Shown one piece after another: positions 1 through 39,193 of a stretch of 39,193 bases of DNA. Below the pieces are notes generated by a model that was not told the origin of the DNA, made no database searches, and was given only the letters and a program-made list of their open reading frames with translations. The DNA is taken from contig CANKKB010000003.1 in assembly GCA_947482555.1 (NCBI GenBank), forward strand, positions 1 to 39,193. Reading direction: 5' to 3'. This DNA is from Burkholderiaceae bacterium (lineage in GTDB: Bacteria; Pseudomonadota; Gammaproteobacteria; Burkholderiales; Burkholderiaceae). The translations under genes were made by a program, and so were the position numbers. The stretch's first letter is position 1, and each line of letters opens with the position of its first letter.

Positions 1-561
1 ATGCATTTTTTCCATGATGCGGGCCTTATGCACTTTTATCGTTGCGTCAACAAGATTAAATTGCTTAGCAATTTCTTTATTTTTAAAACCCTTTACCAGC
101 AAATGACATACTTCTTTTTCACGCGGTGTGAGCAAAGAAAAATTCTTTCTTACATTACCTTCTTGGGCTGATTTTTGCATTTGTGCCTGGTCTTTGGTGA
201 GGCCAGTATCAATCGCAGCAAATAATTCCGTTAAATTAAATGGCTTAAATAAAAAATCAATGGCGCCATTTTTTAAGCCTTGGACAATTTGTTTTTTATG
301 GCTTTGGCCACTAATAAAAATGATTGGTGTTTTTAAACCTAGTTCCGTTAATTGCTCCTGTAAATCTAAACCGATTAGGTCAGGCATTTGCATATCAAGC
401 AAAATAACAGCCGGCGATACAGGCATTAAATTTTCCATAAAATCTTTAGCGCGCGCAAAATCTTGCACCGCATAACCTGCATCAACTAATGTACGTGTAA
501 GCGATGACCTTATCGAAATATCATCATCGATTAAGTAAACATGGCCTTTTGAATTTGTCAT
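1..561 (-). CDS. FixJ/TtrR-like response regulator (partial, cut by left edge)
   Basis: I translated this minus-strand frame by hand; it is open to the window edge and not in the ORF track. The first 187 residues are visible. A receiver domain covers about residues 7-120, with an acidic pocket (LIDDD, 11-14), phospho-acceptor Asp56 (ILLDMQMPD) and Lys106 (FLFKPF). A LuxR-type helix-turn-helix starts with LTPREKEV and continues through KNKEIAKQFNL and ATIKVHKARIMEKM at the edge. The FixJ/TtrR-like class is inferred from the KPF segment and domain order. It is the last visible gene of a minus-strand set with a histidine kinase and a 72-aa ORF, so it probably acts as that kinase's partner and transcription factor. 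Few residues should be missing at the C-terminus. Target genes are unknown; the divergent tctC/TPP operon is the obvious candidate. Confidence 0.9.
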   Translation of the reverse strand, partial: MTNSKGHVYLIDDDISIRSSLTRTLVDAGYAVQDFARAKDFMENLMPVSPAVILLDMQMPDLIGLDLQEQLTELGLKTPIIFISGQSHKKQIVQGLKNGAIDFLFKPFNLTELFAAIDTGLTKDQAQMQKSAQEGNVRKNFSLLTPREKEVCHLLVKGFKNKEIAKQFNLVDATIKVHKARIMEKMH

Positions 562-594
562 GATTGAAAAAGACTTTATGCGGACGAATAAGAC

Positions 595-813
595 TTAGTG
601 TGAAACCCTACTATATGCCGAAAAGTTGCGGCTACCGCTTGCTTCAATTTGCGTGTCTTTACCACTGGGATCTTTATAAGAAGCAGCCTCTGAGGCAGGA
701 TAAATTAGTTTGACACGGGCTAAGGCTTGCTCGAGCGAATCGGCATGCAAGCGAATCGTTTGCTCCCAAAGCTCACTTTGCTTCTTGCGTCGCAGTTTAA
801 TTATCCAAAACAT
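595..813 (-). CDS. Small hypothetical protein between kinase and regulator
   Basis: A 72-aa ORF with a hydrophobic-basic N-terminus (MFWIIKLRRKK), then a predicted helix and a polar tail. It matches no family I recognise and has no signal peptide or clear membrane segment. It lies 84 nt after the kinase stop and 33 nt before the response-regulator start, on the same strand, so it fits the same transcript. Its conserved-looking middle (WEQTIRLHADSLEQALARVK) has coding-like composition, but the length alone does not exclude a chance ORF. Any link to the two-component pathway is inferred from position only. Confidence 0.55.
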   Translation of the reverse strand: MFWIIKLRRKKQSELWEQTIRLHADSLEQALARVKLIYPASEAASYKDPSGKDTQIEASGSRNFSAYSRVSH

Positions 814-897
814 AAATGTTCCACTTTTTAGTAATGGTTCTTTTATATCAATGATTTAGCAAGATGGCTATTCGCCCTAGGGCCAATACAAGCTTGC

Positions 898-2349
898 TTA
901 AACATCTTTCGGCAGGATAATAATGAACCTTGCGCCCTGAGTGGGCATATTTTCATGCCAAATTTTACCGTTATGGCGTATAATGATGTGCCTACAAAGC
1001 CATAAGCCCAAACCCATTCCAGAGTTAGTCACGCCGGCAAATAAGTTAAATAGTTGACCTTTTTTTTCTTGGGAAATACCTGGGCCATTATCAGAAATAG
1101 CAATCCTTATCTCTTGATCGGTAGATGAAGAATGAATTGTCACCAATCCACCCTCTGCGATTTTTTGACTAGCAATGGCATTAATTGAGTTATTTAGTAT
1201 ATTAATAAGCACCTGCTGAATCTCCCCAGAATTAATTGGTGCACTTACTTCTGGTGCCAACTTTAAATTTACCTTAATCTGATGGATGCTTAATTCTGGT
1301 TTCGCAAAACTTAATACATTTTTAATTAAAGTGTTTATGTCATGTTGACCTGCAATGGTGGCATCCCCAGCAAAGGCCTCTCGTAAAGACTTAATAATGT
1401 TGCTAGCGCGCAGATTATCGCTAGCGAGCTGCCCTAAAATTTCTTGGGCAGACTCTGGGCTTAATTTGTTCTGCGCTAATTTCTGCTGCAAAAATTCAAT
1501 ATTGATACTTGAAGCACCTAGAGGCTGGTTTAATTCATGTGCAATAGAGGCAGATAGAGCACTAATTTCAACCGTCTTATTTACTTTTAGTAAGGAACTG
1601 ATTAAAAGTTCTTTTTCTTGTAATAGCCTTGATATTTCCAGATTTTCATCCTCTGCAAGGTTTATTTTCCCCTGCAATTCCTGCTTTTTATCAACTTGTT
1701 GTTGTAGATAATAAATACCAAGCACGATGTAGACTAATAACACACAGGTAAATCCAATCCACCGAATTCCGAAGGCTATGGGATCTTCAGAGTAAAGAAA
1801 AATATTGAGCTGCCCTTCTGCAGTGAGAGTTCGATACGTTCTCGCTACACTCGCAAAGAAATTAAGTGCAGTTAGCCCTAAAATTAACTGGATAACCCTA
1901 TCGCGCCCATTTTTAAAAAATTTAAATAAGAGAATCATCTGCCATAACAGTAATATTTCCTGAGAGATAGTTACTAGGGCAACTCGTTGAGAAAAACTAT
2001 TAACCGTGGTACGCAATGGCTCGTATAAGCAGGCGATAATAAGTGGGATGCACCAGAATGCGAATATGACTTGCCATGTTAGCTTTTCCTGATTCCATTT
2101 TTTATAAAGAATTACCAGTGCTATATTGGCGGCAACATAACAAGTATTGGCAATAGTTAATAAAAAATTATTAACCCAGGGGGCTAAACCAAAGGACAAA
2201 CAACAAAGTCCATAAAGTCCAATGCTAATAAGTAAGTTGTAGTTAGCGCTATCAGCCTTACTAAATTTAAAGTTCCATAAAAAACTAAGAAAAAAAGTAA
2301 AAGATAGTAGGGCAAAAACCAGAAAGAAGGTTTGATTAGCGATTTCCAT
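898..2349 (-). CDS. Membrane sensor histidine kinase
   Basis: This 483-aa kinase carries about six to seven hydrophobic segments in its first 215 residues, which form an integral membrane sensor. A short coiled linker (about 218-255) follows. The dimerisation/phospho-acceptor domain has the H-box IAHELNQPLG with His271. The ATPase domain shows an N-box (NILNNSINAIA), a G1 box (DNGPGIS) and a G2 box (GMGLGLWLC). The HELNQPLG form is typical of FixL/DctB-like kinases. No PAS, GAF or HAMP module is evident, so the signal is probably sensed in or at the membrane. It is followed by a 72-aa ORF and a LuxR-type response regulator on the same strand, and its start is divergent from a tctC gene. The ligand is not predictable from sequence. 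Confidence 0.9.
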   Translation of the reverse strand: MEIANQTFFLVFALLSFTFFLSFLWNFKFSKADSANYNLLISIGLYGLCCLSFGLAPWVNNFLLTIANTCYVAANIALVILYKKWNQEKLTWQVIFAFWCIPLIIACLYEPLRTTVNSFSQRVALVTISQEILLLWQMILLFKFFKNGRDRVIQLILGLTALNFFASVARTYRTLTAEGQLNIFLYSEDPIAFGIRWIGFTCVLLVYIVLGIYYLQQQVDKKQELQGKINLAEDENLEISRLLQEKELLISSLLKVNKTVEISALSASIAHELNQPLGASSINIEFLQQKLAQNKLSPESAQEILGQLASDNLRASNIIKSLREAFAGDATIAGQHDINTLIKNVLSFAKPELSIHQIKVNLKLAPEVSAPINSGEIQQVLINILNNSINAIASQKIAEGGLVTIHSSSTDQEIRIAISDNGPGISQEKKGQLFNLFAGVTNSGMGLGLWLCRHIIIRHNGKIWHENMPTQGARFIIILPKDV

Positions 2350-2452
2350 TATTTAATTATAGTTTTTGGCTCATTTGCAGGTGGTAATAGAGTTTAAATA
2401 TAGCGCATACTAATGCCTGATCCTTTTTAACTACCTTTCTGAGTGCCATGTC

Positions 2453-3445
2453 ATGATCCATTTATCTAAATACCTACTACCCTTGGGCTTACTAAACCGA
2501 TTTTCAATTTTTGCCAGCGCCTTATTGATGGTCTGCGCTGCCTATGCCCAAAGCGACAAACCTTTAGTTTTAGTGGTGCCATTTCCCCCTGGTGGCAGTA
2601 CCGACATTACCGCACGGACGATTCAAACCAAATTATCCGAGCGCATTGGTAGACCTGTCGTAATTGAAAACCGTGCGGGAGCTGCCAGCCAAATAGCAAC
2701 CCAACATGTGGCTCGTTCGCCCGCTGATGGTAATACGCTCTTAGTTAGTTTTGATAATCATGCGATTAATCCCATTGTTAAGCCCAAATTACCTTACGAC
2801 ACTTTCAAGGATTTTGTGGGGGTGAGTCTCTTGGTACGCTTTCCATTGGTCATAGCAGCCAACCCATCAGTACCGGCAAATAATTTAGCGGGTTTTATTG
2901 AGGCCGCTAGAAAAAAACCGGGTGCATATAGTTATGCTTCAACTGGAGTTGGCTCATTAAATCAATTGGCCATGGAAGATATCAAACGAAAATTTGGGAT
3001 TTTCGTTTTACACGTTCCCTATGGTGGCGGTGGGCCAGCTATACAAGCGGTAGTGAGTAATACTGCTAGCCTAACTTTACTTAGTTATGCTGCTCTTAAA
3101 GGTCAAATTCAGGCTGACAAGTTAAAACCCTTAGCTGTGACTGGTGCGCGCAGATTACCTGAACTGCCACAAACTCCGACAGTTGCAGAATCGGGTTATC
3201 CCAATTTTGAGGCCTACTCTTGGATTGGTATTTTTGCCCCCGCTGACACTTCACCAGCGATTCTAAAAAAACTGACCGCAGACTTTCAAGCAGTTTTAAA
3301 TGATCCTGAAATTAAGGCCAAGCTGACTCAAGGTGGTTTTGATGTTTTAGCCTCCGATGGCCCAAGTTTAGATCGCTACACCAAAACAGAATTTGAGCGT
3401 TGGAGCCAATTTGTTAAAGCAACCCAGTTAAAACTCGACGACTAA
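2453..3445 (+). CDS. TctC/Bug-family periplasmic binding protein
   Basis: A 330-aa exported solute-binding protein of the tripartite tricarboxylate transporter (Bug/TctC) family. The N-terminus is a signal peptide ending near VCAAYAQ. The mature part begins with the family pattern LVVPFPPGGSTDITAR and contains IENRAGAASQIA, SPADGNTLL and VPYGGGGPAIQAV. Length is normal. Bug proteins usually bind carboxylates or aromatic acids in the periplasm. No TctA or TctB membrane subunit is near, which is common for orphan Bug proteins. The stop lies two bases before the start of the TPP enzyme, so the two are almost certainly co-transcribed. The gene diverges from the kinase; the 103-nt gap must hold both promoters, but I see no convincing boxes. 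Confidence 0.93.
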   Translation: MIHLSKYLLPLGLLNRFSIFASALLMVCAAYAQSDKPLVLVVPFPPGGSTDITARTIQTKLSERIGRPVVIENRAGAASQIATQHVARSPADGNTLLVSFDNHAINPIVKPKLPYDTFKDFVGVSLLVRFPLVIAANPSVPANNLAGFIEAARKKPGAYSYASTGVGSLNQLAMEDIKRKFGIFVLHVPYGGGGPAIQAVVSNTASLTLLSYAALKGQIQADKLKPLAVTGARRLPELPQTPTVAESGYPNFEAYSWIGIFAPADTSPAILKKLTADFQAVLNDPEIKAKLTQGGFDVLASDGPSLDRYTKTEFERWSQFVKATQLKLDD

Positions 3446-3447
3446 AC

Positions 3448-5145
3448 ATGGCTGATCAATTAACAGGTGCTGAAGCCTTAGTAAGAATGCTTGAGGCCTA
3501 TCAGGTCAAACATATTTTTGGCTTATGTGGTGATACATCATTACCCTTTTACGACGCCTTGCAGCGCCTTGATCATGGGATGGAACATATACTCACGCGC
3601 GATGAACGCAGTGCTGGGTATATGGCTGACGCCTATGCGCGAGTTACGGGCAAAGTTGGGGTCTGTGAAGGGCCCAGCGGTGGCGGAGCAACCTATCTAC
3701 TCCCAGCCTTACTTGAAGCCAATGAGTCCTCAATTCCTATTTTAGGGATTACCTCTGATGTGCCGGTGACGTCGCGCGGCAAATACCCACTGACAGAACT
3801 CAATCAGCAAGCGCTTTATCAACCGCTAACAAAGTGGAATGCCACCATCGACTTAGCTGAGCAAATTCCCTCGGTAGTGCGCAATGCCTTTCGTGCCATG
3901 ACAACAGGTCGACCCGGCGCAGCTCATATCTGTTTACCTCATGATGTACAAAAACATCCGGTTTCTATTAGCGATATATGGGCGCAAACAGAAAATAGTA
4001 TTTATCCAGCACAACGCTTTGTGGCTAATGCGAGCGATATTAAACGGGCTGCTGAACTAATCCTGCATGCTCAATTTCCTGTCATCATTTGTGGCGGCGG
4101 AGTAATTAATTCTGGTGCTGAAGCAATTTTGCAAGCCCTTGTCGAGCTCCTTAATATTCCCCTTTGCACCACGGTCAGTGGTCAAGGTAGCTTGGCGGGT
4201 ACTCATCCCCTCAATGCTGGTGTAGTTGGTGCGAATGGTGGCGTAATGGCGACACGCGATGTAGTCAGCGCTGCTGATTTAGTCTTTTTTATCTCTTGCC
4301 GAGCAGGCTCAACCACCACGGAAAATTGGCGTTTTCCCAACAAAGCTACCCCAATCATTCATCTTGATGTAGATCCTGAAACCATTGGCGCTAACTACCC
4401 TACTGCAGTTGGTTTAGTAGGTGATGCTAAATTAACTCTAGAGCGGCTGTTTGAGTCTATTCAAATAAACCTTATCAGTCGACGTCAAAATTGTGTAGAT
4501 GGCAAAGCCGTTGTCAGTAAAGCTAAAGAAGAGAAAATGCTGCCTTTCTTAAAATTGGCTAACGCTAATGAAACGCCAATTCTTCCTGAGCGGATTGTGC
4601 ATACTTTAAATCGCCTACTACCAAGCGATGCTATCGTGTGCGCAGACCCAGGTACACCATGCCCCTACTTTTCGGCTTATTTTCAAACTGATATGGCAGG
4701 TCGTCATTTCATTACGAACCGCGCGCAAGGAGCGCTTGGGTTTGCCATGTCTGCTGCTATTGGCGCAGCGATTGGTCGACCAAATTCAAAATGTGTTGCC
4801 GTAATGGGCGATGGTAGTTTTGGCTTTACTGTTGGTGAACTAGAAACCATTACTCGCTATAAGCTGCCCTTGCTGATGATTGTCATTTCTAATTCAGTGT
4901 ATGGATGGATTAAAGCAAGTCAAAAATCAGGTTATGATCAGCGCTACTTTTCAGTCGATTTCAATCGCACTGATCACGCTAAAGTTGCTGCGGCCTATGG
5001 CATTAAATCCTGGCGCGTAGAAGATCCGCTCAAATTGGAGGCCATAATGAAAGAGGCGATTGCTAGCGATGAACCAACGCTCATCGATATCATTTCCCAG
5101 CCCTTACAAGACGCACAAGCACCAGTTAGTCAGTGGATGGGTTAA
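3448..5145 (+). CDS. Thiamine-diphosphate-dependent enzyme (acetolactate synthase-like)
   Basis: This 565-aa protein has the three-domain layout of the acetolactate synthase/decarboxylase superfamily. The N-terminal Pyr domain holds the cofactor-activating Glu53 in TRDERSAGYMADAYAR. The middle domain spans about residues 195-330. The C-terminal PP domain holds the ThDP motif from GDGS (about 454) to the Asn of VISNSVYG (about 482). Such enzymes cleave or form C-C bonds next to a carbonyl, for example 2-oxoacid or oxalyl-CoA decarboxylation. The substrate cannot be read from these motifs. It is not a housekeeping IlvB by context, because no small subunit IlvH follows. A nearby CoA-transferase suggests a CoA-linked catabolic role (inference). 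Its stop abuts the stop of the convergent tctC gene directly. Confidence 0.9.
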   Translation: MADQLTGAEALVRMLEAYQVKHIFGLCGDTSLPFYDALQRLDHGMEHILTRDERSAGYMADAYARVTGKVGVCEGPSGGGATYLLPALLEANESSIPILGITSDVPVTSRGKYPLTELNQQALYQPLTKWNATIDLAEQIPSVVRNAFRAMTTGRPGAAHICLPHDVQKHPVSISDIWAQTENSIYPAQRFVANASDIKRAAELILHAQFPVIICGGGVINSGAEAILQALVELLNIPLCTTVSGQGSLAGTHPLNAGVVGANGGVMATRDVVSAADLVFFISCRAGSTTTENWRFPNKATPIIHLDVDPETIGANYPTAVGLVGDAKLTLERLFESIQINLISRRQNCVDGKAVVSKAKEEKMLPFLKLANANETPILPERIVHTLNRLLPSDAIVCADPGTPCPYFSAYFQTDMAGRHFITNRAQGALGFAMSAAIGAAIGRPNSKCVAVMGDGSFGFTVGELETITRYKLPLLMIVISNSVYGWIKASQKSGYDQRYFSVDFNRTDHAKVAAAYGIKSWRVEDPLKLEAIMKEAIASDEPTLIDIISQPLQDAQAPVSQWMG

Positions 5146-6114
5146 TTATTCCATCTTAGCGCCAGATAGTCTGACTACTTCGGCTAATGCTGGCGCTTCA
5201 GCCGTTAAGGCCGCCTGAAACTGGGCTGGTGACTTGGATAAGACTAAATCCATGCCTTGTGAAGCTAACTTTTGTTTAACGCCAGCTTGGGTCATGCCTT
5301 TAGCAACCGCTGCAAACATTTTATTTACGATGATTGCGGGGGTTCCCGCAGGAAAATAAAGTCCATAAGAAAAGGTGGAGTTATATCCCATTAACCCACT
5401 CTCTTCCGCGCTAGGAATTCCGGGGATCGCTGCTGAAGGTTTAGCAGAAGTTAACGCTAGCGCCCTTAAGGTGCCATTTTTGATAAAACCCATCACTGTT
5501 GGCGGCGTGGCAAACATGACCTGAGTATTTCCGGCAATAGTGGATACTGCTGCTGGACTGCCGCCCTTAAATTGAATAGTGGTGAACTTCACTTGAGTAA
5601 CACCTTCAAACAAAGCAGTCGCCAAATGGGGTGTTGAACCATTGCCAGACGAGGCATTAAAAATAACTCCCGGGTTTGCTTTACCAAATTTAATTAAGTC
5701 TTGTAAATTTTTATAAGGCTCATTGGGATTGACGCAAATAATCATTGAGCCACTAGCAAGGTTGCCAACAGGAATGAAATCGGTTTGTTGATCCAAGGCC
5801 ATTTTGGGGAAAAGCGCTTTAATTTGTGCGTGTGGCCCCGACATCGAAATCGTGTAGCCATCGGGCGCTGCTTTAGCGACTAAATCAGCGGCTATAGCAC
5901 CACCTACTCCCGGTCTATTCTCAACATTCACAGGCACACCAATTTCTTTAGAAATTTGCTCGGCACTGATTCTGGCAACAAAATCAGCTGCTCCACCTGG
6001 GGGATATCCAATGACTAATTTAATTGGCCGTTCAGGATAAACACTTTGTGCCATGACCGCAGTATTGTGCACAAGAAAACCAATAATCAAGGCATAACTT
6101 AGCTTTCTTAACAT
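5146..6114 (-). CDS. TctC/Bug-family periplasmic binding protein
   Basis: A second Bug-type binding protein of 322 aa. The ORF track starts at a TTG (6117); the ATG three bases later is preferred. It has a signal peptide ending at HNTAVMAQ and family motifs LVIGYPPGGAADFVAR, VENRPGVGGAIAAD and APDGYTISM. It is the last gene of a minus-strand operon (MHS transporter, CoA-transferase, crotonase, tctC); its start follows the crotonase stop by only three bases. No TctAB membrane partner is present. Its sequence differs clearly from the TctC at 2453, so the two are not a recent duplication. The ligand is unknown but is probably the substrate or a related acid of this operon. Confidence 0.93.
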   Translation of the reverse strand: MLRKLSYALIIGFLVHNTAVMAQSVYPERPIKLVIGYPPGGAADFVARISAEQISKEIGVPVNVENRPGVGGAIAADLVAKAAPDGYTISMSGPHAQIKALFPKMALDQQTDFIPVGNLASGSMIICVNPNEPYKNLQDLIKFGKANPGVIFNASSGNGSTPHLATALFEGVTQVKFTTIQFKGGSPAAVSTIAGNTQVMFATPPTVMGFIKNGTLRALALTSAKPSAAIPGIPSAEESGLMGYNSTFSYGLYFPAGTPAIIVNKMFAAVAKGMTQAGVKQKLASQGMDLVLSKSPAQFQAALTAEAPALAEVVRLSGAKME

Positions 6115-6117
6115 CAA

Positions 6118-6900
6118 TTATTTACCTTTAAAAATAGGGGTCCGCTTTTCTGCAAAGGCTTTTCGCCCTTCCTTGTAATCCTCACTGGCAAAACAGGCAT
6201 CGACCATTGCCATCGCCCGGGCATGATCTTGTTGGTTGTGCTCAGCTAAGGCTTGCTGGATCGCAAATTTACTTGCCGCAATCGTTAACGGTGCATTTTC
6301 TGCGATCCCTTCAGCGTAGGCCAAAACTGCTGCATCTAAGGTATTAACACTATGAACCTTGGATACAAACCCCATTTGTAGTGCGTCTGCAGAATTAAAA
6401 CGGCGTGCACTAAAGAATATATCGGCAGTGTTAGCCGGCCCCATAATGCTAATAAAACGCGCTATTCCTTTGGGGCTATAAGCAAGACCTAAACGTGCAG
6501 CAGGCATCCTAAACTGCGCGTCTTCTGCACACAGTCGAATATCGCAAGAGGAAGCAAACCCCAATCCACCGCCAAAGCAATAGCCCCGAATACTAGCAAC
6601 CACGGGTTTCGAACAGGCTATAGGTGCAGCATAGGCTGCTAAGACCGCATTGTTATATTGTTCCTGAGCCTCAGCAGTGCCTCTTAATTTATCAAATTGA
6701 GAAATATCTGCCCCAGAAATAAATGCTTTCTCCCCATCCCCTGCAACCACAATGACGCGCACAGTTGGATCGGCATCAAAGGCCTGCATTGCAGAGGGTA
6801 AATTCGCCCACATCTCGAAAGTCATAGCATTCATTTTTTCTTGGTTAGAAAAAATAATAAAGCCTACTGCACCAGTTTTACGAATAATGAGCTCAGCCAT
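6118..6900 (-). CDS. Crotonase-superfamily protein (annotated-type enoyl-CoA hydratase/isomerase)
   Basis: This 260-aa protein has the crotonase fold: oxyanion-hole segments FISGADIS and YCFGGGLGFAS, followed by CDIRLCAEDAQF and a C-terminal helical trimerisation region. It binds an acyl-CoA in the cytoplasm. Compared with rat enoyl-CoA hydratase, both catalytic glutamates are absent: the Glu144 position reads Gly (GGGLG) and the Glu164 position reads Ala (PAARLG). Simple hydration is therefore doubtful, and another crotonase reaction such as isomerisation, decarboxylation or hydrolysis is possible. It sits between a CaiB-type CoA-transferase (15 nt upstream) and a tctC gene in one operon, consistent with processing the CoA-thioester made by the transferase. 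The start at 6900 is an ATG with a weak ribosome site. Confidence 0.9.
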   Translation of the reverse strand: MAELIIRKTGAVGFIIFSNQEKMNAMTFEMWANLPSAMQAFDADPTVRVIVVAGDGEKAFISGADISQFDKLRGTAEAQEQYNNAVLAAYAAPIACSKPVVASIRGYCFGGGLGFASSCDIRLCAEDAQFRMPAARLGLAYSPKGIARFISIMGPANTADIFFSARRFNSADALQMGFVSKVHSVNTLDAAVLAYAEGIAENAPLTIAASKFAIQQALAEHNQQDHARAMAMVDACFASEDYKEGRKAFAEKRTPIFKGK

Positions 6901-6915
6901 AAGTATTTTATTTGC

Positions 6916-8097
6916 CTAAATAATTGCGTTTTTTGTAAAAGATTCAATCATTGCACTGTCATAGCCTAACTCAGTCAATATCTCAGCAGTATGCTGACCA
7001 CGCAAGGGTGAACTGGCGATAATCTGAGATGGCGTTCTAGTTAATTTAATCGACTGGTTTAACAATGAAAGCTCGCCTAGCGTGGGATGGGTGACCCTCC
7101 CAATGGCCCCTAAGTGCTGTACCTGTGGGTCGCTAAAGACTTGATCCATCGCATAAATAGGGCCACAGGGAATACCTTTTTCTAATAGTAACTCCACCCA
7201 TTTAGCGCTAGTTTTATTCATTAAGGCTTTGCTTAACTCAGCATTAAGTCTTGCTCTTCCGGCGGAGCGGCCTTTAGCAGATTTAAATTGCTCATCAAGG
7301 AGCAAATCATCACGCTCAATCGCGCTGGCAAATTTTTCCCAAACTCCCAAACCAGTAGCGGCAATATTAATATAGCCATCCTGTGTTTTATACGCGGATG
7401 TTGGCATGAAGGTAGGATGATCATTACCAACTTGCTGGGCTACCTCGCCACTCATCGTGTAGCGGGCTGCTTGAAAATCCAATAAGGTTAAGCCTGCTTG
7501 CAAGAGATTGGCTTGAACCCATTGCCCTTCCCCGCTTTCATCCCGCTCCAGTAAGGCAGTCATTACCCCCATTGCTGCCAATAGGCCAGCAGTTACATCC
7601 GTTACAGCACCGCCTACCCGCATGGGGCCTTCCCCTGGGGTACCAGTAACTGACATCAAGCCAGATAAACCTTGGGTAATTTGATCAAAACCAGGACGAT
7701 TTTTATAGGGGCCATCTTCACCATAACCTGAAATACTTACTAAGATAATTTTGGGATTGATTTTTTTTAATGATTCGTAATCAATCCCTAAGCGAAATTT
7801 CACATCAGGTCGATAATTCTCAACGACGACATCAGCCGTTTTTGTCAATTGCTCAAAAATGGCTTTCCCTTCTGGCGTCTTCAGATTTAAAGTGATCGAA
7901 CGCTTATTGCGGTGCAGATTTTGAAAATCAGCAGCATCACGTGGTCCAGCATATTCTTCGGGACCGGGATTTTCAATCTTGACCACATCAGCACCAAAAT
8001 CAGCTAAGTGGCGCACACAAACTGGCCCAGCGCGAACGCGCGTTAAATCAAGCACACGAAAACGGGATAAGGCTTTGGAAGCGACTATTTTTGGCAT
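6916..8097 (-). CDS. CaiB/BaiF family (class III) CoA-transferase
   Basis: A class III CoA-transferase that would activate a carboxylate by moving CoA from an acyl-CoA donor. Family features are RVLDLTRVRAGP near the N-terminus, ADFGADVVKIE, RNKRSITLNL, VVVENYRP, SISGYGEDGPY and the catalytic-Asp region GGAVTDVTAG. At 393 aa it is close to the usual 390-410. The ORF track begins at TTG 8103; I prefer ATG 8097, two bases after the stop of the transporter gene, giving tight coupling either way. Its neighbours, an MHS transporter upstream and a crotonase plus tctC downstream, suggest import, CoA activation and onward conversion of one organic acid. The substrate is unidentified. Confidence 0.93.
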   Translation of the reverse strand: MPKIVASKALSRFRVLDLTRVRAGPVCVRHLADFGADVVKIENPGPEEYAGPRDAADFQNLHRNKRSITLNLKTPEGKAIFEQLTKTADVVVENYRPDVKFRLGIDYESLKKINPKIILVSISGYGEDGPYKNRPGFDQITQGLSGLMSVTGTPGEGPMRVGGAVTDVTAGLLAAMGVMTALLERDESGEGQWVQANLLQAGLTLLDFQAARYTMSGEVAQQVGNDHPTFMPTSAYKTQDGYINIAATGLGVWEKFASAIERDDLLLDEQFKSAKGRSAGRARLNAELSKALMNKTSAKWVELLLEKGIPCGPIYAMDQVFSDPQVQHLGAIGRVTHPTLGELSLLNQSIKLTRTPSQIIASSPLRGQHTAEILTELGYDSAMIESFTKNAII

Positions 8098-8099
8098 AC

Positions 8100-9371
8100 T
8101 CAATTCATCATTTCAAGTGCAGGCTTTTTTCTCATTAGATAAAGGCCGATACAAAACCCCAACACGCCTAAGGCGGCAACGTAGTATGCGGGTGCCATTG
8201 CATTCAAGGGAATTAACAGACTGATAAAAATTGGGGTAAGCCCACCAAAAATTGCATAAGCGACATTGTAGGAAAAGGATAGCCCTGAGAACCTTACAGC
8301 CGCAGGAAAGGCCATTACCCCAACTGCAGGAATAATGGCAATAACGCCAACAAAAAATCCATTGAGGCCATAGAGAAGAAAAAGATGCTCAGCTGAAATT
8401 GCCAACTGTTGGTAAAAAATAATTGAAGTGGCTGCAAGTCCAATTGAGCCAATCAGCATGACTCGTCCTGCATTGAATTTTCCTGCTAAAGCACCAAATA
8501 CTAAACACCCGGCTGTTAAGCATAGGGTTGCAAAAATATTAGCCTCAAGTGCCAGTCTAGCGGGCACTTTAAATAAAGTTTGTAGTAAGGTGGGAGTCAT
8601 TAATATCATCGTCACAATTGCTGCAGATAACATCCAGGTCATTAATGCAGTTAAAACGACAGCCGGCCGATGTGCGCGTAAAACTACCTTTAAAGGCAGT
8701 TCTTGGCGACTCAATTGCTGCTGCATAGCTTTGAAAACTGGTGTTTCATGTAACCACTGCCGCAGAAATACTGCAATGATTCCAAAAACGCCACCTAATA
8801 TAAAAGGGGCACGCCATCCACCGCCTAAAATTTGCTCTGGTGTGTAAAAGGTATTAACTAAAACGGCGACGATGGCGCCGAGAAAAATTCCACCCGTTAA
8901 TCCTGCAGTTAAAACAGCACAAGCAAAACTGACGTAACGCGGAGCAACATGTTCTGCAACAAAAACCCATGCCCCCGGAACTTCACCACCAATAGCTGCA
9001 CCTTGCATCATCCGAAAAAATAATAAAATAATCGGTGCATAAATACCGATATCAGCATACGTGGGCATGAGCCCAATAGCCAGAGTGGGAATTGCCATTA
9101 AAAATATACTGAGCGTAAACATTTTTTTGCGCCCACGGGTATCACCAAAGTGCGCCATCACAATACCCCCAATGGGACGCACTAAATATCCTGCCGCAAA
9201 AATACCAAAGGTTTGTAATTGACGCAGCCAGTCGGGCATATTGGCAGGGAAAAATAATGCGCCAATGGAGGTGGCAAAATAAACAAAGATAATAAAGTCG
9301 TAAAATTCGAGTACGCCACCGAGCGCTGATAGGCTCAAAATTTTTAATTCAGAACGACTAAGTGAGCTCAT
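8100..9371 (-). CDS. MFS transporter, metabolite:H+ symporter (MHS) family
   Basis: A 423-aa inner-membrane transporter with about 12 hydrophobic segments. The N-terminal GGVLEFYDFIIFVYFA and GYLVRPIGGIVMAHFGD are characteristic of the ShiA/ProP/KgtP-type MHS family, and GDTRGRKKMF matches the conserved MFS loop-2/3 motif. Family members import organic acids or zwitterions with protons. It is the first gene of the minus-strand operon and its stop nearly touches the CoA-transferase start, so it probably imports that enzyme's substrate (inference). The start was moved from TTG 9374 to the adjacent ATG 9371. The plus-strand 139-aa ORF inside it is a shadow. Confidence 0.92.
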   Translation of the reverse strand: MSSLSRSELKILSLSALGGVLEFYDFIIFVYFATSIGALFFPANMPDWLRQLQTFGIFAAGYLVRPIGGIVMAHFGDTRGRKKMFTLSIFLMAIPTLAIGLMPTYADIGIYAPIILLFFRMMQGAAIGGEVPGAWVFVAEHVAPRYVSFACAVLTAGLTGGIFLGAIVAVLVNTFYTPEQILGGGWRAPFILGGVFGIIAVFLRQWLHETPVFKAMQQQLSRQELPLKVVLRAHRPAVVLTALMTWMLSAAIVTMILMTPTLLQTLFKVPARLALEANIFATLCLTAGCLVFGALAGKFNAGRVMLIGSIGLAATSIIFYQQLAISAEHLFLLYGLNGFFVGVIAIIPAVGVMAFPAAVRFSGLSFSYNVAYAIFGGLTPIFISLLIPLNAMAPAYYVAALGVLGFCIGLYLMRKKPALEMMN

Positions 9372-9419
9372 CAATAAGATCTTTTAAATGATTAGCCAAT
9401 TGGCTAGCGAAGCTTGTTA

Positions 9420-9782
9420 TTACTTTTTGTAATTGCTAGGTTTACATTGATATTCAGTAATTTTGTTGCTGTCAGCAAGATCTTGCACTTTCATCGTGCC
9501 AGCTTTTGGGTTAATGACCGTAATTGAGTTGCCAGTACTGCTTTTATAATTAATGTTGTAAATACCATTCAGTTTGGATATCTGCGCCACCCCACCCAAA
9601 GCATCAGTTTTGCCATCCTTCATTACTAACTCATCAATTTGATAGACCCATTGGCCTTTTTGGTGGTGCACTTGAATCAATAAGTTAGTTGATGAGTTAG
9701 CCTCAGCGCAGACTAGCCGAACCCCTTTAGCGTGGGCGCTAAAGGAAAAAAGAATGCCCAATATTAGTATAAATAGCTTCAT
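9420..9782 (-). CDS. Small exported protein of unknown function
   Basis: A 120-aa protein with a clear signal peptide (MKLFILILGILFSFSAHAKG, cleavage near AHA). The mature part has short beta-like stretches and two cysteines (LVCAEAN and QCKPSN) that could form a disulfide. I recognise no family. It lies 48 nt upstream of the MHS transporter on the same strand. It may be the first gene of that transcript or a separate unit; I see no terminator between them. It probably resides in the periplasm. Confidence 0.75.
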   Translation of the reverse strand: MKLFILILGILFSFSAHAKGVRLVCAEANSSTNLLIQVHHQKGQWVYQIDELVMKDGKTDALGGVAQISKLNGIYNINYKSSTGNSITVINPKAGTMKVQDLADSNKITEYQCKPSNYKK

Positions 9783-9913
9783 TTCTAACCCTTTAAAAAC
9801 ATCTCTTAATTATCACCTAATTAGACGCGGCAATGCTGGCTATCCTAATAATCATAGGAGAGCCGCTAATTCCTGTTATAAATATAGCTATATTGGTCTT
9901 TGGAGGGTGCAGT

Positions 9914-11020
9914 ATGCGTTTTAGAGGTATCCGCGGATTTGTTTATGGCTTGAGCTGCATACTTTGGTGTGTTTCATTTAACACTTTTGCCCATCGCGCC
10001 AATGAGCCCGAGCATCAGATATATCCCGAAGGGAATTTGCCCCTTGAAAACGGTGCATTTATACGCGTGTTCTCTTTAAGCTATACCACGCAAGGTACCT
10101 TAAATAAAGATAAAAGTAATGCTATTTTGGTGGTTACAGCCATAGGTGGCAACCATCATCGCCTCGATTATTTAATTGGTCCAGGTAAAGCGCTGGATCC
10201 TGAAAAATATTTCATTATTTCTACCGATGCCATTGGCAATGGTCTCACCACTTCTCCATCAAATAGTAAATTACAACCCAATACAAGTTTCCCTGAATTT
10301 AATATTCGCGATATGGTGAGCTCGCAATATCGTCTTGTTAGCGATTATTTTGGCATTACTAAATTGGTAGCCGTCATCGGCGCTTCAATGGGTGGTATGC
10401 AAGCCTTGCAATGGGGCGTTTCCTACCCTTATGCCATGCAAGCCATTATTCCAATTGTGCCCCTTGCAAAAACACCGCCATGGACCACGGGCGTCTTAGA
10501 AATGCTGCGCCAAAGCATTATGTCTGACCCAAATTACCGTGATGGTCAATACGATAAACCGCTGGAAGCAGGAATGCGGCTGTGGTCCGGCTGGCTTAGT
10601 GGGGTTATTGTGCGCACCCCCGCCTACCAAAATCAATTGATTGACTCGCCTGCAGCTGAAATTGAAGCGCTACGTAAAATTCAAGATGCAGGATGGAAGA
10701 GGATGGATGCGAATGATTGGATTTGGCAATCGCGTGCATACGACCGCCACGATGTCGGTCAAACTGCTGGCTTTAATGGTGATACTTCTGCAGCACTGCG
10801 TTCGATTAAAGCGAAAACCCTCATTCTTGCCGGCACTGGCGACTTGCTTAATCCAGAAGCAGACGCTCTGAAAACTGCCAAGCTTATTCCTAATGCGAAA
10901 TATATTGCAATTAATGATCGCTTACCGATGGGACACTACTCTGGCGCGGGTGCCACCAAAGAAGAAAACGATTTGCAAAACCAAGTCATTAAAAGCTTCT
11001 TGGCAACTCTAAAACCTTAA
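9914..11020 (+). CDS. Exported alpha/beta hydrolase of the MetX (homoserine O-acetyltransferase) family
   Basis: The ORF track starts at 9833, but ATG 9914 follows a strong ribosome site (GGAGG at 9902-9906) and gives a signal peptide (RGFVYGLSCILWCVSFNTFAHRA), so I use it: 368 aa. The fold matches MetX-type acyltransferases. The nucleophile elbow is VIGASMGGMQALQW, the acid region is LILAGTGDLLNPEA, and the late His is in MGHYSGAG. MetX in methionine synthesis is cytoplasmic, so an exported member is unlikely to perform that step; a periplasmic esterase or acyltransferase role is inferred. It stands alone between a divergent small-protein gene and amtB. An AT-rich 14-bp palindrome (9881-9894) lies upstream, within the likely promoter region. 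Confidence 0.87.
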   Translation: MRFRGIRGFVYGLSCILWCVSFNTFAHRANEPEHQIYPEGNLPLENGAFIRVFSLSYTTQGTLNKDKSNAILVVTAIGGNHHRLDYLIGPGKALDPEKYFIISTDAIGNGLTTSPSNSKLQPNTSFPEFNIRDMVSSQYRLVSDYFGITKLVAVIGASMGGMQALQWGVSYPYAMQAIIPIVPLAKTPPWTTGVLEMLRQSIMSDPNYRDGQYDKPLEAGMRLWSGWLSGVIVRTPAYQNQLIDSPAAEIEALRKIQDAGWKRMDANDWIWQSRAYDRHDVGQTAGFNGDTSAALRSIKAKTLILAGTGDLLNPEADALKTAKLIPNAKYIAINDRLPMGHYSGAGATKEENDLQNQVIKSFLATLKP

Positions 11021-11143
11021 GGATAGAGTCTTCGCTACAAGCCGGCAGCGCTTACTGAGTGGGCACTCAACAGATATTGTCCTCGGTTGACCTAAAAATT
11101 AGTTTATATTAGCGCTCAATATTATTACAAAAATAAGGGGAAT

Positions 11144-12346
11144 ATGGAAAATCTGAAGCCAGCTATCGATGCGCTTTTTATTATGTTGGGCGCAGTCATG
11201 GTTTTAGCCATGCATGCCGGCTTTGCTTTTTTAGAGCTTGGCACGGTCCGGGAAAAAAATCAAGTCAATGCTTTGGTCAAAATTTTGATTGATTTTGCTG
11301 TCTCGACAATTGCCTATTTTTTTATTGGCTATGGGCTCGCATATGGCATTGGCTTTTGGGATTCGGCCACTGTGTTGTCACAAAAAAGTGGCTTTGAACT
11401 AGTCAAATTCTTCTTTTTACTCACCTTTGCTGCTGCAATACCCGCGATTGTATCTGGCGGTATTGCCGAGCGCGCTAAATTTAATCCACAATTAATTGCC
11501 ACATTTATTTTGGTTGGCTTTCTTTATCCTTTTTTTGAAGGCATTGTTTGGAATCAAAACTATGGTATTCAAGCTTGGATCAAAAGCCTCACCGGGGAAG
11601 AATTTCATGACTTTGCTGGCTCAATCGTCGTGCATGCTGTCGGCGGCTGGATTGCTTTGCCAGCAATTATTTTATTAGGCTCACGTTATGGTCGATACAA
11701 CAAGGATGGCAAAGTCTCAGCGCATCCGCCCTCGAGCATTCCGTTTCTCGCCTTAGGCGCATGGATTCTGACCGTAGGTTGGTTTGGCTTTAATGTGATG
11801 AGCGCACAAACAATCGACAAGATGAGTGGCCTAGTGGCAATGAACTCCCTGATGGCTATGGTTGGTGGCACTCTGGCTGCATGGATGGTCGGTAAGAATG
11901 ATCCTGGCTTCGCCTATAACGGACCACTAGCTGGTTTAGTTGCCGTTTGTGCTGGCTCAGATTTAATGCATCCAGTAGGCGCCCTAGTGGTTGGGCTCGT
12001 TGCTGGCGCCCTCTTTGTCAAAGTCTTCACCTTAGAACAAAATCGCTGGCGCATTGATGATGTACTGGGAGTGTGGCCCTTACATGGCTTATGCGGGCTT
12101 TGGGGCGGACTAGCAGCTGGCATCTTTGGCCAAAAATTTTTGGGTGGAATAGGTGGTATATCTTTTTCAGCACAGTTAATTGGCTCAGCCCTTGGGGTAA
12201 CAATCGCACTTGTTGGTGGTTTTATTGTGTATGGCGTTCTGAAACGTATGATGGGACTAAAACTAAGCCCCGAAGAAGAACATGCTGGCGCTGATTTAAG
12301 TATTCATCAAATTACCTCAACTCCAGGCAAAGAGTCGGTATGGTAG
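11144..12346 (+). CDS. amtB: Ammonium channel Amt/AmtB
   Basis: A 400-aa inner-membrane ammonium transporter with about 11 membrane segments. Conserved Amt residues are visible: Asp156 and the pore His164 in DFAGSIVVHAVGG, the Phe-gate region LLTFAAAIPAIVSGGIAERAKF, WFGFNVMSA, and the second pore His314 in PLHGLCGLWGG. It has no cleavable leader, unlike E. coli AmtB, and begins directly with the first segment. No glnK partner lies next to it, so PII control would have to act from another locus. A ribosome site (AAGGGG) precedes the ATG. I did not find a convincing sigma54 promoter in the 123-nt upstream gap, only a TGAGTG-GG-CACTCA dyad of unknown meaning. Confidence 0.95.
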   Translation: MENLKPAIDALFIMLGAVMVLAMHAGFAFLELGTVREKNQVNALVKILIDFAVSTIAYFFIGYGLAYGIGFWDSATVLSQKSGFELVKFFFLLTFAAAIPAIVSGGIAERAKFNPQLIATFILVGFLYPFFEGIVWNQNYGIQAWIKSLTGEEFHDFAGSIVVHAVGGWIALPAIILLGSRYGRYNKDGKVSAHPPSSIPFLALGAWILTVGWFGFNVMSAQTIDKMSGLVAMNSLMAMVGGTLAAWMVGKNDPGFAYNGPLAGLVAVCAGSDLMHPVGALVVGLVAGALFVKVFTLEQNRWRIDDVLGVWPLHGLCGLWGGLAAGIFGQKFLGGIGGISFSAQLIGSALGVTIALVGGFIVYGVLKRMMGLKLSPEEEHAGADLSIHQITSTPGKESVW

Positions 12347-12415
12347 AAACTAATGCATACTGCTTGCTGAACTAATACTTATTTCCCACTAACTTATATT
12401 GATTGAAAGCGAAAA

Positions 12416-12898
12416 ATGATCCCTTTATTCAAAAAATATCTTTCATTAGACCGTCTTATAGCAATTGCCCTATTTACTGCAAGCGCTAATGTGCTGGCCG
12501 TCTCACACGTAGGCGGAGAAGTGCCCTATGAAAACATCGAAGCCACGGTCATTCCTTTAGTGGATGGACCTAAAACCATTTTGGGGCAATCATTTAAATA
12601 TCCGAGTGGCACACCACTAATTAATGCTTTCAACATTAATATACCTGTAGGTAAGAAAACTTCACTGCATAAACATGCGGTTCCACTATTTGTATATGTT
12701 GTTTCCGGCGAAATGATAGTTGACTATGGCAGCAAAGGTAAGCGTACTTTTAAAGCTGGGGCTGCATACATAGAAGCAATTGAATGGTGCCATATTGCTC
12801 AAGCAGTTGGAAATCAACCGACAAAAATTATTGGGGTTTATCTGGGTCAAGAAAAACCCGATCAAATTAAGCCAGAGACGTGCAGCAAACCCAATTAA
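12416..12898 (+). CDS. Exported cupin-domain protein
   Basis: A 160-aa protein with an N-terminal hydrophobic leader (LIAIALFTASANVLAVS), so probably periplasmic. One cupin_2 domain follows, with metal-ligand-like histidines in SLHKHAVPLFVYVVSGE and WCHIAQAVG. Cupins of this kind bind a metal or small ligand; the reaction is not predictable. It lies 69 nt after amtB and may be read from the same promoter. Its last four bases overlap the convergent NTF2-like gene, leaving no room for a terminator between them. Confidence 0.83.
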   Translation: MIPLFKKYLSLDRLIAIALFTASANVLAVSHVGGEVPYENIEATVIPLVDGPKTILGQSFKYPSGTPLINAFNINIPVGKKTSLHKHAVPLFVYVVSGEMIVDYGSKGKRTFKAGAAYIEAIEWCHIAQAVGNQPTKIIGVYLGQEKPDQIKPETCSKPN

Positions 12899-13266
12899 AG
12901 TGCTCTTAAATTGGCGATACTAATCATCTGCCAAGTACCTTGATTTTGCTTCCAAACACTTAGACGAGCAAAAGACTTAGCTGGAAGTCTTTTGCCGTCA
13001 ATAGTTTCTTCAACGGCCAGCATATTTGTGACGACTAGGCAATCATCTGCCTGCGTCACCTTAAAATCGCTTACTGTACATTTACCAATCTTTTCATTTT
13101 TAATCATTTGAATCTCGGTAGCCCTATCACGGGCACCATCAGAATGAACTGATTGAAATCCGGGAGCAAACATGGCTTCTACGGCCGGCCAGTTACAGTC
13201 ACTAATCTCGGACAATAACTTTCGATAAAGGCGTTCACCTTCTGCTGCAATATTTATTTCCATCAT
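12895..13266 (-). CDS. NTF2-like (SnoaL/DUF4440-type) protein
   Basis: A 123-aa soluble protein with the typical small cone-fold pattern: an N-terminal helix (AEGERLYRKLLSEIS), MFAPGFQSVHSDG, and a final strand RLSVWKQNQGTWQMISIANL. Members act as small enzymes or ligand-binding proteins, and this one cannot be assigned further. Two tandem ATGs occur; the first (13266) has a good GAGG ribosome site 7 nt upstream. It is on the same strand as the nitrate cluster, 95 nt after the nitroreductase, so it could be a distal operon gene, but no functional link is evident. Confidence 0.75.
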   Translation of the reverse strand: MMEINIAAEGERLYRKLLSEISDCNWPAVEAMFAPGFQSVHSDGARDRATEIQMIKNEKIGKCTVSDFKVTQADDCLVVTNMLAVEETIDGKRLPAKSFARLSVWKQNQGTWQMISIANLRAL

Positions 13267-13361
13267 CTCATTACCTCAAGGTTAACCATTAATCTTTATT
13301 AAAAATAATTGTAAACTGAAATGTAGAATATTATTTATGCAGCATGATTTCTTAAGCAAGG

Positions 13362-13949
13362 TTAACTCAGTATTGAGACAAACTCTGTAGGTAGCATTCG
13401 CGGTTTTTGTGGCGTCGACCGATCTGGTGTGCCAATATTGATAAAGCATAAAGGATCTTCATCCACACTAAGGCTAAATAAATCTCGAATGGGCTGCATA
13501 TACATCGACTTACCACTCGTTGGACTAGCCCCAAAGCCCATGGCATGTGCCATAAGAAAGATATTTTGAATAGCACACCCAGCAGAAATAATGCGTTCAC
13601 TTAATGGCACTGAATGATCGGAACCCCTTGCATTAACGACCAGCAGCATCACAAATGGTGCCCGATGTGCCTTAACCATCGCATCTTGAACTTGTTGGTC
13701 GGTGGCTGAAGAGTCTCGATCTAATAGCGATTTAGCAAATGCTTGGGCTAACTCCCCCCTTTTTTCGAGCGGGCATATCACAAAACGCCACGGACGGATT
13801 AACCCATGATCTGGTGCAGTTGCTGCCATTGAAAATAGGATATCTAACTGCCCCTGAGTTGGGCCAGGCTGAAATAAACGTTTTGGCAAAAAGGATTGGC
13901 GAGTTGAAATTAGAGTTTGGATTATTTCGCACAATTGACTATTGACCAT
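13362..13949 (-). CDS. Nitroreductase-family flavoprotein (YdjA-like)
   Basis: A 195-aa, single-domain nitroreductase. The segment ATAPDHGLIRPWRFVI near residue 45 and GFGASPTSGKSMYM around residue 138 are hallmarks of the short YdjA/TdsD-like subgroup, which binds FMN and uses NAD(P)H. The fold is cytoplasmic and dimeric in known members. It starts 35 nt after the narI stop on the same strand, so it is probably read through from the nar operon. Whether it reduces nitro-compounds arising during nitrate respiration or something unrelated is unknown. Confidence 0.87.
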   Translation of the reverse strand: MVNSQLCEIIQTLISTRQSFLPKRLFQPGPTQGQLDILFSMAATAPDHGLIRPWRFVICPLEKRGELAQAFAKSLLDRDSSATDQQVQDAMVKAHRAPFVMLLVVNARGSDHSVPLSERIISAGCAIQNIFLMAHAMGFGASPTSGKSMYMQPIRDLFSLSVDEDPLCFINIGTPDRSTPQKPRMLPTEFVSILS

Positions 13950-13984
13950 TTTTTTATTTCCCGTGATTCATTACTAAGTATTGA

Positions 13985-14686
13985 CTATTTTCTACCAATA
14001 CCAAGACGTCTGCTGCGCACAATTTGATATGGGCGAAATAAATAGGTGATAGAGGCAAAGCCGCTCCAAATATGCACCAGCCGGGTAAAGGGAAAAATTA
14101 GAAACAGTGTCATCCCCAAAAACATATGTAGGCGAAATACCCAATTAACTCCACTTAATAACTCAACTGCACCGCCCTGAAATGCCATAATATGTTGCGC
14201 CCAACCAGCCAGCTTCAGCATCATCGAGCCATCTAAGTGAGATGCCGATAATGGAATTGTCGCTAACCCAAGTACCAGTTGTATCCATAAAATAAGTAAA
14301 AGTAAAATATCGCTAGGCTTACTAGTAAGCCGAATACGATCATCCATTAAACGCCGATACAATAAAATACTTAAACCAACCAATCCAAAGATGCCTGCAA
14401 TGCCGCCCGTTATCATAGCAACAAGTTGCTTATCACCGGCAGCAATAAAGGACTCATAAAAGAAATGGGGAGTGAGCATCCCAAAGAAGTGTCCAAAGAA
14501 CAAAAATAACACGCCAATATGAAATAACATACTACCTAAGCGTAGTTGTTTTTTACGCAATAGCTGGCTTGAATCACTTTTCCAAGTGTATTGATCGCGA
14601 TCAAATCGAATTAAACTGCCTAAAAAAAATATCGTTAGACATATGTAGGGATAAATTCCAAAAATAAATACCTCTAAATAGTTCAT
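13985..14686 (-). CDS. narI: Respiratory nitrate reductase, gamma subunit (cytochrome b)
   Basis: A 233-aa membrane anchor that oxidises quinol and passes electrons to NarH. It has five hydrophobic segments. All four heme b ligands match E. coli NarI in number as well as context: His56 and His66 (LFHIGVLFLFFGHFFGM), and His187 and His205 (FRLH and TRLVH). The C-terminus is basic (IVRSRRLGIGRK), as expected for the cytoplasmic side. The ATG overlaps the narJ stop in ATGA, implying translational coupling. It is the last core gene of narK1K2GHJI. Confidence 0.97.
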   Translation of the reverse strand: MNYLEVFIFGIYPYICLTIFFLGSLIRFDRDQYTWKSDSSQLLRKKQLRLGSMLFHIGVLFLFFGHFFGMLTPHFFYESFIAAGDKQLVAMITGGIAGIFGLVGLSILLYRRLMDDRIRLTSKPSDILLLLILWIQLVLGLATIPLSASHLDGSMMLKLAGWAQHIMAFQGGAVELLSGVNWVFRLHMFLGMTLFLIFPFTRLVHIWSGFASITYLFRPYQIVRSRRLGIGRK

Positions 14687-15360
14687 GCTTGAACTCCTTG
14701 TTTATCTTTAGCACGTTGAATAAAATGAAGTGGCTGTTCATCTCCCGGCTTGCCTTGGCCTTGAGTAGTGCATCCCCCAAATGCAGGAGGTTCTGCCCAA
14801 GTCTCGTCAATTGATTCGTCTTTAATCTTGAGGTCAAGGATTTTTACTTTCTCTCCAGAATATTCAATTGCAGCAGCGATTACCCATGCATACCTACTTT
14901 GGCGGGCTACTAATGCGCTATAAATTGAATTTAAAATATGTTCCATTTCTGCGATAAATTGCCTCGACTGAGCTAGCTCTAAAGTGGAAGCAAACTCCAG
15001 CACAATTGATAATTGATCTGGTAATTCATTGGTTGCAAGTATCAAGCCACCTGCCTTATAGGTCTGCAATAAATCAACCATCGCTTGTCCACGTTCACGT
15101 GAGTCGCCATGCACGTGCTCAAATAAATGCAAGGAGGTAGCCCTTCCCCGATCAAAATACTCTACATATTCCTCCTGCAGTACATAAAGATCTGTTGTTT
15201 TTAAATATTGTATTAACTCATTTAATCCAATTTCTACGGACTTGCTTATTTTCGGCAAGGCAATAACTATAGGCTTCATTTCTAATAAATTTTCACGAAG
15301 CTCGGCATCGGGATATTGAAGTAATCTAGATAAAGCACGTAGCGATAATAAATCTTTCAT
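14683..15360 (-). CDS. narJ: Nitrate reductase assembly chaperone
   Basis: A TorD/NarJ-type chaperone needed to load the molybdenum cofactor into NarG before membrane attachment; it is not part of the mature enzyme. The N-terminal LRALSRLLQYPDAELRENL and the later EEYVEYFDRGRATSLHLFEHVHGDSRERGQAM are strongly NarJ-like. The ORF track starts at 15366; the second ATG (15360) is six bases behind an AAGGGG ribosome site and is preferred (225 aa). It follows narH closely and overlaps narI by four bases. The C-terminal tail (GGCTTQGQGKPG) resembles the variable tail seen in NarJ proteins. Confidence 0.95.
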   Translation of the reverse strand: MKDLLSLRALSRLLQYPDAELRENLLEMKPIVIALPKISKSVEIGLNELIQYLKTTDLYVLQEEYVEYFDRGRATSLHLFEHVHGDSRERGQAMVDLLQTYKAGGLILATNELPDQLSIVLEFASTLELAQSRQFIAEMEHILNSIYSALVARQSRYAWVIAAAIEYSGEKVKILDLKIKDESIDETWAEPPAFGGCTTQGQGKPGDEQPLHFIQRAKDKQGVQA

Positions 15361-15370
15361 CTGCATCCCC

Positions 15371-16894
15371 TTAAGCGCTTAGGTTAATTGGAATCGTGCG
15401 GCGCTTAGTTCCACCAAAGAGGCTAGCTTCTGAATCCCCATCTGAACAGCCATTGCCGAATGTAAAACCGCAACTTCCCTTCATCTCAAATGTGTTTTCT
15501 GCATATTCACGATGCGTAGTGGGTATCACGAAACGATCTTCGTAGTTTGCAATTGCCATAATTTGATACATATCTTCAACTTGACTCGCAGAAATTCCGG
15601 CTTGATTTAAAGCGGCATGATTTTCAGTGCCATTGACATGTTTATCACGTTGCCAAGCTCGCATTGCAAGCATTTTTTCTAATGCAGCAACTACTGGAGC
15701 CTCATCTCCCGCCGTTAACATATTTGCCAAATATTGAATTGGAATGCGCAATTGCCTAACATCAGGAATATGGCCATTCACACCAACATATCCCGCCTCA
15801 ACTGCGCCAGTAATCGGAGAAAGTGGTGGCACATACCAAACCATGGGTAGGGTTCTATATTCAGGGTGCAGCGGCAAGGCAATTTTCCAGTCCATTGCCA
15901 TTTTGTAGACTGGACTTTTCTTAGCGGCATCTAACCAATTTTGCGGCACGCCGTCTTGTAAAGCTTGCTTTTGCACTACTGGATCATGTGGATCCAGAAA
16001 AATCTTTAATTGGGCTTCATATAAATTATTTTCTCCCTCAACGCTGGCAGCGTGTTCAATTTGATCAGCATCGTATAGCATGACACCCAAATATCGAATT
16101 CGACCTACACAAGTTTCTGAACAAACGGTAGGCTGTCCAGACTCGATGCGTGGGTAGCAAAAAATACACTTCTCAGCCTTACCACTCTTCCAGTTATAGT
16201 AAATCTTTTTATAAGGGCAGGCTGAAACACACATCCGCCAGCCGCGACACTTGTCTTGATCAATTAAGACAATGCCGTCTTCTTCGCGCTTATAAATTGA
16301 CCCCGACGGACATGAAGCTACACAGGCAGGGTTCAAGCAATGCTCACATAATCTTGGCATATACATCATGAAGGTATTTTCAAATTGCCCATAGACATCT
16401 TTTTGCATCTGATCAAAGTTGGTATCTTTACTCCGTTTAGAAAATTCACCACCTAAAATTTCTTCCCAGTTGGGTCCCCACTCAATTTTTTCCATTCGCT
16501 TCCCAGTAATTAAGCTTTTAGGCCGCGCAGTTGGGGTTGCCTTAGACTCTGGAGCATTTTGTAAGTGCTCGTAATCAAAGGTGAAAGGTTCGTAGTAATC
16601 ATCAATTTCAGGTAGATTAGGATTGCCAAATAAATTCATCCAGATTTTTGATCGACCGCCTTGCTTGGGCTCAAGCTTGCCATTACTTTTCCGAGTCCAG
16701 CCACCCTTCCACTTTTCTTGGTTTTCCCAATTTTTAGGATAACCAATACCAGGCTTTGTTTCTACGTTATTAAACCAGGCGTATTCCATGCCGGGACGAT
16801 TAGTCCAGACTTGTTTGCAGGTTACTGAGCAAGTATGGCAACCAATACATTTATCCAAGTTTAATACCATGCCAATTTGTGCGCGAATTTTCAT
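15371..16894 (-). CDS. narH: Respiratory nitrate reductase, beta subunit (Fe-S)
   Basis: A 507-aa electron-transfer subunit that carries four Fe-S clusters between NarI hemes and NarG. The cysteine groups are visible in order: CIGCHTCSVTCKQVW near the N-terminus, CEHCLNPACVASCP, CRGWRMCVSACPYKK, and CIFCYPRIESGQPTVCSETC. The Trp in CRGW replaces a cysteine and marks the [3Fe-4S] cluster, as in E. coli NarH. Length is normal. It sits 14 nt after narG with a good ribosome site (AAGGAA) and cannot be a formate dehydrogenase beta subunit given the flanking narG, narJ and narI. Confidence 0.97.
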   Translation of the reverse strand: MKIRAQIGMVLNLDKCIGCHTCSVTCKQVWTNRPGMEYAWFNNVETKPGIGYPKNWENQEKWKGGWTRKSNGKLEPKQGGRSKIWMNLFGNPNLPEIDDYYEPFTFDYEHLQNAPESKATPTARPKSLITGKRMEKIEWGPNWEEILGGEFSKRSKDTNFDQMQKDVYGQFENTFMMYMPRLCEHCLNPACVASCPSGSIYKREEDGIVLIDQDKCRGWRMCVSACPYKKIYYNWKSGKAEKCIFCYPRIESGQPTVCSETCVGRIRYLGVMLYDADQIEHAASVEGENNLYEAQLKIFLDPHDPVVQKQALQDGVPQNWLDAAKKSPVYKMAMDWKIALPLHPEYRTLPMVWYVPPLSPITGAVEAGYVGVNGHIPDVRQLRIPIQYLANMLTAGDEAPVVAALEKMLAMRAWQRDKHVNGTENHAALNQAGISASQVEDMYQIMAIANYEDRFVIPTTHREYAENTFEMKGSCGFTFGNGCSDGDSEASLFGGTKRRTIPINLSA

Positions 16895-16908
16895 TTTTAT
16901 TTTCCTTG

Positions 16909-19900
16909 TTACGCTTGTATAGCGTTCCTATTTTCACTATCTAGCCAATCAATCTTGCGCATTTTTCGAATGGTGACAAATTCATCGCGATTAGTGCCTA
17001 TAGTGCCGTAATAATTAAAGCCGTAACTGTATTGCGCATAACCACCAATCATATGGGTTGGCTTTAATACAATACGGGTTACCGAGTTATGAATACCACC
17101 ACGCATACCCGTAATTTCTGAGCCAGGAGTATTAATAATTTTTTCTTGGGCGTGGTACATCATGACCATCCCAGGATTAACGCGTTGACTAACTACTGCG
17201 CGTGCAGCAATAGCGCCATTAGCGTTATAAAGTTCCACCCAATCGTTATCTACAATTCCTGCATCACCCGCATCATCTTCACTGAGCCATACCACTGGGC
17301 CCCCGCGGTTTAAGGTCAACATCATCAAGTTATCGCTATATGTAGAATGGATTCCCCATTTTTGATGTGGCGTAATGAAATTCAGGACAATTTCTTTATT
17401 ACCATTAGGTTTAATCCCTTTAATACCATTAATTGTTTTTAAATCAACTGGTGGTCTATACGACACTAAACCCTCCCCAAATGCCCGCATCCATTTGTGA
17501 TCTTGATAAAACTGTTGCCGGCCAGTTAAGGTTCGCCATGGAATATATTCATGCACGTTGGTATATCCAGCGTTGTAAGAAACCTTTTCGCTTTCCAAGC
17601 CAGACCATGTTGGTGAACTAATAATTTTTCTAGGTTGCGCTTGAATATCTCTAAAGCGAATTTTTTCATCTTCACGATGTAAGGCTAAATGCGCATGCTC
17701 AAGACCGGTTATTTTCGATAAGGCATTCCAGGCCTTTACAGCCACATGACCATTAGTTTCTGGGGCAAGCATTAAAACCACTTCTGCTGCGTCAATATCT
17801 GTATTAATGTTAGCCATCCCCTTCATGGCTCCTTCTTTGACGCGCCCATTTAAATCACGTAGCTGCTCAACCTCATCTTTGGTGTCCCATGCAATACCTT
17901 TACCCCCATTGCCAACTTTCTCCATTAGTGGACCTAAGGCTGTAAACCGCTGATAAGTATTAGGGTAATCCCGTTCGACTACAGTAATTTGAGGTGCCGT
18001 TTTTCCAGGGATCAGCTCGCATTCGCCTTTTTTCCAATCATGCACATCAAACGCCTGAGCAAGCTCAGCAGGCGTATCGTGCATTAATGGTGTTAAAACA
18101 ATATCCTTTTCTACACCCAAATGACCAACGCAAACTTCGGAAAATTTCTTGGCAAACCCTTTGTAAATATCCCAATCACTGCGAGCTTCCCATGCTGGAT
18201 CTACTGCGGTCGATAAAGGGTGAATAAAAGGGTGCATATCGCTGGTATTTAAATCATTCTTTTCATACCAAGTTGCAGTAGGCAAAACAATGTCAGAATA
18301 TAAGCAGGTTGTACTCATGCGGAAATCTAACGTAACTAATAAATCTAATTTTCCTTCGGGTGCATGCTCATGCCAAGCTACCTCAGATGGCCTAGCCTCA
18401 TCGTTACCCAAATCCTTACCCTGCACTCCATGAGAAGTACCCAGTAAGTGCTTGAGAAAATATTCATGGCCTTTACCAGAAGATCCCAATAAGTTTGAGC
18501 GCCAGACAAACATATTTCGCGGCCAATTATTGGGATGATCAGGATCCTCACAGCTCATTTTTAATGAGCCCTCCTGCAAATTCTTTACCACATATTCTTT
18601 GGGATCGATTCCTGCAGCGATAGCATCTTTAGCCACATCTAATGGATTCGTTTTTAACTGTGGGGCTGAAGGTAACCAACCCATTCGCTCTGCACGAACG
18701 TTGTAATCAATCATACTACCTTGATAGTCAACCTTATTGGCTAAGGGTGAAAGAATTTCTTCCATCCCTAGCTTTTCATAGCGCCATTGATCTGTATGTG
18801 CATAGAAAAAACTGGTTGAATTTTGTTGACGCGGTGGGCGAATCCAATCTAAGGCAAAAGCCAAAGGAGTCCATCCTGTTTGCGGACGTAACTTTTCTTG
18901 ACCTACATAATGCGCCCATCCTCCGCCGCTTTGCCCTATACAGCCGCACATCATTAACATATTGATAATACCGCGATAATTCATATCGCAGTGATACCAG
19001 TGATTCATGGCGGCGCCAATAATCACCATTGACTTACCTTGCGTTTTTTCAGCATTGTCAGCAAACTGGCGAGCTACAGCAATTACTTGCTCCTGTTTGA
19101 CTCCAGTAATTAATTCTTGCCATGCGGGTGTATAAGGCACATTGTCATCATATGATTTTGCACTTTCGCCGCCTAAGCCTCTATTAATGCCATAATTTCC
19201 GGCTAATAAATCAAAGACTGTGGCAACATAAACTTCTTTTTTATTATCTTCTTCACCTAGGCTAATTTTTTTTGCAGGTACATTGCGAACTAATACATCG
19301 GTTTGTTTATTGCCATCAAAATGAGGTGTGGCAATTCCACCAAAATAGGGAAATCCAACTGGCACAATCTCATGCAATAACTGATCTTCCATGAGGGACA
19401 ATTTTAATTTTGTTTCTCGGTCATATTGCGCTTCTTTTGCTTCTAAATTCCACTTGCCTAAATCTTTGCGCCCATCCGGACCCCATCTAAAGCCAATCGA
19501 TCCATTGGGTACTACTGGTTTACCGCCAATATCAAATGCTACCGTTTTCCAATCAGCGCCATTGGTTTGCCCCAACTTACCCTCAAAATCACTCGTACGA
19601 ACATAACGGCCAGGGACAAGAATCGTCCTGCCATCCTCAATGACTTTTTCTTCTAGTATGACTAACATTGGCATATCGGTATAACGACGTACGTAATCGT
19701 CAAAATACGCAGTACGTTTATCAAAATAAAACTCTTTAAGAATGACGTGCCCCATTGCCATAGCGATAGCAGCATCGGTGCCTTGCTTTGGATGCATCCA
19801 AATATCAGCTAACTTTGAAACTTCTGCGTAGTCTGGAGTGATGGCTACGGTTTTAGCACCTTTGTATCGGACTTCGGTAAAAAAATGCGCGTCAGGTGTG

Positions 19901-20682
19901 CGTGTTTGTGGAACGTTTGAACCCCAGGCGATAATGAAGGTTGAGTTATACCAATCAGCTGACTCAGGGACATCAGTTTGTTCTCCCCATACCTGAGGGC
20001 TGGCAGGCGGTAAATCACAATACCAATCATAGAAGCTCATACAAACACCACCAATTAGACTCAGGTATCGCGAGCCTGCGGCGTAACTTACCATTGACAT
20101 TGCAGGGATGGGTGAAAAGCCAATAATACGATCAGGTCCATGTTGCTTAATGGTGTAAATATTTGCGGCGACAATTATTTCATTTACCTCATCCCATGAG
20201 GCCCTTACAAATCCACCCATTCCACGTTGTGCCTGCCACTCTTTACGTTTTTCTTGGTTTTCTACTAAATTGGCCCACGCATCAACAGGGCTTTTGGCAA
20301 TCGATTTTGCTTCACGCCATTGTTTAAGCAAGCGTCCTCGTATCATCGGGTACTTCACTCGATTCGCACTATACATGTACCAGCTATAACTTGCCCCCCG
20401 TGCGCAGCCTCGCGGCTCATGATTAGGTAAATCAGATCGAGTTCTTGGGTAATCTGTCTGCTGGGTTTCCCAAGTAACTATTCCACCCTTTACATAAATC
20501 TTCCATGAACAAGATCCAGTGCAATTAGTGCCATGCGTCGAACGCACAATCTTATCGTGCTGCCAGCGAGAACGATAGGCATCTTCCCAGGTGCGGTCTT
20601 CTGCAACTGTTTTACCGTGACCATTTGAAAATTTCTCAGAATCAACAGTTAAAAATTTCAGGCGGTCTAAAAAGTGACTCAT
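16909..20682 (-). CDS. narG: Respiratory nitrate reductase, catalytic alpha subunit
   Basis: A 1257-aa molybdenum enzyme that reduces nitrate to nitrite at the cytoplasmic face. The FS0 cluster ligands are visible as His50, Cys54 and Cys58 (THGTNCTGSC), with a fourth Cys in EPRGCARGASYSW. The molybdenum ligand is Asp223 in DWYCDLPPASPQ; the E. coli residue is Asp222. No twin-arginine leader is present, consistent with membrane-bound Nar rather than periplasmic Nap. Length equals the family norm. It follows narK2 by 20 nt, has an AGGA ribosome site, and shows no frameshift over its full length. It needs bis-MGD, whose biosynthesis genes are not in this window. Confidence 0.98.
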   Translation of the reverse strand: MSHFLDRLKFLTVDSEKFSNGHGKTVAEDRTWEDAYRSRWQHDKIVRSTHGTNCTGSCSWKIYVKGGIVTWETQQTDYPRTRSDLPNHEPRGCARGASYSWYMYSANRVKYPMIRGRLLKQWREAKSIAKSPVDAWANLVENQEKRKEWQAQRGMGGFVRASWDEVNEIIVAANIYTIKQHGPDRIIGFSPIPAMSMVSYAAGSRYLSLIGGVCMSFYDWYCDLPPASPQVWGEQTDVPESADWYNSTFIIAWGSNVPQTRTPDAHFFTEVRYKGAKTVAITPDYAEVSKLADIWMHPKQGTDAAIAMAMGHVILKEFYFDKRTAYFDDYVRRYTDMPMLVILEEKVIEDGRTILVPGRYVRTSDFEGKLGQTNGADWKTVAFDIGGKPVVPNGSIGFRWGPDGRKDLGKWNLEAKEAQYDRETKLKLSLMEDQLLHEIVPVGFPYFGGIATPHFDGNKQTDVLVRNVPAKKISLGEEDNKKEVYVATVFDLLAGNYGINRGLGGESAKSYDDNVPYTPAWQELITGVKQEQVIAVARQFADNAEKTQGKSMVIIGAAMNHWYHCDMNYRGIINMLMMCGCIGQSGGGWAHYVGQEKLRPQTGWTPLAFALDWIRPPRQQNSTSFFYAHTDQWRYEKLGMEEILSPLANKVDYQGSMIDYNVRAERMGWLPSAPQLKTNPLDVAKDAIAAGIDPKEYVVKNLQEGSLKMSCEDPDHPNNWPRNMFVWRSNLLGSSGKGHEYFLKHLLGTSHGVQGKDLGNDEARPSEVAWHEHAPEGKLDLLVTLDFRMSTTCLYSDIVLPTATWYEKNDLNTSDMHPFIHPLSTAVDPAWEARSDWDIYKGFAKKFSEVCVGHLGVEKDIVLTPLMHDTPAELAQAFDVHDWKKGECELIPGKTAPQITVVERDYPNTYQRFTALGPLMEKVGNGGKGIAWDTKDEVEQLRDLNGRVKEGAMKGMANINTDIDAAEVVLMLAPETNGHVAVKAWNALSKITGLEHAHLALHREDEKIRFRDIQAQPRKIISSPTWSGLESEKVSYNAGYTNVHEYIPWRTLTGRQQFYQDHKWMRAFGEGLVSYRPPVDLKTINGIKGIKPNGNKEIVLNFITPHQKWGIHSTYSDNLMMLTLNRGGPVVWLSEDDAGDAGIVDNDWVELYNANGAIAARAVVSQRVNPGMVMMYHAQEKIINTPGSEITGMRGGIHNSVTRIVLKPTHMIGGYAQYSYGFNYYGTIGTNRDEFVTIRKMRKIDWLDSENRNAIQA

Positions 20683-20702
20683 ATTTATCCTTTAATGAAT
20701 TC

Positions 20703-22085
20703 TTAGCAAGGCATTAGGGCATTTTTACGGCTGTAATACCACCAAGTGATCACTGTGCACGTAACATAAAAAACAATAAATGCATATAAAGCGGCCTCTG
20801 GACCGCCCGTTGCGGCGATTGATGAGCCATAACTTTTAGGTATAAAGAAACCACCATAAGCACCGACTGCGGAACTAAAACCCAGCACAGCTGCAGCCTC
20901 CTTATTGGCATCACGTATTGCCTGATCCTGTCCTGACTGTGTTTGACTCGCGACACGTTGACGTTCAGTGAGAAAAATAACAGGAATCATGCGAAAGGTA
21001 GAGCCATTACCAATACCGGAGGTAGCAAATAAAGCCATAAAAGCAATTAAAAAACCGAAGAAATTTCCGCCTGTTCCATGGCTGGGTAAATAATTTAAAA
21101 CAGCAAATACACCCACACTCATGGCAATAAAATTCCAAAAAGTGACTCTGGCTCCCCCTAACTTGTCAGATAACCATCCTCCAATAGGTCTAGCTAGGGC
21201 CCCAACTAAGGGGCCTAACCAGGCATAGCTCAAGGCATTTACTCCCGGAAATTGACTTTTAATTAGTAAGGGAAAGCCGGCAGAATAGCCAATAAAAGAT
21301 CCGAATGTACCTAGATAAAGCCAGCACATTAGCCAGTTATGTTTACGTTTAAAAATTACCGCCTGATCTGCGAAAGTTGCCTTTGCTTCAGCTAAATCAT
21401 TCATGCCAAACCAAGCAGCAATAGATGCTGTAGCAATAAAAGGTAACCAAATAAATCCCGCATTTTGCAACCAAAGCAAAGAAGTATTGCCTGCTTTAAT
21501 TACTATTTGAGGTTCGCCACCAAAAACACCAAATATTCCCGTTGTAATGACCAGCGGTACAACTAATTGCACAATCGATACTCCCAAATTACCTAATCCA
21601 GCGTTTAATCCTAAAGCTGTCCCTTTTTGTGCCTTCGGATAAAAAAAACTAATGTTTGCCATGGATGATGCAAAATTACCACCTCCAAATCCACACAACA
21701 ATGCGAGCAAGATAAATATTTCATATGGCGTAGCAGGATTTTGGACGGCCAAACCAATCCCAGCAGCTGGAATTAATAATGAAGCTGTTGAAATTGCAGT
21801 CCAACGACGGCCGCCAAAAATAGGTACTGCAAAAGAATAAAAAATACGCAGAGTTGCACCACAAAGTGCAGGTAGAGAGGCGAGCCAAAATAATTGATTA
21901 GTGGAGAATTTAAAGCCCACATTTGGTAAATTTACTACTACTACAGACCAAACCATCCAAACTGAAAACGCTAAGGTTAACGCCGGAATTGAAATTAATA
22001 AATTTCGTTTTGCTATAGCCTTACCGATTCCATCCCAAAATTGTTTATTTTCAGGATCCCAGCGTGTGATAACAGTAGAAGACAT
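20703..22085 (-). CDS. narK2: Nitrate/nitrite transporter, NarK family (second copy)
   Basis: A 460-aa major-facilitator protein of the nitrate/nitrite porter family with about 12 membrane segments. The nitrate signature appears as NAGLGNLGVSIVQLVVPL in the first half, and the start AFSVWMVWSVVVVNLP is NarK-like. The position just before narG and the paralogue upstream follow the narK1-narK2 order of Paracoccus, Pseudomonas and many betaproteobacteria, where one copy works mainly as nitrate/proton symporter and the other as nitrate/nitrite antiporter. I assign it as the NarK2 type from order and length. A GGAAGGG ribosome site precedes the ATG. Confidence 0.92.
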   Translation of the reverse strand: MSSTVITRWDPENKQFWDGIGKAIAKRNLLISIPALTLAFSVWMVWSVVVVNLPNVGFKFSTNQLFWLASLPALCGATLRIFYSFAVPIFGGRRWTAISTASLLIPAAGIGLAVQNPATPYEIFILLALLCGFGGGNFASSMANISFFYPKAQKGTALGLNAGLGNLGVSIVQLVVPLVITTGIFGVFGGEPQIVIKAGNTSLLWLQNAGFIWLPFIATASIAAWFGMNDLAEAKATFADQAVIFKRKHNWLMCWLYLGTFGSFIGYSAGFPLLIKSQFPGVNALSYAWLGPLVGALARPIGGWLSDKLGGARVTFWNFIAMSVGVFAVLNYLPSHGTGGNFFGFLIAFMALFATSGIGNGSTFRMIPVIFLTERQRVASQTQSGQDQAIRDANKEAAAVLGFSSAVGAYGGFFIPKSYGSSIAATGGPEAALYAFIVFYVTCTVITWWYYSRKNALMPC

Positions 22086-22111
22086 ATAAATCGCCCTTCC
22101 TTAATAGTAAA

Positions 22112-23377
22112 TTATTGAATTGCAGATGGAATGGCCTTGCCGCCCATTAGTTCAGAACGACGTACTTCAGTGAAATACATCCAAATGAGTGATACCCATA
22201 CCACTCCATACATCAACATAAATGCACTCGACCGAATACCCGTGATATCTAACAATGCACCAAATAAGATCGGCAATACAAAACCACCTAGCCCCCCTGC
22301 TAAGCCAACAATCCCTGAAATGGTGCCAATATTATTTGGATAGTCGTCGCCAATATATTTAAAGACACTTGCTTTTCCAAATGCCCAAGCAACTCCTAAA
22401 ATAAACATCAGCGCGGTAAATAAATAAATATTTAAACCAATATGAAAGGTTTCTGGTCCATTAATCGTTTGAATGATGAATTCAGTTGGAGGATAGGAAA
22501 GTAAAAAAAGGCATATCCAACTTACCCACATTACCCACCAAGTTACTTGGTGGGCGCCATACTTATCAGCAAACCAACCACCAATTGCGCGTAAAACCCC
22601 ACCTGGCAATGAAAAACATGCAGCCAATAATGCTGCAGTACGTATTTCTAGGCCAAACTCGCCTACGTAGTACTGAACCATCCATAAACTAAGGCCTACA
22701 TAGCCGCCAAATACAATGCTGTAATACTGGCAATAACGCAATACTTTGGGGTCTTTTAATGCCTTGAGTTGCTCTTTAAATGAGGTATTAGTCGTCACTA
22801 GATGCGTGGAATCGCTATAACTAAAAAACCAAAATAAAATAGCCGCACCAAGCATGACAGCCGCATAAACTTGTGGCACAACTGTCCAACCAAAAGCAAC
22901 TACTAATGCAGGCGCAATAAATTTATTTACTGCCGCGCCAGAATTTCCAGCACCAAAAACACCCATGGCAAAGCCTTGGCGACTATTTGGGAACCATCTC
23001 GCCACATAGGGAGTACCTACTGAGAAGGATCCGCCAGCCAAACCAACAAATAAACCGATTACTAAAAAATGCCAATATTGTGTTGCATATGACATCAGCC
23101 AGATTGGAATTACGCAAGCTAACATTAATGAAAGCATGACGATTCTTCCGCCATAGCAATCAGTCCATATTCCTAAAGGTACTCGAACTAAAGAACCCGT
23201 TAAGATTGGCATTGCAGTAAGAAAACCAAATTGTGTAGCGCTTAAATTAAGCGTTTTCTTAATAGGAATGCCAATCACGCCAAACATCATCCAGACCATG
23301 AAGCACACAGTAAAAGCAAGGGTACTTATAATTAGAACCGTATATGCTTTAGAATTTGTTTGAGTAATGGAACTCAT
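22112..23377 (-). CDS. narK1: Nitrate/nitrite transporter, NarK family (first copy)
   Basis: A 421-aa major-facilitator transporter. The nitrate signature is FGAGNSGAAVNKFIAPALV, and the N-terminus FTVCFMVWMMFGVIGIPI is typical of the NarK1 type. The ORF track adds six codons; the ATG at 23377 has a proper GGGAGA ribosome site and is preferred. It begins the narK1K2GHJI block and follows narL by a 125-nt gap. That gap holds the only sizeable regulatory space inside the cluster, including a NarL-like 7-2-7 inverted repeat and a possible GATAAT -10. It is related to, but clearly diverged from, narK2. Confidence 0.93.
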   Translation of the reverse strand: MSSITQTNSKAYTVLIISTLAFTVCFMVWMMFGVIGIPIKKTLNLSATQFGFLTAMPILTGSLVRVPLGIWTDCYGGRIVMLSLMLACVIPIWLMSYATQYWHFLVIGLFVGLAGGSFSVGTPYVARWFPNSRQGFAMGVFGAGNSGAAVNKFIAPALVVAFGWTVVPQVYAAVMLGAAILFWFFSYSDSTHLVTTNTSFKEQLKALKDPKVLRYCQYYSIVFGGYVGLSLWMVQYYVGEFGLEIRTAALLAACFSLPGGVLRAIGGWFADKYGAHQVTWWVMWVSWICLFLLSYPPTEFIIQTINGPETFHIGLNIYLFTALMFILGVAWAFGKASVFKYIGDDYPNNIGTISGIVGLAGGLGGFVLPILFGALLDITGIRSSAFMLMYGVVWVSLIWMYFTEVRRSELMGGKAIPSAIQ

Positions 23378-23483
23378 GAAAATCTCCCTTTTCATGAATC
23401 ATTATCAAAACTAAATTGACCTAGGAATATCCCCCAAAAAGAATATTTTAGAAATGCAAAGGAACTAGAATTTTCACCTTTAC

Positions 23484-23504
23484 TAGTCCTTTAGGACTAC
23501 TTCT
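23484..23504 (-). promoter_or_regulatory. Putative NarL 7-2-7 binding site upstream of narK1
   Basis: TAGTCCT-TT-AGGACTA (23484-23499) is a perfect 7-2-7 inverted repeat, and each arm matches 6 of 7 positions of the known NarL heptamer TACYYMT. An overlapping TACTTCT (23498-23504, plus strand) matches the heptamer fully. It is about 115 nt upstream of narK1 and abuts the narL stop codon. There is no T-run on either side, so a terminator is unlikely. Binding by the NarL encoded next door is an inference. Confidence 0.55.
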
Positions 23505-24165
23505 AAGGACAGAGCCTCTCTACGTTTGCAAATACGGCTACCTGTACTCGCGAGGAAAGATTTAATTTACGCAAAACATGCTGCACATGAATCTTGACCG
23601 TAGTATCAGCAATGCCAAGTTCACGAGCAATTACTTTATTACTCGAGCCCTTAGCAATTTGACAAACGATTTGCAACTCTCGAGGTGAGAGACTGGCAGC
23701 TAAAGAGTCACTAGTATTATTATCTAAATTATCTTTTTTACTAAATTTAAATGCAGTAACTAATTTATGAGTCATTTCCTGACTAATAACAGACTCGCCA
23801 TTAAATGCTTTTCGTATTCCAATAAGTAAATCGTCCTTTTCGCTAGTCTTTAGCAAATAGCCTTGAGCACCATTTTGTAAGGCTTGAATTAAATCAGCCT
23901 CATCTTCGCTCACTGTAAGCATAATGACTGTTACATCAGGAGCAGCGCGAAAAATATCTGGCAAAGATTGAATGCCGCTGGCACCAGGCAAGTGATTATC
24001 AAGCAAAACCACATCGGGATGCAAAGCCTCGCAAATTCGTAAAGCTCCAACCGCATCACCTGCCTCACCAATTACATCAAAATCAGGGGCTTGAGAGAGT
24101 AAAGAAATTAACCCCCTTCTAAAAAGAGTATGGTCATCAACTACAAGTATGCTAATTTTTTCCAA
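23503..24165 (-). CDS. narL: Nitrate/nitrite response regulator NarL
   Basis: A 220-aa NarL/FixJ-family regulator. The receiver domain has the acidic pair VVDDHTLFRRG (Asp10, Asp11), phospho-acceptor Asp56 (LLDNHLPG) and the Lys of LLKTSE. The LuxR-type DNA-binding domain reads LSPRELQIVCQIAKG through TTVKIHVQHVLRKLNL. It is 15 nt after narX, its likely kinase. The only available start is TTG (24165): an in-frame stop lies just upstream and no ATG or GTG occurs nearby, and no ribosome site is evident. Translation is therefore probably weak or coupled to narX. Confidence 0.93.
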   Translation of the reverse strand: MEKISILVVDDHTLFRRGLISLLSQAPDFDVIGEAGDAVGALRICEALHPDVVLLDNHLPGASGIQSLPDIFRAAPDVTVIMLTVSEDEADLIQALQNGAQGYLLKTSEKDDLLIGIRKAFNGESVISQEMTHKLVTAFKFSKKDNLDNNTSDSLAASLSPRELQIVCQIAKGSSNKVIARELGIADTTVKIHVQHVLRKLNLSSRVQVAVFANVERLCP

Positions 24166-24180
24166 TTAATTATTATTTAA

Positions 24181-26046
24181 TTAGGCACTCATCGAGGCTA
24201 AGTTAGGTAGACATAAATAAACTCTCGAGCCGCCATTTGGGGGGGAAGAAATAGTTACTTCGGCATTAATTTTACTAGCACGTTCTCTCATGATACTCAC
24301 CCCTACATGGGTACTATCCAATTTGTCTAAATCAATTAAAAAACCAATACCATCATCTACAACCTCAAAAGACCAAATCGGATTTTGCTGTACGGTTAGG
24401 GTAACAGTTTTCGCTTTAGCATGCTTTCTAATATTGGATAAAGCCTCTTGAATAATATGCAGTACTTGAATTTGCACATCAGGCGCCAAGGGTAATCCCT
24501 GACCATGCATTTTAAGGTTTACTTTAATGCCAAATTGGTGCTCAAATTTTTGCAACGTAGTCTTAATTGCCGATTCAATATCTTCATCATTTGTTCTAGT
24601 TCTATAGTGCAATAAAAGTTCACGCACATCACTATAACTCTCCCTCAAACCCTCATCAAGTTCATTTAAAATTGCTTTGACATTTGGCATTTGCAATGTA
24701 GATATTTCATCGCGTAATAAACTAGCTTGAATTTTTAAGAATGCCAAAGATTGTGCAATCGAGTCATGAAGCTCTCTAGCTAAGAGACTACGCTCATCAG
24801 AGATAGCAGCCTCCTTCTCTAAAGCCTTGATTCGCAATGCTTCCATCGCCCCCGCCAAATGATTGGCCAGGGTTTCAAGTAAAGCATGTTGCTCTTGATC
24901 AATAATGAATGATTCAACATAAAATAAATCAATTTCACCCAATAACTTCTGCTGAAAAAGTATAGGCACAGTAATAAGAGATTGAAAACCCGCTTTAACG
25001 CAAAATCGATCCTTCTCCTCGTTCAGGTTAAATTTAATTACCTTAATATCTTGTATACCTGTAGCGTTTCCACAATGGCATTCACCTGCATTCATACACT
25101 GCTCACCAGTCAAGATTGAATCTGGTAAATTTGTTCCGGATAATAAAAAATAACGCTTATTGGCTTCATCAGTCCACCGAATAGCAATTGCTGCGGCATG
25201 GCTAATCAATGAAACTCTATCAGCAAAACCTTTAGCCAGATTCTCTAAATTATTTTCACTCGAAACAAAAGAACTTAAATCATATAATGCAGCTAATCGC
25301 TCTTGGCGCTCTTGCAAGTGTATAGTTTTCTCGCGTACTTTTGCTTCTAGGCTCTCATATAAATCATTTAAATTTTCAGTCATAGCATTAAAACCTTGAG
25401 CCAAATCGCCAAATTCATCCTGGGCATCAATTTGTACATGGGTTTTTAATTTGCCTGACTTAACTTCATCAAATCCAATTCTTAACTTGGCAACGGGATC
25501 TAAAATAACAGAATAGCCAACATACATAATGACTAAAGTTGCCACCAAAGAAATAGCTAACATCGCAAATTGAAATAAATGCAATAGCCCAGTCCAGTAA
25601 TCAACCTCTTCCTCTATCAGCCCTACAAAGCGATCAATGCTAGAGATAAACTGATCGATATTCTGTACGGAAAGTACATTGGCCTGCTGTAAAGCAAGGC
25701 CATGTTTAATATCTTTCCATTGCGCTTGAATACTTAAAAAAACTTTAGTATTTGCCTGATTCCAAGGAACAAATAAAGGCCTAGATGGATCTCCCAGCCT
25801 CAACACTTGCATGCTTTCGTCAAATTTTTTCTCTAGTTGCGCAGCTAACTTTGACTTATTTTCGTTAATTAAAAGAGTAAGCTGATAGGTTTGCATTCGC
25901 ATTCTACCTGCCTCATTTATTGCTGCTGCACCACCTTCAAGCTTCCAAGTTACCCATAAGGTAAAGCTAATAGATATCATGGCTAGCACCAAGAGTGCTG
26001 TACCAATAATGACTAATTTATGTTTGAGGGTAAATTCGTTTCGCAT
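24181..26046 (-). CDS. narX: Nitrate/nitrite sensor histidine kinase NarX
   Basis: The ORF track start (26109) lies inside nrdJ; ATG 26046, after the nrdJ stop, gives 621 aa beginning directly before the first membrane segment. A periplasmic sensor follows with a P-box-like motif, INEAGRMRMQTYQL (43-56), which corresponds to the nitrate-binding helix of NarX/NarQ. A second membrane segment, a HAMP domain, a coiled region and a GAF-like module come next. The GAF-like module has clustered cysteines (CMNAGECHCG and FCVKAG). The HisKA_3 phospho-acceptor is His427 in RELHDSIAQSL, followed by an ATPase domain (EALSNIRKHAKA, DDGIGF). It phosphorylates NarL in response to nitrate or nitrite. Confidence 0.93.
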   Translation of the reverse strand: MRNEFTLKHKLVIIGTALLVLAMISISFTLWVTWKLEGGAAAINEAGRMRMQTYQLTLLINENKSKLAAQLEKKFDESMQVLRLGDPSRPLFVPWNQANTKVFLSIQAQWKDIKHGLALQQANVLSVQNIDQFISSIDRFVGLIEEEVDYWTGLLHLFQFAMLAISLVATLVIMYVGYSVILDPVAKLRIGFDEVKSGKLKTHVQIDAQDEFGDLAQGFNAMTENLNDLYESLEAKVREKTIHLQERQERLAALYDLSSFVSSENNLENLAKGFADRVSLISHAAAIAIRWTDEANKRYFLLSGTNLPDSILTGEQCMNAGECHCGNATGIQDIKVIKFNLNEEKDRFCVKAGFQSLITVPILFQQKLLGEIDLFYVESFIIDQEQHALLETLANHLAGAMEALRIKALEKEAAISDERSLLARELHDSIAQSLAFLKIQASLLRDEISTLQMPNVKAILNELDEGLRESYSDVRELLLHYRTRTNDEDIESAIKTTLQKFEHQFGIKVNLKMHGQGLPLAPDVQIQVLHIIQEALSNIRKHAKAKTVTLTVQQNPIWSFEVVDDGIGFLIDLDKLDSTHVGVSIMRERASKINAEVTISSPPNGGSRVYLCLPNLASMSA

Positions 26047-26059
26047 TTTCTTAATTAAG

Positions 26060-28471
26060 CTATCCACAGGTCCCGATAAATCCACAATTAGTGCAATATT
26101 CACAGCCATCTTTTTTAATTAATGCATGCGCACCACATTCTGGGCATTTCTTGCCCCTCATAATTCCTGGAGTATTTAATACTGCTGTCTTATTGCTGCT
26201 CTGAATATCTGTATGCGCATTAAATTCAGCGACACCACGCCTTATCAAAATGTTTTCAATGGCAAATGCAACTGCTGATACTTCAGAGTCATGCCACATT
26301 GGTACCTCGATACCGTCATCTTTTTTCCTAGTTCCCAGGCGAACTGGGCCGCGATCCCATGCAACTTTACGCATATCTCCTAGCGCTCTTACTAGAAATC
26401 CACCGCGTGCAGCCAATGAAAGGAGTCGCATACTTGAAGTAATCCATTGCTGCGATTCTCCACTTTGGCCTACTGGCATGAAAAATTCAATGGCTCGCTC
26501 AGATTGAACCTCTTCTCCATTAATAAACCCATGTACGTTTAAAAATGAAATAATTAAATATAGAGTTTTTTGCCCATCTTGAGTCCAGTAATTAATTTTT
26601 TCAGCTACAGCTGGTAACTCACCATTGGGTCGGCGATCTACTACTTTTTTAGATGGATTACCTCCCAGATTGGATGTATTTTTGGTTATTATTGGCAACT
26701 CTTCGGGCTGAGCTTCAATCACATGCAAAACTGAACCTAAAATTGAATTCGGTCGATAGGTTGTCAGGCCTTTTAAATTTGATTGCCAAGCCTTAAAATA
26801 TAAATTTACAAAACTTGCAAACGGATAATCGGCAGGGACATTAACTGTTTTTGATATGGCTGTATCAATATAGGGCTGCACTACCTCCATCATGGCAATA
26901 TGATCTTCCGCAGACATTGCTAAGGCGGTAATAAAATAGTCTGGTAAAGCATTTATATCTCCTCCCATTTCTTTAAATACTCGCCAAGCATGATCTTCTA
27001 CCGAGTACTCCCTGGTTGATCCATCAGTCTCTCTTTTTTTGCGCTGATAAGTCCAAGAAAATGGTGGCTCAATTCCATTGGAAGCATTATCAGCAAATGC
27101 CAGACTTACTGTTCCAGTTGGGGCAATTGAAAGTAAGTGACTATTCCGAATACCAAATTTACGAATCTCCGTTTTTAAATTGCTATCTAAACGACTAGCG
27201 AAATTTGTTCCGCCTAAATACCGCTCAATATCTAAAGCAGGAAAAGCACCCTTTTCTTTTGCTAAATCAACTGAAGCTTGATAAGCAGCATCTCGTAAAT
27301 GTTTTGCGATATTTTCTGCCTCAGATCTCCCTGCGCTGCTGTTATAAGCTAATTTAAGCATTATCAATGCATCACCAAGACCCGTAAAACCAACACCAAT
27401 ACGACGTTTCGATTGGGCCTCAATAGCTTGTTCTTTTAGAGGCCAATAGGTTACGTCTAGAACGTTATCCAGCATTCTCACTTGAATTTTTACTGCCTCA
27501 ATAAATCCAGGGTAATCAAACGATGCAGTTCCAGCAAATCCAAATGGATTAATAACGAATCGAGGCAAAATTATTGGACCTAAATCACAACATCCATATG
27601 GGGGTAAGGGCTGTTCGCCACATGGATTGGTAGCTTCAATAGATTCACAATAACTTAAATTATTATCACTATTAATATTATCTAAAAATAAAATCCCAGG
27701 TTCGGCAAAATCATATGCAGATTCCATCACTAGGAGCCAAATTTCTTTTGCCTTGATTGTTTGGTAAACCCAAAGTCCATCTGCACGTTGATGAACTTCT
27801 TGGGTAATATTTTTATTGCTTGGCTTGGCTTTATGAACTAAATCCCATAAGCCGTCTCTTTCAACTGCGCGCATAAATTTATCAGAAACGCCCACAGAAA
27901 TATTAAAATTATTCCAGCGCCCAGGGGTTCGCTTAGCATTAATAAAATCAAAAATATCGGGATGATCTATTTTTAGAACTCCCATTTGTGCGCCCCGCCG
28001 CGAGCCTGCACTTTCAACAGTAGAACAAGATTGATCAAATACATTGATATAACTACAAGGCCCAGAAGCAAATGATGCAGTTCCTTTTACCTCGGCACCT
28101 TTTGGCCGAATACGCGAAAAATCATAGCCAACTCCACCACCACGCCGCATAGTTTCTGCAGCTTGTTTTAAGGCCTCATATATTCCCGGAAAACCATCTT
28201 CATCAAAATCCTGAATGCAATCGCCAACTGGCTGCACAAAACAATTAATTAAGGTTGCTTGAATACCGGTTCCGCCAGTACTCATAATTCGACCAGCGCC
28301 AATTGCTCCTGCTAGCATATTTTTTAAAAATAAGGCTTCTATTTTTTTTTGTAAAGCTGGTAATTCAACAGCGGCCAAACCCATAGCTACTCTTTTAAAA
28401 ATAGCCTCAGCATCCTCTTCGCCAGGCTTAAGGTATTTTTCCTTTAAAACATCAATGCTAATTTGTTGCAT
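26060..28471 (-). CDS. nrdJ: Class II (adenosylcobalamin-dependent) ribonucleotide reductase
   Basis: An 803-aa reductase that makes deoxyribonucleotides without oxygen, using coenzyme B12. Active-site residues are visible: redox Cys77 (LINCFVQPVGD), the radical Cys284 and Glu286 (ATNPCGEQ) and the partner Cys at 294/295 (YGCCDLG). The loop SIAPTGTVSLAFADNASNGIEPPF matches NrdJ. The C-terminus ends in a zinc-ribbon CPECGA...CEYCTNCG followed by GTCG, characteristic of this class. No NrdB, NrdD or NrdG is present. It overlaps the upstream flavoenzyme gene by 14 nt and precedes narX by 13 nt, so it belongs to the nitrate-respiration transcript and probably supports DNA synthesis in anoxia. Confidence 0.95.
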   Translation of the reverse strand: MQQISIDVLKEKYLKPGEEDAEAIFKRVAMGLAAVELPALQKKIEALFLKNMLAGAIGAGRIMSTGGTGIQATLINCFVQPVGDCIQDFDEDGFPGIYEALKQAAETMRRGGGVGYDFSRIRPKGAEVKGTASFASGPCSYINVFDQSCSTVESAGSRRGAQMGVLKIDHPDIFDFINAKRTPGRWNNFNISVGVSDKFMRAVERDGLWDLVHKAKPSNKNITQEVHQRADGLWVYQTIKAKEIWLLVMESAYDFAEPGILFLDNINSDNNLSYCESIEATNPCGEQPLPPYGCCDLGPIILPRFVINPFGFAGTASFDYPGFIEAVKIQVRMLDNVLDVTYWPLKEQAIEAQSKRRIGVGFTGLGDALIMLKLAYNSSAGRSEAENIAKHLRDAAYQASVDLAKEKGAFPALDIERYLGGTNFASRLDSNLKTEIRKFGIRNSHLLSIAPTGTVSLAFADNASNGIEPPFSWTYQRKKRETDGSTREYSVEDHAWRVFKEMGGDINALPDYFITALAMSAEDHIAMMEVVQPYIDTAISKTVNVPADYPFASFVNLYFKAWQSNLKGLTTYRPNSILGSVLHVIEAQPEELPIITKNTSNLGGNPSKKVVDRRPNGELPAVAEKINYWTQDGQKTLYLIISFLNVHGFINGEEVQSERAIEFFMPVGQSGESQQWITSSMRLLSLAARGGFLVRALGDMRKVAWDRGPVRLGTRKKDDGIEVPMWHDSEVSAVAFAIENILIRRGVAEFNAHTDIQSSNKTAVLNTPGIMRGKKCPECGAHALIKKDGCEYCTNCGFIGTCG

Positions 28472-29678
28472 AATTATTTATCTTAGTTCCTGTTTCTGAT
28501 AACAGCCAATTAATTAAATCAGCCACTGAACGAATTTGATCGCCGAAGGGTAATGTTCCAGCCCCTCTAAAAAATAAACCTTTTTGGGTATCTCCTGTAA
28601 ATGCGCTCCCGAGAACTTTGTCTATACAAAATTGCCCCCAAGCAGCATTACCATCCCTTAAACCACAATCATGTAAGCAATCAAATACCATTGTGCATCT
28701 TGGCTTTTTACGTGCCTTATTTTTTAACTTGGCCTCGGCTTTCATATAATTTTTTAACCAAGGCGTCATTACTGCTCTTGCAGGTAAGCCTGCAACGCTT
28801 AAAAACTCAACCAGCTCTTCAGGCCTGGAGCCAGCTAGTACTTTTTTAAATGCCTCGTCTGCATCTCCCTCTAACGTTACCGCAAAGGCTGTGCCCAACT
28901 GAACCCCTGACACTCCCATGGACTGTAGTTTTTGAATGTCCTGTAAATTACTAATTCCACCAGCGGCAATTAAAGGAATTTGCCCCTCTATTCCCATCCT
29001 TTTAAAAAAATCCATTACCTGAGGAATAACATTTTCAAAATCGAATTTAGGATTATTAATGTCAGCTACTGAAGAAGCCCCCAGATGTCCTCCAGCTAAT
29101 TTAGGGTTTTCAATCACAATTGCATCTGGCAAGCGTCCTTTTTTCTCCCATTTTTTTACCAATATTTGCACACCCCTTGCCTCCGATAAGATGGGAATTA
29201 ATGCTGTGGCTGGATAACCAGCAGCTAAATCTGGCAGGTCAAGCGGCAACCCTGCGCCAACCACAATTGCATCAACACCGCTCTCTAAAGCACAAGCAAC
29301 ATAAGCCTCATATTCATTAACAGCACGCATAACATTAACTGCGATAAGTCCGAAACTACTCGAACCCTCTTGAGCCATCTTAATTTCTCTTTTCAAGGCC
29401 TCAAGGTTTGCTTGATTTATAGCCTTCTTACTTTCTACTGAAGGGGGAAGGTGTTGGGTCAGATCCATTAAATCTGGATGTAAGCGGCGTAAATCAATTG
29501 AAGAAATAGTCCCCATACCACCAATTTTTGCAACAGCGCCAGCTAAGCGATGGGCTGAAACCCCGACGCCCATGCCACCCTGTACTATCGGTAGAATAGT
29601 TTTACCTTTAATTGTCAAGCTTTTAAGTCCGCTTGAATCAAGCAGTTGATTAAATAATTGCGGTATTAAAGGATTCAT
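28458..29678 (-). CDS. Nitronate monooxygenase / 2-nitropropane dioxygenase-like flavoprotein
   Basis: A 406-aa TIM-barrel FMN protein of the NMO/FabK-like family. Supporting segments are PIVQGGMGVGVSAHRLAGAVAKIGGMGTIS at the N-terminus, IVVGAGLPLDLP, GGHLGAS, LIAAGGISNLQDIQ and GVQLGTAFAVT (the phosphate-binding part). It has a C-terminal extension with a cysteine cluster (CTMVFDCLHDCGLRD), which standard NMOs lack to my knowledge. It is coupled to nnrS by an ATGA overlap and to nrdJ by a 14-nt overlap. Nitronate oxidation is the family function; a different flavin-dependent role in anoxic nitrate respiration is possible. Confidence 0.88.
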   Translation of the reverse strand: MNPLIPQLFNQLLDSSGLKSLTIKGKTILPIVQGGMGVGVSAHRLAGAVAKIGGMGTISSIDLRRLHPDLMDLTQHLPPSVESKKAINQANLEALKREIKMAQEGSSSFGLIAVNVMRAVNEYEAYVACALESGVDAIVVGAGLPLDLPDLAAGYPATALIPILSEARGVQILVKKWEKKGRLPDAIVIENPKLAGGHLGASSVADINNPKFDFENVIPQVMDFFKRMGIEGQIPLIAAGGISNLQDIQKLQSMGVSGVQLGTAFAVTLEGDADEAFKKVLAGSRPEELVEFLSVAGLPARAVMTPWLKNYMKAEAKLKNKARKKPRCTMVFDCLHDCGLRDGNAAWGQFCIDKVLGSAFTGDTQKGLFFRGAGTLPFGDQIRSVADLINWLLSETGTKINNYATN

Positions 29679-30829
29679 TTTGTAGCTTTAATGAAGTCTG
29701 CAGAAAACATCATTGGAGTGTATTTATACAAATACAGAAAATAAGCTAGGCACCAACAAGCACCTGAAATAATCAGCAAGGAATTAAATAAATTACTTGG
29801 TGCCAGATGCGCTATTAACCAAAAAGCGGCTGCACAAGGCACTAATAAGTAACATGCATGCTCGATCTTTCCAGCAACCAATGGTCTGCCAGTATGGCCA
29901 AGTGCGGTACGCGTAATCATTCCAATAATTAAACCCCCAGTAGCCCCAATTCCAAAAGCATGCAAGGCAGGATAGATCGAAACTAATTTAAGCGAGTAAA
30001 TGCCTAATAAAAAAAAGCCAAACACAAGCCAAGCATATGAGATATGTAATATCCATAAAATTGGTTTATTTTTAGTTGCAAGTGGTCGCCAGCCCCACAG
30101 CAAAATGGCATGTAACGTGGCAGTTATAAAACATAAGACAGCTGAAATAATATTGGGTGTAAAAAATGCTAGGGTTAAAAATGATATCGCGGTAAATATT
30201 AATGTTGCTTTGGCTATAGTAGGATGACGAAATTGCTGAATTCCAGGAATCGCATTTGCAGTAAAACTTGGTATAACTCTGCCGCCAATCATGACTTCAA
30301 TCATGGTGATTAAATACAAAGCAATAAAAAGTAAAGGATTTGGATCGATTGCTATGTAACCTAAAGCTGCTAAATAAAAAATTCCATTCAAAAAACCTAA
30401 TCCCAAAAGAATCATCGGGAGAAAAAGATTTCTAAGCATTCGACGTCGATAAATTAACCGCCCAATCACAATTGCAATTACCGGAAGAAATGCGACGTCA
30501 AAAATAGCAAAAAATGGATTTAGAAAAGGGCCAATGCGTCCTGAAAGCCACAAAAGAACTAGCAAAGCCAAAGAGAGGCCTTTGGGGGTTTCTAAACCGG
30601 TCCAGGCTCGAACGGCTGTTAAAGAAAATCCCGCAATGACAGTGGCAGCAAAGCCAAACAGCATTTCATGAGCATGCCATTGCATGCCCACTATCAATTG
30701 CTGCCTCCGTAAGCTATATCCATTTAACTCTAAAAGCCACTCAAATAAGGCTAGCGCAGACCACAAAGCGGCACATAAATAGAATGGTCTAAACCCTAAG
30801 GAAAAAATTGGGGGAGTTCTGCTTCTCAC
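29675..30829 (-). CDS. nnrS: NnrS family heme-copper membrane protein
   Basis: An integral membrane protein of about 12 segments. The family signature is at the N-terminus: FSLGFRPFYL, then MQWHAHEMLFGFAATVIAGFSLTAVRAWTG. Later conserved parts include GGRVIPSFTAN and MITRTALGHTGRPL. NnrS proteins bind heme and copper and protect against nitric-oxide-related iron stress in denitrifiers. The ORF track starts at TTG 30847; GTG 30829, eight bases behind GGAG, is the better start (384 aa). It leads the nitrate-respiration block and is preceded by an FNR-type box and a NarL-type heptamer. Confidence 0.93.
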   Translation of the reverse strand: MRSRTPPIFSLGFRPFYLCAALWSALALFEWLLELNGYSLRRQQLIVGMQWHAHEMLFGFAATVIAGFSLTAVRAWTGLETPKGLSLALLVLLWLSGRIGPFLNPFFAIFDVAFLPVIAIVIGRLIYRRRMLRNLFLPMILLGLGFLNGIFYLAALGYIAIDPNPLLFIALYLITMIEVMIGGRVIPSFTANAIPGIQQFRHPTIAKATLIFTAISFLTLAFFTPNIISAVLCFITATLHAILLWGWRPLATKNKPILWILHISYAWLVFGFFLLGIYSLKLVSIYPALHAFGIGATGGLIIGMITRTALGHTGRPLVAGKIEHACYLLVPCAAAFWLIAHLAPSNLFNSLLIISGACWCLAYFLYLYKYTPMMFSADFIKATK

Positions 30830-30982
30830 CTTATATACTCCAATCAATTTTATAAATAAGCTTACCGCGCCACGGCATTACTGGCAATGCCAGCATTCTC
30901 AACCTATTAATGGAGAAATGAAATAGCTCTATAGAACTACCCTTGAGTATAGGGTCTACACCCTCTAAAAAACATGGTTCCT

Positions 30983-30996
30983 TTGCGCTAGATCAA
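30983..30996 (-). promoter_or_regulatory. Putative FNR/Anr-type box upstream of nnrS
   Basis: Read on the minus strand the site is TTGATCTAGCGCAA, against the known FNR consensus TTGAT-N4-ATCAA: one half is perfect and the other matches three of five. It is centred about 160 nt before the preferred nnrS GTG. With the usual -41.5 placement, transcription would start near 30948, and a loose -10 (TGTAGA, with TATACT slightly further on) lies in that area. This fits anaerobic control of the whole cluster, but a regulator gene is not in the window. Confidence 0.6.
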
Positions 30997-31026
30997 ATAA
31001 TTAACTAGATTTATTACTTTTTAGTA

Positions 31027-31033
31027 ATGGGTA
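31027..31033 (-). promoter_or_regulatory. Putative NarL heptamer upstream of nnrS
   Basis: On the minus strand this reads TACCCAT, a full match to the NarL heptamer TACYYMT. It lies about 40 nt upstream of the centre of the FNR-type box, which would place it near -82 if the FNR box is at -41.5. That spacing resembles known NarL-FNR co-activated promoters. One heptamer can occur by chance. An ATTACT-TTTT-AGTAAT dyad (31013-31028) overlaps its edge. Confidence 0.4.
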
Positions 31034-31082
31034 AGCTAAAAACACTAAAGTAATTGCAATCCTTGTGCCAACCAAGTTGAAC

Positions 31083-31615
31083 TTATTCTTTCTTCAGGTT
31101 TTCTGCCTGAATAACAGGGCGCAAGCTCACTAACTCTTTAGCAATAAATGCTGTCGCTTTTACCCGGTAGCACTATTAATTGGCTGAATTGAAATAGTGG
31201 CCAATTTTTCTATCAAGGCCGGATCGGAAAGCGTCTCCAACCACAGCAATTTCAGTAAAATCTTTAATTAAATCATATTGGGGCTTAGGATTTATTAGGC
31301 TATAAAACACAAGCGTTGAGGCAGTACCAAATAATAATGTATACCCATCGGGATTGCTGTTTTTTATTTCAAGCGATCCAATTGCACCGCTAAAACTGCT
31401 TTTTTTATTAACTACTACCGTAACTCCAAGTTGGGCCCCAAGCGATTGTGCATATAACCTTGCAAACTGGTCAGTTGGGTCGCTAGCTGGAAATGGCACA
31501 ACTAAACAAATTGGTTTGACGGGATACGTATTTTGTGATTTCGAGGTGTCGAATAAAAAAATTCACTCAACATAAGTAAACTGAGTATTAAAATAAAAAC
31601 TTTACTTAAGTTCAT
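31083..31615 (-). pseudogene. Degenerate tctC (Bug-family binding protein) gene
   Basis: Remnants of one TctC gene lie in two alternating frames. A signal peptide (MNLSKVFILILSLLMLSEFF) starts at 31615. After a frameshift come YPVKPICLVVPFPA and the ORF-track fragment with FARLYAQSLGAQLG and DGYTLLFGTAS. Near FTEIAVVGD the frame changes again into ETLSDPALIEKLATISIQPI, followed by a stop, and finally TAFIAKELVSLRPVIQAENLKKE runs to a stop at 31083. A typical member has about 320 codons; only about 177 remain, so a large central part is deleted. It follows a similarly broken GlcG-like gene and an intact SDR gene, so a former operon is decaying. Confidence 0.88.
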
Positions 31616-31627
31616 ATTGATTCTCAA

Positions 31628-32042
31628 TTAGAGTTGACTACTATTCCACTCAGTTGATGGCTCGGATGGTTCAGCGAGCAACGCAGATAATTTAATCTCT
31701 TCAATTGCGCAATACTCATCTTTGTCCCAGGTATCGCCACTAATGCCGACAACTCCTATATCCACTCTCTGCTGATTTAAGATTAGTTCGCCTCCAGGTG
31801 CTGTAATGAAGCGCCCATCAGATGCAATTGCTAAAGTATTTTGAAAAACAGGACGTATCGAAGCGCAAAACACCATAGCCATTTTCACGTTTAAATGCTA
31901 CAAGTTGCCCGCCAGCATCGAGTGCCGCAATCGCCAGTGGCAAAATACCCTTATCTGCGTATATTTTAATTGCTGAATTAATAATGCTATCTGCTATAGC
32001 CAAATCTAAACTTGAATGAATTGGAATCAGTTTTTCTTCCAT
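31628..32042 (-). pseudogene. Broken GlcG/HbpS-like (heme-binding family) gene
   Basis: Two overlapping ORFs form one interrupted GlcG/HbpS-family gene. The first (from ATG 32042) gives the N-terminal half up to GQLVAFKRENGYGVLRFD. The second frame resumes at RPVFQNTLAIASDGRFITAPGG and runs through VGISGDTWDKDEYCAIE to WNSSQL. Intact members have roughly 25 residues between these points, so an out-of-frame deletion is the simplest explanation, with loss of the central helix. It lies between an intact SDR and a broken tctC gene on the same strand. Such proteins often accompany Bug-type catabolic clusters. Confidence 0.82.
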
Positions 32043-32064
32043 AACTCTTCTTTTTTAAAGATTA

Positions 32065-32796
32065 TTAAGCTGCGTTACTCAAGCCAACGGTAATACCACC
32101 GCAAACATAGAGTACTTGGCCGGTAATAAAGCCGGCGCGGTCATCTAAAAATAAGGCAACGGCGTGAGCTACATCTTCTGGCTCGCCCATTCGCTGTACC
32201 GGGATATTAGCAATAATTTTTTTTGTCTTAGGATGATCAGGATGATTTCCTGAGGTAAATAATTCGGTGGCTATTGGCCCTGGTCCGATCGCATTCACAG
32301 TAATACCAAAAGATGCCATTTCAAGTGCCCAGGTACGCGTCATCCCCAGTAACCCAGCCTTGCTAGCAGCATAAGCCGTGCGTTCTTCCTTACCTAGTGC
32401 TGCCCTACTAGCAATATTAATAATGCGCCCAAATTTGGCAGAACGCATCCCCGGCATAAGACTTTGCGCCAATAACATCGGTGCCCTGAGGTTTAAATTC
32501 ATGACGGCATCAAAGTCATCGAGACTTACCGCCTCCAGAGCGCCAGGACGAATAATTCCCGCATTATTTACCAATCGCAATATGCTGGTAGTTCTGAGTA
32601 GCTCTTCGATGAGCCCCTGAGTCGCTTGAGCATCAGTTAAATCGATCGGATGAAATATTTCGCCAGCCAACATGGTTTTTGGAGGTACTTGATCTAAATT
32701 AATAACGTGATAGCCATCCTCAATTACTCTTCGTGCAATAGCTCTGCCTATGCCACCAGTTCCACCCGAGATGAGGATATTTTTAGTCTTGCTCAT
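32065..32796 (-). CDS. Short-chain dehydrogenase/reductase (FabG-like)
   Basis: A 243-aa classical SDR. The nucleotide-binding motif is GGTGGIGRAIA (about residues 11-21), followed by NNAGI, a Ser in IINIASRAALG, the catalytic YAASK, and the C-terminal GPGPIATELF and GFITGQVLYVCGG. The Asp in LDQVP after strand 2 suggests preference for NAD(H) (inference). It is intact, while the two genes after it are broken, so it may have kept or lost its role independently. The substrate is unknown; FabG-like annotation reflects sequence class rather than a fatty-acid role. Confidence 0.9.
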   Translation of the reverse strand: MSKTKNILISGGTGGIGRAIARRVIEDGYHVINLDQVPPKTMLAGEIFHPIDLTDAQATQGLIEELLRTTSILRLVNNAGIIRPGALEAVSLDDFDAVMNLNLRAPMLLAQSLMPGMRSAKFGRIINIASRAALGKEERTAYAASKAGLLGMTRTWALEMASFGITVNAIGPGPIATELFTSGNHPDHPKTKKIIANIPVQRMGEPEDVAHAVALFLDDRAGFITGQVLYVCGGITVGLSNAA

Positions 32797-32984
32797 TGAA
32801 TATAGAATAAGTCATATTTAAAAATAATTTGCTGAGACTAAAAGCATATAGCAGACTACGCTAAATTGATATTCGGTAGATACCACTAGAATGAATTGAA
32901 TCTAAAATACGCTTCAATTTCAACAGATTACACCTTAATTAGCGCAAATTTACCACCTGCAAGCTAAAAACAATATACTTTCAC

Positions 32985-33003
32985 TACCTTAGAAGATAAG
33001 GTA
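32985..33003. promoter_or_regulatory. Inverted repeat in the SDR/ModA-like divergent region
   Basis: TACCTTA-GAAGA-TAAGGTA is a perfect 7-bp dyad with a 5-nt centre. It ends 31 nt before the TTG start of the ModA-like gene. No T-run follows, so an operator or leader hairpin is more likely than a terminator. No regulator gene is adjacent. The rest of the 238-nt gap between the two divergent genes is AT-rich; another imperfect dyad (GAATTGAA with TTCAATTT) lies near 32893-32920, and I see no confident -35/-10 pair. Confidence 0.35.
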
Positions 33004-33034
33004 TCTTCCGCAGCATAATGATGGGGCGACATCC

Positions 33035-33790
33035 TTGAAATTCATTTACTTCAGTATCACCGCAATTCTAATCAGTACATCTTCTATGGCACAACTGCAA
33101 GTAATTATTTCTGGTGGATTTAGTGCGCCCTACCAGCAAATGCTGCCCCAATTTGAAAAAAATACGGGCATCTCAGTAAAAACATTATCCGGAGCATCTC
33201 AAGGCACGGGACCTAAAACAATTAAGGCGCAATTAGAGGCAGGCGCCTCTGTTGATGTAGTGATCCTCTCCCGCGAAGGACTAGCAGAATTAGTTTCGTT
33301 GGGGAGAATTATGCCCGGCACAGCTGTTGACTTGGCGATTGCACCCTTGGGCGCAGCGATTCCCTTGGGATCTTCTAGGCCTGATATCACTACTGTAGCT
33401 ACTTTCACAGAAGCCTTATTAAAGGCTAACTCGATTGTTGTCCCTGGTAGTACGAGCGGTATTTACCTCACCTCAGAACTTTTTCCAAAGTTGGGAGTTG
33501 CTAAAAAAATCTCGGTAAAAATAACCGAACGCGGTAGCCAAGCAACCTCACTATTAGCAGCAAAAGAAGCAGCAATGGCTATTCAACCAAGTAGTGAACT
33601 TGTCAACGTCGCAGGTATCGATTTTATTGGGCGCCTGCCAAATGAAATTCAGCTTTTACAGATATTTGCAATTGCTATTACGAAAGACTCTTCGCAGGTT
33701 GAGTCCGCTAAAAAATTAATTCAATTTTTGACTTCTCCTGCGGCAGCTGTTCCTATTCAAAATAGCGGTATGGATTTAATTAAACGGTAA
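33035..33790 (+). CDS. ModA-like periplasmic substrate-binding protein
   Basis: A 251-aa exported binding protein. It starts at TTG, because no ATG in this frame precedes the signal peptide (FSITAILISTSSMAQ); GGGGCG about 8 nt upstream could act as ribosome site. The mature chain resembles type-2 binding proteins of the ModA group: VIISGGFSAPYQQMLPQFEK at the start, then SVDVVILSREGLAELV, GSTSGIYL, and a C-terminal IQFLTSPAA. No permease or ATPase gene is adjacent, so it is an orphan receptor and need not bind molybdate. It begins a plus-strand operon with a NIPSNAP protein (27 nt), a cupin and a small lipoprotein. Confidence 0.82.
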   Translation: MKFIYFSITAILISTSSMAQLQVIISGGFSAPYQQMLPQFEKNTGISVKTLSGASQGTGPKTIKAQLEAGASVDVVILSREGLAELVSLGRIMPGTAVDLAIAPLGAAIPLGSSRPDITTVATFTEALLKANSIVVPGSTSGIYLTSELFPKLGVAKKISVKITERGSQATSLLAAKEAAMAIQPSSELVNVAGIDFIGRLPNEIQLLQIFAIAITKDSSQVESAKKLIQFLTSPAAAVPIQNSGMDLIKR

Positions 33791-33817
33791 TGATGAATTG
33801 AATAAAAAGGAATATAC

Positions 33818-34159
33818 ATGATTGTTGAAGAGCGAATCTACACACTACATCACGGCAAAGTTGCCGAGTACCTAAAGCTCTATGAAGAAGAAGGTCGTGC
33901 AATTCAGTTAAAAATTCTAGGGTGTAATGTTGGCTATTACACTGTAGATACTGGACCACAAAATACCGTGATTCACTTGTGGGCTTACTTAGATGCTGCA
34001 GAGCGAGAAAAAAGACGCAGTGTTTTAACCACCGACCCCCATTGGCAAGCCTATCTACCTAAAATTCGCCCCCTGATGTTAGTTCAAGAAACGCGTATCT
34101 TAAAACCGGCGCCCTTTTTTGCAAATTGGCTTCAACAACAGTTAGAAACTGCAAAATGA
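33818..34159 (+). CDS. NIPSNAP family protein
   Basis: A 113-aa soluble protein with the NIPSNAP/ferredoxin-like pattern: EERIYTLHHGKVAEYLKLYEEEG at the N-terminus, then VIHLWAYLDAAEREKRRSVLTTDPHWQAYL and PLMLVQETRIL. Bacterial members are often found in catabolic operons, but their biochemical role is unclear. An AGGAA ribosome site precedes the ATG. The stop overlaps the cupin start in ATGA, so the two are translated together. Confidence 0.88.
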   Translation: MIVEERIYTLHHGKVAEYLKLYEEEGRAIQLKILGCNVGYYTVDTGPQNTVIHLWAYLDAAEREKRRSVLTTDPHWQAYLPKIRPLMLVQETRILKPAPFFANWLQQQLETAK

Positions 34160-34818
34160 ATTACGAATTACGACTTTATCTTGACCAGCTAACTGCAAAG
34201 TCAGCTCCAATTGAGTTGAAAGAAACCTATGCTCGGGCTATCTATATAGCTGAGGGTAGTTTAGCCATTAAAAATGGTGTCGCTACGATACTCACCCTCT
34301 CTCAAAATAGCGCCATATCTATTCCTGAATTATTTACCTTAAGTGGCGGAAGCGTTGATGCAACCCTATTGCGCTGGGAGCTGGTTGATGAAGCCGATAG
34401 AACTAATGAAATTCAATCTAAACAAAGTATCTTACTTTTAGCGGCCAAAATAGCGTTAGGCGATTTATCTCAATATATTATTCGCTGTGATAGAGTTGAT
34501 TTTCCGCCCTATGGAGAGGCGCTGACCCACAAACATGAGGGTGGCGGTATTCGTTGTTTACTGTTTGGCTCTATACAAATTCATACGATGGGTAGTATCC
34601 ATGCATATCAACCCCAGGGTGCCTGGTTTGAGGCTGGGCCTGACCTAGTTTATGCCGAAACCGATAAAGTATTAGCGTCAGCATTTGCAAGAGTCATGAT
34701 TTTGCCCAAAGCACTTATTGGCGGAAAATCATCGATTGAATATGTTAATGCAGACGATATTAATAAACCCAAGACTCAGCGTTATCAAATTTTTATCGAT
34801 GAGTTAATAAAAAAATAA
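34156..34818 (+). CDS. Cupin-domain protein
   Basis: The ORF track adds ten codons; the ATG at 34156, in an ATGA overlap with the NIPSNAP stop, is the natural start (220 aa). The C-terminal half has cupin features: THKHEGGGIRCLLFGSIQIH with metal-type histidines, then YQPQGAWFEAGPDLVYAE. The N-terminal half (LSQNSAISIPELFTLSGGS) looks like a second, degenerate beta-barrel, so a bicupin is possible. There is no signal peptide. Function is unknown; coupling to the NIPSNAP gene suggests joint metabolism of one compound. Confidence 0.75.
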   Translation: MNYELRLYLDQLTAKSAPIELKETYARAIYIAEGSLAIKNGVATILTLSQNSAISIPELFTLSGGSVDATLLRWELVDEADRTNEIQSKQSILLLAAKIALGDLSQYIIRCDRVDFPPYGEALTHKHEGGGIRCLLFGSIQIHTMGSIHAYQPQGAWFEAGPDLVYAETDKVLASAFARVMILPKALIGGKSSIEYVNADDINKPKTQRYQIFIDELIKK

Positions 34819-34837
34819 TCTATTAAAGGAAATCAAT

Positions 34838-34978
34838 ATGCGTCAAATAATTCTTGCCTTAATTTTTGCCTTCCTGCTAGTGGGATGCGCGACCAACTTT
34901 AGTAAAGAAGGCGGCATGGATGATGACTTCAGAAATCAGATCCCGAACGCGGGTAGTAGTTCTCTTAGCTCGTATTAA
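34838..34978 (+). CDS. Small lipoprotein (46 aa)
   Basis: Too short for the ORF track. The translation starts MRQIILALIFAFLLVGCATN: a hydrophobic leader and a lipobox (LVGC), with cleavage before Cys17 giving a 30-residue acidic and Ser-rich mature lipoprotein that ends SSLSSY. A good ribosome site (AAAGGA) lies 7 nt upstream, and the gene follows the cupin by 19 nt. Its TAA overlaps the stop of the convergent asparaginase gene by four bases. The mature part matches nothing I know. Confidence 0.7.
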   Translation: MRQIILALIFAFLLVGCATNFSKEGGMDDDFRNQIPNAGSSSLSSY

Positions 34979-36066
34979 GCTGAGGTATTCGCAAAGTCTT
35001 GATAGGTCTGTGGCCCGAAGAACTCTTGCCATCTTGGCGGCAAAGATACTCCCCTAAGCGAACTCTCTTTTGCGGCATTTAGTGCAAGCTGTAGTGCAAT
35101 CCTTGCTTTAGGAGGAGATAAGGCTCCCGCAGCCATACACCCTTCAGGATCTTTGTCGGGAACATTGGGCCGTACATTCCCCGCCCCAGTTCTGGTGGCA
35201 CGAACCACAGCAATGCCCGCTGCAATTGCTTGATCGACCGACTCTTGCCATGCACTATTAAATCCACCCTGACCTGTTCCTGCAATGACTAAACCGCTTA
35301 CCCCTGCGTTGATAGACTGCTGAATAAGTTCGGTGCGAGCGCCTGCATGACTCGTAAAAATCTCCACCCAAGGCCAAGCATCAGCTTGAGGAATTGGTAA
35401 GTCTTCTAGTAAAGCGGCTTGCACTGCTTTTACAAGAGATAGCCATGAGGGATTAATTAAGGATACGGAACTAGAAGGTGAATCCATTAATGGCGCACTT
35501 ATATTACTGCTATGACGCTTTGCTAAATCGCGCGCCATGCAGACTTTGCCTGCAAAAACTGCAAATATGCCCCCTGGACAATTATCAATAGCAGTGCTTG
35601 CCCATTGAATCGAATTGAGCAGATTTTTAGGGCCATCTGCACCAATCGCATTCGCTGGCAACATCGCCCCAGTTAGTACCACTCGCTTTCCTAGCTTCTC
35701 AGCATACTTGCCACACGTGGCTTGTAAAAATAAACCCGTCTCTTCGATAGTATCGGTGCCATGAGTAATGACGATCCCGATTAGTGCGGAACTTGCAAGG
35801 GCATTTTTGACCTGCTGCCCTAGCTCCGTTAGCAAAGGTTCGCTTAAATTACTGCTGTTGATATTTGCTACCTGCCTAGAAATAATATTGAGGCCATCAG
35901 GCAGCATTTGCTCAATCTTCGTTAATAGCTCGTCAACTCCAACTTGCCCCGCTTTATAGGCCAATGGATTTAGTTCGGGACTTGGCGCTAACCCTGCAAT
36001 CGTTCCCCCCATACCTAAAACTAAAATATGCGGAGATAGCTCGTCATTAACAGAAGATGAATTCAT
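34975..36066 (-). CDS. L-asparaginase family protein
   Basis: A 363-aa amidohydrolase that would release ammonia from asparagine or a related amide. The first active-site Thr is in LGMGGTIAG, the second Thr-Asp pair is in ITHGTDTIEETG, and GADGPKNLLN follows. The Lys that normally assists catalysis is not obvious at its usual place and needs an alignment. No signal peptide is present, so it is probably cytoplasmic. The C-terminal NVRPNVPDKDPEGCMAAG and ARIALQLALNAA are typical. It stands alone, ending against the convergent 46-aa lipoprotein; the N-terminal extension MNSSSVNDELSP is not part of the conserved fold. Confidence 0.9.
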   Translation of the reverse strand: MNSSSVNDELSPHILVLGMGGTIAGLAPSPELNPLAYKAGQVGVDELLTKIEQMLPDGLNIISRQVANINSSNLSEPLLTELGQQVKNALASSALIGIVITHGTDTIEETGLFLQATCGKYAEKLGKRVVLTGAMLPANAIGADGPKNLLNSIQWASTAIDNCPGGIFAVFAGKVCMARDLAKRHSSNISAPLMDSPSSSVSLINPSWLSLVKAVQAALLEDLPIPQADAWPWVEIFTSHAGARTELIQQSINAGVSGLVIAGTGQGGFNSAWQESVDQAIAAGIAVVRATRTGAGNVRPNVPDKDPEGCMAAGALSPPKARIALQLALNAAKESSLRGVSLPPRWQEFFGPQTYQDFANTSA

Positions 36067-36102
36067 ATGTCATTATAAAAATAAATCTTGTTCATAAAAA
36101 AA

Positions 36103-36137
36103 CCCCCTTAGTTGGATGCAATGTCCAACAAAGGGGG
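36103..36137 (-). terminator. Rho-independent terminator after the Lipoprotein_15-type gene
   Basis: CCCCCTTAGTTGGA pairs with TCCAACAAAGGGGG around a 7-nt loop: 13 pairs with one A-A mismatch. On the minus strand the hairpin is followed by seven Ts (the A-run at 36096-36102). It lies 43 nt past the stop at 36180 and so ends the two-lipoprotein transcript before the asparaginase gene. Confidence 0.9.
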
Positions 36138-36179
36138 TCAGTTTAAGCGGATACTTTTTTTAATTTATTACTAACCACC

Positions 36180-36578
36180 TTAAGGGGCTACTACACGCCA
36201 AACATTATTTACTCCGTCTCCGGTTTTATCTCCAGGATTTTTATCTTTAGCGAAGAAATATAAAGGCTTCCCTTTATAGGCAAGTTGCTTCTGCCCATCA
36301 TTACGAGTAATAACTGAAAAATCTCCTGAAACTTTAATGCCAGACTCGACATACACAGGTGGCCAGTTATCAGCACAAGTAGCTATACATTCAGATTTAC
36401 CAGAACCTACCTGATCTTTATCAAAAGTATAGACAGTTTTGCCATAACTACTAGTCAAGATGCCATTATTGATTTTAATAAAATTGGCAGACGGCGTTTT
36501 AACATCCGGCATTCCTGAGCAAGCAGCTAAAAGAAAACTTGTAACTACAGCAGCCAACATCTTAAATTGATAATTCAT
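36180..36578 (-). CDS. Lipoprotein_15-type (COG4315) secreted-repeat lipoprotein
   Basis: A 132-aa lipoprotein with leader MNYQFKMLAAVVTSFLLAAC, so the lipid would attach at Cys20. Two repeats of the family follow: SSYGKTVYTFDKDQ with SECIATCADNWPPVYV, and KQLAYKGKPLYFFAKD with GDGVNNVWRVVAP. Such proteins lie in the cell envelope; their role is not established. It is 29 nt downstream of the OmpA-like gene and is closed by a strong terminator, so the two probably form one transcript. Confidence 0.88.
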   Translation of the reverse strand: MNYQFKMLAAVVTSFLLAACSGMPDVKTPSANFIKINNGILTSSYGKTVYTFDKDQVGSGKSECIATCADNWPPVYVESGIKVSGDFSVITRNDGQKQLAYKGKPLYFFAKDKNPGDKTGDGVNNVWRVVAP

Positions 36579-36607
36579 TTTTAATCCTTAATTGAAAAAG
36601 CTGGAGA

Positions 36608-37147
36608 TTAGGTACCTGGGCCAACCAAGATAACTTCGATACGGCGATTTTGAGCGCGGCCATCAGCGCTATCATTTGCTGCAACTGGGCTAGATTCACC
36701 CATACCTTGCGCAGAAATTAGACTGGGACTCACGCCTTTTTTAATAAGGTAATCAACTACATTGTCGGCACGCCTAGAAGAGAGGTCAAGATTAGTTTCT
36801 ATACCTTCTTTTTTGAGTCCGGCTCCAATTGGTACATTATCAGTGTATCCCCGTACTACAACTTTGGTATTTTTAAAGCCTGATAAGGTTGGTGCCATCT
36901 TAGCCAACATTGTATCGGCCTTACTATTCAACTTAAATCCGCCCTCTGGAAAGAGAATTTTATCTTTAATGGTAATCCGTAATTCACCTTGTAGCTTACG
37001 AATTTCTACCTCATCACCTTGATATGCTTGTTGCAATTGACTATAGGCACCATCAAGCTGGTTATAGCTTTGTTGAGTTACACATCCAGCTACCAAACCA
37101 AAGGTAGCTAGGCAGATTAAAAATAAGTACTTGCGCAGTAAATTCAT
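36608..37147 (-). CDS. OmpA/MotB-domain outer-membrane lipoprotein
   Basis: A 179-aa lipoprotein. The leader ends in a lipobox (LVAGC, Cys22). A short coiled-coil-like stretch (about 28-55, SQLQQAYQGDEVEIRKLQ) links to an OmpA-like peptidoglycan-binding domain: ILFPEGGFKLNSKAD, VVRGYTDNVPIG, LDLSSRRADNVVDYLIKKG, and the terminal GRAQNRRIEVIL. It would tether the outer membrane to peptidoglycan. A Pal role is less likely, because no tol genes are adjacent. An extended -10 (TGCTATACT) lies upstream. Confidence 0.9.
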   Translation of the reverse strand: MNLLRKYLFLICLATFGLVAGCVTQQSYNQLDGAYSQLQQAYQGDEVEIRKLQGELRITIKDKILFPEGGFKLNSKADTMLAKMAPTLSGFKNTKVVVRGYTDNVPIGAGLKKEGIETNLDLSSRRADNVVDYLIKKGVSPSLISAQGMGESSPVAANDSADGRAQNRRIEVILVGPGT

Positions 37148-37210
37148 TCCATTCTTTCTTTGTTGATTTCTTAAATAAAAATTAAATTGATTCTTATAAT
37201 CTTCTCTTTG

Positions 37211-37219
37211 AGTATAGCA
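37211..37219 (-). promoter_or_regulatory. Candidate extended -10 for the OmpA-like lipoprotein operon
   Basis: The minus strand reads TGC-TATACT, an extended -10 element (consensus TGN-TATAAT), about 64 nt before the OmpA-like start. The -35 position is poor (CTTTAA). The 133-nt gap holds nothing else I can support. Confidence 0.4.
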
Positions 37220-37280
37220 AATACATATTCAATTTAAAGCATCATGAAGTGATGAAAGAAGCTACGGCAGCAGAAACACC

Positions 37281-38078
37281 TTAAATGATCTTCACTACCA
37301 AATCAGGTAATTTATCAATCGAGCAACGAATCACGTCACCCTTGACTACTGGACCAACATTCTCCGGAGTGCCAGAATAAATAATATCCCCGGGAAATAA
37401 CTCATTTGCTTCAGAAAGCTTAGCAATTTGCTCGGCAACTGACCAAATCATTTGACTTAAATCTGCTTTTTGCTTCACAACGCCATTCACCGAAAGTTCA
37501 ATATTCCCTTTGGTGAAGTGACCTATTTTGCCGACAGTAAAGATTGGGCCAATTGGTGCGGAATAATCAAACGATTTGCCAATTTCCCAAGGCTTCTTTT
37601 GATCGCCCATAAAGCGCTGTAAATCTCTGCGCGTCATATCCAGTCCAAGCGCATAGCCAAATACATGCTCCAAAGCCTTATCAACCGGAATACTCTTGCC
37701 ACCTTTATTTAAAGCTGCAACCAACTCAACTTCGTAGTGGTAATTTTTTGTCAGTGTTGGGTAGGGGTGATTTCCAACTTGATTAGGCGCCACAAATTGA
37801 ATCGCATCTGTGGGTTTTTGAAAGAAGAATGGCGGTTCACGGGTTGGATCCGAGCCCATTTCTCTTGCATGGGCGGCATAGTTTCTGCCAATACAATAAA
37901 TTCTACGCACCGGGAATTGTTGGCTACTGCCAGCAATAGGAATATATATCTGGTCAACATTAAAAGGCGTTTTTGCAACTTTATCTTGGGCCTGGGTAAC
38001 CCCAGATGAGCCAAGAACCGCTGTACCAACACCCAGTTTTAATGCATTGCGACGTGTGATCATTTTTTCTTGCGCCAT
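37281..38078 (-). CDS. Fumarylacetoacetate hydrolase (FAH) family protein with Tat signal
   Basis: A 265-aa enzyme with the FAH fold, which hydrolyses, isomerises or decarboxylates 2-oxo/enol acids with a divalent metal. Key parts are IYCIGRNYAAHAREMG, FFQKPTDAI, YHYEVELVAAL (metal-ligand Glu pair), GYALGLDMTRRDLQ and DIIYSGTPENVGPV. It begins with a twin-arginine-like signal: TRRNALKLGVG followed by a hydrophobic stretch and TQAQ. The start at 38078 has a strong ribosome site (GGAGAG). Most FAH-family enzymes are cytoplasmic, so export of a folded, metal-loaded enzyme is unusual. It is transcribed divergently from an SDR gene. Confidence 0.9.
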   Translation of the reverse strand: MAQEKMITRRNALKLGVGTAVLGSSGVTQAQDKVAKTPFNVDQIYIPIAGSSQQFPVRRIYCIGRNYAAHAREMGSDPTREPPFFFQKPTDAIQFVAPNQVGNHPYPTLTKNYHYEVELVAALNKGGKSIPVDKALEHVFGYALGLDMTRRDLQRFMGDQKKPWEIGKSFDYSAPIGPIFTVGKIGHFTKGNIELSVNGVVKQKADLSQMIWSVAEQIAKLSEANELFPGDIIYSGTPENVGPVVKGDVIRCSIDKLPDLVVKII

Positions 38079-38175
38079 GAGCTCTCTCCCCTTATGCTAC
38101 TGTAACTGATTTAGTCATCTACCGCAATTTTACAGATCTAGCTTGGCAATACATTAATAGCTTCCAAAAAACTTT

Positions 38176-38871
38176 ATGGGATTACTTCCAAAACCCTTTC
38201 GTGCTTTAGTAATTGGCTCATCTGGCACAATCGGTTCTGCCTTTGTAAAGCTACTTGAAAAGAATCCTTCATGCTCTTTAGTCATCGGCATCAGTCGGCA
38301 CTCCGATCACCCGATTGACTACAGCCTTCCAGAGACCATTGAATCGTCCGCTAAAAGTCTTACTGCAATAGGACCCTTTCAGCTCATTATTAATACAATT
38401 GGCTTATTGCATACAGAAAAATACATGCCTGAAAAGAAATTGGCAGACTTAAATCATGCTCAATTAAGTGAGTTGATGAACGTCAATGCTATTGGCCCTG
38501 CTTTAACCATCAAATGCTTTACTAATCTGCTAGATTCTCATAATAGCGTGATGGTATTCCTCTCAGCTAAAGTGGGTAGCATTGAAGATAATCGTCTTGG
38601 TGGATGGTATAGCTATCGCGCCTCTAAAGCAGCATTAAATATGTTTATCAAGACTGCGGCCATTGAATTAAGAAGAACAAAACCTAATGTTGCATTAATC
38701 GCCATACATCCTGGCACTGTTAATTCCAATCTATCGAAACCATTTCGTGGCCAAGAAATTGGCAGGAATGCAGATGATACCGCCAAGGATATATTTCATA
38801 TCCTAGAAAATGCTACTAAAGAAGACTCTGGCAGCTTTCTTTCTTATTCAGGAGAAAGGCTGCCTTGGTAA
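38176..38871 (+). CDS. SDR family oxidoreductase
   Basis: A 231-aa short-chain dehydrogenase of the CsgA/C-factor-like subgroup. The Rossmann motif is VIGSSGTIGSAF (about 12-23). NTIGLLH replaces the usual NNAG, and MNVNAIGP, FLSAKVGSI (Ser), YSYRASKAALNMF (catalytic Tyr-Lys) and IHPGTVNSNL follow. It would reduce or oxidise a small substrate with NAD(P)H in the cytoplasm. The ATG lies 97 nt from the divergent FAH gene. It converges with the cupin at the right edge across a 45-nt gap without a clear terminator. Confidence 0.88.
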   Translation: MGLLPKPFRALVIGSSGTIGSAFVKLLEKNPSCSLVIGISRHSDHPIDYSLPETIESSAKSLTAIGPFQLIINTIGLLHTEKYMPEKKLADLNHAQLSELMNVNAIGPALTIKCFTNLLDSHNSVMVFLSAKVGSIEDNRLGGWYSYRASKAALNMFIKTAAIELRRTKPNVALIAIHPGTVNSNLSKPFRGQEIGRNADDTAKDIFHILENATKEDSGSFLSYSGERLPW

Positions 38872-38916
38872 ATAACAAAGCAAGATGGATATTCAAGACT
38901 GCTAAATCTTTTTTTA

Positions 38917-39193
38917 CTACTGTGCTTTATTGGCTTTAAAGGCAACCGCTGCGCCTGGTGCAAGGATAATATAGGCACGCTTCCATGGTGCAGTGCCGAT
39001 TAATTTCCAAGAATGCCCAGTGCCAGTTGAATCTTCGGCCAACAAGATATCACCTGGATTGATAGTGAAGTGCTCATTATTGCGCGTGACAAAATCTAAA
39101 GTGCCGGTTAAGGTAATGACAATCTGCCTTACAGGGTCATTATGCCAATCATATTTACCCCCCTCGCTTGTTTCTTGAAATGAAATCGTTTGA
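38917..39193 (-). CDS. Cupin-domain protein (partial, cut by right edge)
   Basis: I read this minus-strand frame by hand; the ORF track lists only a plus-strand shadow here. The 91 visible C-terminal residues run from QTISFQETSEGGKYDWHND through RQIVITLTGTLDFVT and FTINPGDILLAEDSTG to a stop at 38917. The pattern of short strands, GTLDF, PGDILLAED and GHSW is that of a cupin barrel. The N-terminus lies beyond the window, so localisation and full length are unknown. Confidence 0.82.
   Translation of the reverse strand, partial: QTISFQETSEGGKYDWHNDPVRQIVITLTGTLDFVTRNNEHFTINPGDILLAEDSTGTGHSWKLIGTAPWKRAYIILAPGAAVAFKANKAQ

Follow-up and report, generated by a model that had tools for sequence, protein, structure and literature searches.

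A UfaA/FabX-like gene between nnrS and nrdJ in a Polynucleobacter nitrate reductase gene run: evidence for a probable role in oxygen-independent unsaturated lipid synthesis

Gene organization at the ufaA locus

The window analyzed is a 39,193-nt stretch of DNA from a Polynucleobacter genome (assembly of 1.95 Mb, 78% complete). Its minus strand carries the gene run nnrS-ufaA-nrdJ-narX-narL-narK1-narK2-narGHJI. The ORF located at positions 28458–29678, named ufaA here, begins with an ATG codon and encodes a protein of 406 amino acids with the nitronate monooxygenase (NMO) fold (Pfam NMO, 116.8 bits, cut-off 28). The first gene of the local run, nnrS (29675–30847; Pfam NnrS, 314 bits), codes for a NO-response membrane protein and overlaps ufaA by 4 nt, the sequence AAATGA including both the TGA stop of nnrS and the ATG start of ufaA. 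The gene nrdJ (26060–28471), which encodes an adenosylcobalamin-dependent class II ribonucleotide reductase (NCBIfam NrdJ_Z, 561 bits, cut-off 400; Pfam RNR large chain, 419 bits), starts 14 nt inside ufaA. It is followed by a gene for a NarX/NarQ-type sensor kinase (24181–26109; NCBIfam NarQ/NarX-like; Pfam PilJ-HAMP-HisKA_3), the response regulator gene narL (23503–24165; NCBIfam NarL, 204.8 bits), the nitrate/nitrite transporter genes narK1 and narK2 (20703–23395; NCBIfam NarK family) and the nitrate reductase genes narGHJI (13985–20682). Within the latter, narG (TIGR01580, 2213 bits) and narI (Pfam, 263.6 bits) were recognized by their models, and narH and narJ by position and similarity to relatives. 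As the ORF of the sensor kinase overlaps nrdJ by 50 nt, its true start is probably located downstream of the listed ATG.

The original prediction described an NMO-type gene with overlaps of 4 nt (nnrS) and 14 nt (nrdJ), and both are present in the window. It also proposed that the dose of the gene is linked to both neighbors. This holds more for nrdJ than for nnrS: the 14-nt overlap with nrdJ is also found in the nar-type Polynucleobacter genomes checked (G214 and G239), whereas the 4-nt overlap with nnrS is kept in G214, the closest relative (ufaA 94% identical), and is lost in G239, where a gap of 33 nt separates the end of nnrS from the ufaA ORF.

Similarity of the ufaA product to FabX and conservation of its cysteine tail

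Public records label the homologues of the ufaA product as "nitronate monooxygenase family protein", and none of the NCBIfam models scored above its cut-off with the protein. A phmmer comparison showed that the closest PDB match is FabX from Helicobacter pylori (E 4e-53, 184 bits), whereas the best characterized NMO reached 39 bits (E 6e-9) and every characterized NMO or FabK gave an E value of 6e-9 or worse. When a profile of 37 relatives was compared with solved structures, the values obtained were 1.6e-69 for FabX, 3e-19 for FabK and 2e-13 for NMO. In a Foldseek search with the predicted structure, FabX (7e1q) ranked first (E 3.8e-32) and FabX crystals accounted for the five best matches. 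The FMN-binding and catalytic residues of FabX (G22, G23, M24, N99, E175, H182, Q240, and T243) are invariant in 59 homologues; the codon of His198, the equivalent of the catalytic His182, is located at positions 29085–29087. Within the helix that docks the acyl carrier protein (ACP), FabX K152 corresponds to Arg, and R160 and R164 to Lys or Arg, in all homologues, while T130 is not kept (Leu).

The likeness thus extends to the fold, the FMN site, the catalytic His, three cluster cysteines in register and the basic ACP-docking residues. FabX (HP0773) differs from the protein described here in overall identity (37%), in the spacing after the first cluster cysteine (CX3C in FabX, CX5C here) and in residues T340 and A242, which are Arg and Gly here. 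H. pylori FabX is a decanoyl-ACP dehydrogenase/isomerase with FMN and a [4Fe-4S] cluster, H182 being catalytic (PMC8626469).

A second relative is UfaA (NGO1024) from Neisseria gonorrhoeae, an N-oxide-respiring bacterium. The gonococcal protein shares 54% identity with ours over 382 residues (53.7%) and has an identical CX5CX3CX12C tail. NGO1024 is required for anaerobic unsaturated fatty-acid synthesis, with no known electron acceptor (PMC11300592). Its expression is induced about 10-fold under anaerobic conditions, and ETF-ubiquinone oxidoreductase is co-induced (PMC3032703). RSc0114 from Ralstonia solanacearum, a member of the same family, is reported to be 55% identical to gonococcal UfaA and has been proposed for unsaturated fatty-acid synthesis (PMC4549310). 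The gonococcal sequence in our set (L216) comes from a record that has no locus tags in this region; from the 55% identity, and from L216 being the sole match in that record, we infer that it is NGO1024.

We conclude that the ufaA product is, with near certainty, the enzyme UfaA, which is FabX-like and probably contains an iron-sulfur cluster, and that the "nitronate monooxygenase" annotation of the UfaA branch is probably wrong. The UfaA/FabX family and its role in unsaturated fatty-acid synthesis are already published, and the family is usually mislabelled. It had been pointed out that an oxygen-consuming NMO would be unexpected in an anoxic operon and that a separate function was plausible. 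The former view is upheld, and the latter is likely.

The C-terminal cysteine group that had drawn attention to the gene corresponds to the string CTMVFDCLHDCGLRD at residues 328–342. A fourth invariant cysteine, C351 (in GQFC), was overlooked in the original prediction; it completes the motif CX5CX3CX12C (C328-X5-C334-X3-C338-X12-C351, positions 28626–28697). These cysteines are not extra to this gene, as had been suggested: the tail is common to the UfaA/FabX branch, the motif is carried by 153 of 153 distinct homologues and is therefore not a product of chance, and apart from C328, C334, C338, and C351 no cysteine is invariant in the 37-sequence alignment. In FabX, an atypical [4Fe-4S] cluster is held by C300, C304, C308, and C320 (PMC8626469). 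UfaA residues C334, C338, and C351 align with C304, C308, and C320, respectively. The position of C300 is not occupied by a cysteine in UfaA; the invariant C328, which the gonococcal protein also has, is located two residues upstream. As judged from this alignment, the proposal that the cysteines could bind metal is probably correct, and the four-cysteine tail probably binds a [4Fe-4S] cluster. Structure prediction, one of the checks proposed, gave a confident barrel (AlphaFold; mean pLDDT 87, pTM 0.88), but residues 322–350 have a pLDDT below 50, so that no metal-site geometry can be read from the cysteine loop.

Genomic context of ufaA and distribution of FabA

Within the genus, ufaA is present in 29 of 186 Polynucleobacter species. 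A full narG was found in 20 Polynucleobacter, of which 18 carry ufaA; in the other two, the contigs end before the expected place. Class II nrdJ occurs in about 26 of the 29 ufaA genomes vs. about 5 of the 157 others, G316 and G318 being uncertain among these five; G338 and G319 were confirmed as ufaA-nrdJ pairs. In six Polynucleobacter, ufaA and nrdJ are paired at loci that lack nar genes in the vicinity. In four others, ufaA is located near nnrS, and in at least two of them these genes are separated by one for a NirK-like copper nitrite reductase.

We then considered loci beyond the genus, restricting the count to named loci in which ufaA is flanked on either side by 5 kb or more (n = 52). 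Genes nar and/or nrdJ adjoin ufaA in 33 of them (nar in 27, nrdJ in 21), and nnrS in seven. The order narK-narGHJI-ppiC-carbonic anhydrase-ufaA, followed in most cases by nrdJ, is found in Polaromonas and Variovorax, and the arrangement narGHJI-ppiC-carbonic anhydrase-ufaA-nrdJ is recurrent in the Comamonadaceae. The Aquabacterium ufaA gene is oriented divergently from narL and is beside narX. In plasmid pHG1 of Cupriavidus necator, UbiT/U/V-like genes flank ufaA on one side and narXL/nnrS/nar genes on the other; nosZ is close by, and narK is also present. UfaA family members from Burkholderiaceae other than Polynucleobacter mostly lack nar linkage in the loci sampled, and half of the loci of the UfaA family have no nar or nrdJ neighbor. 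One match, at the weak end of the UfaA family (53%), came from a viral contig and was taken as a possible host flank.

A phylogeny, which the original prediction had called for, shows that linkage to nar/nrdJ is recurrent and has been gained or lost repeatedly: its state changes at least 19 times on the tree by parsimony, and at least ten of these changes are forced by supported branches. The association is thus not one inherited neighborhood. FabX had an absurd branch length as outgroup and was dropped from the tree. It had also been reasoned that clustering with ordinary NMOs sharing the same tail, away from nitrate clusters, would refute the proposal. The outcome is mixed: the tail-bearing family is indeed broad, and at roughly half of the loci sampled no nar gene adjoins ufaA, but this family is not that of ordinary NMOs. 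We found no description in the literature of the ufaA-nrdJ coupling or of its recurrence within nitrate operons, a negative result that carries little weight; both may be less known than UfaA and FabX themselves.

The 420 nt upstream of ufaA were scanned for a strict FNR-type box (TTGAY-N4-RTCAA). Such a box is present at 33 of 149 distinct loci vs. four in an equal in-gene stretch, 0.12 being expected from base shuffles. Eight of the eight ufaA-led Polynucleobacter operons first scanned have it, and a ninth (L058) does not. No strict box was found upstream of the nnrS-led operon of the window. The single candidate there, the degenerate TTGATCTAGCGCAA (30983–30996) located 5′ of nnrS, has two mismatches and is about as frequent in shuffled sequence; it was discarded.

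Both a DesA-family desaturase (632, cut-off 400) and the class I ribonucleotide reductase NrdA plus NrdB are encoded in the genome from which the window derives. DesA and class I ribonucleotide reductase need oxygen, so the pathways identified for making unsaturated lipids and deoxyribonucleotides in air both depend on it. FabA was not detected, the sole match with the FabA fold being FabZ; as the genome is 78% complete, this absence leans on relatives too. Among 300 Burkholderiales genomes, UfaA is present in 105 and FabA in 19, and they never occur together (expected 6.65; hypergeometric P 2e-4, a value inflated by shared ancestry). Switches between UfaA and FabA are seen within four families and within one genus. 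The oxygen-independent ubiquinone genes UbiU/V were considered as a further part of the Polynucleobacter package, but this found no support: no U32 protein was found in this genome or in G214, and in most congeners U32 is represented by one gene instead of a UbiU/V pair.

Proposed role of UfaA and alternative explanations

We consider it very likely that UfaA is an oxygen-independent acyl-ACP dehydrogenase/isomerase of the FabX type which supplies unsaturated lipids during nitrate respiration. With oxygen present, unsaturated lipids would be made through DesA. In its absence, there being no FabA to fall back on, UfaA would feed the unsaturated branch while DesA is idle. By means of FMN and a probable [4Fe-4S] cluster, it would oxidize a medium-chain saturated acyl-ACP (decanoyl-ACP in the case of FabX) to the 2-enoyl form and convert this to the cis-3-enoyl form, from which unsaturated fatty acids would be elongated. 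NrdJ would replace the oxygen-dependent class I enzyme for the same reason. As ufaA and nrdJ would both provide oxygen-independent substitutes, we infer that they are probably co-transcribed. H. pylori FabX is reported to need oxygen as electron acceptor (PMC8626469), and its mechanism therefore cannot be transferred unchanged to UfaA. The acceptor of UfaA would not be oxygen, and electrons would probably reach the respiratory chain through a carrier; the co-induction of ETF-ubiquinone oxidoreductase in the gonococcus, together with the recurrent association of ufaA with genes for nitrate and nitrite reductases, makes a route through the quinone pool attractive.

Three other explanations were weighed. 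An ordinary NMO, detoxifying nitronates or nitro compounds that derive from nitrate/nitrite metabolism or using oxygen at low levels, would agree with the Pfam family name, with the label in public records and with the location of the gene among N-oxide genes. We regard it as very unlikely, because the characterized NMOs match much less well than FabX and lack the cysteine tail in those matches, many homologues have no nitrogen gene in their vicinity, and the anaerobic operon, the FNR boxes and the exclusion of FabA would be left unexplained. No higher probability is given to a FabK-type enoyl-ACP reductase, which would catalyze the final step of saturated fatty-acid elongation in the absence of oxygen. 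FabK ranks directly after FabX in similarity, and a crude motif search among 12 SDR loci of the incomplete (78%) genome revealed no FabI signature. FabK (enoyl-ACP reductase II) and PfaD have the NMO fold and FMN site in common with UfaA, but they have an NAD(P)H domain in place of the cysteine tail and catalyze the opposite reaction, and the scores of UfaA are far below cut-off (for FabK, TIGR03151, 65.3 bits vs. 453.1). In addition, an enoyl-ACP reductase would not exclude FabA, and a gene carried by so few congeners is not their required reductase. In UfaA, as in FabX, the cysteine tail replaces the NAD(P)H-binding part of FabK (PMC8626469).

The overlap of ufaA with nnrS could also suggest a redox/NO sensor or an accessory factor serving the nnrS/nar system, in which the cysteine cluster senses NO or oxygen, and iron-sulfur sites can indeed sense NO. 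Linkage to nnrS is nevertheless the least conserved of those counted (7 of the named loci vs. 21 for nrdJ and 27 for nar), the full set of catalytic residues is retained, and the gonococcal homologue has a biosynthetic role, so that such a function also appears very unlikely.

The preferred reading, an oxygen-independent enzyme of the FabX type, can be extended tentatively. It is conceivable, if rather doubtful, that ufaA and nrdJ constitute a portable cassette for "oxygen substitution" in which electrons from the UfaA flavin and iron-sulfur center flow to a respiratory chain ending in nitrate or nitrite. Were this cassette wired to N-oxide respiration, denitrification would drive the desaturation of membrane lipids.

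Where FabA is lacking, bacteria depend on desaturases that require oxygen, so the way in which they make membranes under anoxia decides whether nitrate respiration can sustain them. The present data tie a protein widely mislabelled as "nitronate monooxygenase family protein" to this task across the Burkholderiales, where its gene is repeatedly packaged with those of an oxygen-independent ribonucleotide reductase and of nitrate reductase. Culturable genera that carry ufaA include Polynucleobacter, Polaromonas, Variovorax, and Cupriavidus.

Surroundings of the operon in the window

Upstream of nnrS, the window holds only short ORFs on the nnrS strand (30848–31900). One of them, at 31176–31499, looks by eye like a broken gene for a solute-binding protein of the tripartite tricarboxylate type, which suggests that the operon was inserted beside a decayed gene. 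The last gene of the nar operon (13362–13949) is of the nitroreductase family (PF00881); relatives with 44–48% identity lie downstream of nrdJ in the nar-ufaA-nrdJ clusters of Polaromonas and Variovorax.

Variation in nrdJ and in NMO-fold genes

An in-frame insertion of about 350 amino acids, located after ATNPC and ending in HN/GQ before a Cys, is present in nrdJ at five loci from Polynucleobacter and one relative (L055, L062, L064, L096 and L120), and is missing from nrdJ of the window. The insertion is intein-like; two distinct sequence types occupy the common site.

Four Polynucleobacter genomes (G213, G314, G320 and G326) encode a second NMO-fold protein, of only 35% identity. The gene was located at loci L209 (5157–6413), L210 (5644–6894) and L211 (5319–6575). 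It adjoins RuvB/RuvA/RuvC-like genes in L209 and L211 and has other neighbours in L210; the L209 copy bears a Cys-rich tail of another kind, CLCTHMSNFNCWTC.

Polynucleobacter without narG and a plasmid-borne homologue

In Polynucleobacter that lack narG, the gene for a NirK-like copper nitrite reductase fused to a cytochrome c domain (L061, 8014–9480; L059, 1946–3415) comes next after ufaA, with nnrS behind it.

Two gonococcal records in the plasmid collection, NZ_CP119142.1 and NZ_CP119140.1, are chromosome-sized (2.17 Mb), yet are entered as plasmids.

The UbiU/UbiV-like pair is missing in most of the ufaA-bearing Polynucleobacter examined. On Cupriavidus necator pHG1 (L214; NC_005241.1, region 271518–275416), UbiT/UbiV/UbiU-like genes are divergent from the ufaA homologue; these genes, for O2-independent ubiquinone synthesis, are another O2-independent substitute.
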